Below are positions 1-64,000 of a stretch of 64,000 nucleotides of DNA, one piece after another. The position numbers and the translations under genes were made by a program. Every line of letters begins with the position of its first letter. Position 1 is the first letter of the stretch. The DNA is taken from contig NC_088297.1 of NCBI RefSeq assembly GCF_032854445.1, positions 8,791,375-8,855,374 on the forward strand. The letters are read 5' to 3'. The DNA comes from Liolophura sinensis. Lineage: Eukaryota; Mollusca; Polyplacophora; Chitonida; Chitonidae. The notes beneath the pieces were generated by a model. That model did no database searches and was not told where the DNA came from. It saw nothing but the letters and a program-made list of their open reading frames with translations.

Positions 1-128
1 CCAGGGAAAACCCACGTACATCTGCAGGTTGCTGGCAGACCTTCCCATGTACGGCCTGAGAGGAAGCCAGCATGAGCTGGACTTGAACTCTCAGCGACTG
101 CATCATTAAGAGGCTCTGGGGTCATAAC
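1..128 (-). mobile_element. SINE1 (tRNA-headed), cut by window edge
   Basis: This is the minus-strand core and head of the commonest SINE here. In the plus sense the full element reads CTCAGTTGGTTAGCGCG (A box), GTGAGTTCAAGTCCAG (B box), the core CCTGCGGATGGTCGTGGG, and the tail TTGAGTACGGCGTAAAAC ending in AAATAAATAAA. The left end is beyond the window. Confidence 0.8.
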
Positions 129-464
129 AGCTCATAACTTTTACAACTGTCCAGCCAGATTCAGAAAATAAGCTAAGGCAACACCAATTTTATTTTGTGT
201 TTTATGGGCAAGCTGAAGCTTAAAAAAAAACCCAAAATGAAATAAAAATAAAATCGCAAATGCACTTAATTTTGCCCAATCCTAATGTTTTTTTTATGAT
301 TTTCCTTTTTTTCAAAGCTTTTGATGTTTTTATCAGGAACAATTGCTGGTATACAGCCCACATGTTACACAAAGCAGATGATATTTTTTTAATTTTCATA
401 CTCTCATCCACCATTGAAAAAAGCCTCAATATAAAGTGGCACTATATGTATTTAATTTCCTTGG

Positions 465-593
465 TCGATGTTTTACCAATATTCTTTACCCATGAATATT
501 TCACCAATACAATGGTGGCCAGCATTTATAGTGAGTGAAAACCTCCCCCACGACCATTCGCAGGTTGCTGCCAGACCTTCACATGTAAGGCCA
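465..593 (-). mobile_element. SINE1, diverged partial copy
   Basis: Tail (AATATTTCACCAATACAATGG) and core (ACGACCATTCGCAGGTTGCTG, one base over-long if read whole) match SINE1 with many changes. It lies in SDF2 intron 5. Confidence 0.6.
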
Positions 594-638
594 TAACAAT
601 ACAAACATGACAAAGACAACAAAAGAATGAATACTCAC

Positions 639-3600
639 TGCTCAGTGACAACATTCTTCAGTCTAAATTTTTGTTCCCTTGACCAGAGTTTCCCGCTGCA
701 CACCACTACCCAGTTATCACCTGGATAAAAGAAACTCTAAACAGTTATCACCTGGATAAAAGAAACTCTAAACAGTTATCACCTGGATAAAAGAAACACT
801 ACCCAGTTATCACCTGGATAAAAGAAACTCTAAACAGTTATCATCTGGATAAAAGAAACACTACCCAGTTATCACCTGGATAAAAGAAACTCTAAACAGT
901 TATCACCTGGATAAAAGAAACACTACCCAGTTATCACCTGGATAAAAGAAACACTACCCAGTTATCACCTGGATAAAAGAAACACTAAACAGTTATCACC
1001 TGGATAAAAGAAACTCTAAACAGTTATCACCTGGATAAAAGAAACACTAAACAGTCATCACCTGGATAAAAGAAACACTACCCAGTCATCACCTGGATAA
1101 AAGAAACACTACCCAGTTATCACCTGGATAAAAGAAACTCTACCCAGTTATCACCTGGATAAAAGAAACTCTACCCAGTTATCATCTGGATAAAAGAAAC
1201 TCTACCCAGTTATCATCTGGATAAAACAAACTCTAAACAGTTATCACCTGGATAAAAGAAACACTACCCAGTTATCACCTGGATAAAAGAAACTCTAAAC
1301 AGTTATCACCTGGATAAAAGAAACACTACCCAGTTATCACCTGGATAAAAGAAACACTACCCAGTTATCACCTGGATAAAAGAAACACTAAACAGTTATC
1401 ACCTGGATAAAAGAAACACTACCCAGTTATCACCTGGATAAAAGAAACTCTAAACAGTTATCACCTGGATAAAAGAAACTCTAAACAGTTATCATCTGGA
1501 TAAAAGAAACACTACCCAGTTATCATCTGGATAAAAGAAACTCTAAACAGTTATCACCTGGATAAAAGAAACTCTAAACAGTTATCACCTGGATAAAAGA
1601 AACTCTAAACAGTTATCACCTGGATAAAAGAAACTCTAAACAGTTATCACCTGGATAAAAGAAACACTACCCAGTTATCACCTGGATAAAAGAAACTCTA
1701 AACAGTTATCACCTGGATAAAAGAAACACTACCCAGTTATCACCTGGATAAAAGAAACACTACCCAGTTATCACCTGGATAAAAGAAACACTAAACAGTT
1801 ATCACCTGGATAAAAGAAACTCTAAACAGTTATCACCTGGATAAAAGAAACACTACCCAGTTATCATCTGGATAAAAGAAACTCTAAACAGTTATCACCT
1901 GGATAAAAGAAACTCTAAACAGTTATCACCTGGATAAAAGAAACTCTAAACAGTTATCACCTGGATAAAAGAAACTCTAAACAGTTATCACCTGGATAAA
2001 AGAAACTCTAAACAGTTATCACCTGGATAAAAGAAACACTAAACAGTTATCATCTGGATAAAAGAAACACTACCCAGTTATCACCTGGATAAAAGAAACT
2101 CTAAACAGTTATCACCTGGATAAAAGAAACACTAAACAGTTATCATCTGGATAAAAGAAACACTACCCAGTTATCACCTGGATAAAAGAAACACTACCCA
2201 GTTATCACCTGGATAAAAGAAACTCTAAACAGTTATCACCTGGATAAAAGAAACTCTAAACAGTTATCACCTGGATAAAAGAAACACTACCCAGTTATCA
2301 CCTGGATAAAAGAAACTCTACCCAGTTATCATCTGGATAAAAGAAACTCTAAACAGTTATCACCTGGATAAAAGAAACACTACCCAGTTATCACCTGGAT
2401 AAAAGAAACACTACCCAGTTATCACCTGGATAAAAGAAACACTACCCAGTTATCATCTGGATAAAAGAAACACTACCCAGTTATCATCTGGATAAAAGAA
2501 ACTCTAAACAGTTATCACCTGGATAAAAGAAACACTACCCAGTTATCACTTGGATAAAAGAAACTCTAAACAGTTATCACCTGGATAAAAGAAACACTAC
2601 CCAGTTATCACCTGGATAAAAGAAACACTACCCAGTTATCACCTGGATAAAAGAAACACTAAACAGTTATCACCTGGATAAAAGAAACTCTAAACAGTTA
2701 TCACCTGGATAAAAGAAACACTAAACAGTTATCACCTGGATAAAAGAAACACTAAACAGTTATCACCTGGATAAAAGAAACACTACCCAGTTATCACCTG
2801 GATAAAAGAAACTCTAAACAGTTATCACCTGGATAAAAGAAACACTACCCAGTTATCACCTGGATAAAAGAAACACTAAACAGTTATCATCTGGATAAAA
2901 GAAACAGTACCCAGTTATCACCTGGATAAAAGAAACTCTAAACAGTTATCACCTGGATAAAAGAAACTCTAAACAGTTATCACCTGGATAAAAGAAACAC
3001 TAAACAGTTATCACCTGGATAAAAGAAACACTAAACAGTTATCACCTGGATAAAAGAAACACTAAACAGTTATCACCTGGATAAAAGAAACACTAAACAG
3101 TTATCACCTGGATAAAAGAAACACTACCCAGTTATCACCTGGATAAAAGAAACTCTAAACAGTTATCACCTGGATAAAAGAAACACTACCCAGTTATCAC
3201 CTGGATAAAAGAAACTCTAAACAGTTATCACCTGGATAAAAGAAACTCTAAACAGTTGTCACCTGGATAAAAGAAACTCTAAACAGTTATCATCTGGATA
3301 AAAGAAACACTAAACAGTTATCACCTGGATAAAAGAAACTCTAAACAGTTATCACCTGGATAAAAGAAACACTACCCAGTTATCACCTGGATAAAAGAAA
3401 CACTAAACAGTTATCATCTGGATAAAAGAAACTCTAAACAGTTATCACCTGGATAAAAGAAACTCTAAACAGTTATCATCTGGATAAAAGAAACACTACC
3501 CAGTTATCACCTGGATAAAAGAAACACTAAACAGTTATCACCTGGATAAAAGAAACTCTAAACAGTTATCATCTGGATAAAAGAAACACTAAACAGTTAT

Positions 3601-6600
3601 CACCTGGATAAAAGAAACACTAAACAGTTATCACCTGGATAAAAGAAACAAATTCATTTATATTCATTTGACCGATGTCTTACAAACAAAAACAAACAAA
3701 AGTATAAACGTGGTCACTTATTATCATTTCACAGGATCAAGTAAAGAGACACTGTACAGACTGAAGTCTTCCCACAGCAGCCCCAGTAGTAATCCTTGCG
3801 GTTAGAAGCTAACCACACGACTAAGTTACCGAATTTCACCTTAAGTTTAGCATTCGTCGAGATACATATTTTGCTCTGATTTTTTTTTTATTCTGACTGA
3901 CCCATGCACCTTAAGGGCCACTAATGAGGTTTTTTTTTTTCTTCTTGTGCAGTACAAAGGTAAAATTTCAATAACACAAACACTCAGTATACAGGTCAGG
4001 TGCTTCTTCAGATCTAGCCAGTTCATGCTGTGAATGGTCTCTAGAATTGGACTTGATTCTACAAGGGCTTTTAGTCAAAATTTAAAACTCTGTCACAGTG
4101 CTTTACTTTTCGGTAGTCCAAATTGAAATTTTGATACTTTTGTCTTTAGATAACATTCGTGGGACAGGGTTTTTCACTTTCAATGTGAATCCAGTTCTTG
4201 TCAAAATCTGCTACAGAGTCTGCTTTGATTCCCAGAAAAAGTCACATTTGAACTCTTTTTTTTTTTTTTTCACAATAAAATATACATGTACAATGTTTTG
4301 CCTTGTTAAAGAAATGAACGTAGAATTCCCAAAATTTGTTTTGCAATAAAACCTTTGGAGCAAGTGCTTTGTAATATTGGATAATCATATGCACTAGATT
4401 CCGATGGATACCTGAAGATTTAAGTCCAGAGTAAATATTTAGATTCTGGTGAAAAATGATGAAATGCTCCAAATTTTTATTTACTGGCCTCCAAAACAAG
4501 CTCTACAAACTGCATTTCCATTTTTTTTACTTAACGTATAAATGGCTTTTTGGAATGAAAAACTCACGTCAGTCTAATTTATGTGCTTTATTGTTCTTTT
4601 CTTTTATACTTCGTGCTTTCTGTAAGCTTGTAGTTCAAATCAAAGATGTGTTTTTACACCCCTTGGAACCGACTTATTTGGCCAAAATTAAAACATCTCT
4701 GTTGGGTCAACCCTATGGACCCTCCGAAAACAGATCCTATTCGACAGTTTTTATAAGGACTTTGATGAAATTTTTGTCTTTATTTCTCTCAATGATAATT
4801 TCTTTAAAATCCCTCTCCCATTCAAAATAAAAATGCTGCTTGCCGACCAATCCTATTTTGTGTGATATTCTGGTGTTACTGTAATTCTTCAACCTTTTCA
4901 CATGTATGTTTGCAAGATGTTTATTCATGAGCATTATTTTGCATAGACTGATAAAATTACACTCTTTACGAAGTCCTGAAATTGGTCAACCCAGCCGGTG
5001 TTCTTTTGAAAGTAAATTAAAAGGTGCATAAATCTGACTGAAAGTTGCTCTTTCACGTGCAAAAAGACTGAGGGATTAGGATAGTCCCATCCAAACTGTT
5101 TAGAAAACAAGGGTAGCCTTAGATGGAAAAAATGTCCCTTCAATGGCTCATGGCATTGGTAGGACTTTAACTTACCCTCATCGCCTTCTCCCCCTTCCCC
5201 AAAGGCGCTGACCTCCAGGTTGTGGGAGAGTGGCGAGTTGAAGTGATGGCTGTGTAAGTTACGTTTGGTGGACAAGTGCATGAGGCGGATTGTCTGGCCA
5301 CACTTTATAGGCACTCTGAAAAACAAACCCAGAGGCAAGTCAGGAAAAGAGGAACAGTTACTTCAGGTCTAAACCTCAAGCATATACATGTATTTATTTA
5401 TCTGACGTGTGATTAACAGCGTAATGAGTTGGATTCGAATTTTATCTGCTGATTTCAAAAACATCACCGGACAAAAGATAAAAGCAGAATTCAAGCAGAA
5501 CATTAAGCGTGGTAACATTTGAGGGTTGGGGGACTACATGGCCAAGGTGGTTAGCGTGCCACCGCAGCACAAGCACAGATGAGCCTTTCAACAGTGCCGT
5601 TGTTGTGAGTTCAGTCCAGCCTATGCTAGCTTCCTCTTTTGCTGCACATGCAAAGGTCTGCTAGTGATGGTTGTAGGTTTCCCCAGGGTTCTGTCAGGCT
5701 TCATCCCACTACAACCCTAGCTACCACTGTACAGGTGAAATATTCTTGGGTATGACATTGTAACCAATTTCGTACATTGTAAGAAATTTGCAGTGCACCA
5801 ATACCTCTTTAGCATGTCTTTTAAGATCACCCAGGAGCCAAATTTATCTTCTTCTCCACTTCTGCCTAATGCTTATTATAATGTACTTAGTAATAATAAA
5901 TTTCTGTTACAATGTACTCTATAATAACACATTTCTGTTACAATGTACTCTACAATAACACATTTCTTACTCAAATATAATTCACATATACAACGGAAAA
6001 TGGTTGCCAGTCTCATGGTGGGAGGAAATCAGGCAGAGCCCAGCATAACCAATAACCATTCCCACATTGCTGTCACTGGTAGACCTTCCCACGTCCAACC
6101 GGAGAGAAAGCCAGCAACATCTGTAATATTGTACTCATCACTATTACATGTCCATTACAATAATTCCACTATAACTACATGTGTGTTAGAGTGAGTGAGT
6201 GAGTGCTTGGGGTTTAATGTCGTACTCAACAATTTTTCAGTCATATGACGACGAAGGAATCATTAGGGTGCATGTACGTGTAATGTGCCTCCTTGTTGCA
6301 GGACAGATTTCCACCGCTCTTTTATTTAGTGCTGCTTTACTGAGACGACTTACCCAAGGCAAGTAAGCCGCCCCGCCCGACCCATTATACTGATATGGGT
6401 CAACCAGTCGTTGCACTATCCCCTTCATGCTGAACGCCAAGCAAGGAAGTTACAACTTCCTCTTTTACAGTCTTTGGTGTGACTCGATCAAGGATTGATC
6501 CTGAATCCACCAGTCCCGAAGCGGACGCTCTACCAACTGTGCTATCCGGGCCGGTATCAAGGATTGATCCTGGATCTACCGGTCCCGTGTGTTAGAGTGT

Positions 6601-8360
6601 ACTCACCCTCTATTACACGTAGCTCCAGTTTTACCCTTCACTTGCCAGTAACTGTTATGATCATCAGATCCTTCCACACCCGTTACAGACTGCAAATACA
6701 TGAAATTACTTAGCTAGCAAGTAATTTATTTAATCTTCGAACACCAAAAATAAATTTTTTCACACCGTACATAATTTTTTTCTTTTTTTTTTCTTTTTTG
6801 CCATGTTAGACAAAGTGTAAGTTTTTTCATAATAACTCTGATTTCAATACATGTAAATCAAGATGTAATTATGTTTTGAAATTTTACTTTTGTTGGTTGC
6901 TCTCTGGCTGTATGTCAGCTCTCATATTTTTCCTGCACGTTGGATGTCAGATCTGACATTATACTGTATGTTGGATGTCAGATCTGACATTGTACTGTAT
7001 GTTGGATGTCAGATCTGACATTATACTGTATGTTGGATGTCAGATCTGACATGGTACTGTACGCTGGATGTCAGATCTGACATTGTACTGTATGTTGGAA
7101 GTTGTTAGGTCGTATTTTACATATACACTTATCACATTTTACCTGCTGGCCACTTCCTGTGCCATACTTGACATCATGGGAGTGCAGGCGGATTTTATGT
7201 TGCGAGTTCTGTAGTTTTACCACTGAATTGCAAGTTACAAATTCGTAGTCAAAATCTGTGAACAAAAACCAAATATTAGTGCATGGATATACGTTATGAC
7301 TAGAATAACGCAAAATCGTTACTGAAAACTGATTTTATTCACATATTTGAATTCGTCTGACATCCAAATATGGAGCATACAGCTTAAATGCCTTATGCCT
7401 CCTCACAAGCAATAAGATGTCTTATGGGTGGAAGAAACTGGAGTGACCTGGGTAAGCCCTCAACCTTCTGACACTGTCTCATGTGTGTCAGGCCGAGAAG
7501 ATGCTGACATTTTCAAAAAGTATAATCCAACTTCTACCCGGTCGCACGACACATCAAGGTATGTCCCTTTTTCATCACTTTCTGACGGCATCAATTTATG
7601 TACGTTCAGTGAGTGAGTGAGTGCTTGGGGTTTAACGTCGTACTCAACAATTTTTCAGTCATATGACGACGAAGGAATCATTAGGGTACATGCACGTGTA
7701 ATGTGCCTCCTTGTTGCAGGACGGATTTCCACCGCTCTTTTATTTAGTGCTGCATCACTGATGACGACTTACCGAAGGCAAGTAAGCAGCCCCGCCCGAC
7801 CCATTATACTGATACGGGTCACCCAGTCGTTGCACTATCCCCTTCATGCTGAACGCCAAGCGAGGAAGTTACAACTTCCTCTTTTAAAGTCTTAGGTGTG
7901 ACTCGACCAAGGATTGATCCTGGATCTACCGGTCCCGAAGCGGATGCTCTACCAACTGTGCTATCCGGGCCGGTATATGTACGTTCAGTCATCGCAATTT
8001 ATTTCATAAATTTATGTGTGGAGGAAAGGTAAAGTGGATGGCATACAGATTTTAATCAAATCTTGTTGCAGCATATAAATGTTATATAATCAAGCTAGTT
8101 GCTGAGGTGCCGGTGTATGTGCCTCCCACAGATAATTTATAATTAAAGAGTTGTTATGCTATGGACAGAAGCCCCTACAACAACAACAACACCACCACCA
8201 CCCTGCTGAACAATTCTGGAATCTTATCATCTGAAATACTTGCTGCCCAACAAACACAGATTGGACTAGACTTACCGTACGCAACAGAAGAGGATAAAAC
8301 GACGAGAAAAGAGAGAATGGCTCTTAAGAAGCCGAGTGCGATCTGCCTGGGATACGCCAT
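639..8360 (-). CDS. SDF2: SDF2 (stromal cell-derived factor 2-like), five exons, 3' end off window
   Basis: Coding exons are 8360-8276, 7255-7143, 6689-6607, 5315-5176 and 720-639, with consensus splice sites and matching phases (1,0,2,1). Exon 1 encodes a 28-residue signal peptide from the ATG at 8360. Exons 2-3 give the first MIR domain (VTCNSVVKLQN, LHSHDVKYGTGSGQQ, NSYWQVKGKTG). Exon 4 gives the second (VPIKCGQTIRLMH, RNLHSHHFNSPLS, EVSAFGEGGEGD). Exon 5 starts the third (DNWVVVCSGKLWSRE). About 167 residues are visible of the usual 210 or so; the YGRPI part and ER-retention tail must lie left of position 1. In animals SDF2/SDF2L1 is an ER-lumen protein that works with the Hsp40 ERdj3 in chaperoning secretory clients. 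A TGACGTGT element, similar to unfolded-protein-response elements, lies about 35-45 nt upstream of the ATG; its role is inferred. Family assignment is secure; SDF2 versus SDF2L1 is not separable here. Confidence 0.93.
711..3649 (-). repeat. 31-bp tandem array built from the SDF2 exon-5 splice acceptor
   Basis: There are 94 complete 31-bp units (711-3624) plus a 25-bp partial unit, with no length change: (3625-711)/31 is exactly 94. On the minus strand a unit reads TTTCTTTTATCCAG then GTGATAACTGGGTAGTG, that is, the last 14 nt of SDF2 intron 4 and the first 17 nt of exon 5 (boundary 721/720). A second unit type has GTTTAG in place of GGGTAG and is interspersed with the first; a third variable position gives CACCTGG or CATCTGG on the plus strand. 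Each unit holds a pyrimidine tract, a CAG|G acceptor and a branch-like GATAAC. It also contains an imperfect palindrome TTATC-acctg-GATAA. Confidence 0.97.
5527..5765 (+). mobile_element. SINE1, old near-full copy in SDF2 intron 3
   Basis: Head GGCCAAGGTGGTTAGCGTGC, B box GTTGTGAGTTCAGTCCAG and tail GTGAAATATTCTTGGGTATG are recognisable. The copy is strongly diverged and lacks the A-rich end. Confidence 0.75.
5880..5966. repeat. Short 31-bp-period tandem repeat in SDF2 intron 3
   Basis: The word AATGTACT recurs at 5880, 5911 and 5942, and ATTTCT at 5900, 5931 and 5962. This is an exact 31-bp period over about 2.8 units. It is unrelated in sequence to the array in intron 4. Confidence 0.8.
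5998..6118 (-). mobile_element. SINE1 partial copy in SDF2 intron 3
   Basis: Core only: CATGGTGGGAGGAAAT at the left and CCGGAGAGAAAGCCAGCA at the right match the SINE1 middle in antisense. The tail is missing. Confidence 0.65.
6190..6555 (-). mobile_element. SINE2 (second tRNA-headed family), full copy in SDF2 intron 3
   Basis: Read on the minus strand it starts with a tRNA-like head (GATAGCACAGTTGGTAGAGC) and ends with TTGAGTACGACATTAAACCC and CACTCACTCACTC. It stops next to SDF2 exon 3. A 32-bp piece of its head is duplicated at 6556-6588, showing a local tandem duplication. Confidence 0.88.
6940..7098. repeat. 31-bp tandem repeat carrying a 14-bp perfect palindrome, SDF2 intron 2
   Basis: The perfect palindrome TGTCAGATCTGACA occurs at 6945, 6976, 7007, 7038 and 7069, each exactly 31 bp apart, followed by a decayed sixth unit. 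The unit sequence is unrelated to the other two 31-bp repeats of this gene. Confidence 0.93.
7609..7976 (-). mobile_element. SINE2, full copy in SDF2 intron 1
   Basis: Very similar to the copy at 6190-6555 over its whole length, from the GAGTGAGTGAGTG tail to the tRNA-like head GCTATCCGGGCCGGT at the right end. The two flank SDF2 exons 2-3 in the same orientation. Confidence 0.9.
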
Positions 8361-11288
8361 GCTTGTTGTTCAGGCGTGTGTAGCTCTCCGCTTGACACGT
8401 CAGGTTATATGAACCGCCTCTCCTGCGCAGAGGCAGTCCTGTCCACGCCGCATCGACACGGAAAGGCTGGGTACAGGCTTGTGTACATGTACATGTGTAC
8501 ACACAGTTGGCTACCTTGGCAGACAATTGACTGATTGATTTATTCATAATGCTAATTAAGTGATTTTTCTCATTTACAAGCCAATTCTATTTACTGTGAT
8601 GAGAGAACAACAACAACAATAACAAAAACAATGGAAAACAAAATGGACGAAAATATAAACGAATGAACGAATCAATATCAGGTGTAATACTTGTACATAA
8701 AAGAATACGCAAATAATTGATGTACTGATTGATTGAGTTATTCGTCCACGTTTTGAATAGTAGGACTAAACAGAAGCAAATATTTATTTAGAAATGGTAT
8801 AAATATAACCAAAAAAAAAGGCGGTAATCTATGTAGGCTACACAGACAGTTTAATATCAGGCAGTAAGCCTCGAAACCGACTCGGCTGTCTGAAAGCAGT
8901 TTTGTTTTGAAAATACGTTGGTAAGCCAATATGGACCAAGGGATACAACTCTAGTTGAAAATGTTGCATTACTTCCCTCCCTCCAACAGTGTCTGGGACA
9001 TACTAACTGTCTCGACAGTGTTCCACAATACTAGGCCTATAATGGGGTTCTGTGCATGTGTAGGCCTATCTCAGTACGTTTCACTTGGTTATTAGGCCCA
9101 TTAATGGCGCCATAGGCGATTGTGTGAATTTTGTGTGAAATTGTCTCTGAGCATATTTAAGGTGGGCAACACTACGAATTACCTAGCATGAAAACGCCAT
9201 ATAGGCCTATACGTATGTAAGTGAGTGAGGGCTTGAGGTTTAACGTCATACTATATACGTATGTGTATGTACGCCCGTCATAATTAAAACAATCTAGGCC
9301 TATATTGGACCAACATAGATTTCTAAAAAATACATTGTCAGCATAGCCTAAAGGATAATATCGGTGTGATTTCGTCGATGTTCAACATTATATTAAATAT
9401 TGTCCATGAAGCCTAAACATTAAAAGGCATTTAATTTTCCTGATGGAGGTTAAAGGGACAAGACAGCACCTGGCTGAAATATATTTCAATCGAAAACAGG
9501 GTGGTCATCCTTTCTAAAAATTGTCACACTTGAATATTTTAATGATATTTCACCGAATAACATTTGGAACAAAATCACCATGTTGCACACAAATGGCTGG
9601 TGTGAGTCGACACGGCCATCTTGAGAATTTTGTCCAATCAAACACGTTGCTATCAGGTTTGAGCGGCCTGAGTTGTGGTGTAGCTATCATCCATTCACTC
9701 CATGAAGTGAGACAAGATGTCTCGATGACAACGATTCTGTGATCGTTTACAACGATTTAGTTACGTATGGCCGAAGGACCATTTCACATTGTTGTGGGGC
9801 AGGTCTGTATCCCTTATTCACCATCAGTGACGTAAAATCAGTTGATTTAAAAACCGTTTAATATTCAGCGATGTCATCACAAATTATGTCAGATAGTAGC
9901 ATACCGTCTCAGCCCAAACCACATTCATCTCCCCAAATACGTTTTTTGTCGTTCATTTTAGCGTTTTGTCAGCAGTTTCTAAATTACAAATATCAAAGTC
10001 AGTGCAAAATTCATTACGGAAGCCGAAGGTTTATAGGAATGAGAAGACGGCATCTCACGTACGGATAACGCTTAAAATTAATTAAAAATCTTAAGATTTC
10101 AATTTTTGTCTCTGAATTTATTACATCTGAAGAATTTTAATTTTGCTCCTTCGTGTTTCTCACATACAAGAGATTTTTTCTGTTTTCTTTTAAGAAATAC
10201 AGCAAAATTATTGATCCGCCGTATTCAAGCCGAGGTGCTTTCTCTGACCTCCGCGATAACTTGGTCAGCACTGCTCTCATCTCAGCAGCTACCGCTATAA
10301 AACTGAAGCATAAAATCCAGCGACAGTCGAATGCCCAGATCAGCCTCAGTGGTACTTAGATTTTTTTCCATTTGTTTCAGAATTGCGCATGAATCTAGTT
10401 GTACAATAATCCTATTGTAATCATTTATTTGGGGTCAAAATCACCATCACAAGCCCCAGCCGTGCATCTCCATCTGCAAAAGTTCAATCAGTGGAAGAAA
10501 TATTCTTCCAGTATGTCCAATTTCTGAGAAAACTATATTTATCACTTGGGCCTTCATCGCCGAAGATCACAACTTTTATCTGTCACAGGCTACTGCTTAG
10601 ATGATACCGGTACGGAAAATACCTTCGACGTTAGAGAGCCAGAGTAAACGCTCTGACCTCATACCCCCATTAATTTTCCATAAAAATCTTGATATAGGTT
10701 GACCGTCAAAATCTGGACCTTTCTATGTCGGCAGCTGAGATGGGTGCCAGGTAAGAACAAGGGGACATCACTCGCACCCTCATCACCACCTGTCTCCGCA
10801 TGTCAAACTGTCATCATTAAAACTCATACCTGCCTAAAACTTAGACAATTTCCACCATTTTGTACACCAAAAAATGGTAGGCTAGCAGCCAAAAAAGACT
10901 TTACACCCTAAAATACACAGAATTACATTCGTCCTCCCGTAAAACGGCAGTCCGATTCTTTCTACGGCACCTTGTCCTCAATAATGGATACATACCGAAG
11001 CTGCGTCTAGACGAAGTTTCATTAAACTTTTACTGGGTTGGAAAAAAAATCTAAAAAAAAATTAAATGCTGGTTTAGGATACTTTGAATGGTTGTCTTTC
11101 AGTGGACATAACATTAGTCAGGTGTTATAGAATGATAATATTCACCCGTGACTTTGGCACAATTGCTTTCTATGTACATGTGTGTATTATACGTTTATTA
11201 CAGAATTTATTTAAATGCAGAATAAAATGGAAACGTACATGCCGAAAAAATCGTGATAAAAAAAATAAATAAATAAAAGCGCCGTAAA
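8361..11288. other. SDF2 upstream flank and gene-free interval
   Basis: Nearest SDF2 the sequence is the presumed 5' UTR and promoter (minus strand). It has a dyad GTACATGTACATGTGTAC at 8481-8501 and no clear TATA box. A SINE2 tail fragment lies at 9218-9255. I find no exon with both splice sites and a coding signature up to 11.3 kb. Several short open frames at 9.5-10.9 kb look like chance. Confidence 0.6.
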
Positions 11289-11550
11289 TAGGCTGTTTCG
11301 GTCGCTGGCACAGATGGTCCAAGCATTGCCTCGCTGCGAATGTGACGGCCCTGCGTAATGAGTTCACGAGTTCGAATCCAGCTCTTGTTGGTTTGGCTGC
11401 GGGTTTAAGAAAGGGGGGTAATCGGACATCTCTTCAGAGATGGGAGCGATGGTTTATCCAGGGAAATCCGGTTTCCTTCACCACTAAACCTGACTGCCGT
11501 AATATAGAAATGAAGAATGCTTGGGTGCGACGTGAAACATGAATGAACAG
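11289..11550 (+). mobile_element. SINE4-type element (tRNA-related head)
   Basis: The B-box-like segment GAGTTCGAATCCAGCTCTTG and the tail GCTTGGGTGCGACGTGAAAC are shared with copies at 24.0, 43.0, 46.6 and 51.6 kb. The body differs from SINE1 and SINE2. Confidence 0.55.
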
Positions 11551-12101
11551 GTAATAATAATTTATATAAAACCAAAACAAACAAAAAGACACCCATGTCT
11601 TAAAGTCGCAGAGGTATCACTGTCTGATAAACAGCAAAATAAAGCTCGCTCACTCAGCGACAGAAATATGAATTAGATGTTCAGCTGTCGTTTAACATGA
11701 TTGGTACAATATAGAGACAGCTCCTTCAGTATCCCGTTATGCATGTATTATATTGTCGCTTTATACCACAGCACTCCATCCCTCACATCGCGTAGCGTAT
11801 CTATTTATAGATTGCTTTAGAGACTACAATGGTTAAAAAAAAAACGCAACAGTTAATTGTCACCTGGTCAAAATGTCTCCAATCTACAAGGTCGCCTTGT
11901 CATGTCAGAGGTAAAGTGACCCCACAAGATTCAGTGTCAAGACATCACGCATCAGGAAAATCAACATCCATGTCAAGCATGTACACAGGGAGCGAGTAAA
12001 CTCGATCTTATAACCAGTATGCACATCCACACCCACCCCACTCCGTTTAAATTTTTAACTTTGGTATGGTAAACATTTTAATTAATATAAGGTTTACATA
12101 A

Positions 12102-12263
12102 TGCCGGCCATATATGGGAAGGTGTTCCAGCAACCTGCGGATGGTCGTGGGTTGCCCCCGGGCTTTGCCCGGTTTCCACCCACCATAATGCTGGCCGCCA
12201 TCGTATAAGTGAACTATTCTTGAGTACGGCGTAAAACACCAATTAAATAAATAAATAATTAAG
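12102..12263 (+). mobile_element. SINE1, 5'-truncated
   Basis: Core CAACCTGCGGATGGTCGTGG through tail CTTGAGTACGGCGTAAAAC and an AAATAAATAAATAA end. The tRNA head is missing, the usual 5' truncation of a retroposed SINE. Confidence 0.85.
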
Positions 12264-13599
12264 TAATAAATATATAATGCCAAAGCTTTGGTATTTTTAT
12301 CCTCTGTCATGTTATATATTCACATCTACATATACGTGCATATGTAAAAAAAATATACACATACTCTCACGTCACTTGTGATAAATGGCTGTATATATGT
12401 ATAGTCCATTTCCGAGAAAATAATTAGATGTATTTTCAATTTTAATTTATAAGGAGGATTCCTTAAAGAGCAACGTGGTTTAAAGAACATTCAATAACTG
12501 TAATCACCTGATCAAACACAAAATGCAGTTTCCATGCAACGTACGGTGACCATGTTCCTTATGTGATGTATGGGTACATTGAATCAGATATATTTGTCAA
12601 GATAGTTAACTGAAATAGCTCCTTAACCACGTTTTCCCACAAGAGTTGACAACCGCACTCATACTTGCGTACTTGAAAATGACACCGTTGAGAGGATGAA
12701 ACTTTTGTTTTTCTTGAAACGAAAGGAAAGGTTCATTCTTTCAAGTCTGCTTGCCTACGACGAAGTGGTGTCCAAGAGGTCTACTGCAAGTACATATCTT
12801 GGAGTTCAGGGTTCAATACTATGTGTAGCCGCATCCAAAATTGTAAAATTGGTAACTTTGGTGCATGCATATAAATGGCGCCAAACAAAATGCGCTCAGC
12901 CAAATAGTGATTGGTCTGGTGTCAAAACTGCTGTGACTGGGTAAGACGTCATGCTCGGTGTTTAGACATTGCTTTCCAGTGAAGCAGCATGTGTGCGCCA
13001 TATCAATATGTCGACATTTGTATACTGTACTATTGTATGTAAACGCACACAGATGAACTGTATTAACGAAGTAAAGAAATAAACATTTGTCTGCCTGTTT
13101 ATAGCTGTATCCAACAAAAGAGATAACTTTAACAACCATAAACAGAGAACTGTAAAGATATGACCTGTGCATTTTGTTCGTGACCAAGCTATTAGTGTGA
13201 GAAAGCCGGAGTTAAGAGCCAATAAATTATCTCCCTTGCATGACAGGTATGTACGGGAACGTTAATTGAATTGAAAGCGTCTAGAAAGCTGGGTGCGTTC
13301 CTTGATACACTGGATTAAGTTCTATATACAGGGCTTTCGCCGTTAAATACTTGACGTCCTGTACACGGCTATTATTTGACGGCTTTTGAATCATTCGGTG
13401 TTTGAAGCGAATCTATCAGCAGATCAAAGGACATAGCTAAGTGGGTTGGCTGGTGTCTTGTTTTAATTAGGTGTATGGACTGGCACCTTGTCTCGTTATT
13501 AACGTCGCCATTATGTGCCATTAGTAACGGGCTGTAAAATAACTCGGTCGTCATTAACCTTGCTCACGTAACACATGTATTTTCCGGTCGACGAAAAAA

Positions 13600-15056
13600 G
13601 TCTCACCGATCTTATGGAGAGACAGACAACGATTTTAGTGCACACAATTTGCCAGGAGCACCCTTGTCGTGATGTCTTTTTCTCTTTTTCGTTTTAAATT
13701 TAAAAGAAAAAAAGTTATTTTTGATTTTCTTTGTTTAGGTCGCGTTATGTTTTCCCAGCATTTCCACATCATTGTCTCAGCATTTTAATCTGTGTGTCTC
13801 AAGTTTTTAATGTATTGTACACAAAATGGAAGAACGCATTCGTCACTTAAGTAATTTATTGACAACTAACATTTTATCAGCACTGTCCACTGTATATAAC
13901 CCAGTCATTGCTAATTTTTGGGCCTCGGTGACCACTATGGTTAGCGCGCCAGCCCCAAGAGCCTCTCAACAATGCAGTCGCCCTGAGTTCAAGTCAAGCT
14001 TCAATCTGCCTTACTCTCCGGCCGTACGTGGGAAGGCCTGCAAGCCACCTGCGGATGGTGGTGGGTTTCCTTCCCATCATAATGCTGGTCGCCCTCGTAT
14101 ACTACTAAGTGAAGTATGCTTGAGTATGGCGTAAAATATCAGTCAAATAAATACATAAATAAGTCCTTGGTAATTTAAAATAGCACTGTGAACAAAACAA
14201 GTTTAAGACTTACACTAAAATGTACTGTAGGACTGTACATATATGGTGTAGAGAGTTGGTTTAGGCAGATGCCATCGCTAAACTATAATGTAGAATTTAG
14301 GCTCGCTGTACGGTATCGTTATATGGGATTGTCTTGTATTTGCGCTTTCAAAGAAAAGCATCAGAGACATATACTTTGATTATTTGATTTGTAATTTATT
14401 TGGTTTGTGTTTTATTTCAGTGTGATTTATTTGATTGGTGATTTCGTAGCAATGACTATAAAATATCACAGGGCCGATGGCGTGGACATGACACAGCTGC
14501 CATCGACATGTTCATAGAGAGAAAGATCTTAGCTATCCAGGTAAGTGTGAAAGACAAATGTCGTTGTCTTTTCTTCTTTGTTTTCAATGTAAACAAAGAA
14601 AGATATTTTTGAACTTCCTTTGTTTTGCGATTAAAGTACAGGCTACGCATATAGCTGTTCGAATAAGCAGTTTTAAGAGAGCAGTGTATATATCTTAAGT
14701 CAGTTCTTGACGGGCCGGTTAAGTGTGAAAGACACCTGCCCCGAGAGGTTAAACCCTATCAAAGACTTTCTTCTTCGTTTTAAATTTGTATGAAAAAAAC
14801 TTTTTTTTACTTTCTTTTTGCGTATTACATTATTGCGCACGCACAGCTGTTAGACAAAAGCATTTTAACGTAGCACAATAATTTCTTGGTGTTTCATCTA
14901 TGTATAAAACAAAGCTACTTCAAGATGTTAAAAATATCCCTGACTTTTCTTTTTAAATGTAACAGAAAAAAAAGATATTTTGAGCTTTCTTTGTTTCAGC
15001 GATTAAATTACAGTCCATGCATAGCTGTTAAAATAATGCCTTTTTTTAATAGTTAG
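13600..15056 (+). repeat. Four-copy repeat group of about 150 bp with hairpin potential
   Basis: Related segments occur near 13660-13790, 14541-14685, 14717-14870 and 14930-15055. Each has a pyrimidine run (TCTTTTCTTCTTTG), an antisense purine run (AAACAAAGAAAGATA), then GCGATTAAA and GCATAGCTGTTAGAATAAG-like words. The facing pyrimidine and purine runs can fold into a hairpin. A SINE1 sits between copies one and two. Confidence 0.6.
13919..14161 (+). mobile_element. SINE1, near-full copy
   Basis: Head GCCTCGGTGACCACTATGG, core, and tail TTGAGTATGGCGTAAAATAT followed by CAAATAAATACATAAATAAG. Confidence 0.85.
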
Positions 15057-17395
15057 TTTTGCGGCTGGCCATCTATGTGTGCAAGACAGGTTCTTCAATT
15101 GCGTAAAAAATATAACAGAGCGGATATAACGTCTGTGGTGCTATCTGAAGGGACTGTCACTCACGACTCCGATCTCGTGTCACCCGGGTGCTTGTTAAAG
15201 CTAGCCTATGCTCTGTAACAACAATGGTGCACTTATAAAAGATTGATTATCCTTGACCCAGCGTAAGACCTCGAAGAGACAGTCCATTTGATATTGCAAG
15301 TTTTCGGAATTATTCCGCTTTTTGTTGATTTGTTTCATTGACGGATCGCTAAACTCTGCGATCAACATATATAAGGCCTAGAAAATAAGTAAAATTATTT
15401 TTCGCTTGTTTTCTTTCTCAGCTTCCTTCCTCCTTATTTATTGTTTGACAAAATCACATTTAATTTTTATAACACCTAATCATCGCGATAAAATTCAATT
15501 TTCTACATGCACATGTAGGTCTATCGACTAATTATTAAAGTCAAATGAGCGTCTGTCGTGTCTTCCCTCACGCTTGCATACACGTGACGAGTTTGTCAGG
15601 TCACGTGATCATGGCTGTTTGAAGCCATGTCTTTTTTGGCCTACCTTCCTTTGTTCTTGTGACAACGGATTCTTCTCGCTCTCTTTGATATTGGTTTTTC
15701 GTCGTTTTAAAGAATGTAGGTATTCTTGCTGTTGAGAAATGGAGATGTTTTCCTGATGTTTGATTTTAGCCTGATCTTTGATTCGCTGCACATCTAAGCA
15801 CAGTGCAAAGACGAATCGAAAGCCCAGATCGTAAGACCTGCTCCTTTGGATTAAAGAGTACAGCTTACTATACAGATTCTTCTGTAATGTTTGTTGACGA
15901 GGCGTTTGAACATTTTGAACATCGAAACTCAACATATATTTCGACCCTAATCTAGGTTAATGGTAGATTGATGAATTAGCCATGTTGAGTATACATGAGT
16001 ATACATGAGTATATCGCAGCCATAAAATTAGTGTAAGATGATATGTTAGGTAAAGTACACTACAACACTGTGGAAAATATGATGGCCGGGTACATGTGTA
16101 TAATATTCTTTTTGTGGCATTGATTGCTTGATTGATTGCAAGCGTTTAACATATTTCTATTTGTCTGGATGATGGGTGGAGTAAAAAGGTGTGACCGGAG
16201 TAAGTCACTGACATTATATTCCGGCACTGTACCTGACAAACCTCGGTCATGACTTAAAACTTAGTCCAAATATGAGAAAGCTATTCGAAAAGGCGATCCC
16301 ATTCGTTGGTCAAGGACGGTTATAGCTAGCAAGTAACAGATCTTTAACCATATAAGCCAGCTGGTTGTTGATTTTTTTTATAATCTTTTACCTTTTCTAA
16401 CCTGTACAAAAAAGCTATAACGTGAAATATGTAGGCTGTTACCTCTATCCACAGAGACTGTGCTAAAGTGTTATATGTCACACCGTCTCAAATAATGTCA
16501 ATAAAAACATTCACTCGTTGACTTTTTTTATTTCTAAGGAGACTACAAAGGTTGTGAAACATAACTGGTGATAAATAAATTTCATTTGGTGTTTATTATG
16601 CAATTACAAAAGTTAAGTGGTTTTCTATTATTATATGGAACATATTACAAGAAAATGAACTGGGGTTACCTGTTTAACTCTCACCTTAAAACCAAAAAAT
16701 CTTCAGTTAAGTGGTTTTCAGCTTTAAAAAGCCAAAAAAAAAAAAATGGCGGGCAAATCAGAAGCAGACGTTAATTAAGCGTGTTAATTAGCTAGACACG
16801 ACATGTTGTATAACCGTGTAACGATCAGCAGCTCGCTCGCATGAGATCCAAGTACGTGGAGAAATTAATTCCTTTCTTAATGCACTAGTTGTTTATTACA
16901 TATAAATTCCGATACATTTACTATTTATAGTAGCCATGTATAGTAAAGGTTTTGTGCGCTTCAGCTCTTTTGAAAAACTTTCAGCTTGTTTTAGAGTAAA
17001 CGTTCATTTATTGTTTAGAATAAAGTTCCATGCATTTCCTAGTGTAAACTTTCAGCTACACCCAAAAATTAATCTGTTAATTTTAATAGAATGTATGTTG
17101 TCTGAGTGATGCCATGTTTCAAGATTAATTAAGTTCAGAAAAAATGGCGGGATGAAACCGAGCAGATCCCGAGGGAAACCCACAACCATCCTTAGGTTTC
17201 CAGCAGATAGTTCAGAGTACAGTTCCATGTATGTCATAGTGTAAAATTCCGGGTAAGTTCTGACCAAAAGTCATTATTACATGTCACCAGTGTACAGTTA
17301 CTCAGATGCCGTGTTGTCACGTTCAACAAACGATAATGTGGAAATAGTGTCAGATACCAGGCTTAGAATATACGTTCACGCAACGCAAAATCGCG
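15057..17395. other. Gene-free interval
   Basis: I see no supported gene. A 108-codon minus-strand open frame (15935-15609) has no recognisable domain, splice context or promoter. A diverged SINE1 core fragment lies at 17146-17212 (minus). A CACGTGAC/TCACGTGATC pair of E-box words lies near 15585 and 15600. Confidence 0.5.
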
Positions 17396-18425
17396 TTTCA
17401 TGCAGACACTCAGAGCATGCAGCAGAATCGCGGTTCTTGCAGACACTGAGAGCCTTCTGCAAAATCGCGGTTCTTGCAGACACTGAGAGCATGCAGCACA
17501 TTCGCGGTTCATGCAGACACTGAGTGCATGTAGCAGAATCGTGGCTCATGCAGACACTCAGAGCATGCAGCAGAATCGCGGTTCATGCAGACACTCAGAG
17601 CATGCAGCAGAATCGGGGCTCATGCAGACACTGAGAGCATGCAGCAGAATCGTGGCTCATGCAGACACTGAGAGCATGCAGCGGAATCGTGGCTCATGCA
17701 GACACAGAGAGCATGCAGCAGAATCGGGGCTCATGCAGACACTGAGAGCATGTAGCAGAATCGCGGTTCATGCAGATAATGAGAGCATGCAGCACATTCG
17801 CGGTTCTTGCATACACTGAGAGCATGCAACAGAGTCGCGGCTCATGCAGACACTGAGAGCATGCAGCAGAATCGCGGCTCATGCAGATACTGAGATCATG
17901 CAGCACATTCGCGGTTCTTGCATACACTGAGAGCATGCAACAGAGTCGCGGCTCATGCAGACACTGAGAGAATGCAACAGAATCGTGGCTTATGCAGACA
18001 CTGAGAGCATGCAGCAGAATCGCGGTTCATGCAGACACTGAGAGCATGCAGCAGAGTCGCGGTTCATGCAGACACTGAGAGCATGCAGCATAATCGCAGT
18101 TCATGCAGACACTGAGAGCATGCAGCAGAATCGTGGCTCATGCGGACACTGAGAGCATGCAGCATAATCGCGGTTCATGCAGACACTGAGAGCATACAGC
18201 AGAATCGCGGTTCTTGCAGACACTGAGAGCATGCAGCAGAATCGCGGTTCATGCAGAAACTGAGAGCATGCAGCAGAATCGTGGCTCGTGCAGACACAGA
18301 GAGCATGCAGCAGAATCGCGGTTCATGCAGACACTGAGAGCATGCAGCAGAATCGGGGCTCATGCAGACACTGAGAGCATGCAGCAGAATCGTGGCTCGT
18401 GCAGACACTGAGAGCATGCAGCATC
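17396..18425. repeat. 37-bp minisatellite, about 28 units
   Basis: The unit contains GCAGACACTGAGAGCATGC and AGCAGAATCGCGGTTC. The array runs about 1.03 kb with frequent CGCGGTTC/CGTGGCTC/CGGGGCTC alternation. The period is not a multiple of three, so open frames inside are shadows of the repeat. Every unit carries a GCATGC palindrome or its decayed form. Confidence 0.95.
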
Positions 18426-19056
18426 GAGCCGATCGTGTATTAAACGTAAATATGTCTGTGTGTCTTTGTGGTTCAAAACGGTAACGTTTCCCTTGATATA
18501 GATGTATCCCGACAGAAAGAACAGAATACCACAGCCATATCATATGTGTTGATTTTCTTGTTGTTGTTCAAGAATGATCTTACCCTTAAGGAGCGACTCC
18601 ACAAAGCATGTGTTGTGCTCAATTACTATGAACTCTAGAGGAACGTAAACTAGAGTTATCCAGTGCTTTATTGTGCCTTTAGGCCAAAGAACGAATCAAT
18701 GTCGAGTAAGGATTGCCAGTGTTTCACCGAGGGGTTCTTTAAAAATAGATGGGATACGGATTAGACAACATTTCTTTGTCTGCTCCTGTTGATAGTGAAC
18801 TTAACGGAATACATCAGCAATAATAATTTTCAACTTGATTTCAAATAACAAAAGCATTCTTTGTTACAGGATTTATTTACCATAGCATAAAAAAAATACA
18901 AATGTAGGGGGTAAATTCGTCCCAGCCTATTTATTCTTAGTGAATATTGTTTATTGTTTATCCAGTTACATATAGATATGAAATCAATACACAAACAAAA
19001 GATCTAACGTATGGAATTATGTTCAAACGTACAATGGCAAATGATTTTCTTCCCAT

Positions 19057-19277
19057 GATTTATTTATTCATTTATTCATTTGATACGTCTTTTACGCCGT
19101 ACTCAATAATATTTCACTTTTACGACGTCGGTCAGCATTGTGGTGGGAGGAAAAGCCCACGACCATCCGCAGATTGCTAGCAGACCTTCACACGTGCGGC
19201 CGAAGAGGAAGTCAACATGATCTGGACTTGAACTCACAGCGACCACATTGGTGAGAGTCCCTTGGGTCATTACCCCG
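19057..19277 (-). mobile_element. SINE1 copy
   Basis: Left end TTTATTTATTCATTTATTC, then TTTTACGCCGTACTCAATAA, core and B box (GGACTTGAACTCACAGCG), with a short deletion in the core. Confidence 0.85.
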
Positions 19278-21850
19278 CTTCTTCAAATGATGCAGTTAAG
19301 ACTTGAAGATGTTGAACGGTATCACGGCATATACTGACTACGTGCATGGTTCTGTTTGATGATTTGACTTTCGCCTGTGCATTGAAAACTAAGGACAATT
19401 CACTCTTGAATGACGAGGTCTCAAAATCACGAGAAATCGTATGACTGCCGTAGGTCACCCGATATATGCGAGGTTTCTTCTTGAAAGAACTAACTTACTG
19501 ACGTTTTGTGTTTTGTTTTTGCTCTTTTTTTGTTTTTCGTTTGGTTCTTTTTTTCTTTCTCTTTTGTAACTTCTTTTTTAAGTGTTCTCCTTGTTATTTC
19601 CCTCGGGGATATTTTACAAAAATTTGTGAGTGACGTGCCAGTGCGTCTGTACCAGTACCTTGCAAATCCATCAAGTTTATTTATCACTAAGTATTTGTCT
19701 CTCTGTGTAAACCCCATCTGTCAAATGTGAACGCCGGTTGTCCGGTGAATAGCAGTCCAACCTAAGCAGGACACGGACTTCAAAAAAAAACAAGATCAAT
19801 CTATTTCCCTGTTTGCTTTGTTCTTAATTGAGGGTTAATTAGTATCTTGTAGAAATTATCCAGACCAGCTTGGTTTTTCTCCGACCTAACAATAGTAAGG
19901 TTTTGCACGCGGTCGGTGAATTTATATACAAGTGTTATATAAACAGATCAGTGAAAGTGTAGAATTCTGGCTTAGTTAAGAGTTCCAGCACGTGTTATAC
20001 TTGAATAGGCATGGCATATCTAACTTAACTAGATGCACCTGGATCGTGAAATCTATTCATTTTATGCAACATGCATTGCCTGTTATCAGTCTGTTCAATT
20101 TAACATAGATAATTAGCATACATTACCATACGTTAAGAACAGGGCTTGCGTGAGCGACGCCCCTTGACGCACTCCAAAGGAACTTTTTAACAGTCAGCGC
20201 GTATGTATAGCCCAGTAATCCTAAACATTGACAAGTCTACACGTTTGTTACTCTGACAACTATGTTACCTTTCCTGTATTCCATCTGAAATGACGTTGAG
20301 AGTTTAAAAAGATTTACCCTATATGACCTAAACATTGACCTACACAGGTGCATTTTTTAAGGCAAATAATTGTCAAAAATGATATTATTTTTGGCGCTGA
20401 AACTTATAATTTTCCAGTAAAATATTATCCCATGTTTGAAGCAAACCTCAAGAAAACCTTTCTAAAGTTAATTCAACTCTCAGAATCAAGAAAAATGGAC
20501 AAGTTAGTCATGAACGAAATTTATAATCAATTAGGATACGTGCATTTTCTTTATCTGAATCCAGTTTTAGTTAATTTTCTCGTAAATCACAACAGCTTTA
20601 TTGCAATGTAATTCAGATATTTGCCAATATATTAAACTTACAAATCGCGAGGTGCAGGTATTTACCACTTTTGATAATAACTACGATATTCTTTCTACAG
20701 TAATAGATATACAAACGTATGACCGAGTCTAGAGTTGGGTTATGACCATTATGATTTGATAAAAACAGCTATGAGGTAAACAAACCGGGATTTATATAAT
20801 CAAAGAGCAAAAATTTGTGATAATAGTGGTAATAAAGTGGTAATAAAATAATAACCGGTTGTGCGTCCCTCTTTCGTTATTAAGGCCCAATGATGTAATA
20901 TGTGAATATGTGACCTAGTTTTGGATTTGAATATTCATAAATCTCATGCATATTAAACATGTATTTGGTATGAATCTTCCTTATAACTAAATTCCTTTAA
21001 CGTTCTATATATGCCGTTCGTTCACCCTGTTATGTAAAACGGGGAGCGATCCGCTGTCTAGTGGCTGGAGGAAATTGTTTTCCAATCGCTATAAGAAATT
21101 TACAGATTACCTTGCTCTCCTTGTTTGTGGTGAATTTAGAATTGGAATTCAACCTTTACAATATTTATTCCTCAGTAGGCACGGCTAAGGTTGATTCTGG
21201 AGAAAAAAAATACAATTGATGTATGCACGTGGTCAAGATCACAACTTATACTAAGACAATAGCCAGGCACGGAGACACTAATATGACCAAGGGGGTGATA
21301 GGGCAGTTAGCGCGGATCATTCGTTCCTCTTCTAGTAATATGATGTGCAGGTACGTCACACGTGGTCAGTGACTGTCCAAACGTCGATGGTTTACATTTT
21401 TTTTCTCAACCTTTAAACTGATACTAATTGTATAAGTGATCTTTATCATGAGTACGGCGTCAAGTCACAATCATACCATCAATCAATCAATCAATCAATT
21501 AATCAATCAATCAATCAATCAATCCTTCGATTTACCATCATTCACCTTAAAATTACTTAACACACTTTGACACATAGGCCGCTTGCGATGATAGTTAATT
21601 CTGTATTTGGGGTGAGGTGGGGTTTGTTGGGAAGGGGGGTGGGTAAGTACATCAAAGATCTTTATCATAGTCACGGCCCTCTATGTAATCGCAAACCACG
21701 AGTCTAGCGTATTACATCCTCGACTGAATATGAAATTTGAATAAATTTACCGTAATTAAAGGAGAGGATATATTTCATGTTCAAGGCGTTATGGGTGATT
21801 ACTGGTGCATATTAGCCAGCAAACGGCATACGGGGATGGGGCCTGAACTG
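19278..21850. other. Gene-free, AT-rich interval before gene A
   Basis: No coding exon is supported. It contains an (ATCA)n microsatellite (21476-21527) preceded by a SINE-like tail fragment (GAGTACGGCGTCAAGTCAC). The last 100 bp or so would be the proximal regulatory region of gene A. Confidence 0.55.
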
Positions 21851-21852
21851 AC

Positions 21853-21956
21853 TATAAAATCATAACCGATCTCCTCCCAGCTTTGCAGTCACCAGACACA
21901 CCGACGTGGACACTGTATTTTTAAAACTGTGCAGCGCTAAAGAAGAAAACTTAAAG
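21853..21956 (+). promoter_or_regulatory. Gene A promoter (TATA) and non-coding first exon
   Basis: A TATAAAA box at 21853-21859 is followed, 103 nt from its first base, by the end of a first exon with donor AAAG|GTGAGG (intron from 21957). The start site should lie near 21884-21887, giving a 5' UTR exon of about 72 nt. Genes C and E have exactly the same TATA-to-donor distance and D differs by one. Confidence 0.75.
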
Positions 21957-22304
21957 GTGAGGTTTGTTGACGACGCCACTAAAATTCTGCTATAGGTTTG
22001 GTGAGCTTGTATGCCTTTATTGCAAAAGTGTTCGATCTGTGAACTTGTAAAACTCCCCCAGCTTTAACAATGCGGCCCACGTTTTTTTTTCCTTACTTTC
22101 CTTTTTTTTTGTTGCTTCTTTTTTTCTGTAGCACGTAAGACTTGTCGCATATCTGCTCATAAAACACTTAGGTCCTATATATAGTCACTATAACAGCACA
22201 ACAGGAACCTATGTGTTTTATTGAGATTTTAACCCCCTTTTTGTAGCTTGTCAGTCCCCGCTAATATACATTGTGCTTTTATTCGCTTTGCGGATTCTGT
22301 TTAC

Positions 22305-22660
22305 GTATGTATGCATGGGGTTTTACGTCGTACTTAACAATTGTGCATTATTAATTAGCCATCAGGTGTGTGTATATATATTGTGTCTTCTTGTGTCAGG
22401 GCAGATCCATGCTGCCAATGCCCTGGCGCCACTGAAGTGTCATGCCGAAGACACCAGACGTGACACCCTACACCGTCACATTATGCTGACACCAGGAAAT
22501 AAAGCAATGTTACCTTGCCCTAATCTGTAAGTGCTTAGCGTCAAGCAAGGCAGCTACAATTAGTACTTTTAAAGTTGTGTGACCCGAACTGAGTCTGATT
22601 CCAGGTCTCTCGACTCAAACCATTAGGCCCCCGCAGCGGCCTGGGGTCCAGTGTGAATTT
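22305..22660 (-). mobile_element. SINE3 element in gene A intron 1
   Basis: Read on the minus strand it has a tRNA-like head (GGTTTGAGTCGAGAGACC) and a body with GTGTCAGCATAATGTGACGG and CCGAAGACACC (its complement), ending in TTAAGTACGACGTAAAAC. Its inner part is the source of the tandem array at 49.9-50.6 kb. Confidence 0.7.
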
Positions 22661-23999
22661 GCACATAGGGCATGGACGAACACAGATGAAGAAATCTGCG
22701 GATCTAAATCTTAGTTTGCACACTCCTTTTTTCTGTCTGTATAGTTTGTTGCTCTTTTTATGGTTATTTTCAGGTAGTTCATAGTTCTACCTCGTGATGA
22801 TCCCACGCTCCCAAAATATCCACACATAATGATTTAGTTGGGGATTTATACGAGACTCCAATCTTAAGTTGGGCCTTCATTTTCACGCTTATCCTAGGGA
22901 AAATAGATTCATTTTAAATTAAACTGTTCAAAATGAAAAATGAGGGGTCTTGTGCATTTTATGGTGTTGTTGCTGTTTTGATTCAACTAACTCTGCTCTA
23001 AACGTATTCAATATCTTATTGAATGGTCATATCCCAGTGACCACTTTGTGAGTTCATGCATGTAAAATTGATTGAGCGGGATCACCGGAAACGATGCATT
23101 TCTCATGACATACACTTTATACTGTTAAGAATATTCGTGACTTATAGGTAGCTCGTAGGCTGCAATTATTCCTGCAGGTCGTATGGTGTTTTTCTCAGTG
23201 CTATTAAACTATACAGAGCCATAGAATTGCAAAGCACATTTCTGCATAAATCATAACTATACACCTGGATGAACTTGGTGTGTTTCAAACGATGAAATAG
23301 AAAGCTTATAAATACCAGCGCCATTTATGTTGCAAAAAAAAAGTATACAACATTTTCAAGTTGCTTAAAATTTAATAATTTTATTTGTCGACGGCAGTCC
23401 AGTGAACTGTGTCCATGGTATTTGGAATTGGGTAACGTGGGCGTTATCCGGGGCGCTTGCATAGCAGGTTTTATGTGCAGTACAAATTAATTTTATAGAT
23501 CAAAGTGGCGGAGATGAAAACCGAATTACCAGTGAAAATAACGGAACCTGTGAATCGAAGTTGTCATTTTACGTAATTTCAACGTCGTCCTTAGAGGATA
23601 TCCGCCCTTGTTAGCTTATGAAATATGGATCAAACTAAAGGCGAAAGCTGCTATATTAATTGTCAATCTCATTTGCATACGTCGTGTCTTAATGGTCATG
23701 CCGCATAATGATCTAATTAAGAACTGACAAAGACACCTTTCAGTTGTCATGACAGAAAAAACATAGATTATCAATAAGACACTGGAAATAATTAACCAGT
23801 CGTTTAATCATTTGCCAAGTTTAATTAAATCCATGCTAATTTCAATTCTCTTTTATTAATAGCCTGCATTTTATTATGATATGTTGACATAAGTTTCATT
23901 TAAAGGTGATTTTCTAATCAGAACATAACCCAACCCTAACTTGTTTCCTGTAATGGGTTGACTGTAAAAGTCAACCAATTATTTCTGGCTCAAACGACT

Positions 24000-24240
24000 A
24001 AATCACTGATTGGCTGCCATTGTTTGGGTGTCGCGTGTTCAAATCCAGCACGAGCTGTTTGGGTGTCGCGTGTTCAAATCCAGCACGAACTGTTTCGGTG
24101 TCGGTTGAGAATATTTCTCAGTTTTACATGCTTTCATGTCAGCCGTCATGTTTATTTTGTGGAGGGAAATCGGACAAAGCCTGGACGGAGCAAACTAGAT
24201 TACAGGCTTTTTATCTTTAACTCCTGTTTTGGATAAGACT
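24000..24240 (+). mobile_element. SINE4-type fragment with duplicated B-box segment
   Basis: GTGTTCAAATCCAGCACGA occurs twice in tandem, about 36 bp apart, followed by a diverged body. It lies in gene A intron 1. Confidence 0.5.
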
Positions 24241-24907
24241 GTCAATGATAAGAAAAAAAGTGTTACCATGTGTTATTTAAAATGTGAATGAAAAAAAACT
24301 GATTGCTCATAATTTACTTCCCTAAAAACAGCTATGACATGAATTACATTGGCCTAGAATTTACAGATCTGCAAGTCAGTTCTTTAAACAGGCATTTTAT
24401 TTTATCGGCACTTTTGTTTCCACATTTGCAATGTATATTCTTTTTTTCCAGGCAACTGCAGTAAATTACAATATGTTACGCTGAATTACTACATAAATGA
24501 AGGAATATTAACTAGCATGGAAGGCGGCGCATGCGAAATAACATTTATCTGAAAAAATTTATTGACAAATACTGAAAATTTGTCTGCACGAGGATATTAA
24601 TGGCGACGCTAAGCCTCAGCAAGTCAGTGTGCGTCACACAGGCTCCGAAAGTTAAGTTTTCTAGTGTTGACAGTAATGTAAATCGAGCGTAGAGAGCGGC
24701 AATGCGCTGTAAGTGAAATGAATATTAATCATAAATGATAATCGCCATGCGTTTCCGTCAAAGAGGTGGACTTACTCCAGTAGGGTGTGTCGAAGTGGTA
24801 GGTATACTTAGATATTGCGAAAATGCCATGTAATACATCAGCCCTCACGAGATTCCTGTTGAAATGTGTCCAATTATAATCACTCATTCTCTTTATCTGT
24901 TTGGCAG

Positions 24908-26349
24908 ATGACGTCCCATATCGTGGTGTCTGCCATTGTCGTGTTGCTGTGTGTCGTGTGTCTAACAGAAGGTGCCAAGCCGACACGTCGTCGGCGCCAG
25001 GCTGCCGCTTCACAATGGCCGGCCGCCCACGCCATTCCTACTGGCGCAGCCATGCCACCAACATACCAGAGATACGCCTTCGTTCCTGTGGACGCCTTAG
25101 GTAGACCCCAGATGGTCTACCCAGCAAACCCGTTACTACCACCTCAACCTTATCCCCCACAGGCTGTACCACAATTCCTGCCCGCACCAGCCCCTCCACC
25201 CCCCAGGCCAATCATCCTCCCGGCCCCCGCCCCACCCCGACGAATCATCGTGAGGGCACCACCCCCAGTTACACCACAAGTTGTTGTTGTTCCGGCGCCG
25301 CCACGTATCCTTTCTTGAGGCGCCATTGACATGTCACGTGATGAGTTTTGTCCTCTCTTCTTTGTCTTCTTTGACTTTCGTCTCGTCAGGTCACGTTATT
25401 TCACTTGTTGGGTTAGATATTTCATGAGTCGAAATTATTGATATCGCTCCATTACAACGTTTCTGGAGAAGGTAATAAGGTTAAACACTTACGTAATAAT
25501 GATCTCTTGGACGTAATTCTTAACGCTCCCCTTTGTTTAAGGGGCCTGGTATATATAACATATATGAACGTTGCATTTGATGCTCAGATTTCATGTCTTA
25601 TAGCAACAATTTTACAACGGTCTTTCAGGTTTCCTCTGCCAATAAAATTGACCGCCGTCGAGTATACAGATTAAAACTTTTCAGGGGGCCCTGCGTGGCC
25701 GAGGTGGTTAGCACGTCAGCGCGGCACAATCACCCAGAAGCCTATCACCAATGCGGTTGTTGCGAGGCCAAGTCCAGCTCACGCTAGCTTCCTTTCCGGC
25801 AGTACATGGGAAGGTCTGCAAGCAACCTGTTAATGGTCGCGGGTTTCCGCCGGGTTTTCTTCCCACAATTATACTGGCAGCCGTGGTATAAATGAAATAT
25901 CCTTGAGTACGACACAAATTAAATAAATTCATAAAACTGTTCAAACCAGTGTTAAACAATAGTCAAATAAATATATACATTTTATTTCAGACTTTATGTG
26001 CTTATTACCATTATCTACGTGATAAACGAGCGTCAGGTTTTCCAACCCTTAGTGGTATCGTGTCTGATTGACAGTTTTGGTCGTTGCGTTTTTTCTGTGT
26101 TAAGATAAGATATTACCATGAAGTAATTTTCACATTTTGAACATTTACTTTTCTTTCTAAATTTTCACGTTATGACATTCTCCTTAACTCGGGGGCACAG
26201 ACCCGGAATGCGGCACAATCGCCAAACCTGGAGAGTGCTGTTCTAGTTCCCTGACCTGCCCGGAAATGTTTCAGGTGGATGAAGAATCTCTGACATGCGC
26301 ACACAAGGGTCCTGCTGCCGTCTGCTGTATGCCAAATATCTGCGACTAA
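24908..26349 (+). CDS. Gene A: secreted proline-rich protein with C-terminal 8-Cys module
   Basis: Coding exons are 24908-25304 and 26201-26349, giving 181 residues. The ATG is the first codon after an acceptor (TTTGGCAG|ATG), which decides this start over an upstream one at 24866. Residues 1-22 or so form a signal peptide (IVVSAIVVLLCVVCLTEG). A polybasic PTRRRRQ follows, a likely proprotein-convertase site that would expose an N-terminal Gln. Residues about 33-132 are proline-rich, with PVDALGRPQMVYP and RRIIVRAPPP matching gene C. The last exon gives C-GTIAKPGE-CC-SSSLT-C-x12-C-x8-CC-MPNI-C-D. The intron between is U12-type (see separate entry). A poly(A) signal AATAAA lies at 26429. I do not recognise the family; an extracellular structural or defence role is inferred from the layout. 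Confidence 0.87.
25305..26200 (+). other. U12-type (minor spliceosome) intron of gene A
   Basis: Donor C|GTATCCTTTC at 25305 matches the U12 consensus fully. Branch region TTCTCCTTAACT (26178-26189) places its adenosine 13 nt before the CAG acceptor ending at 26200. The intron is phase 1 and 896 nt long. It holds a SINE1 (25684-25937). Confidence 0.9.
25684..25937 (+). mobile_element. SINE1, near-full copy inside gene A U12 intron
   Basis: Head GGCCGAGGTGGTTAGCACG, B box region, and tail CTTGAGTACGACACAAATTA with AAATAAATTC end. Confidence 0.85.
26201..26349 (+). CDS. Gene A last exon: eight-cysteine module
   Basis: 49 codons after a split His codon. Cysteine spacing is 8-0-5-12-8-0-4, identical to genes B and C. 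The word GTIA-PGECC is shared with C, and CCMPNICD closes both proteins. Confidence 0.9.
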
Positions 26350-26434
26350 TTAACCAACTAATTAAACCATTTCTAAACTCTAGTCCCCATATGAAGGAAG
26401 CAATTGACTGGCTAAAGCTTTTGTATTAAATAAA

Positions 26435-28106
26435 GCTGAGATTACTAATATTAAAACATACAGTTTGAAAAAAAAAAATATATATATATATATTTATACG
26501 TTCCCATGGTTACTTAAAGTAAAGCTCTGTGATTCATGGATAACAGCCAATAATATTCGTCATTTGGGGTCACAATGGCGGGGTGTTATATATTTTGCAC
26601 TTTCGGTGATATTAAAATACCGAATGCAAGAACTGAATGTTAGATCCGTTTGAGAATAAAATATTTACTTGAACATCAGTGTTTGGAGTTTTCATTAGGC
26701 GTTTGAGCCGCAGATTTTCAAAGACACGCCTATTGGGGACTGATTGTTGTTGAAGGTCTTATTCCAGATATTTTTAATTATACGATGGTGGGCATTCTCC
26801 TAGGTGGAGTGAACCGGAGTGCCAAGGGTAAACCACCGACTTTTGGCAAGTCGCTGACGAACTTTCCCGCACGCATCGCACAACTCTGCACGTCATATCG
26901 GTGCAAGACAAATGGTTTTCAACGAAGGAAGGGTTGCGCAGATGACCCATACGAGAGATGTTGACGACTAAGCTTTTATGCCCCAATGCTCTACAAACAT
27001 AGAAAGCGGATAATCTGTCCAAGAATGGGATTAACCCTGCACCATGTGTATCTCTTGATACAGTTTGATTGGTTTGGCGATTTCCGAGAAAAAGATGATC
27101 ATTGTAAGTGTGTAACGGTGCATGCATGACTGTTCAAAGGTGAGTTCTAATCAGCACTATGAAAATTGTAGTTCCTCATTTTGTGCTAATTACACGTTTG
27201 AATTTTAATTGCTAGATTTAATTGCATAAACTAAATATTTAATTTGGGTACTTCCCCCCAGAATGTTGAAAGAACTAAACGACGGTCTCTGTGTATGCTC
27301 GTGAGTCTGAAATGCGCGTGACTGGAAGTGCGGATATTCAAACTCTGTATTTTCTTAAAGACCATTTCAGACACAAACATGAATAAAAATGGAGAATCTT
27401 TCCCACTTTAAGTTCTTCCAGACCAAGCTGTGTAGTTTTATTGATAATTCATGCCTTTGTAATAACGTCTATAGGTTCAGCTGGTGACATGTTACTCATG
27501 CATTGCCAGAGATAAATGATCAGTTCTGCTTTCACCTCAAAACACTTGTGTTCAACTGCTACACAACAACTTATGTTGTTTTCATTCAACACAGAAATGT
27601 GTTCCCTCAACACAAACATGTGTTAAATAATAATGTAAACATTTGTATTAAAAAAATAATAAAACACAAAATTTTGTTGAACCCAAATAATTTATGCACT
27701 ACAACAAAAACTTGTGTATTTTGCAACAAATATTATGTATAACATCCAACACATCTTGTGTTCAATTATTGCACCACAAGACGTTGTGTTTATTCAACAC
27801 TAGATACAGTTCCAATATGACATAAGGCTTTTGTTGGAAAGAACACAAGTTTGTTTTTCATGTAACACAGGTGGTTTTTGTGTGTAGATCCGAGACTCCA
27901 TTGTGCGATTGTTAAATGTGCCTGATTCACATGGTTGAATACAACAGTCAGGGAAGTTTCGAGTTGGAACTCTTTTGTCGTTAAAGATAAAAACAGTTCT
28001 ACTGTATCACGTGGCTTGTGAAAAATGTTAGGCAATTTTTGTTGACATTAATGTGCCAATCATCAATCACAGTTTAACAGAGCTACACATCACTCATCTT
28101 TCCTTC
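26435..28106. other. Intergenic between genes A and B
   Basis: Contains an A/TA microsatellite (26468-26494) and a diverged SINE-like element (about 26775-26955, with AACCACCGACTTTTGGCAAG). There is a palindrome-rich stretch at 27530-27880. No coding exon is supported. Confidence 0.6.
27530..27880. repeat. AT-rich stretch of repeated AACACA/TGTGTT imperfect palindromes
   Basis: Short inverted pairs recur, for example AACACATCTTGTGTT, CCACAAGACGTTGTGTTT and ACACAAAATTTTGTTG. It may be a decayed hairpin element; no clear ends are visible. Confidence 0.5.
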
Positions 28107-28372
28107 AGGGGGGGGGGGGGCCTCCGTCGGTTAGCGCGCTAGCGCAGCATAATGACCCAGAAGCCTCCCACCAATGCGGTCGCTGTAGGTTCAAGTCCAG
28201 CTTATGCTGGCTTCCTCTCCGGCCGTAAGTGGGAAGGTCTTTCAGCAACCTGCGGATGGTCGTGGGTTTCCCCAGGGCTGTGCCCGGTTTCCTCCTACCA
28301 TAATGCTGGCCGCCGTCCTATAAGTGAAATATTCTTGAGTACGGCGTAAAACACCAATCAAATAAATAAATC
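28107..28372 (+). mobile_element. SINE1, full copy
   Basis: Begins at a run of 12 G's followed by CCTCCGTCGGTTAGCGCG and runs to GAGTACGGCGTAAAACACC and AAATAAATAAAT. Little diverged. Confidence 0.92.
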
Positions 28373-28869
28373 TTTCCTTCAGGAAATTCTCAAGTTCACA
28401 AAGTTCAGCCGTTCAGTTTTCTTCATCTTTTGACTACGCTAAAATCTTTTTTGTAAAACTTTTTGTACACGATTATGTAACACTAAACGTCATCAAAAAT
28501 AGTTGTCTAACATTTTTAACTGGACACAGTGAAACTTTTTCACCTTTTGTGATAAATGTTCGAACTCGGTACTCGCCTATAAAAGGAAGGTTTTATGAGA
28601 AAAAAGACAGAACTGTTAAATTTTAACTATGTCTGGAGGGAAATATCCGTATCAAAAAGCACGAAATTCAAATTGGATTTACATTTATTTATTTCCTTTA
28701 TTGTTGTTTAACGCCATCAAACTAAATATCAAACTTGCATAATTATAATAGAATATCCCAGTCCAATGCAAGTAAGTGTATATTTTAGTCTAGATTTAAA
28801 AATACAAAGCAGAATAATATATTTTACTGATTTACTTGATTGTTGTTGGATAGGTTAACTTTTCCCCCG

Positions 28870-28983
28870 GATACAAAGGCCGTATGGTTACTGTAGTATA
28901 TGCACGTGAGAAGGACTGTTGGCGTATAAATGAAATATTCTTGCGTTCTGCGTAAAACTCCAATCAAATAAATAAATAAAACA
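28870..28983 (+). mobile_element. SINE1, 3' part only
   Basis: ATAAATGAAATATTCTTGCG through CAATCAAATAAATAAATAAA; the 5' half is lost or replaced. Confidence 0.75.
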
Positions 28984-29252
28984 AATATATCCGGTACTCA
29001 CAGATTCATAGAAAACAACATCGATGAGTTCCAAATCATGTTTATTCTCAACACCTCGAAACTGAAAACTAACTAAAATAATTCCTGTGTTATTATCAAT
29101 TCCCCAAAGTTTACCTCTAAATATCCTTTTGTAAGATTTAAAGCATGACATCATCCTCTTATTACAGGAGCACGTGTCCAAATTGTAGGAGTTCTTTCAC
29201 TGGGCTCCTATTGGGATACCTCAAAGTTACGATGGTCCTATCTACAGGAGTC

Positions 29253-29407
29253 CTATTTACACGTGTTAGCCGCGCAACATAGGGTATCTTGTCCCAGAGA
29301 AAGACACGCTCCAGTCTCGTCCTCGATCTGGGATGACTCCACGCAAGATTTGGGAAAAGCGCAGCACTGGCCGTGTCTTGTCACGGGCCCGCACTTTTTG
29401 GTACTTG
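29253..29407 (-). CDS. Gene B last exon: eight-cysteine module
   Basis: 51 codons including stop, after a split Ala codon completed from exon 2. Apart from the cysteines it keeps only IEDET near the middle and a Gly before the second CC pair. It is the most diverged long member in sequence but not in spacing. Confidence 0.85.
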
Positions 29408-31534
29408 CTGGAAAAAAAACTAAACAGGTTAATGGGTTTAATCTAAGTGTGACTGAATAAAATATAAAATTTGAGATTATTACAAAATGCTAAATTTTTT
29501 GTTTCTTTGGTCTTGTTTTTTTTTTCAAGTTCAGCGTCAATTTTTGCATATTTATACAGCAGGCCTATAATCATACGTCTATCGCTATTTATTTATTTAT
29601 TTACTTATTTATTTATCTATTCCATTGGTGTTTTACCCGTACTGAAGAATATTTCACTTATACGACGCCGACCAGCATTATGGTGGGAGGAAACCACATC
29701 TATCAAGACCATAGTTAGACTGGATGCCAGTTTCAAAGAAAGGTAAGAAGTCCTGCTAAAGGGAAATGCTGCTTTCGTAGACATATTGCGAAATACCGAT
29801 ACTGTAGATACTTTTGCTAGTTTTCCATGTTACAGAGACTTACGGGCAGTAATTCTAATATCGTATTCGAGGCACATATGTGCGACGATAATCACGAGCA
29901 TACAAACACGCACAATTCTTCTTCGTGATACGATGTACGTACATTGATAAGGGCTGAAAATCGCCTTCAACATTGTGTGAGTCAGGTGACCACGAAAATG
30001 TTGTCATACGTACAGGTATAGTTCTGGTCGTATTGGGTTATTTGTTTATTTATTTATTTGATTGCTGTTTTACGCCGTACTCAAGAATATTTCACTTATA
30101 CGACGGCGGCCACCATTATGGTGGGTGGAAACTGGGTACAGCCCGAGGGAAACCCACGACCATCCGCAGGTTGCTGTCAGACCTTCCCACTTACGGCCGG
30201 AGAGGAAGCCAGCATGAACTGGACTTGAACTCACAGCGACTGCATTGGTGAGAGACTCCTAGGTCACTACGCTGCGCTAGCGCGCTAACCAACTGAGCCA
30301 CTGTGGCCTCTCTGGGTCGTATTGGGATGTGCCATGTCCAACAACCCAGACATGATGTCCGCACATCCTAATGTACTAATGTTGAGTACTATAGTCTTAG
30401 ATATGCCAATGGTTCTCTTACCAAATAGTCAGAACTTCAGTGATAAGACAGTAAGGAATAAATGAAAGATTGGGGTTTAGCGCCATATTGGAAGGATTAC
30501 AGTGACATCGCTGCGAGAACGAATAATAGTAAATCAGTCAAAAGTAGAAAGCATCGAAAAGACTTACCTGGCTGTGGAGGTGTTGGTCTCTGACTGGATA
30601 CGGGCATCTGCGGTGTTCCACTTTGTCCAGTGGCGTAGGATGCTGGCACTGAAACACGATCATCTACGGCTCGGCTGAGTGATCGTGGGAATTCGAGTGC
30701 TGGGAGATATGCCCCAAGGACTGGATAACCCTGCGCGATAGGACCCCACGGAACCGCATGTGACACAGGAAGCGTTCTTGGAACTTGGTAATACCGGACA
30801 CCAATAGATGGCAACTGTTGCTGTTGTCGTGACTGTTGTTGTTGTGATTGTTGTTCTTGGGGAATGGGATAAAACTGCTGTTGTTGCCTGTAAAAATATT
30901 GTTGGTGTTGTTGGTGGTGAGTAAGTTGTTGTTGTGGGTAGTACGTGTGCCGTTGGGGCTTCTGATGTGGCTGTGGCTGACGGCGCTGCTGTTGATTTGG
31001 CTGGAGCTGTTGTTGATTTGGCTGGAGCTGTTGTTGATTTGGCTGGAGCTGCTGATGTGGCTGTGGCTGATGGTGCTGCTGTTGCTGTGGCTGATGGTGC
31101 TGCTGTTGCTGTGGCTGATGGTGCTGCTGTTGCTGCTGCTGTAGCTGTGGCTGGAGCTGAGCAACACTTTGTGGACGTCGAGTGTAATGCTGTTGTTGTT
31201 GTTTCTGAGGCTGATGTAGTGGCCACTGTTGTTGGGGTGACTTCGCTGCCTTAGGCTGCTGTTTCTGAGGGACCGCAGTGAAGCGGTTGTTTTGAGATGG
31301 CATAGCCTGACCCTCTATCTGCCTCTGGTATTGACTAACTTGATATTGTAGTTCCACAGGTGGAGACATTAATCTCTGTATGAAGTCCGCCGGAAGTTGT
31401 AAGTTGACAGCGCTCCCTGTAGGCGACGTTTGTGAATTCACGGAATGTCTTTGGTAATCCACATTTTGGACTTGGGCGTTCACAGCTACACACAACAACA
31501 ACAACACTAGACCTGGATTGACATATAGCTTCAT
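29253..31534 (-). CDS. Gene B: secreted glutamine-rich protein with C-terminal 8-Cys module
   Basis: Coding exons are 31534-30568 and 29407-29253, giving 373 residues. The ATG directly follows acceptor TTTCAG. Residues 1-20 are a signal peptide (LVLLLLCVAVNA). Residues about 100-240 are Gln/Pro/His-rich, with 24-nt coding repeats (HHQPQQQQ and QLQPNQQQ, three times each). A less biased segment follows (IGVRYYQVPRTLPVSH, VPWGPIAQGYPVLGAYLP). The last exon gives C-GPVTRHGQ-CC-AFPKS-C-x12-C-x8-CC-AANT-C-K, with spacing 8-0-5-12-8-0-4, as in A and C. The intron (30567-29408, 1160 nt, phase 1) is U2-type: G|GTAAGTC and a T-run before CCAG. A poly(A) signal (AATAAA, minus) lies at 29046-29041. Q-rich secreted proteins occur among molluscan matrix proteins; function here is unknown. 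Confidence 0.83.
29586..29697 (-). mobile_element. SINE1, tail half, in gene B intron
   Basis: TTTATTTATTTATTTACTT, GGTGTTTTACCCGTACTG, ATTTCACTTATACGACGCC; truncated after the GGTGGGAGGAAACC core word. Confidence 0.85.
30041..30313 (-). mobile_element. SINE1, full copy in gene B intron
   Basis: Complete from a TTTATTTATTTATTTG end through TTTTACGCCGTACTCAAG to the head GCGCGCTAACCAACTGAGCC and GGCCTC. Same orientation as gene B. Confidence 0.95.
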
Positions 31535-31684
31535 CTGAAATTACAAAGATTGCGAGTATAAACCTTTGTGTTCCGTACTTGTAATTTTTGAACACTGTAG
31601 ACACACAACTGAAATTCTTATGACGAAAGTGTAGTCTGAAAACGCAATCATATTTTATAATAGTAATAATAATAATTGAAATAC

Positions 31685-31839
31685 CTTTCATGGTTAAGCA
31701 AAAATTCTTTTAAAAGCAAGAGAAACTTGTTGCAGGGATAGTTGTGCAAGTTGTCGTTGATTCAAATATGTATGCCCCTATCTCAGTTGCGATTTGGCTG
31801 CAAATGCTGGCTCAACCAGGATGGGCCAAAGACTTTATA
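31685..31839 (-). promoter_or_regulatory. Possible gene B promoter (TATA) and 5' UTR exon
   Basis: A TATAAA word lies at 31839-31834 (minus). A donor GAAAG|GTATTT ends a possible first exon at 31685, with a 150-nt intron to the ATG-abutting acceptor. The spacing (154 nt) differs from the 102-103 nt of A, C, D and E, and this exon would carry an upstream out-of-frame ATG. I hold it as tentative. An alternative donor with AAAG|GTAGGT lies at 32238-32236. Confidence 0.4.
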
Positions 31840-31849
31840 AATGGTACTT

Positions 31850-32100
31850 GTTGCTGCATCGCTTGGCGCTCAGCATTGAGACATTAGGGTAAGGGCTGGT
31901 TGGCACGGTGTCAGTATTATGTGACTGAGTGGAGTGCCATGTGGTAGAATGATACTTCAGCGGCCAGCAGGACTTTGGCAGCATGGACTCGCCCTGCCAC
32001 AAGAAGACACATTATAGGTACACACACCTACTGACTCCTTGTCATCATATGATTGAATAAACAAAACTGTTAGGTACGAAGTTAAACCCCAAGCATACAT
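31850..32100 (+). mobile_element. SINE2, old copy next to gene B
   Basis: GCTTGGCGCTCAGCATTGAG, GGCTGGTTGGCACGGTGTCA and a tail with CATATGATTGAATAAAC and AAGTTAAACCCCAAGC match SINE2. It ends about 11 bp from the putative TATA box of gene B. Confidence 0.7.
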
Positions 32101-33169
32101 ATATACATACATCCATTGTAATGATATTATTCAAAAGGATGAACATACAAAGTCCATAGTCAGCCTTCCGATACATGTTTAGAGCACAGTACAACATACA
32201 ATTCATACAGCACAGTTACTGGAGAACAACTACCTACCTTTACCAGCTGAACTCGTACTGAACCTTACACTGATGTGGTTTATTATGATATCCTTTGCGT
32301 AACATCAATTCCGTTCGTTTCTTTTACATTTTGTGTACCTTTTTTAGTCACAGATTGTCATTTAACAATGTCCTGTCCCAAGATACAGTTAATACCCAGA
32401 AGGTATAGTTCGCTAAAACACCGAATATTGCATGTCTAATAATAATCACATGTGCTCGATAAGCGTGATGTGAAAGAAATGTGTCACTCTCCCCCCCCAC
32501 CCGCCCCCCTTCATCCAGTGAGTTCGCCAGTCATATTAAAATACACGACTTTAAATGGGAAGCATGAAAACACCACGGTCAGTTTTGATTGGGAGCGTAA
32601 CGCCACGTTAGCTGTATATTTTACAGCACCCCCCGACTAATTAGTAAATTTTCACCCCTGGTTACTCTTCATGGGTAATTAACATTTTCCCCATGTCATT
32701 GAAGGTTAAAGGTGTTTCCTGTGCAGAGAAAGTTAGACATCCATTTATCTAAAGTGTCCATCGTCACATTAGTTCATTGGATAATTTATTTATACATTCC
32801 TTGATTTATACATTCTTTGATTAATCACTGATTCATTTATTCCTTCATAGATTCACTGACTCATTCATTCATTCATTCATTACTCAGTGATTTACCGTCG
32901 TCTGTCATATGACGAAATTCCGTGCTGTTCCTTCACCTCATAAAGACGGCCAAATCTAGCTATAGACTTTACTACCGTGCTTTTTAGGTCAATGCAGTAC
33001 TGCAGCCGATTCTTAAATGAATAAAGTTCAACCATACGTCAACATGACGTCTTGTTGCATTTAAAGAAAAAGGGCAGAAAAGAAAGTTGATGATTTGGAA
33101 TTTAGAATGACCAGTAAGTAATTGTTCGGAATTTGCAGGTATACAGCTAGCTGAATTCAAACCTTGGCA
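32101..33169. other. Intergenic between genes B and C
   Basis: No coding exon found. There is a (CATT)n run at 32862-32882 next to a SINE2-tail-like fragment (TCATATGACGAAATTCC). A stray ATATCCTTT on the plus strand at 32288 resembles a U12 donor but has no exon context. Confidence 0.5.
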
Positions 33170-33437
33170 GGGGCCTCCGTTGACTCAGTTGGTTAGCGCG
33201 ATAGTGCAGCGTAGTGACCTAGAAGCCTCTCACCAATGCGGTCGCTATGACTTCAAGTCCAGCTCAGCTTCCTCTCTGGTCGTACGTGGGAAGGTCTGAC
33301 AGCAACCTGCGGAAGGTCATGGGTTTCCCCGGGGTTCTGCCCCGTATCCTCCCATCATAATGCTGGTCGCCGTCGTATGAGTGAAATATTCTTGAGTATG
33401 GCGTAATCAAACACCAATCAAATAAATAAATAAATCA
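33170..33437 (+). mobile_element. SINE1, full copy
   Basis: GGGCCTCCGTTGACTCAGTTGG head to GAGTATGGCGTAATCAAACA tail and (AAAT)n end. Confidence 0.93.
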
Positions 33438-33639
33438 AACCTGGCAATAAGGTATTCCAGCCAGCGTGGTTAGGCTTCCACCTTGACCGAGTATATCACT
33501 TTGTCGAATAAGAGTAATCAAACTGCTTTGCCCCTTTAGCAGTGTTTTAATGTGATTGTATGTTAATTTTGATGACTAGTCAGCTTTTTTTTTATTAATT
33601 CTAGATCAGCGAAGTTTCATCAATCGCAATTACCACGAC

Positions 33640-33820
33640 TGTAGTTTTTGTTACCTAATTCTGCCCATGCCATGCTGCTAAGGGGCATGTAATTTGCTAC
33701 TTTTAAGAATTTAGAATAAGTTATAACAGTCAGAATACCGAGATAACTGAGATAAATTGACAACTATCACACTGTCGTCTCTGCGCTGGGTTTACTCTCT
33801 ATGCTGTAAGTGTTTTATTA
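33640..33820 (+). repeat. Unclassified dispersed repeat, copy 1
   Basis: Shares GTTACCTAATTCTG, TTGACAACTATCACACTGTC and TTTACTCTCTATGCTGTAAG with copies at 39.8, 44.5, 46.3 and 56.3 kb. There is no tRNA-like head and no clear ends. Confidence 0.65.
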
Positions 33821-34668
33821 TTTTAAAACAGTTTGAAGTTCAACAGTACCCAAAGAGTGACAGATGGTATCTTGTTTTACAGTGTGGAAAGTGTACTGGT
33901 CTATGCTCATTTTAACTGATGAAAGGATTAACTGATTAATTAACCTATCCCACAAAGCCTGTTTTGACTTCAAATCCAAATTTGAAATTTTATTAAAACG
34001 CTAAACGTTTTAACGCCAAATTTGGGAAAACTTACAAATGCTATGTGAAGATACATGGGTAAACTAGACAATATAACTTAACACAGTTTTAAATTTTCGC
34101 GTACTTCAAAATTAGTTTTGTGAAATTTACCTCAGGGTACATTTTGGAAAATAATAGCATTGTCCTTGAGGTTCAGCTGTAGTAATTCTTATTTCAGTGA
34201 TACCTGGGAGAAATGGAAGGATATATGTCACCAGGCTAAAACGCCTACCAGTATGTGTCAGAAATGCAAAGGTTGATAGCGAGCTATAAGTCACTTAAAT
34301 TAAACGCGGCAGGTAAATATTAGAGATTGTTGAAAATAGACCTCATCGTTTAATTTAACTGAACTAAAAGCGAGCACGCACGTCCATTCTACGAAATATA
34401 ACAGTGGTAGATGTAGTCTATCAACAGGAATTTTATATTTTCACAGTAAAACCATAGCTACCATTGACACTGATCAGTTTTGCTAGAAATAAAGGAGAAG
34501 TAATCTTCACATGTTCAGTGATACGGATAACCAAGTTCTTATTCCAAACACGAGATCTAAATATGTCTTAATATGCATCGATTAATCCTTTATCCCTGAT
34601 CTTTCAATCTATAGGACAAGGATCCCTTGATATTCTCTTCGATCCATTACACTGTTCTCAAATCTTTA

Positions 34669-34909
34669 GGGCCCGGTTGTTCAAAAACTGTTTTAAGACT
34701 ATATCAGATTGAACTTTAGGACAAATCTTCAATTTACTACTTAGCCCAAAAATAATTGCGTAACAGTATATTCAATATGAACTATAAGTCTGCTGCTATT
34801 ATACTTTGACTTTGGACAACTATCTTGGCTGCTGAATTTGGCTAAAACATAAATATAAAAAGTGACTTAGTACCAGTATTAGCTAACACAGTTTGGAACA
34901 TCTGGGCCC
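34669..34909. mobile_element. Short non-autonomous TIR element (MITE-like), 241 bp
   Basis: The left end GGGCCCGGTTGTTCAAAAAC and the reverse complement of the right end (GGGCCCAGATGTTCCAAAC) form imperfect terminal inverted repeats of about 20 bp. No convincing target-site duplication and no coding capacity are visible. Confidence 0.65.
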
Positions 34910-35394
34910 TGTTTGTAACTGAAGACTTAGGCACACACTGCACTTCCTTTCATCACGAGACTTGACCCGCAGGTAACACACGGCCATTCGCAGGTTGCTG
35001 AAAGTTTGGTATTATATATGTGTACAGGATAAGAATGAATATTTCAGCCACGTCGTGGGTATCAGGGGTAATAACTCTTTTCCCAAAACTCTGTCTACTT
35101 CAAATGTGTCTTTGCATACAAGTTGATGGAATGCAACGCGTAGCGAATCAGGGGAAGCCCCTCTTCCGCCATGCGTCCTAACGGCAAACAGACAACCTTT
35201 CAACTGCCTGATCGGCGCTTTGTATGCTTTCGACTTGACTTTCAGTTCTCAGGTTTTGATTGGAGGGGAGAAATTATTATTGTCTCATGAATATGCCTCA
35301 GGAAACACTTTACAACACGGTATATAGGCATATCATCAAACAGACGAGGTGTATGTATGTCATAGCCGACAGTTTGAAGATATTCTTCTCAGAG

Positions 35395-35530
35395 CTTCAT
35401 TAAGGTAAGGAAACAGGACTGGTTGACCCGGTGTCAGTATAATGTGAATGGGTCGGGTGTCGTGTCTGGCGTCTTCGGCATGAGACTTCAGTGGCAGCAT
35501 CACTGTGATAGACGTTTTACGCCGGACCGG
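35395..35530 (+). mobile_element. SINE3 fragment
   Basis: GACTGGTTGACCCGGTGTCA and GAATGGGTCGGGTGTCGTG, with CTTCGGCATGAGACTTCAG, match the SINE3 body at 22.4 kb in the opposite orientation. Confidence 0.65.
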
Positions 35531-36208
35531 GAATATTTCACTGATACCATAGCGACCGCATTGTGATTCCGGGGCTCATATTTATTAAGCAAGCTACAGG
35601 CTTGTCATAAATTTCCAGTCCATGTAAAGCCAAACTAAGAACAGCAAAGAACGTGTGGTTGGTACATTCGTCTGCATTAAAAACTCGGTGTACAGATTTT
35701 TATCTTCTTAGAGGAAAACATTTTAATTTTAGCTATGTTTGAATTTTTGACTTATATAAGTTTTAAGATGTTTGATAAATATAGGCCCTTAGTCACTGCT
35801 TACATGTCTAGAGCGCGAACCACAGGGCGTTACGTTTTTTGCAAAGTGTGTAAACATGAGTTTTGAAAAAGCACACAAAAAAACACAAAGCGTTACAGGT
35901 TTTAAGTTTTATTTTTTCAGTCATAAAGGAAAAACTATACCGTCGGGATGGATCAAAAAAGTCTCGGTAATTAAGTATAACTTAATTTGGCGGGCTCCAT
36001 CATATGAAGTGTATCAGGACGAGTTTGTTTGATTCAATTTGCCTTCGGTGAACACCGTCTTTCATCGGGAAAATTCGTCTTGGCTGATGCGGTATTCTAG
36101 TTCAAGAATTAGATATCTACGACTAACCATCTTTGGTGTAAAGCTGAAAAATCAGTCAGTGAGACCGTACCATTTGTTTTGGTATTGTTCTACTTCCGGT
36201 AGGTCTGT

Positions 36209-36360
36209 TTAGTCACAGATGTTTGGCATGCAGCAAACGGCTTGGGGTCCCAAGTAAGCGCATGCATTGGTTTCGTCATCCACGCGCAGATTTTCTGGGC
36301 ATGTGATGGGTGATGCGCAGCACTCTCCAGGGCTGGCGATTGTTCCGCACTCAGGAGGAG
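36209..36360 (-). CDS. Gene C last exon: eight-cysteine module
   Basis: 50 codons after a split Pro codon, starting PPPECGTIASPGECC. Spacing is 8-0-5-12-8-0-4 and the C-terminus CCMPNICD is identical to gene A. Confidence 0.9.
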
Positions 36361-37930
36361 CTTAATTCCGCAGTTAAGGAGAATTGTCTTGAAAATGATG
36401 TTGACAGAAATGCAGTTATGTAGCAGCAAACGAAAACAAAGGTGAGAACTTATTTCAACAGCATTGCAGAATGAGTTAAAAGCTCATTTATATGATTAAT
36501 ATGTTATTTGCTCGACACTTCTTTGATTTAACTTTGATTAATCAACCGACTACATAATTTCAATGGGTTTTATGAAGTGATGACGTGTTATAAACGGATT
36601 CCAGGCAAGCTTAAATACAGGTCATATTTATCTGCAAGAATAAAATTGATGTTAGATTGCTAGGGAACGGTTGATCAAAAGCGTGGTAGTAGTTAAGCTG
36701 AATTGGTTTTGAAGTAGGATAAGACTTATAATATACTATACGGCAACTGCACCCTGATACCTAAGACGATTAAAACTTCCAGAACCTCAGTCAAACGTTA
36801 CATCCACGGAGGTTCAACTGTATTCCACAAAGGAAAGCTAATCTTGATTTAAAAATGAAATTTTCCTTACAGAATACCAAGAATACAGCAATAGTATTGA
36901 TTTCAATGAAAACAACCCATGGCCTCCGTGGAGCCTCTCACCAACGCGGTCGCTGTGAGTTCGAGTCCAGCTCATGCTGGCTTCCTCTCTGGCCGTACGC
37001 GGGAAAGTTTGTCAACAACCTACGAATGGTAGTGGGTTTCCCCCTGACGCTGCCCGCTTCCCTCCCACTATAATGCTACTATTATTATATAATAATAAAC
37101 CGTCGATATAAGTGACATATTCTTGAGAATGACGCAAATCAAATCAAATTAATAAATAAATGTAATATCCTGTGTTAAGGATGGCACACGATGTAAATAT
37201 TTGATGTTCTAGAAATCAGGCATATTGCCACACCCACGAATGCGGTCGCTGTGAGTTCAAGCTCTGTGAGCTCATGCTGGCTTCCTATCCGGCCGTACGT
37301 GAGAAGGTCTTGCAACAACGTGCAGATGGTCGTGGGTTTCCCCTGGGCTCTGACCGGTTTCCTCCCACCATATTGCTGGCCGCCGTCGTATAAGTGAAAT
37401 ATTCTTGAGTACGGCGTAAAAAACCAATCAAATAAATAAAATAAATACATATTGTACCATATTGGACTCATATAAATACCTAACGTTTTCTCAAGAGTAA
37501 TATTTCAATTTTTTCTTAAAAGGATACGAGGAGGGGGCGGTGGAATGACTGCGGGGAGAGGTGGAGGGGGAGGAAGCACTCTCTGATAAACAACTCTGGG
37601 AGTAGGAGGGGGAGGTGGTGGAGGTGGTGCTGGCAAGTACCTAGGAGCCACATATGGAGGCCTGGGGAGTGGGGCGGCCGGCTGGTAAGAGTATACGTAA
37701 TAAGGGGTCTGCGAGTATCCCGGTGGTGGCAGTGGCAGTGGAGGATACACGGGAGCTCCTGGAGGCAGCATGTCCACAGGCAGCATGGCGATCTGCTGGG
37801 GCCGGGCCGGCGGTGCTGGGTTAGGATACGTGGGTGGGGCTTGGCGGCGGCGGAGTGATTTGGCCGCACGTGACTCTACCCCGGAGGTCAATGCCATTAA
37901 AGCGATACACACTGTTACAGCGGTCCACAT
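36209..37930 (-). CDS. Gene C: secreted proline-rich protein with C-terminal 8-Cys module
   Basis: Coding exons are 37930-37528 and 36360-36209, giving 184 residues. The ATG at 37930 follows acceptor TTTCCCCAG directly. I reject the longer open frame reaching 38065 because it crosses that acceptor. A signal peptide (WTAVTVCIALMALTSG) is followed by a polybasic SLRRRQAP site. The region about 34-134 is Pro/Tyr-rich (PVDMLPPGAPVYP, PYYVYSYQPAAP, PRVVYQRVLPPPP). The last exon gives C-GTIASPGE-CC-ASPIT-C-x12-C-x8-CC-MPNI-C-D. It is closest to gene A in the module and to gene D in the proline-rich part. A poly(A) signal lies at 35913-35908 (minus). Biological role unknown; secretion is well supported. 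Confidence 0.87.
36919..37162 (+). mobile_element. SINE1 in gene C intron, A-box region deleted
   Basis: GGCCTCCGTGG jumps straight to AGCCTCTCACCAACGCGGTC, so the A box is missing. The tail carries a TATTATATAATAATA insertion before TATAAGTGACATATTCTTG. Confidence 0.85.
37227..37446 (+). mobile_element. SINE1, 5'-truncated, in gene C intron
   Basis: Starts at ACGAATGCGGTCGCTGTGAG and runs to GAGTACGGCGTAAAAAACC and an AAATAAATAAAATAAAT end. Confidence 0.88.
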
Positions 37931-38935
37931 CTGGGGAAATAAATAAACAACGGCGTTTTGATGGAGCTGTAAGGATAATATGCACAACAGCAAATAGCCG
38001 TCCACTTCTGAGTGAAATGGACAAAGAAATTTTGATATAGTTAGTGCAAGAGTAGTACTACGCATTACACAAAGTTGCTGTTTACACCTTAGGGAATAGA
38101 CTAAGATATTTAGATAGAGCTATTGCAAGACTAGGCATGTACATTACAGAAAATGGCTGTTTATGTTTTGCTTAACTAAAGAAGTTTAGCTAGAGCCATT
38201 GTAAGACTGCCCTTACAGATCACAGAAACTAGTTATCAATACCCTAAAGAACAGACTAAGAAGTTTAGTTCGCCGTCGTACCGGTGAAACATTCAATCAA
38301 GACGTTTAGATACTGGTATTTCAATAAGCTGGATGGCTGTTGATTGCAATTTCATCGAAATTTTAACCCTCGGCAGTTACACACAGTTCAGCAAAATCCG
38401 TGTATTTTATTCCACTCGTGACTTTACATGCGCTTGAGAACAGTTTCAGGTGGAAAATTGATGAAAGTACATTTTAAGAAATTGGATTGGAGTCGAATCT
38501 TGGGCTGTCGCCGAAGACTGTAATGTTCTATCTTAGGCATAAATGATCACATGCTTTCGTTTATCCAACCTATGACACGCTAAGCACATGCTCCAGAGGC
38601 AAACTCGATATAGTGATGACATTGTCAGAATTTGTGCCTTGTGATTACAACGACTAGGCATTGCCTTTTCGATGACAATGATAACTGTTTCATTACGACT
38701 TGGCTACGACACTTGTCTTTCAATCGCTATGAAACACGAGGAGTATGTAAACATACTTTTATATTTTATAGTCAATATCATTGCTCGTCCAGCAATACGA
38801 CGTGCACGTCTGTACATCGAAATTAAGAACGTTCGTCAGTAACTCGCCAAAGGCCAGTAAAGCTTACCAGAGACAGTTCGGTTTCCTCTGTACAACTGAC
38901 TGCCATCGTACAAGTGAAAAAATCGTACGTTTGAT

Positions 38936-39092
38936 TCATTTATTTATTTATTTGGGTGGTGCTTTACGCCGTGCTCAAGAATATTTCACTTGTACGACGG
39001 TGGCCATCATTATGGTGGGAGGAAACAGGGCAGAGCCCGAGGGGAAACCAACAACCATTCGCAGGTTGCCGACAGGCCTTCTCGCTCTTACC
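38936..39092 (-). mobile_element. SINE1, tail half, in gene C 5' UTR intron
   Basis: TTTATTTATTTATTTGGGTG, GCTTTACGCCGTGCTCAAG, then core to TTCGCAGGTTGCCGACAGG; the head is lost. Confidence 0.85.
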
Positions 39093-39247
39093 TTTGACGT
39101 TTAACAACAATTAATGTAGTTCTAGAGTATAAATTGATATCTTCCAAGCACAAAAATCTGGCATTTCTCTTTGACATAAATTTTTTCCCAAACTGTAAAG
39201 TTTAAGCACGATCCCAGTCCCGTGAGTCTGCCTGATGATAAACTTAC

Positions 39248-39351
39248 CTTGATGTCTTGATAATATCTTCTTGACAGCAGTAATCAAAGGAAACTGTTGA
39301 GAATCCGCCGGTACCAGTTTCGTTCGTCAAGCCCTGTCCAGGTCTTTTATA
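39248..39351 (-). promoter_or_regulatory. Gene C promoter (TATA) and non-coding first exon
   Basis: TATAAAA at 39351-39345 (minus) is preceded by CCCGGGTG. The first exon ends at 39248 with donor CATCAAG|GTAAGT, 103 nt from the TATA start. The 3' part of the exon (ATCAAGACATCAAG) resembles that of gene D (ATCAAGAGTCAAAG). The intron runs to 37931. Confidence 0.78.
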
Positions 39352-39824
39352 CACCCGGGCTACACCCTGACGGTCGGACGGAATGTGGAACCCATACCCT
39401 AAATAGAAGAAACATGTGCGCCGAAGGTATTTAAATAACACCGTTTAAAATACCATCATTAATAATTGCTCCTAACTGAACAAGGGATTAATTCTCTCTA
39501 ATTGTCTTGCTGAGGTCATGTCATGAAAGATCGTCACCAGCCCCGGTGTCATATAGAAGGCCGTCGTCGTCAGTTTTATATAAGAACTATTACATCATTC
39601 GCATTTAATAAGCATATTTCATCTTGATGGACTCCGTCATGGAATGAAATAGGAAGATTTATCAGACCGTAATAATAAACCAGACAGCTTTTCAGAGTGA
39701 TGCATCAGTACGCATGCGCAGAACGGGTCATTCGTGGTACAATATGTAAAGAAAAGTACTTGATTATGCATTTATCCCCATTTGTATTATCTGCGTGTTA
39801 GTCTATGTTAAGTGTGATGACAAC

Positions 39825-40110
39825 ACAGTATTTTTAGTAATTCTAGGAGAATGACGCTTAAGAAAGTACAATTAACATCATTGTGTTTTTTGTGTGTATT
39901 TTTTTTTTGTTTTTTGTTTTTTTTTTTGCCTAATTGTCGGGGTGTTATTTGATACTATTTAATTCATTTAGTTCATTTAAATGAACAGTTATAGAATAAA
40001 ACCTTAATTGTGGTAAACTGAGAAGACGCCGTATTTCACCACTCACGTGTGTCCCATTTGACAATTATTACACTGTCGTTGCTACCCTGGTTTTACTCTC
40101 TATTCTGTAA
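39825..40110 (+). repeat. Unclassified dispersed repeat, copy 2
   Basis: TTAGTAATTCTAGGAGAATG, GTGGTAAACTGAGAAGACGC, CATTTGACAATTATTACAC and GGTTTTACTCTCTATTCTG. This is the most complete copy and lies upstream of gene C. Confidence 0.7.
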
Positions 40111-41065
40111 ACCTTTCATATTTCATGTGTATTTTTCGACTTGAAGCTAAGCCGGTCTTCATGTAAATTGTCAGCTATTACAAAAACTCACAGACACCTG
40201 TGTGTGACAGTATGTTACAAAGATTTAATGTCCCCTAATGTCAGATATCTTCAAATTTGTGTTTGGCTATATCTTTGTTTATACTAACCATTGAAAGACT
40301 TGTGATAAACCCTATAAAACAGTGAATATACACGACACAGACAGGATGATCACCGATTGGTCTAATGACATGCACTAAAACGTACAAATGCACATTTAAT
40401 CCTCTGAAAATCTGTGCCCTAAATCATTACTTTGTGATTTAAATCTCACAGTATCTGTGCTCTAAATGGATGCTTTAAATGTCATATTGTCAGTGCATTA
40501 AATCATTACTTAAATTAGGATTTCATCGACTCAGTATGTTTGGTGTAACTCTTTAAACGTCTTAATTGTATCTCAACTGTCACTCACTGCTTTTGTCCTT
40601 CTCTTTATTTCTTTAAATTTTCTTTATAACGAATTAAACGTTGAAGACGTGGAATGTTACCGGACATGCTCAATCCTTCTTTTATCCTCGCACAATATCT
40701 ATACACCATCTCATTACTTCATAAATATCTAAATACGTCAAAGAAGAATTGAAATGTTAGTGTATACCTTCGTAAAAACTTCCAAAACAATATTTTTCTG
40801 GAGAGAGGACAGAGCTTAAGGTAATCATTAACGTGAAGTGAAAAAATGGAAGTGGTGTCAGAAGTGGGATCTGCTATTTTCGATTTTACATCTATGACCG
40901 GTTTGACTGTTGAATTTGACGTTTATGATTCTTTGACAATTTTTGTTCCAAATACACACAAGATCAATTTCTTTATCATTTTCTGATCTTGTTTCTTCAA
41001 TATCTTATGTGATATGGCCACGAAACGGTTGTATATACAGAATATAATCCAGAATATGACTTTAT

Positions 41066-41192
41066 TCATTTGTTCGACTGTTTGTGGTTTTACGGCGAAC
41101 TCAAGAATATTCCACATAAACCGGGTGGAGCCAGGAGTAACCAAAGACCATCTGCAGGTTGCTGCAGACCTTCCCAAGTACGATCGAAGAGG
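41066..41192 (-). mobile_element. SINE1, diverged partial copy
   Basis: TTTACGGCGAACTCAAGAA, CATCTGCAGGTTGCTGCAG, CCTTCCCAAGTACG in antisense order. Confidence 0.65.
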
Positions 41193-42035
41193 GAAATGTG
41201 ACGCGATTATTGGCCTAGTAACACTACCGGTTCTAAAAACATTAGACGTGCGACTGAGGAAGACTACATATGTATCAACAGGAGCATCAATTATTGATGA
41301 TTTTTAGTTCTTGGATGTCTAAAATGCAAAGCGTCAACAACCTATATGGCCTGGATGAAGATGATACCTCGTGGTTCCTGTGTGCCGAAAAATCTCATCA
41401 AGTCTAATGGTTGTTGACTTGCTGATTTAAATCTGCTTTGCCATAATCTGTATGAAAGGCTAACTTGAATGCTCAGGGTACGTTTACGTTCCTCAGCTGC
41501 CAATCATGGCATCGAGTCTTTTGTGTTACCTCAAACAGTACAGCCTCGGCAATTGTGATTATTGATTCGAAACGTCCACATTGGTGGCATACAGTATATA
41601 TTATCTTGTGTTGTGTTGCATGTGAAGCTTTCACTCAATCATTTTGGTAAGTTCCACAATTGCTTGTCCTTTCACAGTGTTCAAATAGATATATGCAGTG
41701 TTTCAAATTATCGTCATTTGACTGGTGTTGCGTTTCCAAAACAGTTCAATATATTAATGTGGCAACCATTCACAAGATCAAAAGGATGTGCCCATGTAAA
41801 ACGCTCCTTTTTCTCAGATGTCTTATCTGGGTAAGAATGCATTTGTCGATGCATTTGTTTACAGTATTTCCCTGTTACTCGAATTATAGCACATATAACT
41901 GAAGTGCTAGAAATGGGTGAAGAATACTCCGCCAGGCTTCGAACTGTCGATCTTACGCAGAGCAAGATACCTAATTCCGGACAGTACAGGTCAATCCTCT
42001 GTAGGCATGCCTTTCGCTGTGTGACGTAACATTGT

Positions 42036-42204
42036 ATTTATTCATTTATTTATCCATTTGATTTCCACAGGATCGTGAATTTTTATTTCTTTGATTGGAG
42101 TTTACCTTGCACACAGATCTTCCCACGTTCGAACAGAGTGGAAACCTTCATGAGGGGGACATAACTCACAGCAATTGCATTAGTGAGAGGCTCCTGGGTC
42201 TTTG
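42036..42204 (-). mobile_element. SINE1, strongly diverged copy
   Basis: TTTATTCATTTATTTATCC tail, GATCTTCCCACGTTCG core, and a head with CTCACAGCAATTGCATTAG and GAGAGGCTCCTGGGTC. Confidence 0.55.
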
Positions 42205-42339
42205 GGCTTGCAAGCTAAGGGTTGAGGAAGCGGGGGGGGGGGGGGTAAGCCACCGACCTTTGATAAGAATACTGACATACTTTCCCACATATGACGTTAA
42301 AATGTGAACGCCATATTGGTGGAAGACACGTGGTTCGAC

Positions 42340-42492
42340 TGTGCAAACTGCCACACAACCATCGTCGACTGTGCAAACAGCCACACAGGCGTCGTCGACT
42401 GTGAAAACTGCTGCACAAGCGTCGTCGACTGTGCAAACTGCCTCACAAGCGTCGTAGACTGTGCAAACTGCCACACAAGCGTCGTCGACAGC
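42340..42492. repeat. 30-bp tandem repeat, five units
   Basis: GTCGACTGTGCAAACTGCC recurs every 30 bp with CACACAAGC between. The period is a multiple of three, so both strands stay open; there is no other coding evidence. Confidence 0.85.
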
Positions 42493-42984
42493 TAATTGTC
42501 ACAAATGCCCCACAGGTAGGGAGGGCAAGGGATCCACAAATTTCCAGTCCAAGGCCGGGTTTGAATGACACTTTCTTGTTAAAGACAAAAACATGTATTG
42601 CTAGTGAGCAGGTGCCTGGTTCTGGTTTCTTATCATAAAATGGCATGATAAGGTCCAGTTACGTCAGAAGATATTTTACAACTATGCACATCTACTGATT
42701 CGTAAACGTCTACATTTAAAATACATGCATAACGTGCCGAGGATTCAAACTCGCGATGGCCTGTGTTACAAACTTAACAAAATATCTAAAACAAGAAAAC
42801 ATGCTCTGTGGTCCATATCATACATAAAAAGATAACCGCTGTAATCCAAAATTTTAAATACATATAACTCAAACAGAAAATTCAAATGACAAATAAAAAT
42901 TAAATCAAAATATTTCCTTGGGCAATTTGTAATTCTCTTTCTCTTGGTGGGTTTATCCACGTTAACGTTTAATTTTAAGCGACC

Positions 42985-43165
42985 ACACTAATGGAGGATT
43001 AGCTTTCCAGGAAGGCGATTGGCCCTACCAAAGTGGTTGCGTGTTCAAATCCTGCCCCCGCTCTTGGTATATGTCTGTAAGAGTACCACAAATCTGATCT
43101 CTGTTTCGTAAAAGTGAGTACGTATTCTTGAGTGCGCTGAAAACCCAATTTAAATTTTTTTAAAC
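42985..43165 (+). mobile_element. SINE4-type copy
   Basis: GGTTGCGTGTTCAAATCCTG (B-box-like) and the tail TTCTTGAGTGCGCTGAAAAC. Confidence 0.5.
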
Positions 43166-43449
43166 CGCCAAACACCATCTTTACATGTATGTGTACATTT
43201 GTATAAGTGGCACATAAACTGTCCAAAAATTTACCTACATAAAGGTAAAAAAAAGTTTCTTGACGTCATCAATGCCAACAAAGTGAGAACGTCCCACGAC
43301 ACATTCTTCCCTCCCATTACCAATGTAAAGTTCATCATAAATCCAAATGAAATATGCACTGGTACAGAGTTGAAGTTGAACTGCGACATAAAATTCATGA
43401 AGAATTCAAGATTTTTTAAAAATGAATACATGGCTTGAATTGAATATTT

Positions 43450-43726
43450 GGGGTCTCCATGGCTCAGTTGGTTAGCGCGCTAGCGTAGTCACCCAGGAGC
43501 CTCTCACCAATGCGGTCGCCTGTAAGTTCAGGTCCAGCGCATGCTGGCTTCCTCTCCAGTCGTACGTGGGAAGGTCTGCTAGCAGCCTGCGGATGGTCGT
43601 GGGTTTCCCACGGGCTCTGCCCGGTTTCCACCCACCATAATGCTGGCCGCCGTCGTATAAGTGAAATACTCTTGATTACGGCGTAAAACCCCATTCAGAT
43701 AAAAAAATAAATAAATAAATAAATTG
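43450..43726 (+). mobile_element. SINE1, full copy followed by a shared 130-bp flank
   Basis: Complete from GGTCTCCATGGCTCAGTTGG to CTTGATTACGGCGTAAAACC and (AAAT)n. The following segment 43730-43861 is repeated after the SINE1 at 53.8-54.0 kb. Confidence 0.92.
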
Positions 43727-43729
43727 AAT

Positions 43730-43861
43730 ATTGTTAACATAAAATTCATACTTTCACGAGTAAATCAGAAATAAGTACCATAAAGTATGTTTTTGTGTAT
43801 CACCTAAAATATGAACACAGTCAACTATAATGTCAATTTGTCATCATTTATTTCCAGAAAT
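43730..43861 (+). repeat. SINE-linked duplicated flank, copy 1
   Basis: Nearly identical to 54003-54136: GTTAACATAAAATTC, ACATAAAGTATG-like words, AAATATGAACACAGTCAAC and GTCAATTTGTCATCATTTAT. In both places it starts right after the A-rich end of a SINE1. Confidence 0.85.
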
Positions 43862-44229
43862 TCCTTGCATATCAAACAAAACACGCTTGTTCAATCAACA
43901 ATAGATGTCATCTAAATTTTTATGCAGACCAAACAGAAATAATAAAAAACCATCGGAGCAAATGACAGAAAGGTTACAATCTTCAAATATAACCAATCAT
44001 CGCAAGCGATTGGTTGAAGCAATTAATCACGACGCTGAAAGGGATCTTTTGGCTGGTAAGTTCAAGGTTATTGGTCGCAGATCTTTGGCATGCAGCAGAC
44101 GGCAACGGCACTTTCCGGTTATGGCGACGCATTGGTGGCTTTCATCCTCAACTTGTACTGGCTCAGGACACGTGACCGGTGATGGACAGCACTCTCCAGG
44201 ATTTGTGATTGTACCACACTCAGGAGGTG

Positions 44230-44767
44230 CTAAAGACTGGAGTTAAGGAGAATACCTTAACACAACAGTAGGCTTTAGGCTCTATGACATACATGAAATA
44301 AATAACAAAATTACGATTGCAATGTTACCTTAATAACAAGTTTTGCACTCCAGCCAATATTTTACCAAAGGTGTTAAGAGGGAATCATTTTATATAAGAT
44401 GTATAGAAAAGACGGTATTCAAAGGAGCTAGCTACTTGCAAATCTAACAGCGCTGAGCACAGCATTAAAGTAACTCTAGGCCAGTGACGTTTAATAAATT
44501 GCAGCTACCCCCTACTGGATTTTAACGTAATTATGCCATTGTGTAAGAGTACGTGTAAGTCGCTGCTATTTACACATATGCATGTATAAGAAAATCTAGA
44601 AAAAAGTTCAACTGAGGTAAACTGACAAGAATCCAGATTTGAGCATTTGCCAGCCATCAGACTATCGTCGTGGTATGGTTGTACTGTCCATACTGTAGTC
44701 TCTTGTATTACTTAAATATCAAAAGTAGATCTGATTCATGTACGATGTACGACACCAGAAAGGATAC
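44230..44767 (-). other. U12-type intron of gene D
   Basis: Donor C|GTATCCTTTC, branch region TTCTCCTTAACTCC, adenosine 13 nt before the TAG acceptor at 44230. 538 nt, holding a dispersed-repeat copy (44465-44705). Confidence 0.88.
44465..44705 (+). repeat. Unclassified dispersed repeat, copy 3 (in gene D U12 intron)
   Basis: AACTCTAGGCCAGTGACG, TCAACTGAGGTAAACTGAC and GTACTGTCCATACTGTAGTC match copies 2 and 5. Confidence 0.6.
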
Positions 44768-45772
44768 GTGGAGGTGGTTGTTGCTGAACAACAACAGGCG
44801 GCGGTCTCACAGCTGGAGGGGGTCTCTGGTAGATAACCCGTCGGGAGGAGGTAGGAGGGCGTGCAGATATCTTGGCGGTGCCGGAGCCCGCGGGGGTGGA
44901 GCGACCCGGCTGATATGGAGGATAGAACGGGGCCTGAGAGGGTATCCTGCCGGAGCCTGAGGATAGGCGGGATATACTGGGGCTCCTGGCGGAAGCACGT
45001 CAACTGCCATCATGGACGGCTTGCTGGGGACGGCCGGCGGTGGGGCGTAAGGTAGGGCGGGGTTAGGAGCGTACACAAGAGCCTGGAGGGGCTGAAGCCG
45101 CACGTGCGAGCGCAGGTGCTTGGGCCTTGTGAAGCCACCCTGAGGCTGAGACTCGCCAACACAACACACAGAAAGGTCACGGCGGACATCTGAAGACAGA
45201 AAACAAGGGAGATAATTGGTTCATTGTAAAGACATGGGATATATTATTCTTCCATCCAGGTGCCAGACCCTTGTCATATTCAAAGCATCAGGGCAAAGCA
45301 TCGATCAATCTTAAAATGGATAAAAAGATCCCGACATAACAACTGAAACCTATAGGCCTATGCCTCGTACACTAAACATTAGTGGACAAAAAAGTGGATC
45401 AAATACTTTGCCATTCGCAAAGTTCATTTACAAAAAACCATACCATTTAATTAACAGAAAGAAAACGTACCAGACTAAGTAACATATTTATATGTTTGTT
45501 GTTTAATGCAATAGCTTCAGTACCAGAGGTAAACAATCAATCTTTGGCATGTTACTAAACGACCGTTTCTCACGTTTGAATCACCATGCGCACCATATTG
45601 GTGGTAGACTGCGCAGACGATCACACGCCGACAGTCACACAATGCCTCTTTGACATCTTGTTATCCCAGGTCCCGTGAAGAGTGGAAGTGGGAGAACAAG
45701 TAAATAAAGGGTTATTATAGCATACGCTTGTAATACTGCGTGGGTGATTTTACAGAACTTCAATTTACAGAC

Positions 45773-45995
45773 CGACCCAGATAGCTCAGTTGTAGAGCGT
45801 CCGCTTCGGGGCGTAAGAACCAGGGTCAGCCCTGGGTAGGGTCAGACTTAAGGCCTTAAAAGAGAAGTTGTAACTTCCTCGCTTGGACGTTCAGTATTAA
45901 AGTGATAGTGCAATGATTGATGACCCAGTATTAGTATAATGGCTCGGGCAGGGCGGCCTACTTGCCTTCGTAAGGCGTCTCAGTGAAGCTGTAAA
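45773..45995 (+). mobile_element. SINE2, 5' half, joined to an inverted 3' half
   Basis: tRNA-like head (GATAGCTCAGTTG then GTAGAGCGTCCGCTTCGG) through TCGGGCAGGGCGGCCTACTTG. It breaks off after GGCGTCTCAGTGAAGC and is followed at once by a minus-strand SINE2 tail. Confidence 0.85.
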
Positions 45996-46138
45996 TTGGG
46001 TGAGAGAGTGATTGCTCGGGTTTAACGTCGTACTCAACAATTTTAAGTCATATGACGACGAAGGAATCCATAGAACACGTGTAATGTGCCTCCTTGTTGC
46101 AGGACGGATTTCACCGCTCTTTTATCTAGTACTGCTTG
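45996..46138 (-). mobile_element. SINE2, 3' half, inverted
   Basis: GAGAGAGTGATTGCTCGGG, GTTTAACGTCGTACTCAAC, CATATGACGACGAAGGAATC, ending in CTCTTTTATCTAGTACTGC. Confidence 0.85.
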
Positions 46139-46317
46139 GTACAGTCTGATTTATTATTGACTGATTTATAAACTTATCAAAGCTGATAATATTGTGTCTC
46201 TAATGTTCTATCCGTAAATGTCCTACCTTTGCAATGTCTGCCAGATGAAGTTGAGAGTAACACTGAGAGTGCAATGCTGAGTACTTCCCATGTATGATGG
46301 AAGACAACACGGTAATT

Positions 46318-46545
46318 GGAGTAATTCTAGAGTAGTAACTTGTAAAAAATTTCTAATTGACATCACTGGATTTTTACCTAATTGTAAGTCTTAAGGTGTT
46401 AGGGGGCGTTCAACTTGCAAACGTTTGGGGATTTAAATGGACTGTTAGAATAAAACTCTGACAAGACACCGGGTGTCACCCATTGCGTGTGACCATCCAT
46501 TTGTCAGTTGTCTCATCAATTGTCGGCGCCGCATCTATGCATTTG
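46318..46545 (+). repeat. Unclassified dispersed repeat, copy 4 (in gene D 5' UTR intron)
   Basis: GAGTAATTCTAGAGTAGTAAC, TTACCTAATTGTAAGTC (complementing copies 2 and 5) and TGACCATCCATTTGTCAG. Confidence 0.6.
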
Positions 46546-46614
46546 TCTTTGATATTCATCGTATAATTGATAATTTTACGGGTTGTCTTCTCGTCCTTAC
46601 ACTGACTTTTATAC

Positions 46615-46830
46615 TGCTGGCTGTGAGTGTCACGCGCGTGGACAAAGGGGCCGCGGCTTCGAATCCAGCTCTTGCTGTTTCCATTATAGCTTTAAATATG
46701 AATACCACATTTTACGAAATGTTTTCAGTTTTACCATACACGTTTCCCGTCCCTTTCCATTAAAAAGTTGTCGTGTAAGTGAAGTATTTTCAAGTATAGC
46801 GTTAAATCACAACCAAATAAATAAATCTCA
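46615..46830 (+). mobile_element. SINE4-type copy
   Basis: GGCTTCGAATCCAGCTCTTG head and a tail CAAGTATAGCGTTAAATCAC with CAAATAAATAAATC end. Confidence 0.55.
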
Positions 46831-46876
46831 AATAGTTAGACATCACTTGAAATAATTTTAGTCTGAGGGAGCTTAC

Positions 46877-46979
46877 CTTTGACTCTTGATCGTCGATAAC
46901 AGTAGATATTCAAGCCCTTAACCCTCAGAATGTTCCACAGCCTTTGCCGCTACCTCCAACAGCCCTAGGGGTCCTTATA
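46877..46979 (-). promoter_or_regulatory. Gene D promoter (TATA) and non-coding first exon
   Basis: TATAAGG at 46979-46973 (minus); the first exon ends at 46877 with GTCAAAG|GTAAGC, 102 nt from the TATA start. The intron runs to 45190. The promoter looks intact although the coding frame is broken. Confidence 0.72.
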
Positions 46980-46984
46980 TCCAC

Positions 46985-48262
46985 CTGACCATCCCTCAGC
47001 CCATAAGAGAAAAGGCAAAAAAAAAAAAAAGAATGGCCTGGAAATAGAAAAAGGCATATATAATGTTGTACATGTGTATATATAGAAACGTTTTCGTTTA
47101 AAATTGCCATGTTTTTAATTGCTTTAGTGTAATTTTACACTGTCTAGTCGCGTAGTTTTATCGTCTATTCTAGATGCGTGACAAAAATTGTGATACCTGC
47201 GTATTTATGTTCAGTAGGTCAGTGGATATAGTACTATCCACTAGGGACACGTGTACTAATGAGCCCGTGGTGAGATAGCACACAGGTGTGGTATTAATTA
47301 AACCTTGCAGGTAGGTATATCGCCGGTGAGAATTTATTCTGTGTCAAGTTACGACCCACTGACCTTAAAAATGATTTCACGAAAATACACATGGTTCGTT
47401 TAAAATTCGACTCGAGTTATGGATACCACGAGAGAAAAAAAAACGCATTAACAGTGAATTAGAATATATTTTTTTCAATACGATGCTGAACTGTTTTCTG
47501 GTCTCCAATCTTTTAAATGAAATGTGTCCAGTTTTATCGGTTGAAAATTTTTATTTGTGTTCGATGTCTGGCATTGGTCACCCGACACCACAGTCGCTGA
47601 CTTCAGAAGTGAAAAACAGAGTACGAGATGTAAAGGATATTTCACTGAGTCACCAACGCTGTGTTTCACGGGAACAAAGCCTCTCAAGTCGATTTCATGT
47701 AGATCCGGAGATTTCACCTTGAAGATTTTGTGAATGACATATACAACTTCAGGGGTTTCTGTGTTTATGAAACCGATGCTCATTATATATCTGAACCGCA
47801 TCGATTCACATTATCCTCTAAATAACTGGCTTAATTTGATCACATATCCCTAATCACTGATCAGTTCTAATCAAGGTTTGTTAATTTGTTTTCCACTAAA
47901 AATACCGAAAATTGCTTATTTCTATTTCTGCTAAAAACCCTTATAATTTCAATACCGATCGTGATGTAATCATTAGCATTTATTCCCTTAACATGGAAGG
48001 ATCGTTCATTTTAATCATTTCGCTAATGGATTCTGTAAGATGACTGACTGATTTCTACTTTTTATGTGCGTTCCACAGCAGGGTGAATAATAGAAAGTCT
48101 CATAAATGTGCTGAGTCCTTCCTCGAAGTTGACATTCGACATTTGACCTTCAACCTACGCTATACGTGGCTGTAAACAAGGCTGAGATGGAAATACAGCT
48201 TCTCTCATTGTTTTTCAATTTCAAACTGGACATAGTTTTATATGTAATACCCATGCGATTTA
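46985..48262. other. Gene-free interval
   Basis: Contains poly-A runs and a 108-codon minus-strand open frame (47801-47475) without a recognisable domain or splice context. No feature is supported. Confidence 0.5.
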
Positions 48263-49085
48263 AGTAACCTTTGAGTTACACCATACCTAAGTTGTCTTTG
48301 TATTCAGAAAGATTTAAATCACTTCTGAGTCACGCCATACCTAAGTTGTCTTTGTATTCAGAAAGATTTAAATCACTTTTGAGTCACGCCATACCTAAGT
48401 TGTCTTTGTATTCAGAAAGATTTAAATCACTTTTGAGTCACAACATACCTAAGTTGTCTTTGTATTCAGAAAGACTTAAACCACTTTTGAGTCACACCAT
48501 ACCTAAGTTTTTAAATCAATTTAAATCATTTTTGAGTCACACCATACCTAAATTGTCTTCATATTTCGGACAATTTAAATCATTTTTGAGTCACTTCATA
48601 CCTAAGTTGTCTTTGTATTCAGAAATATTTAGGCCACTTTTAAGTCACAACATACCTAAGTTGTCTTTGTATTCAGGACAATTTAAATCACTTTTGAGTC
48701 ACGCCATACCTAAGTTGTCTTTGTATTCAGAAAGATTTAAATCACTTCTGAGTCACGCCATACCTAAGTTGTCTTTGTATTCAGAAAGATTTAAATCACT
48801 TCTGAGTCACAACATACCTAAGTTGTCTTTGTATTTAGAAAGACTTAAACCACTTTTGAGTCACGCCATACCTAAGTTGTCTTTGTATTTCGGAGAATTT
48901 AAATCATTTTTGAGTCATCTCACGCCATACCGAAGTTGTCTTTGTATTCAGGATAATTTAAATCACTTTTGAGTCACGCCATACCTAAGTTGTCTTTGTA
49001 TTCAGGACAATGTAGATCTGTTTTGAGTTACGTCATCTATAAGTTGTCTTTGTATTCAGAACGATTCAAATCACTTAAAAAATCA
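48263..49085 (+). repeat. 54-bp minisatellite, about 15 units, open in one frame
   Basis: The unit contains CATACCTAAGTTGTCTTTG, TATTCAGAAAGATTTAAATC and ACTTTTGAGTCAC. Since 54 is a multiple of three, a 234-codon frame stays open (18-residue repeat IPKLSLYSERFKSLLSH with A, N, T or F first). It has no ATG start in frame and is broken at about 48918 by a length change. Differences between units fall at all codon positions, so I see no sign of selection on a protein. Confidence 0.9.
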
Positions 49086-49920
49086 AGCACACTCGGAATC
49101 AAACGTGCACATGTTCAATCTAAGCACAGCCCAAAAGGTACCAGTCTTGAAACAAGCTACATACGCGTACCTTTCTCGACCGTTCCTTTTGATGTGTAAG
49201 GCATCATGGCAGTAAATTCGCCCATGCGTGAAAAAGGGCTATTTCGAGAAAACAAATCGAAGGTACAGCTGTAAATAAACTCATCAAGTCGAAAGAATTT
49301 TAGAAACATTTGTTTCAGGCCATGTTAACAACGTGTTGGGTAATTTAAAACCGTCCAACAATAGACCCATTGTCTAGCTTGCAGGTGGTTTTGGCATCCG
49401 ACGGACAGTAAAGCGTGAAGAAGGCGTAAGACCGTAAAAAAACATCCCTTGTCCGTTAACTCTTTACGACAGGTAAATCTCATGTCGCCTTCAAATGTCA
49501 ATGTCATCTGGACCTCAGTGTCAGCTGGTCTGCTGATTTAAAATGTTTTATGGTCCAAACAATTTTTGCAATTCAGCACAACACACTTCGTGTTTTGTAT
49601 AAACACTGAGTGAATGAATTATGATGGCTACAGTGACGTTATTTCAGATGTTTTAAATGTAAATGAGGTACCGTGATTAAAAAAAATGTACATTATTGGT
49701 CTGCTGTTGGTTTATCTCTTTCATATTCAGGTAGTTACTAAACTTAATCCGACATTAAAATGCGCTGCTTGTTTATTATCATTTTTATGTCAGGCAATCG
49801 CTATCGCCTCCATTTATACACAAATTCAGTTGAACGAAGATTGATCCACTCTTTCAATATAAAAAAAAAATTCAAATTCATTCATCGCTTTCAGCTTTAG
49901 GGAACAGATGTGATACCTTA

Positions 49921-50645
49921 CCCAATCATACCTACATCAGCCCACCAGACGTGACACCCGACCCATTATGCTGACACCTGCCTACCAGAGGTGACACCTC
50001 ACCCATTATGCTGACAACAGCCCACCAGATGTGACACCCCAACCAGTCACAATATGCTGACACTAGCCCACCATACATGACACCCCCACCCATTATGCTG
50101 ACACCAGCCTGCCAGAGGTGACACCCTACCCATTCACAATATGCTGACCCTAGCCTACCAGACGTGACATCCCACCCATTATGCTGACACCAGCCCACCA
50201 GACGTGACACCCCACCCATTATGCTGACACCAGTCCAACAAGATGTCACACGTCACCCAGTCACAGTATGCCGATACCAGCCCACCAGACGTGACACCCT
50301 CACCCATTATGCTGACAACAGCCCACCAGACGTGACACCCCAACCAGTCACAATATGCTGACACTAGCCCACCATACGTGACACCCCCGCCTATTATGCT
50401 GACACCAGCCTACCAGAGGTGACACCCTACCCATTCACAATATGCTGACACTAGCCTACCAGACGTGACACCCCCACCCATTATGCTGACACCAGTCCAA
50501 CAAGACGTCACACGTCACCCAGTCACAGTATGCCGATACCAGCCCACCAGACGTGACCCCCCTCCTGTCACACTATGCCAGTAAAATCCCAGCAGATGTC
50601 ACACCTCACAGTCACAGTATGCACCAGCCAACCAGAAGTGACACC
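49921..50645. repeat. Tandem array of about 40-bp units derived from SINE3
   Basis: Two alternating unit types: one with CACCCATTATGCTGACACC, the other with CAACCAGTCACAATATGCTG, each joined to CAGCCCACCAGACGTGACACC. The same words occur once inside the SINE3 body at 22.4 kb. Blocks near 50005-50190 and 50304-50490 repeat in the same order, about 299 bp apart (higher-order repeat). Confidence 0.9.
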
Positions 50646-51111
50646 TCACTTCATCGCTATACATCGCTATACAAACTGTGAATGTAGATCTAGCACACAT
50701 TTTGATGTCATCGGTCAATGTGAAAATTCAGTGAATTGTATCTACATTTGTTTTGATAACAGACATAGCAACGTCTGTAGCAAAACTTGTAATTGGCTAC
50801 AGATGACCTTTTAACACGCGATGTCCAGTTTGTTTTCTAGCTCTGTAAGTCACTCTGCTGGTCTATCGGTGGGTCAGATGTTTCACTCCCTGTCTTTAAA
50901 AATGAGCCATTCACTTAACGACAGCAGTTTTTTGTGCGACGTCACAGCCATTGCGTTTTTGCAATTGTTCAAAATATACAGATTAAGTTATCAATTTAAC
51001 TACACCCTATCCATTGAGAAGACAAAGCATCTATATTACCGACTTTACAGAAACAGCGCTTGAATGTAAAGGTACATACGCCTACATGTACGGAAACATC
51101 TCAGTATTTAG

Positions 51112-51310
51112 TTGATTTATTTGATTGGTGCTTAACGCCGAAATCAAGAATATTTTATTCTTTTGAACGACGGCGGTCAGCATTATGGTAGGAGGAAGCC
51201 GAGCAGAGCCAGAGGGAAACCCACGACCATAAACCGTAGGTTGCTGCAAGACCTTTCCACTTACAACCAGAGAGGAAGCCAGCATGAGCTGCACTTGAAC
51301 TCACAGCGTA
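51112..51310 (-). mobile_element. SINE1 copy
   Basis: TTATTTGATTGGTGCTTAAC, GTAGGAGGAAGCCGAGCAG, GGACTT-like B box (CTGCACTTGAACTCACAGCG). Confidence 0.88.
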
Positions 51311-52440
51311 GCATCTCCACACTTCAGTCGCCTAAAGCGTGTTAGAACCGTGTATATTTGTCCATCTGAATTAGGTCGCCGCGGTGAATATATGAACAGT
51401 TACGATCAAAGCCCAACCATAGATACATCTTTCGATTATCCACAACTTATTTACCAGCATTATTGAAAATTTTTGAAAGTTTCTCTTTGCATGAAGGCGT
51501 CTAAATTTCGTTCTTCGTGTACTTATAGTTGAATGCCGGGTTACAAATATCTGTATTGAGGCCTATGGACTCATTTAAGAGTCGATTAGCCTTGGCCAAT
51601 GAGGTTTCATGTTTGAATCCAGTCCCCGCTGGTTTGGCTACATCTGCAAAGCCAGGAGGTTTGATGGCATAATGTCACGAAGCGATGGTATGATGCTAGC
51701 ACCTATAACAATAGTCATGGCATTAAATGACCATCAAATAGAAACAATCCATGTTCAAAAAAATAATTTATTTTCCACCTTTATTTCTAAATTATCTGTC
51801 ATGTGCATCTGTATCGCGTACGCCAGTCATGCGTGGTTGAAATTTCTGAACCATTCTTACGCTTACTTTTCACAGTGCTTAAACAGCTGAGTCCAGAGGT
51901 AAAAATTAGAAAAAAAATGCTTACATCAAGAAATGAAAATAAAACACCGCAAACAATTCCGCTGGTCGGATTCCTGGTTTAATTGTTCTATGACAAAAGC
52001 CGGTGTCATTCCTACAACTGCATATAGGCCCATTAATTTTGCTATCACCAGTGAAGATCAACCTCCTGTTGTAAAATGGAATGCCCCTATTGTCTTATAA
52101 TTTACACATTTGCTACCTGTAATTTTAGAATACAGGTACAAAGTAAACAAAAGAGAAATAATCAATCTGTACCTATACCTACTCGGTACTTCTTTTGAAG
52201 TTTAATTTGATATATCAATGGCGATGTTGTAAGATAATCCACGGGTGTAAGCTTATTGTTTTACGGAATAGACAAATCTTGCTGTGCTATTTTAGGGTAT
52301 GGCTGTCACGACAGAGGCGTCGTTAGAAACCCAGACTCCTTCTTTTCCAGATTCATTCTGCCTCTCTATTAGACTTCATCATTTTTAACGATGACTCATC
52401 CGTTCACGGTTTGGCAACCACGTGACATTTTTCGTCCGGG
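51311..52440. other. Intergenic before gene E
   Basis: A SINE4-type fragment (about 51560-51720, GTTTGAATCCAGTCCCCGC) and AT-rich single-copy DNA. GCAACCACGTGACATTTTTC lies just upstream of the gene E TATA box and contains a CACGTG E-box. Confidence 0.55.
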
Positions 52441-52544
52441 TATAAAAATTAGCGCCTGAGCGCCTGACGCGCGCATAGCTTTCCTGATTCCACTCGCAGA
52501 AGAGCGCCATATAGATTAGGAATTACACCTCCTAAACGTTGACG
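52441..52544 (+). promoter_or_regulatory. Gene E promoter (TATA) and non-coding first exon
   Basis: TATAAAA at 52441-52447 follows GTCCGGG. The first exon ends at 52544 (GACG|GTAAGT), exactly 103 nt from the TATA start. CGGGTATAAAA recalls gene C (CCCGGGTGTATAAAA). Intron 52545-54433. Confidence 0.78.
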
Positions 52545-53174
52545 GTAAGTCAAAATAAATTTATCTGTTTAGCTTTTCATTTTTTTTATACCAATGGCCT
52601 TGTAAACATCATTGGCTGCATAGTTTAATGTTTGATAGAAATATACTTATGTTTTAGTGTCGCAGAGGTATTTTTTTGTCATATTTGTATGAAAATATAC
52701 CATTTTGAAGTTTGACAAGTATTCAGCTATGAATATAAGAATTCAAGTCACTGGTTTCTTATGTGTAAATCGACTCAAAATGCATTAATAATATAAAGCA
52801 ACTCTTGTTTCACTTGTTTGCGTCCAATTGAATCATTTTTCCAGAAAGTCAAAAATTCACAAATATCATCGAACTGATTATTCATATTTAGTTAGTCTCC
52901 ACTGAAACAGAGGTTTCATTCGGCTGTGACAAATTTTCTGTCAACATATTCTGAGTTACTCAAAATCCTTGCCACAGAGATAATAAGAAAAGTGTCAAAC
53001 ACGGCTTAGGACGATAATTTAATAATGAAATTTCAAATGAATTAAACATAGAAAATTATCAAGCAGCCAATTTTTCAATTGCATATGTATTGATATTAGG
53101 TATGCTATTAATGAATAAAAAAAAGTCAATAAGTAGAACTCCTTGTCAAATTAAATTCTTAAAACGCTTAAAAC

Positions 53175-53355
53175 GCTTGTTAAAAACATCGACAAATAAT
53201 AAACTCAGTATAACATCTGTGTAAATAATGTCTATAAATGAATTAAAAGGTTATTCATCGGAAACCCTTTAAGGTCTTGTTAAAACATCAACAAATAATG
53301 AATAAAGTCTAGTTTTTGTATAAATAATGCTTATATTTGAAAAACAAAATGATGT
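53175..53355 (+). repeat. About 95-bp tandem duplication in gene E 5' UTR intron
   Basis: TGTTAAAAACATCGACAAAT and TGTTAAAACATCAACAAAT begin two related AT-rich segments. Each contains a TGTATAAATAATG- or TGTGTAAATAATG-like word. Confidence 0.55.
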
Positions 53356-53794
53356 TCATGGTAATTTATTATAAAAAATACAATGTTGTACTTAGTACGT
53401 ATCGTCTATATTAAATACGGCGATGCACATGTAAAAGTGCGTAGACACGGATGGGTATGTCTTTTCAGTCTATTTTTCGAGTGCACAATAATATACGTGA
53501 TAATATTTTTGATTCTGAATGACATTTAATACATGCAGACCCTATTTATTCTTTTGATTGATGTTGGTTCTTGATTCAGTATTTTTCGAAACAGGTATCT
53601 TTGGGTGTCCGAGACCTGTTTAAAATGCATGGTGTCTTCAAGGCCATTTTGTGGTCAATACGTTGTCTATATAGCGGATTCTGATTTATTCATCTATTAT
53701 ATTGTCGTCTATCCTCATACACAAGACTTTTCACTTATGCGATGGCGGTAAGTTATATGGGTGGAGAAAATCTGAGTGCTCTTGGTAAACCACC

Positions 53795-54000
53795 GACCAG
53801 TGTGCCGCATTGACCGAGGAACCTCTCACCAATGCGTTCGCTGTGAGTTCAAGTCTGCGGCAGTAAGTGAGAAGGTCTGCTAGCAACCTGGGCATGGTCG
53901 TGTGTTTCCTCCCACCACAACGCTGGCAGCCTTTGTATAAGTGAGATATTCTTGACTACGCGTAAAACACCAATCAAATAAATAAATAAATAAATAAATT
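53795..54000 (+). mobile_element. SINE1 in gene E 5' UTR intron
   Basis: CCTCTCACCAATGCGTTCGC through TTGACTACGCGTAAAACACC and (AAAT)n. Followed directly by the second copy of the shared flank. Confidence 0.85.
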
Positions 54001-54002
54001 GA

Positions 54003-54136
54003 AAAGTGTTAACATAAAATTCCTACTTTCACGAATATCTCAGAAATAAGTAACATAAAGTATGTTTTTGTGTACCACCTAAAATATGAACACAGTCAAC
54101 TATAATGTCAATTTGTCATCATTTATTCCCAGAAAT
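54003..54136 (+). repeat. SINE-linked duplicated flank, copy 2
   Basis: Matches 43730-43861 nearly base for base, including AAATATGAACACAGTCAAC. Confidence 0.85.
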
Positions 54137-54444
54137 AAAATAACTGAATAAATAAATAAGCAACCGACCTTCGACAAGTTACTGACGATCCGTTCACGTG
54201 TAACATATACCATATCCATGGACGACAATGCCCTTTAACGTGAGACGGTGAACATGGCCCAAATGAGCGTGGTCGGTCGATTTTTGTCACCAAGACTCAT
54301 CGACAACTGCGCAGTCTGACTCTGTAGCCAAGGACATATTCTATGACTTTTTCATGTATATAATGATTCAAACCATATCACCGAATTATCAAAATACAAG
54401 CAATTACATATATCCATTTTTTTTCTTTTGCAGATATAAACACG

Positions 54445-56748
54445 ATGGCAACAAAGCTGGTGCTTGGTATTTTCCTGCTGGTCGCCATTTTCAGCGTGTG
54501 TACCATGGCGTGTATCCTTTCTTAAATTCCTAGTTAATTGTTATTTATTTTCTTTTTTAATTTATGTGTAAGGTAATGTACATACAGGTGTCACGATATT
54601 AAATATATGCAAACTGCACGAATCTAATTTCAAAACTACAAATTATAATGATGTATATTTCTAAAAACGCAGGAAAATAAAACCGTGAAAGCTGCATACC
54701 CATTGTTGTTTCAAGCTCAAGATAACGTCAATTTTTTTCTCAAGTAGATTGTACATATTGATTTCATGTACACCAAGACACAAAGGGCTGGCTGTGCAAA
54801 AATCACTGTTGGTTACCTCACAATGGCCAGTATTTAAAGGAGAAGAAAATATTAAAAATGATGCCAAAATCAGACGAAAGAGCGTAAAAACTTATTTACA
54901 AATATGGTCTTTAATATTTTTTTTCGAATTTTTCTTTCAGGAGAAAAAAGTATTTAAAAAGATTTTTGTGTGGTAGGTATCTGGGGCCACTTCTCGTTAT
55001 ATATCGTCTTTGTATAATAATGCTATATATATATGGATATCAGTTTATTTCAATGTAAATTTGATGTTTATATCCATAGACATCAATTTAAAGCGAATTA
55101 TGATAATAATTTATCAATACATTAAAATATAAATATGATGAAAATCCAGGTTGAACACATTTGTTACCTGAAAAGACCAAATTCTAGTGCAGATGTCTAT
55201 TAAACATGTGTTAAATCCTCATTTACGCAATTATTATGCAAAGACAATACATACCAAGAAGTGGGCCCAAATACCCACCAGACAAAAATTATTTTCAAGA
55301 GTTTTTTTCTCTGTAAAGATCGATCGAAAAAAAAAATATTGAAGACGTTTACAACTTTTTGCGTTCTGTCATCTGACCTTTATGTATTTTTTTTATTTTT
55401 TCTCCACCTTTAAGCTAAAATGACCTCAACTTTCACACTTAAAGTACAATATTCCATTCAATCCTCTCCGGCCGCATGTGGGAAGGTCTGCAACAATGGA
55501 TGGTCGTGACCTTCCCCCGGGCTCTACCCGGTTTCCGCCCATCATAATGCTGGCCTCCGCAGTATAAGTGAAATATTCTTGATTACGGGCTAAAACACCA
55601 AGTATATCATTAAATTCAACTCAAAACTGTCTCTTAACTGCACAAATGTTTGATTACGACGTTAAACTCAATCAAATCAAATCAAAATTGCACAAAGTCT
55701 AATTCGTGATCGTAACTTAGTCTGCATGACTTGAGACATTCACATTCCTAACCCACAGATTGTGCTATAGACCACGAATCTGCTATGCAAATTGTGAAAG
55801 AGAGGACATCAAAAGAACCAATCATATGGAGAGTTTAAAGGTCCGGACTTTGTTGCGGGATGAGAGTAGGAGCGCTTGTAATCTCTTCGTGGGGGGCCTC
55901 CGTGGCTCAGTTGGTTAGCGCCCTAGCGCAGCGCAATGACCCAGGAGTCTCTCTTCGTTTCGGAGATAGTCTCTGGGCTGCTCTCATCTCTGAAGATTCT
56001 ACACCCGCTCGAATGTTATGTTTCTTGGTGTCGATTTGGTTCGGAACGCCTGAGACACAGACCAAAACACACACGTAAATACAAACCAAAACCTATAAGT
56101 ATATACATGTATATTAAATGCAAGTGCACTTGATTTAGGATCCTATCCAGCTTAGCCAGTTTGTTAACTTATGTTTCTATGTTACTGAAGTGACCACCAG
56201 TTTTGATGGAATCCGACGGCAAAAGATTAAAATGAAAGAATAAATGAATGAGGTCTGCATTTTCGTACACTTTTGACGATGCGATATGCTATGTGGAGGA
56301 AAGGATATTGCCGAAACAAAAGTGGTAATTCTAGACCAGTGACGTCTGATAAAAAGCAAGTAACATCACTTTTACCTAATTCTACTTCAGTCATGGTGGT
56401 TAGGAGGTGGAATTTGCTAGGTCTGCTAAACTGACGAGGGGCCGGATTTTTATCGGTTACATATGACCAATTACCAACACAGTCGTAGTAACTCTGGCTT
56501 TACACCTTATACTGTAGGTCCTTTTATACTTCCACCTTTACCGCTTTAAATCGCATTAAATATTGTAAAATGTCAAATAATCCTTGACCTTGCCCCCAGA
56601 CCGATGTGGAGATCCCATGAACCCGGGTGTCTGTTGCTCCCCATGGGACTGTCGCTGGCCGCTGGATGAGACCACTGAGCATTGCGAGTGGTACGGTGGG
56701 GTATGCTGCGCGGAGGGATATTGCGCCGAAGGAATGGACTATAAATAG
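54445..56748 (+). CDS. Gene E: short secreted 8-Cys peptide precursor
   Basis: Coding exons are 54445-54511 and 56600-56748, giving 71 residues. The acceptor TTTTGCAG lies 11 nt before the ATG. Exon 2 is only a signal peptide (TKLVLGIFLLVAIFSVCTMA). The rest is a bare module starting near YRCGDPMNPGVCC, with spacing C-x8-CC-x4-C-x10-C-x6-CC-x4-C and a short acidic tail (AEGMDYK). It lacks the low-complexity region of A-D and the polybasic site. The intron is U12-type, phase 1. A poly(A) signal AATAAA lies at 57041. The mature part, about 49 residues, is acidic rather than cationic and Trp-containing. It could be a small disulfide-rich defence, signalling or inhibitor peptide, or the ancestral form of the module; nothing here decides. 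Confidence 0.8.
55465..55606 (+). mobile_element. SINE1, 5'-truncated, in gene E U12 intron
   Basis: CTCTCCGGCCGCATGTGGG through CTTGATTACGGGCTAAAACA. Confidence 0.85.
55893..55957 (+). mobile_element. SINE1 head-only fragment in gene E U12 intron
   Basis: GGCCTCCGTGGCTCAGTTGG to GACCCAGGAGTCTCTC, with nothing of the core or tail. A 3'-truncated SINE is unusual for target-primed retroposition. Confidence 0.85.
56322..56525 (+). repeat. Unclassified dispersed repeat, copy 5 (in gene E U12 intron)
   Basis: GGTAATTCTAGACCAGTGAC, TTTACCTAATTCTACTTC and GCTTTACACCTTATACTGTAG match copies 2-4. It ends 75 nt before the cysteine exon. Confidence 0.65.
56600..56748 (+). CDS. Gene E last exon: eight-cysteine module (compact variant)
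   Basis: 49 codons after a split Tyr codon. Three inter-cysteine loops are shorter than in A-C (4, 10 and 6 instead of 5, 12 and 8). First loop (8) and last loop (4) are unchanged. Confidence 0.82.
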
Positions 56749-57119
56749 TTCGGTTCTACGGAAACGGCCGAAGGGAATCTCGAGCTTAGCCGGCCTAACC
56801 CGAAAATCATCACGGAGGAAGAGAAGACATCCCATAATATTTTCACATACATCTATGAATAGTTATGCAGTCGGCAGTGCTGTAAAGTAATAATGTACAC
56901 TATACGCAGATTAGAGCTGAAACCAACTACAGCGGGCAAATCCCATCTGGTACTGAGAAAGTGATCAGCAGAGAGAGAGGCGGAAAGCTATCTATGGAAT
57001 CTTAACCTTCATGTATATCTGGGATAAAAATACTCATTCAAATAAAGTCAAAAGCGTTCACATCTTGTCAGTCTTATAATTGTACAATCATAATTGCCTT
57101 GGGCAGTGAATTAGCGGAT

Positions 57120-57500
57120 TCCTATAGCTTTCTGTTGTCATGGCGCATCAGTAAGAGAACACTTATCTCCCACCAATATGGGGTTCATGTCTGTACGTCA
57201 TGAGTGGGAAAGTTTGCCAGTAATTTGCCGATAGTCGATGGTTTACGCTGGGCACTCCAGTTTCTATGTCTTGTTTTTGTTGAAGATTACGTGTATTTCA
57301 CCAATATGGTGTGCATATCTGTCGCCACACAATTAAGTGGAAAATTTTGTCAGTAATTTGCTAAAGTTTTGTGGTTGTTCTCTGAAACTCAGGTTTCATC
57401 CACCCATAAAGCTGACCGCTATCGTTTAAGAGAAAACTCACTGAGTTCAGGGTTAGACAACAATCAGCTTAATCAGTGAGTCAATTAATCAATCAATAAA
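57120..57500. mobile_element. Diverged SINE-like element with internal duplication
   Basis: CACCAATATGGGGTTCATGTC and CACCAATATGGTGTGCATATC head two related blocks (57173 and 57298), each with a GTCAGTAATTTGC-like word. SINE1-like core order is faint. Confidence 0.4.
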
Positions 57501-57760
57501 ACTTTTTGAATCCGTGATATCGCGGCCTCTACGATGGCTTGCCAGCGATCATATATCCATACCGGTTTCCTGGAAGAACACTGCCCTAGATACCAGACCT
57601 GACGTCACCACCTAACCACACGAAACCGACAGGGGTGTGACCCGTACTGGATCTTTCCCGCTAGTTTGAGTGTGAAAGGAAGTTAATCAACGCCGTTAAA
57701 TTCAAAGTCATAGAGATGGCCTGACCGGGATTTGAACCCGCTTCTCCACTACTACCAAAA
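57500..57760 (-). mobile_element. tRNA-headed SINE-like element (sixth type)
   Basis: On the minus strand GCGGGTTCAAATCCCGGTCA is a perfect B-box-type tRNA segment near the right end. The body contains CCGTACTGG- and GACGTCACC-like words (plus sense) not shared with SINE1 or SINE2. Confidence 0.5.
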
Positions 57761-58276
57761 ACTTTTACAACCCATACACCTGGCTTTTTTTTTTCACCTT
57801 TCTTTGCTGTCTTTCAAAACGAAACATTTAGATAAACATCATCACAAGGACAATGAAAAACAGTATGCCAAAATATATGAGCCAATATTTAGTTTTTATC
57901 TAGAAAGGTGTACATGTAAGTTTATAATATACGTTTTACAGTGAACTCCGATATCATAGTTTAGCGATGACATCGAACAACAATGGCGGGCTCTGGTGAT
58001 TAAGGAAAATAACAGTTTAGAACACAACTAGCATCATCATGTACATATAGGCTGCTGTAAACTATACCTAAAAGTACTTTCACTCATATGTTTATTTAAC
58101 TTTCTAAAATAAAATTAAATGCATTCAAAGCTTGGAATTCTGTACGTAGACTATGGCTTTCATTTACTGCAAGATGCTTGTATTCCACGCCAGGGCACAC
58201 GAGGTGTTAGTTCAATCCCACATTCAGACAGGAAATCCTTAGCCTTCAATTTTTTTCTCAGCTAAGGCTTTTGGTA

Positions 58277-58413
58277 ATATTTATTTATTTATTTGATTGG
58301 TGTTTTACGCCGTACTCATGAATATTTCACTTATACGACTGCGCCCAGCATTATGGTGGGTGGAAACCGGACAGAGCCCAGGGGAAACCCACGACCATCC
58401 GCAGGTTGCTGGT
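58277..58413 (-). mobile_element. SINE1, tail half
   Basis: TTTATTTATTTGATTGGTG, TTTTACGCCGTACTCATG, to CCATCCGCAGGTTGCTGG. Confidence 0.88.
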
Positions 58414-58734
58414 TTTTGGTAATAAAAAGCAGTGAACAGAGTCTAAGGCATTTATTTGGGCGTCCTTTAGTGTTTCACCAATATCACACACCCAATGCGT
58501 GCACTCTTCAGCCGAAAATTTGCATATCACACATGTGAAAGTCTTTCCGTTATGCTTACCAAATGTCGAATCGGGCGAAATGGATAACTGACGAAACTGG
58601 GAAACGCTTAAACAATATGAGGAAATACATATAACGTTATGATGCTTTCGTTATAACGTTTTGGCGTTATGGCTATCGGGCATTCATCGCTTTGTTCTAG
58701 TTAACAGGGACATGGTGAGCGGCTTCTACTGTGT

Positions 58735-58800
58735 AACCCGTCACGATATGGCCGAAATATTGGCGATGTGGCGTTAAGCCATAATCATTCATTCACTCTA
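58735..58800 (+). mobile_element. SINE tail fragment of another family
   Basis: ATGGCCGAAATATTGGCGATG then TGGCGTTAAGCCATAATC and CATTCATTCACTC form a tail of the general type seen on several molluscan SINEs. Confidence 0.45.
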
Positions 58801-59116
58801 CTGTGTAATTCCAATGTTCGCCTAGGTCGCTCACTTCGGTGGCCATACTGGATTTCGGGGAAAAACCTTTAAACATATTCTTCTTATGAACCAACGAAAT
58901 GAAATTCGCTGTCTAAGACCGGGATTGAACACACGCATCATGTAGTCATGTAACTTTATACTGAGGCAAGCCTCGCTCTCCAAATAATGAATATATGTTC
59001 ATAGTTCTCTGCGTGTAAGTAGACGTAAGTCCTTACAATGAAAACTGATATCGTACTTACCACAAATTGTATGTTAAATACATATAAGTGTGACAGGAAG
59101 TACACACGACTGATTA

Positions 59117-59229
59117 AAGTCATGTCGACTAGATCTTGTTAGTCATGCCGACTAGATCTTGTTAGTCATGCCGATTAAATCTTGTTAGTCATGCCGATTA
59201 GATCTTGTTAGTCATGTCGATTAGATCGT
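59117..59229. repeat. 23-bp tandem repeat, five units
   Basis: GTTAGTCATGCCGATTAGATC-like units, with a TCGA/CCGA alternation and an AGATCT half palindrome. Confidence 0.85.
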
Positions 59230-60253
59230 CAAAATAAATCAAACTTAGAAACTGGAAAACACAGTGTTAAGCAATCTAAAGTCGGTTCCAAGCTCCATGA
59301 GACTATAAAGAATGTATGTGAAAACTGATGTCGTACTTACCGCAACGAGACTCACACAACAATAAAACACGACGTCACACTCACGCCACTTTGACGTATC
59401 TAGGTTAACTGCAATGGCCTAAGCTTATCGTTGATCGCTCTAAATGTATGACCTTTTGTGAGGGAGTTAAAGAAAACGGCAGTATGAAAGATACCTTTTT
59501 TTTTTTACACGTTTTCTTAAGTTTTCGGGGTGGAATAGACTTCAACACCTTTGTCTTGGTGTTTGGTGTGTAACCCGATACCGCTGAACCTTGTTTCGCA
59601 CTGACTGCTCTCAACGAAGTTGGAGGTTGGGGGGGGGGGGGTACACTGCATGGAATCACCTTGTCTATCTGTCTGACGTTAGGCACGATTTTGTTCATAC
59701 GCCTTCTCCCAAAATACTGCGCTGCTGAATTTGGTTAAACTTACTGTACATCTTGTAAATCATATGAACTTGTGGGTGGCAATCGGGTAATTATTCATGA
59801 GTTCACAATCATCCCCATTTAGGACTTCGCGTAATAGTGCTTTTCCATGTATTCAGATTTTCCATGTATTCAGACTTCCGTGACACTTTTCCTAACCCTA
59901 TTTTCATGGAACTTGACACTGCATCTTCGTTATCATCTAAACTTGTGCATACTTAAATGTAGTCACCCTTTCAGGTATTTCATGCAATAATAAATTTTCA
60001 TGTGAGCTGTAAGCTCTTGCTACATTTCTCAATTCAAGTACTGGATGTACTTGTATTGCAAGCAGTGTTCAACAATTTTTACGTATTTTTTGATTGCTGT
60101 TTAATGCCAAACTGATGACTTTTTCATTAGGCCCGAAGGCGCTCAGTTACCTGGACGGAGGAAAACCCAGTACTCGACGTAAAACACTGACCTTTTGCAA
60201 CTTAATGACGAGCTTTCATATGTGTGGCTTGGAGATATCGGTGGAGAATCCAG

Positions 60254-60317
60254 GACAAAAGCCCCGGTGGACAGAAACCTCGGCGGACAAAAACCCCAGT
60301 GGACAAAAGCCCTGTCG
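60254..60317 (+). repeat. 16-bp repeat, four units, with an inverted copy 1.6 kb away
   Basis: GGACAAAAGCCCCGGT and three variants repeat exactly every 16 bp. The inverse, GTCCGCCGGGGCTTTTGTCC, lies at 61869-61888. The pair may mark the ends of a non-autonomous element of about 1.63 kb. Confidence 0.7.
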
Positions 60318-60574
60318 TCTTATTAAACTAACATAATATGTCCCAAAGTCTGAACAACATGATGTTATATATTTATTGACGAGGATTACATATACTTTGT
60401 TTGCTATATAAAAACTTGCCATCAAAATGTATCACTGTTGATCACTCGGGTTCAACAGCTTTCTTCTCATAAACTTTTTTCAAAACAATATGGTCAAACT
60501 AATACTATTATAGAATGCTTTTCTTCAATGAAATATAAGTTTATTCTCCAAAACATCTACAATCCTGTGTCGAG

Positions 60575-60838
60575 TCACACCTAAGACTTTGAAAGACGAG
60601 GTTCTTACTTCCTCGCTTGGCGTTCAGCATGAAGGGAATAGTGCAACGACTGGTTGACCCCTATCAGGCTTACTTACCTTCGGTAAGTCGTCTCAGTGAA
60701 GCAGCACTAGATAAAAGAGCGGTGGAAATCCGTCGTGCAACAAGGAGGCACATTACATACACCCTAAGGATTTCGTCGTCATATGACTGAAAAATTGTTG
60801 AGTGCGACGTTAAACCCCAAGTACTCACTCACTCACTC
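60575..60838 (+). mobile_element. SINE2, near-full copy lacking the tRNA head
   Basis: GTCGAGTCACACCTAAGACTT through TTGAGTGCGACGTTAAACCC and CTCACTCACTCACTC. Confidence 0.9.
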
Positions 60839-62154
60839 CGAAGCATCTACCATTATACTCAGTTTGACTGGTTGAAATTTTTCAGCTTGGCAGACTGGTT
60901 ATAGCTTATTATGATTCACAGTATCCGTCGCACATGCCATAACGAATTTTTTTTATGTCGGTTTTCAGGCACGTATGCAGTTTTAAGTGTTCAGTGTAAC
61001 AGATATATTTGAAACTTTCGAAATATGAACCAAATCTTATTTTAGTTTACAAGAAAAATATTATTTTCGAAAACGAAAAAGAATAAAAAATTTAAATTTA
61101 TGTTTGTAAGTTTCTGTGTAATTTCTGCTTTCTAAGTACAACATGGATGTATATGATCTAATGCAAATTATTCGGAATCATAAAATTGCAAATTGCAAAA
61201 ACTGACAAATTTACAAAAGGTGAAATTTTCAAAACTCAACAGTAAAGTATCCATTTGATAACAGTGCAATTTTTGCCACAAACAGAAAAAAAATTGGTTT
61301 CGACTTTATCGTTTTTATTCCGATTGTTTTTATTTCATGATTTTATGTATACCCTTGGACACACAGGCCTATATCGCTGGAATCCTCTCGCTAGGCTGAT
61401 AGTAATAGAAGCAATAAAAAAAGGCACGTTTTAGTTCTTTTGTTTTCTGAGGATAAAACAATCCCTTCATGGTGGCTACCAGCATGTACAATCAACCGTA
61501 GTCTATATCATGTAAAATATATTTCCCGGATAGAAACAATCGACATATTCGTAAGATCTGTGTTCTTATAGGAATGAAAGTCTAACACAAGCTTCAACAG
61601 CTATTGTTTACCATATTTGTAGATTTCTTTTCAGAAATTGAAGGGAGGTTAAGGATTCTGTATATCCTTGAGAGCTCTTAGCGATTTCGAGCCAAGCAAA
61701 ACAAAAAAAAAAAAAAAGATTTCGTGAACAAACTTGCTGTTTGAACGAGTAGGACGGGGTTCTATTGCAAACGTATGTTAACATCTAAAACATCACATCA
61801 GGTAGAAAGTTTCAATATTTCTCAAAGAAGCTATCAACGTTTGTCATTCACCATATACTCTTAATATTGTCCGCCGGGGCTTTTGTCCGTCCTCCACTGG
61901 TGGAAGACAAATGTTTTTCAACGAACGTTAGACTGTGCTAACTCCTGATCAGGGTACTTCAGACGATGTCTGCTCAGTGTATCCAAAACACTGAACACAG
62001 ATATATAGCAATCAACAGGGAAAATACAGGTTGTAAAGGTGGCACATTTTATTTGTATCCACACGTGCATTTTATATACGCGGTTCGTACAGAGGTGTAG
62101 CGTCTGAGTCTCATCAACTGTGTGAGTGGCTTAATTATACATGGCCAGTTTTCT
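60839..62154. other. AT-rich gene-free interval and 3' UTR of the exon at 62.2 kb
   Basis: No coding exon is supported. A minus-strand AATAAA at 62053-62048 lies about 100 nt past the stop codon at 62155 and is a likely poly(A) signal. Confidence 0.5.
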
Positions 62155-62639
62155 CTAATTCTGTTTTCTTGACGCTACCCACATTTTATACTCCAGCTGA
62201 CTTTGGGCGAAGGCAGGTGATTTAGAAATGGAACAAGGGTATTTGGTGGCTTCCAGGTATTTGTCAAGGTTAGACCGCAGGGACTGCATGGCTGTCACTT
62301 TATATTCCAGTCCAGCGGGTGTTTTCGCAGTCCTGTAGAATTCTACCAGATAAGCGTCTAGCTCCTGTGGTGGGATTTCATGAATTCCTCTCATATCGTC
62401 AAACTGCCCGCCCCACAACCAGCGTTCAAAGGAAGCCACCGCCCCTACGATGTTTCTGATGGTCGCTTCGGGCATTTTGCCGTGGTTTTGTAAACGTTCT
62501 CGTCTTTTGGAATTCTGTTCGCTTATCGTCTTCTTTCTGGTCACGTGATCTCCAAACTGTCGTCTGCTTGGAATTTCAGCTCCTTCTCGGTCAGCGTCAA
62601 ACAGATTACGATCCCATGAGTTGCTCACGTTGTCTCGTC
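62155..62639 (-). CDS. Terminal exon with Crypton/ZMYM-type recombinase-like N-terminal domain
   Basis: Acceptor TTTGCAG precedes position 62639; the frame (phase 1) stays open for 161 codons to TAG at 62157-62155. There is no internal start I trust, so earlier exons must lie upstream (right). Residues such as FERWLWGGQ, IHEIPPQELDAYLVEF, GLEYKVTAMQSLRSNLDKYL and PAFAQSQLEYKMW match the core-binding part of the tyrosine-recombinase-like (DUF3504-type) domain of ZMYM2/3/4, QRICH1 and Crypton elements. The catalytic half is absent: the protein stops nine residues after YKM. It is either a domesticated Crypton-derived gene isoform or a truncated element copy. A poly(A) signal about 100 nt downstream favours a real 3' end. 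Confidence 0.62.
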
Positions 62640-63126
62640 CTGCAAACGATAATGAAAATACACTTATAATGTATCTTTATACCTCCTTGAGAACATTTAC
62701 ACAGAAACTCACAGACAGACAAATAAAACATAACCTTTTATGCCGATAGGTAATAACCCTTCACCTCACAGTAAAACTGACTCTTTGTACCTGTATTCAA
62801 GAAGTTCAGTAATATAACAAGCCTACACATATATTTAATGATTCATTAAACACAAATGTTCAAAGTTAAAGCTAATGATGCAGAAAAAGTTAAAAACATT
62901 TTCCGCTTTTGGGTCATACCCTACTGAAAGTGTTATTTTGTCATTACAATCCCCGTTTATGCATATTTTCTGTCAGCGCTCGGCATTTTACGCAAAAGTG
63001 ACGTCAGGGGCGAATCGTGGTGTCCTGTTCTTCCACCAATCATGGGGAACCTTTCCCGCAAGGGGCATGGGGACCTTATTCGGGCTCTGCATGCATCAAT
63101 TCCTGTGGCCACATATCTACCGTCAT
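62640..63126. other. Upstream of the recombinase-like exon; no further exon found
   Basis: Presumed intron on the minus strand. I see no exon with both splice sites and matching phase. Confidence 0.4.
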
Positions 63127-63330
63127 ATATTTATATTTATCTGATTGGTGTTTTACGCCGTACTCATAACAACGGCGGCCAACATTATGGTGGGAGGAAA
63201 CCGGGCAGAGCCCGGGTGAAACTCTCGACCATCCGCAGGATGCTGGCAGGCCTCCCCGTGTACGACCGGAGAGGAAGCCAGCATTAGCTGGACTTGAACT
63301 CACAGCGATCGCATTGGTGAGATGCTCCTG
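63127..63330 (-). mobile_element. SINE1, near-full copy
   Basis: GATTGGTGTTTTACGCCGTAC, then a short deletion, GAGGAAACCGGGCAGAGCCC, and B box GGACTTGAACTCACAGCG. Confidence 0.9.
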
Positions 63331-63623
63331 TCACACAGTATATGTGGAATACTTCTGAGAATTCGGCGATAAGTACCCGGCTTCACATACATAGCAGAAA
63401 ACACAGCAGTTTGTAAAGCACAAATACAAACTATTTTTATTAGCGCCAAGAAAACACAATAGACATACAAACGCGTATAAGTGACATATAATATGAGTGA
63501 TAGCAAATGTTGTAAAGGCAAGCTTAACCCAACAGGCTTTCACTATCGACGTAGTACAAAACAGTCAACCTTGTTCCTTTTACTGTAGAGCCTAAATGTA
63601 CACATGCGCCTATCAGTACATTT

Positions 63624-63893
63624 GGGGGCCTCCGTGGCTCAGATGTCCAGCGCGCTAGCGCAGCGTAATGACACAGGACCCCCTCACCAATGCGGTCGCT
63701 CTGAGTCATGCTCATGCTGGCTTCCTCTCCGGAAGTGGGAAACGTGGAAGGTCTGCAGAAACCTGCGGATGGTCGTGGCTTTTCCCCGGATTCTGTCCGG
63801 TTTCCTCCCATCATAAAGCTGGCCGTCGTCGTATAAGTGAAATATTCTGGAGTGCGGCGTAAACTACCGATCAAATAAATAAATAAATAAATA
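63624..63893 (+). mobile_element. SINE1, full copy
   Basis: GGGGCCTCCGTGGCTCAG to GAGTGCGGCGTAAACTACCG and AAATAAATAAATAAATAAAT. Confidence 0.93.
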
Positions 63894-64000
63894 TCAGTAT
63901 TGGGAGCATTTAAATCATATGAAAAAAGTGCAGTAAACCACATAGATAATGTCATGGAAGTTTTCACGAATTAATCACCCTGTCGAAATACAGTTTGGAC

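Follow-up and report, generated by a model that had tools for sequence, protein, structure and literature searches.

A 95-unit minisatellite repeats the exon 5 splice acceptor within an SDF2 intron of the chiton Liolophura sinensis

Intron 4 of the Liolophura sinensis SDF2 gene ends in a minisatellite of 95 head-to-tail 31-bp units that reaches across the border with exon 5, and the coding acceptor is the single copy that continues into the exon. We regard the array, with a probability of roughly 0.7, as a near-neutral minisatellite that crossed an exon border in a repeat-rich mollusc genome and is tolerated as exon definition selects the exon-attached copy. How the spliceosome chooses a true site over near-identical copies is usually studied in built constructs. 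The SDF2 intron offers 95 near-identical acceptors, the true one set apart mainly by the sequence downstream of it, together with internal natural variants (AGGT, AGAT and AAGT). Since the same genome has further arrays, RNA mapping alone could be used to weigh exon definition, proximity and recursive repair against one another; acceptor and donor arrays in conserved genes of one genome amount to a natural experiment on splice-site choice.

Results

An intact six-exon SDF2 gene on the minus strand has all but its last exon in the window (the whole 64,000-nucleotide stretch of DNA that was analysed), and the array occupies the 3' part of its fourth intron, up to exon 5 (Table 1). The gene product has a MIR domain (PF02815, 56.1 bits against a cut-off of 25.6), matches the solved SDF2 relatives 1T9F (E 8.6e-61) and 3MAL (E 8.4e-47) and terminates in HDEL, an ER retention tail. 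By these sequence features the gene is SDF2, encoding a MIR-domain ER protein whose signal peptide is only predicted, and the initial annotation was right about the gene and the intron. The putative exon 1 is one of three candidates, picked by donor score and nearness. In the alignments to 1T9F and 3MAL, the spliced protein crosses the exon 4/5 junction without a gap; exon 5 therefore begins at 720, and the exon-proximal copy is, as had been proposed, the real acceptor, in phase. We saw no duplicate or processed SDF2 copy showing the junction among the genome matches of a query without exon 1, all five of which were exons 2-6 of the same gene.

Table 1 Features of the SDF2 gene and its acceptor array (window positions unless stated; the bar marks a splice boundary).
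Feature	Position	Strand	Description
SDF2 exon 1	8276..8360	-	Predicted from an ATG, a hydrophobic signal peptide, the donor ACG|GTAAGT and a phase that matches
SDF2 exon 2	7143..7255	-	
SDF2 exon 3	6607..6689	-	
SDF2 exon 4	5176..5315	-	
SDF2 intron 4	721..5175	-	4455 nt, donor GAGG|GTAAGTT
Array	704..3648	-	95 head-to-tail 31-bp units; 94 with AG, 92 with branch-like GATAAC
Unit 95	3618..3648	-	Closest to exon 4, first transcribed; longer pyrimidine tract from unique upstream intron sequence
Unit 1 (coding acceptor)	704..734	-	TTTCTTTTATCCAG|GTGATAACTGGGTAGTG, boundary between 721 and 720
SDF2 exon 5	639..720	-	82 nt, donor GAGCA|GTGAGT; one GAAGAA, a motif that no array unit has
SDF2 last exon	near G000:C3:8787987-8788163		Beyond the window

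Tandem Repeats Finder placed the array at 704-3650 (period 31, 95.1 copies, 93% matches, 0% indels), and cutting 704-3648 in register yields 95 whole units that make up 66% of the intron. The estimate of about 95 copies thus stands, as does the exact 31-bp register that had been read as recent or homogenised expansion, with the start corrected from 711 to 704. The commonest unit form on the minus strand is TTTCTTTTATCCAG|GTGATAACTG(GG/TT)TAG(T/A)G, and a typical unit meets the needs of a 3' splice site, having a branch-like GATAAC with an AG 24 nt further on. Variants include TT for GG (57/95 units), A for T (42/95) and A as the first exon-like base (16/95). The description of each unit as equal to the acceptor boundary applies to 27/95 units, identical to the real boundary unit (26 of them among the 94 other units, hereafter decoys), and fails for the remaining, variant units. 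Junctions read CAG|GT in 78 units and CAG|AT in 16, and one lacks the AG. The decoys comprise 77 AGGT, 16 AGAT and one AAGT, contrary to the reported CAG|G in every unit; GATAAC, also ascribed to all of them, is present in 91 of the 94 and missing from three. The initial annotation overlooked a donor-like CAG|GTGATA in 77/94 decoys, and correctly gave the consequence of decoy use: every one of the 94 would bring a stop at codon 12 of the exon.

A 21-nt core of the unit has 90 exact matches in the 609-Mb assembly, all inside the SDF2 array, which rules out a dispersed or mobile repeat at the level of exact matches (diverged copies, and copies in withheld stretches, would escape such a search). 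Unit order gave no significant higher-order repeat: lags of 28, 13 and 11 had single p values of 0.02-0.04, but the best lag gave p = 0.68 once all lags were taken into account, and the longest repeated block (7 units) was equalled or surpassed in 69/500 shuffles. An assembly artefact that inflated or collapsed the copy number is highly improbable, given that the array lies within a 27.5-Mb contig, has no indels, mixes unit variants without significant higher-order structure and is accompanied by further long arrays elsewhere in the assembly. Periods of 31 bp occur in SDF2 introns 2, 3 and 4, with units that appear unrelated by eye.

We scored splice sites with matrices built on 18 acceptors and 21 donors, and these scores are rough because the matrices are small and the acceptors were picked partly by pyrimidine content. 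The donor matrix excluded the SDF2 donors of introns 1 and 2. In matrix training, 2/21 intron pairs had no candidate, L038/L039 was omitted as ambiguous, the second-ranked candidate (nearer the match ends) was used for L033/L034, and the pairs L035/L036 and L044/L043 were one residue off. Among the array contexts that were scored, unit 95 came out as the best acceptor, at 17.9, while the true copy in its context reached 9.7, a point that the initial annotation also overlooked; AGAT units scored lower. True and decoy acceptors are near-identical and the true copy is not the top-scoring one, which supports a choice made on downstream context.

The exon 5 donor (GCA|GTGAGTA) matches the consensus on its intron side and departs from it on the exon side; at 1.6 it is the lowest of the 21 reference donors (range 1.6-11.6). 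This bears on the idea that intron 4 is removed stepwise, in which exon 4 would join a decoy, AGG|GTGATA at the junction would form a new 5' splice site and resplicing would continue until unit 1 is reached, each AG|GT unit acting as a dual-specific or recursive site and decoy use being repaired. AGGT is present in 77/94 decoys, and both the decoy donor half (CAG|GTGATA, 3.9) and the recreated exon 4-decoy donor (3.2) outscore the exon 5 donor, a relationship reported in PMC8605326 for ratchet points, whose donors are generally stronger than that of the following exon. A tandem dual-site array is also described in UBC (PMC10809524). In absolute terms, however, the donor half is weak: it lies close to the bottom of the reference range, its T at +5 occurs in 0/21 reference donors, and 10.8% of the window's 7928 GT sites score at least as high. 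The 16/94 AGAT decoys, which could not be left again once entered, have nonetheless been retained. We therefore consider stepwise removal unlikely.

RNA structure exposing the true site was rejected, as predicted folding points the opposite way: the tract and AG of the true copy together are the least accessible of the 95, and its AG ranks 89th. The centroid fold of the true acceptor has an 8-bp hairpin across the AG, of which 3 bp are retained in TT-type units, and AG accessibility differs between the GG type (38 units) and the TT type (57 units; p = 0.003). Five folded stretches showed no strong extra stability relative to shuffles (z = 0.09, -1.63, 0.46, -1.00 and -0.12).

The unit's acceptor part shows no visible constraint, with changes at 2 of its 14 positions versus 6 of the 17 exon-derived positions (Fisher p = 0.24); these are few events, tallied by hand with positions 25-26 counted as one, and the inference of neutrality is built on these 8 changes. 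Nonsense-mediated decay follows a 50-55 nt rule. That all 94 decoys lead to the same stop, which for the nearest decoy lies 78 nt short of the exon 5/6 junction, would suit regulatory decoys that commit a controlled fraction of SDF2 pre-mRNA to decay, though the acceptor positions are without visible constraint on these few events and similar arrays occur in unrelated genes of our sample, among them one in CCT gamma in which six of ten decoys keep the reading frame and meet no stop. Because of these stop-free decoys, decay is not a common theme of the arrays, and we judge a regulatory role quite improbable.

Contrary to the view of SDF2 as a singular case, we found additional tandem copies of an exon's own splice site in 6/100 conserved exon regions from this genome. 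One is an acceptor array, in myosin V with 48 copies; the other five repeat donors and include CCT gamma with 11 copies. These regions come from one genome, were not picked for repeats and in several cases share a gene; they cover 40/50 chaperonin rows, 20/21 proteasome rows and 40/81 myosin rows (the last mostly with short open frames of up to 194 aa), with flanks of 80 nt for chaperonins and 150 nt for proteasome and myosin. In both myosin V and CCT gamma, the protein junction at the exon-proximal copy is gap-free. Arrays make up 7.4% of the flanking sequence sampled and 1.4% of the exon matches, and they cross 6/200 match edges; exon borders are overrun less than flanks, yet they are overrun. 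The sample suggests that, in a genome rich in minisatellites, repeats can spread across a few percent of conserved-gene exon borders. The same arrangement in other genes, and acceptor positions free of visible constraint, support a tolerated minisatellite in SDF2.

Tandem Repeats Finder also flagged 6/100 regions before adjustment. We removed L123/L140, where the array ends about 8 nt short of the acceptor, and added L113/L143 on reading the flanks. The latter is the loosest of the six, with donor-like copies starting 64 nt downstream and 20 matches (at most 5/17 mismatches), 11 of them with GT. Arrays at L142, L144, L145 and L146 lie near a splice site, not over it. Reversed-sequence controls gave 10 matches for L076, one for L139 and none for SDF2, L137, L138, L141 and L143. 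The case for L076 rests on 11 exact CAGGTGTGTA copies because its control matches show the loose count to be unspecific there. L138 has 7 in-phase copies (its loose count of 40 is inflated by GT repeats within the unit), and L141 has 8 copies with GT, counted after correcting a one-base boundary offset. A genome-wide pattern search with triple TTTTNCAGGT returned 81 matches in about 20 arrays (42 for a control pattern) and was given no weight in this count.

Discussion

The SDF2 array probably began as a tandem duplication of a 31-bp segment across the border of intron 4 and exon 5, which unequal exchange or slippage then expanded to a minisatellite of 95 units, intronic up to its last unit. 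Growth would have been intron-ward only, since the copy attached to the remainder of exon 5 has to be kept. Unit variants aside, most decoys share the upstream sequence of the true acceptor and differ downstream, where only unit 1 continues into the 82-nt exon with its GTGAGT donor. Because it is mainly this downstream context that sets unit 1 apart, the spliceosome most likely selects it by exon definition, in which the 3' site is paired with the downstream donor and exonic enhancers contribute. A low level of decoy use may yield transcripts that stop at codon 12 and are then degraded, and the array would be near-neutral, with several other minisatellites in this genome likewise spanning splice sites. 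The poor exon 5 donor counts against this reading, since an exon of that kind is no easy case for exon definition, and for this reason our confidence in the reading was lowered to 0.70 (from 0.74). A mixed account, with splice-site minisatellites genome-wide in this mollusc lineage and intron 4 removed via a ladder of up to 78 enter-and-leave acceptor/donor units on which AGAT units are dead ends, seems to us unlikely.

The kind of array is known already from a human ABCA7 donor VNTR and the UBC dual-site array; what is new is an acceptor array, its copy number and its possible prevalence. As described in PMC5954066, the ABCA7 intron 18 VNTR repeats a 25-bp unit that includes the exon 18 donor some 12 to 427 times; its length differs between people (298 to 10678 bp), and the first copy is the canonical donor. 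The SDF2 array resembles it as a minisatellite that starts at an exon border, with the splice site repeated, the exon-proximal copy canonical and use of the next copy shifting the frame (PMC5954066). It fits this type in keeping the AG in 94/95 units, in adjoining exon 5 and in having the coding junction site, as placed by 1T9F and 3MAL, in its exon-proximal copy. The two differ in that ABCA7 repeats a donor in a 25-bp unit and has a known RNA effect (PMC5954066), whereas the SDF2 array repeats an acceptor in a 31-bp unit. An ABCA7 isoform that we interpret as one-unit retention is reported at 2 +/- 1%, and exon 19 skipping grows with VNTR length, to 45 +/- 10% in one brain region (PMC5954066). 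By analogy with this skipping, which counts against near-neutrality, a large array may have an effect on splicing, and skipping of SDF2 exon 5 (82 nt) would shift the frame.

Units in the UBC and VCX3A arrays of dual-specific sites contain an AGGT usable as acceptor or donor, a motif that most SDF2 decoys have too, but the UBC unit is part of the coding sequence and has a length divisible by three (PMC10809524), whereas that of SDF2 is 31 nt long, intronic and out of frame, and its donor half is weak. Recursive ratchet points share a donor-like sequence directly after the acceptor; they are described as conserved and mostly in long introns, in contrast to the weak donor, repeated unit and 4.5-kb intron of SDF2 (PMC8605326).

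Human segmental-duplication genes have minisatellites at exon-intron borders, with 27 intron modifications and units of 30 bp on average; their arrays average about 4 copies in recent primate paralogs, unlike the 95 copies in single-copy SDF2 (PMC2812944). In a potato RdRp gene, a duplication across an acceptor also copied the branch site, pyrimidine tract, AG and exon start, but there one duplication yielded a new intron seen in RNA reads, while SDF2 has 95 copies and no new exon is known (PMC4974935). Repeats that overrun exon borders in conserved genes bear on intron gain by tandem duplication.

The SDF2 gene and its coding acceptor

The SDF2 gene is intact (exons in the table below). It was the sole gene matched in our protein search of the genome (5/5 matches), its spliced protein includes a MIR domain, and this protein aligned with the solved relatives 1T9F (E 8.6e-61) and 3MAL (E 8.4e-47). 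Since both alignments run unbroken from exon 4 into exon 5, exon 5 starts at 720 and the exon-proximal copy, unit 1, is the coding acceptor, as the initial annotation had proposed. Two more arrays of 31-bp period lie in introns 3 (5876-5967) and 2 (6939-7099), with units that by eye are unlike those of the acceptor array, and intron 5 holds an 87-bp unit in 18 copies (6563-8120 of the fetched region L005).

Coordinates of SDF2 features in the window and of splice-site arrays at other conserved exons of the same genome
Feature	Position or region	Strand	Description
SDF2 exon 1 (predicted)	8360-8276	minus	
SDF2 exon 2	7255-7143	minus	
SDF2 exon 3	6689-6607	minus	
SDF2 exon 4	5315-5176	minus	
SDF2 acceptor array	704-3648	minus	95 units of 31 bp, perfect register
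SDF2 exon 5	720-639	minus	82 nt
SDF2 last exon	just beyond window edge		encodes HDEL end
CCT gamma exon, donor CAG|GTGTGTA	G000:C8:53404900-53407400 (L076)		11 copies, 66- and 88-bp units
Proteasome subunit exon, donor	L137		6 copies, GT in 4
Myosin exon, donor	L138		7 in-phase copies, 66-bp unit
Myosin exon, donor	L141		8 copies, 124-bp unit
Myosin exon, donor-like copies	L143		32-bp unit, from 64 nt downstream; loosest case of the six
Myosin V exon, acceptor TTTGTAG|GTTTGA	G000:C2:5376700-5379000 (L139)		48 copies with AG, 32-bp array

The array unit, TTTCTTTTATCCAG|GTGATAACTGNNTAGNG, joins the final 14 nt of intron 4 to the initial 17 nt of exon 5. The initial annotation described this general unit correctly but overstated its uniformity, as just 27 of the 95 units are identical to the true acceptor unit. 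TT replaces GG at unit positions 25-26 in 57/95, A occurs at position 30 in 42/95 and at position 15 in 16/95, and variation at five other positions is confined to one or two units apiece. The CAG|G and GATAAC attributed to every decoy are likewise common rather than universal: by the bases around the copied acceptor, 77 of the 94 decoys are AGGT, 16 AGAT and one AAGT, while GATAAC is kept in 91. An assembly artefact is unlikely. As read from the sequence, the branch-like A lies 24 nt from the next AG, so that a minimal acceptor fits within the 31-nt repeat; the branch-like site nearest the true acceptor now belongs to the portion of unit 2 that was copied from the exon. The claim that any decoy would lead to a stop 12 codons into the exon holds for all 94, and regulated decay through such decoys is possible but unsupported.

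Selection of the true acceptor

Scored with a matrix built from 18 acceptors of conserved L. sinensis genes, array units reach 9.7-11.4 (AGAT units 6.7, the AAGT unit 3.2), inside the range that the real acceptors span under leave-one-out scoring (-1.2 to 12.6). Unit 95, the farthest and first transcribed, has a longer pyrimidine tract and scores 17.9; the true unit, at 9.7 in its context, is not the strongest of the array. Predicted local folding places it last of the 95 units for accessibility of tract plus AG, and 89th when only the AG is considered. Neither matrix scores nor predicted folding across the 95 units revealed a feature within the acceptor itself that marks the true copy. What distinguishes unit 1 is the sequence downstream, comprising an 82-nt exon, a single GAAGAA, which is an exonic enhancer motif that the array lacks, and a GTGAGT donor. 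Because the true copy is marked only downstream, our data point to exon definition in the choice of unit 1. The duplicated-site experiments of Reed and Maniatis in 1986 are said to be the classical laboratory counterpart of such an array.

Among 21 donors, that of exon 5 (GCA|GTGAGTA) has the lowest score, 1.6. This speaks against an easy choice of splice site, and it slightly lowers our confidence in exon definition and slightly raises that in recursive removal. The donor-like half of the decoys (CAG|GTGATA) exceeds the exon 5 donor at 3.9, and this, with the AGGT of most decoys and a precedent in UBC (PMC10809524), would suit recursive or dual-site removal of intron 4; however, that half is weak beside the 21 reference donors, and we regard such removal as rather improbable.

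Origin of the array

Most likely, the array reflects duplication of the border, with decoys tolerated through exon definition. A tandem duplication across the intron 4/exon 5 border would have founded it, growth would have been possible intron-ward only, and decoys would be tolerated because exon definition prefers the exon-attached copy. Decoys have not been purged (AG is lost in just 1/94), and no selection was visible on the acceptor part of the unit, with 2 changes over 14 positions versus 6 over 17 (p = 0.24). The potato RdRp gene (PMC4974935) likewise has a tandem duplication over a border, which we take as a model for the start of the array. The human ABCA7 VNTR is a mirror image, its unit bearing a donor instead of an acceptor; that study (PMC5954066) gives about 12 to 427 copies, an isoform that we interpret as one-unit retention at 2 +/- 1%, and exon 19 skipping that rises with array length, up to 45 +/- 10% in one brain region.

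Splice-site arrays in other genes

To judge whether the SDF2 array is singular, we sampled 100 regions around conserved exons elsewhere in this genome, chosen regardless of repeats (the first 40 originally fetched for splice matrices); the sample shows that it is not. Arrays called by Tandem Repeats Finder overlapped the exon match in 6/100; once longer flanks had been read, with one flagged region dropped and one added, 6/100 carried their own splice site in extra tandem copies. The myosin V acceptor array is a close twin of that in SDF2, with a stop reached from 47/47 decoys. The first 6 of 10 CCT gamma decoys would insert in-frame, stop-free pieces of 22 codons. Junction alignments of these two genes showed that the exon-proximal copy yields gap-free protein. 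In the myosin region L140 (oriented 492-1580), a 43-bp array stops about 8 nt before the acceptor, so that it extends into the branch-point region yet falls short of the AG.

Across the sample, arrays covered 7.4% of flanks, 1.4% of exon matches and 6/200 match edges; exon borders are thus struck less often than flanks, yet they are struck. A donor VNTR, dual-site arrays and border repeats are already in the literature. In open-access literature (subscription journals being mostly outside the search) we found neither an acceptor array as large as this one described nor a genome with several percent of conserved exons bearing such arrays. The prevalence, 6/100 regions in one genome, is an estimate from a small sample and the part of this work most deserving of checking.

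Arrays make up 10.9% of the window (6.6% without the SDF2 acceptor array), other long minisatellites lying at 17385-18423 (37 bp x 28), 48257-49076 (54 bp x 15) and 49934-50645 (46 bp x 17). A pattern search found about 20 arrays with repeated TTTTNCAGGT (regions L056-L075); units in L072 contain TTTTACAGGTAAG, by eye a good acceptor/donor hybrid. A dispersed sequence containing GCAGGTTGCTG, perhaps a short interspersed element, has nine exact matches on both strands of the window (24, 560, 12128, 28243, 30166, 33300, 34990, 41154 and 58401). The genome is also marked as that of a mollusc by eight consecutive matches to a mollusc hemocyanin domain, one of which has solved hemocyanins as its best match.

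What the first reader, a model, noticed from the sequence alone, without database searches (positions are those of the whole stretch)
25305..26200. U12-type introns conserved across four paralogs of a fast-evolving gene cluster
The phase-1 introns of A, C, D and E all start GTATCCTTT and carry TCCTTAAC or TCCTTGAC 12-13 nt before the acceptor, both hallmarks of minor-spliceosome introns. U12 introns are rare and typically sit in old housekeeping genes. Finding one multiplied by tandem gene duplication in lineage-specific secreted genes, at the module boundary, is unusual and makes this family's output depend on the minor spliceosome.
Basis: partly seen in the sequence, partly recalled or inferred. 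Interest (0 to 1): 0.9.

Follow-up and report, generated by a model that had tools for sequence, protein, structure and literature searches.

The report
Minor-spliceosome introns in chiton secreted-protein genes
Four of five neighbouring chiton genes for small secreted cysteine-rich proteins share an intron with the marks of the rare second splicing machine, while two relatives have an ordinary intron at the same place.

Summary
Introns A (25305-26200), C (37527-36361), D (44767-44230) and E (54512-56599) begin GTATCCTTT and carry TCCTTRAC with the branch A 12-13 nt before AG. All four exact GTATCCTTT in the window pair with such a branch site; 200 shuffles give 0.015 pairs on average, maximum 1, and 200 kb of flank gives none. 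The donor and branch words are kept in introns that are otherwise unalike. The genome is that of the chiton Liolophura sinensis and holds good U12 snRNA genes. U11, U4atac and U6atac could not be searched: the machine stayed busy.

The claim that "this family" depends on the minor spliceosome is too broad. Paralog B, in the same cluster, has a U2-type intron (CAG|GTAAGT...T8CCAG) at the same place and phase, and a sixth member, F, on another chromosome looks U2-type too. D is frame-broken. Only A, C and E are intact with U12-type introns. Minor introns multiplied by gene duplication are a known pattern (ion channels; CRTC, PROX, ERICH). Less usual is the host: small secreted proline-/cysteine-rich proteins without a relative found here, and two intron types at one position.

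The parts
24908..25304 (+). Gene A coding exon 1: signal peptide, RRRR basic site, proline-rich region
   Evidence: an AG stands directly before the ATG, suggesting a 5'UTR intron (not tested)
25305..26200 (+). Gene A U12-type intron, 896 nt, phase 1; donor 25305-25313 GTATCCTTT, branch word 26181-26188 TCCTTAAC
26201..26349 (+). Gene A exon 2: 8-cysteine domain and stop
30568..31534 (-). Gene B exon 1: signal peptide and glutamine-rich region
29408..30567 (-). Gene B U2-type intron, phase 1: CAG|GTAAGT ... TTTTTTTTCCAG, at the position homologous to the U12-type introns
   Evidence: U1 match 9/9
29253..29407 (-). Gene B exon 2: 8-cysteine domain and stop
37528..37930 (-). Gene C exon 1: signal peptide, RRR site, proline-rich region
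36361..37527 (-). Gene C U12-type intron, 1167 nt, phase 1; donor 37527-37519, branch word 36380-36373 TCCTTAAC
36209..36360 (-). Gene C exon 2: 8-cysteine domain and stop
44768..45189 (-). Gene D exon 1, frame-broken relative to A and C
44230..44767 (-). Gene D U12-type intron, 538 nt; donor 44767-44759, branch word 44249-44242 TCCTTAAC; signals intact although the gene is broken
44068..44229 (-). Gene D exon 2, 8-cysteine domain with a frame break
54445..54511 (+). Gene E exon 1: signal peptide only
54512..56599 (+). Gene E U12-type intron, 2088 nt, phase 1; donor 54512-54520, branch word 56581-56588 TCCTTGAC
56600..56748 (+). Gene E exon 2: 8-cysteine domain and stop

Best explanation
A small family of secreted proteins in the chiton Liolophura sinensis (signal peptide, in most members a proline- or glutamine-rich part, C-terminal 8-cysteine domain) carries a phase-1 intron just before the cysteine exon. 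In A, C, D and E this is a U12-type GT-AG intron, most likely removed by the minor spliceosome: U11 and then U6atac at GTATCCTTT, U12 at TCCTTRAC. The intron was most likely present in the common ancestor of these genes and was multiplied with them by duplication; in B and F it was most likely converted to the U2 type, through gain of a -1 G, a more U1-like donor and a pyrimidine-rich acceptor. Shown: the signals, their conservation against a diverged background, the frame, the U2-type introns in B and F, and U12 snRNA genes in the assembly. Inferred: actual splicing, presence of U11, U4atac and U6atac, and the direction of the type change.
For: Consensus donor and branch in 4 of 4 with 12-13 nt spacing, far beyond chance. 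Donor columns 1-9 are identical in all four introns (9 of 9) against 0 of 31 for columns 10-40; the branch word is identical in 7 of 8 columns against 3 of 30 just upstream. A and C cysteine exons differ with dS about 1.1, so the signals have outlasted heavy change at silent sites. U1 match of the donors is 4-5 of 9 against 9 of 9 in B. The -1 base is C, C, C, T, where PMC7367187 (passages) reports avoidance of A and G, and an excess of U, in U12-type GT-AG introns. A and C have acceptor ends without a pyrimidine tract. U12 snRNA: 5 matches, 4 over the cut-off, 3 at 126.9-132.1 bits; those three carry the branch-pairing stretch GAGTAAGGA, a weaker one carries AAGTAAGGA, and the weakest (L005) gave no AGTAAGGA. 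PMC10639083 reports relative minor-intron enrichment in molluscs (passage).
Against: No RNA junctions were seen. U11, U4atac and U6atac were not searched successfully. D and E acceptor ends are fairly pyrimidine-rich (8 of 10). The polarity of the U12/U2 difference is not settled: the six-member tree needs 2 changes in its best form, no branch reaches the 95/80 mark, and its one partly supported fork (90/90) joins B (U2) with D (U12). A possible relic U12 branch in B is no better than about 1 in 10 control acceptors. The genome search with the C domain missed E, so more members may exist.
Confidence: 0.85

Rival explanations
1. The U12-type introns arose inside this family: an ancestral U2-type intron (still seen in B and F) changed to U12 type, or cryptic U12 sites were activated, before or during the duplications.
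For: B and F are U2-type at the same place and phase; outside the trio A, C, D, F is the closest member to it (identity 0.49-0.50); no older relative was found with the means at hand. One U2-to-U12 conversion is reported in flies (PMC2831892, abstract and passages).
Against: E, the most divergent member, is U12-type as well, so under many rootings either an ancestral U12 intron or two gains are needed. Conversion is assumed to run almost only from minor to major (PMC10639083 section 27).
Confidence: 0.15
2. GTATCCTTT and TCCTTRAC are sequence relics, and the introns are in fact spliced by the major spliceosome at these or nearby sites.
For: GT-AG ends are compatible with both machines; D and E have pyrimidine-rich acceptor ends; no RNA data.
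Against: Donors lack a -1 G and have a poor U1 match; the full 9-mer and nearly the full branch word are kept while the rest of the intron has diverged.
Confidence: 0.05
3. The motif match is chance or a shared repeat inserted in all four introns.
For: Introns A, C and E contain SINE-like stretches (by eye).
Against: Identity among the four is nearly confined to the splice words at the exon edges; shuffles give 0.015 pairs on average and flanks none.
Confidence: 0.01

Closest known systems
Duplicated gene families with inherited U12-type introns: voltage-gated sodium and calcium channel alpha subunits, and the younger CRTC, PROX and ERICH families (PMC6865273, passages)
   Same: An ancestral minor intron multiplied by gene duplication and kept in paralogues.
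   Different: Here the genes are small, secreted, low-complexity and cysteine-rich, in a 32-kb cluster, and two members have a U2-type intron at the site.
U12-to-U2 converted introns (PMC2831892, 87 clusters in U12DB with both types; passages)
   Same: Same codon position and phase, U12-type in some genes and U2-type in others, GT-AG subtype.
   Different: Those clusters group orthologous introns, mostly between species; here the two types sit in paralogues of one genome.
Conotoxin precursor genes (PMC3862624, passages)
   Same: Secreted molluscan peptides; exons roughly match signal, pro-region and mature part; intron 1 is phase 1 in all but one superfamily.
   Different: Three coding exons; intron 2, before the mature part, is mostly phase 2. 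The paper calls the junctions typical GT/AG and the term U12 does not occur in it. No sequence relation was found here (one sub-threshold Mu-conotoxin match of 8 residues in B).
Hydrophobins (C-CC-C-C-CC-C order, recalled)
   Same: Order of cysteines.
   Different: The only sequence link is a profile hit at E = 0.77 to 1r2m, not significant. Treated as coincidence.

Membership tests
U12-type (minor) GT-AG intron | Extended donor RTATCCTT(T) | tested here: met
   4 of 4 GTATCCTTT; ATATCCTT and TCCTTAAC are quoted as the U12 signals in PMC2831892; GTATCC donors of the GT-AG subtype are tabled in PMC7367187
U12-type (minor) GT-AG intron | Branch word TCCTTRAC close to the acceptor | tested here: met
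   4 of 4, branch A 12-13 nt from the acceptor G
U12-type (minor) GT-AG intron | No good U1 donor and little pyrimidine tract | tested here: inconclusive
   U1 match 4-5 of 9 in all four; tract absent in A and C but 8 of 10 pyrimidines in D and E
U12-type (minor) GT-AG intron | Phase other than 0 and -1 base not A/G (tendencies) | tested here: met
   Phase 1 in A, C and E by translation and in D by the homologous reading of exon 2; -1 is C, C, C, T
U12-type (minor) GT-AG intron | Genome encodes U12 snRNA | tested here: met
   RF00007: 5 matches, 4 over cut-off; the three strongest have the branch-pairing stretch
U12-type (minor) GT-AG intron | Genome encodes U11, U4atac and U6atac | not tested
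   Each request came back as busy: RF00548 many times, RF00618 once, RF00619
U12-type (minor) GT-AG intron | Spliced by the minor spliceosome in RNA | not testable with these tools
   No reads held; RNA-seq of five tissues exists (PMC11068029, passages)
Minor-intron-rich gene family by duplication | Paralogues share the minor intron at one position and phase | tested here: met
   A, C, D, E of six members found; B and F share position and phase with U2-type introns
Lineage-specific secreted family | No homologue outside the lineage | tested here: inconclusive
   No significant hit in Pfam, PDB or the protein set, but no other animal genome was searchable

The most novel reading that the evidence does not exclude
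The U12-type intron was gained within this young secreted family, by change of a U2-type intron (as still present in B and F) or activation of cryptic U12 sites, and was then multiplied by tandem duplication: a rare, recent birth of minor introns outside old genes, with both states preserved side by side in one genome.
Probability: 0.14. Interest if true: 0.82.

Novelty: new member of a known kind. Interest (0 to 1): 0.5.

Why it matters
Minor introns are thought to sit mostly in old genes and to be lost or turned into major introns, hardly ever gained. A small, secreted, repeatedly duplicated family with both intron types at one position gives a compact natural series in which age, polarity and cost of the two intron types can be tested across chiton species. 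It also links some secreted proteins of unknown role to minor-spliceosome activity, away from the usual housekeeping targets.

Tried and rejected
Protein relatives: Pfam scan of A, C, E and the B domain gave two sub-threshold matches (E to CDP-OH_P_tran_2, B to Mu-conotoxin), neither over its cut-off; the PDB by sequence gave none for A; the large protein set gave none for the C domain and none for E (this set may hold few animals). Profile of four cysteine domains against the PDB: 2 hits at E up to 5, hydrophobin II at 0.77 and 1ylo at 0.94, both rejected. Structure prediction of the cysteine domain from four sequences: pLDDT 44.5, not usable, so no fold search was run. A relic U12 branch in intron B (CCATTAAC, 2 mismatches): 45 of 428 control acceptors (10.5%) do as well or better, rejected as evidence. 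Matches on contig C13 (5 of 10) are a tandem repeat; the cysteine pattern is not seen in the printed frames. Tree of six domains: not resolved. More members in 100 kb on either side: no cysteine pattern; tblastn gave only weak hits there, E 0.041 or worse. Literature searches list 20, 20, 20, 10 and 12 papers of 617, 829, 33, 175 and 38; among those listed I recognised none, by title and abstract start, as describing minor introns in a tandem cluster of secreted cysteine-rich genes. This is far from exhaustive. Position weight matrices were not applied; strict words and controls were used instead.

Errors of mine that were put right: one search used wrong starts for A and E and wrong splice ends for B; one search corrected A, C and E, but its B donor is one base off (30567 instead of 30568), so its B C-terminus is out of frame. 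B exon 2 was read in the right frame; the full B protein was not recomputed. In one search exon 2 of A was read out of frame.

Full report
Where this is. The window is part of contig C3 (27,489,247 bases) of a 609,464,459-base assembly of 632 contigs. Contig lengths C1 96,433,062, C3 27,489,247, C7 60,359,117 and C12 31,077,156 equal scaffolds 1, 11, 3 and 8 in the tables of PMC11068029, which also has 632 scaffolds (passages). Two numbers differ slightly: the total there is 609,495,693, and C13 (30,099,635) equals no listed scaffold, the nearest being scaffold 9 with 30,102,928; a lightly trimmed release would explain this. That paper named the chiton Liolophura japonica; its correction, PMC12441733 (main text), renames it L. 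sinensis. The identification rests on these numbers.

The observation. The four introns are present as described. Each starts GTATCCTTT and ends in AG, with TCCTTAAC (A, C, D) or TCCTTGAC (E) whose branch A lies 13, 13, 13 and 12 nt before the acceptor G. Lengths are 896, 1167, 538 and 2088 nt. With these junctions A, C and E give open proteins of 181, 184 and 71 residues, and the intron is phase 1, directly before a C-CC-C-C-CC-C domain.

Chance. Both strands of the window hold 4 GTATCCTTT and 5 branch words with AG 10-15 nt on; all 4 donors are paired within 3 kb. In 200 dinucleotide shuffles the mean number of pairs is 0.015 and the largest 1. Four ATATCCTTT also occur and are not at these junctions. 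Two 100-kb flanks hold 2 GTATCCTTT, 3 branch sites and no pair within 5 kb. With looser patterns the window gives 14 pairs, the left flank 0 and the right flank 2, so the strict words do the discriminating.

Conservation. Among the four introns, donor columns 1-9 are identical in 9 of 9 and columns 10-40 in 0 of 31. The branch word is identical in 7 of 8 columns, the 30 columns before it in 3 of 30, the 6 after in 0 of 6. The cysteine exons of A and C differ by dN 0.24 and dS 1.14 over 48 codons; against B silent sites are saturated. So the signals are kept in introns that have otherwise lost visible similarity, as expected if they are used.

The family. Five members lie in about 32 kb and on both strands. 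In 100 kb on either side no further cysteine pattern was found, and tblastn gave only weak hits, E 0.041 or worse. A search of the whole genome with the C domain gave 10 matches at E up to 10: C, A, D, B, one new gene F on C7 (51% identity, E 8e-7), and five in a repeat array on C13. The search did not return E, so distant members may be missed; a search with E never got an answer. F has the same plan: an AG directly before the ATG, signal peptide, Q/P-rich part, phase-1 intron of 2760 nt, cysteine exon, 339 residues (the junctions are my reading of the DNA). An AG directly before the ATG is also seen in A, B, C and D, and 11 nt before it in E, which suggests a shared 5'UTR intron; this was not tested.

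Two intron types at one place. B has CAG|GTAAGT...TTTTTTTTCCAG (U1 match 9 of 9) and F has TGG|GTAATT...TGTTGTTTCAG (6 of 9, no TCCTTRAY in the intron), both phase 1 before the same domain. The four U12-type donors match U1 in 4-5 of 9 positions and have C, C, C, T at -1, where B and F have G. [quoted passage not shown] D has frame breaks in both exons: tblastn pieces of A and C fall in different frames. Thus of six members found, A, C and E are intact with a U12-type intron, D is broken with its U12 signals intact, B and F are U2-type.

Machinery. U12 snRNA (RF00007) gives 5 matches, 4 over the cut-off; three score 126.9-132.1 bits (two on C1, one on C12), the other two 54 and 52.2. The three strong copies contain ATGCCTTAAACTAATGAGTAAGGAAAATAA at the 5' end; the weakest match shows no AGTAAGGA. 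Simple duplex energies between this stretch and the four branch regions are -10.8, -7.7, -11.3 and -6.3 kcal/mol (A, C, D, E), against -4.2 for the B stretch; there was no shuffled control. U11, U4atac and U6atac could not be searched.

How it got there. PMC10639083 (abstract, section 27 and passages) reports that functional biases of minor-intron genes are largely explained by their greater age, that molluscs are relatively enriched in minor introns, and that conversion is assumed to run almost only from minor to major. PMC2831892 (passages) lists 87 intron clusters with both types and one clear U2-to-U12 change. PMC6865273 (passages) lists 59 human minor-intron genes that do not trace to the last eukaryotic ancestor, among them members of the CRTC, PROX and ERICH families. 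On this background an ancestral U12-type intron with conversion in B and F is the best reading. The tree cannot decide: no inner branch reaches the 95/80 mark, one fork (B with D, 90/90) runs against a clean split by intron type, and U12 and U2 as two sides of one branch appear in 4% of bootstrap trees; E, B and F are long branches.

What the proteins do is not known. Signal peptide, basic RRR(R) site in A and C, low-complexity middle part and a disulphide-type domain point to a secreted, perhaps processed, matrix, mucus or defence protein; this is inference from composition only (signal peptides were judged by eye). Pfam, PDB and the protein set gave nothing significant, and the structure model is not usable.

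Verdict. The interpretation needs trimming: intron type is mixed in the family, D is broken, and spread of a minor intron by gene duplication has precedents. The open and more interesting question is whether the U12-type intron is ancestral or was born in this family, which outgroup chitons can settle.

Noticed in passing
L001-L005 (G000:C1:65318678-65336263 and C12:21412562-21412712): U12 snRNA genes: two near-identical strong copies and one weaker copy within about 2 kb on C1, a fourth weak match about 15 kb further on, and a separate strong but diverged copy on C12.
   Followed up: partly
window 44068-45189: Gene D is frame-broken in both coding exons yet keeps perfect U12 splice words, which would fit a recent loss of the reading frame or assembly errors.
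   Followed up: partly
window 29253-31534 and G000:C7:3798853-3802587: The two U2-type members (B, F) have glutamine-rich middle parts, the U12-type A and C proline-rich ones; E has none. Intron type and middle-part composition go together in the few members known.
   Followed up: no
window 704-3650, 17385-18423, 48257-49076, 49934-50645: Long tandem arrays with units of 31, 37, 54 and about 46 bases; the 54-base array overlaps a 234-residue open frame.
   Followed up: no
L038 (G000:C13:9366000-9375999): A tandem array with long open frames on both strands (673 and 491 residues), with NPNCQVNPNSCPENLTPEEENNSDFYLTAQ-like units on one strand.
   Followed up: no
window 25690-25920, 28100-28370, 30070-30310, 37230-37430, 53780-53990: SINE-like copies with an AATAAATAAA-type tail recur in the window, some inside the introns and in both directions (seen by eye; no repeat search was run on them).
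   Followed up: no
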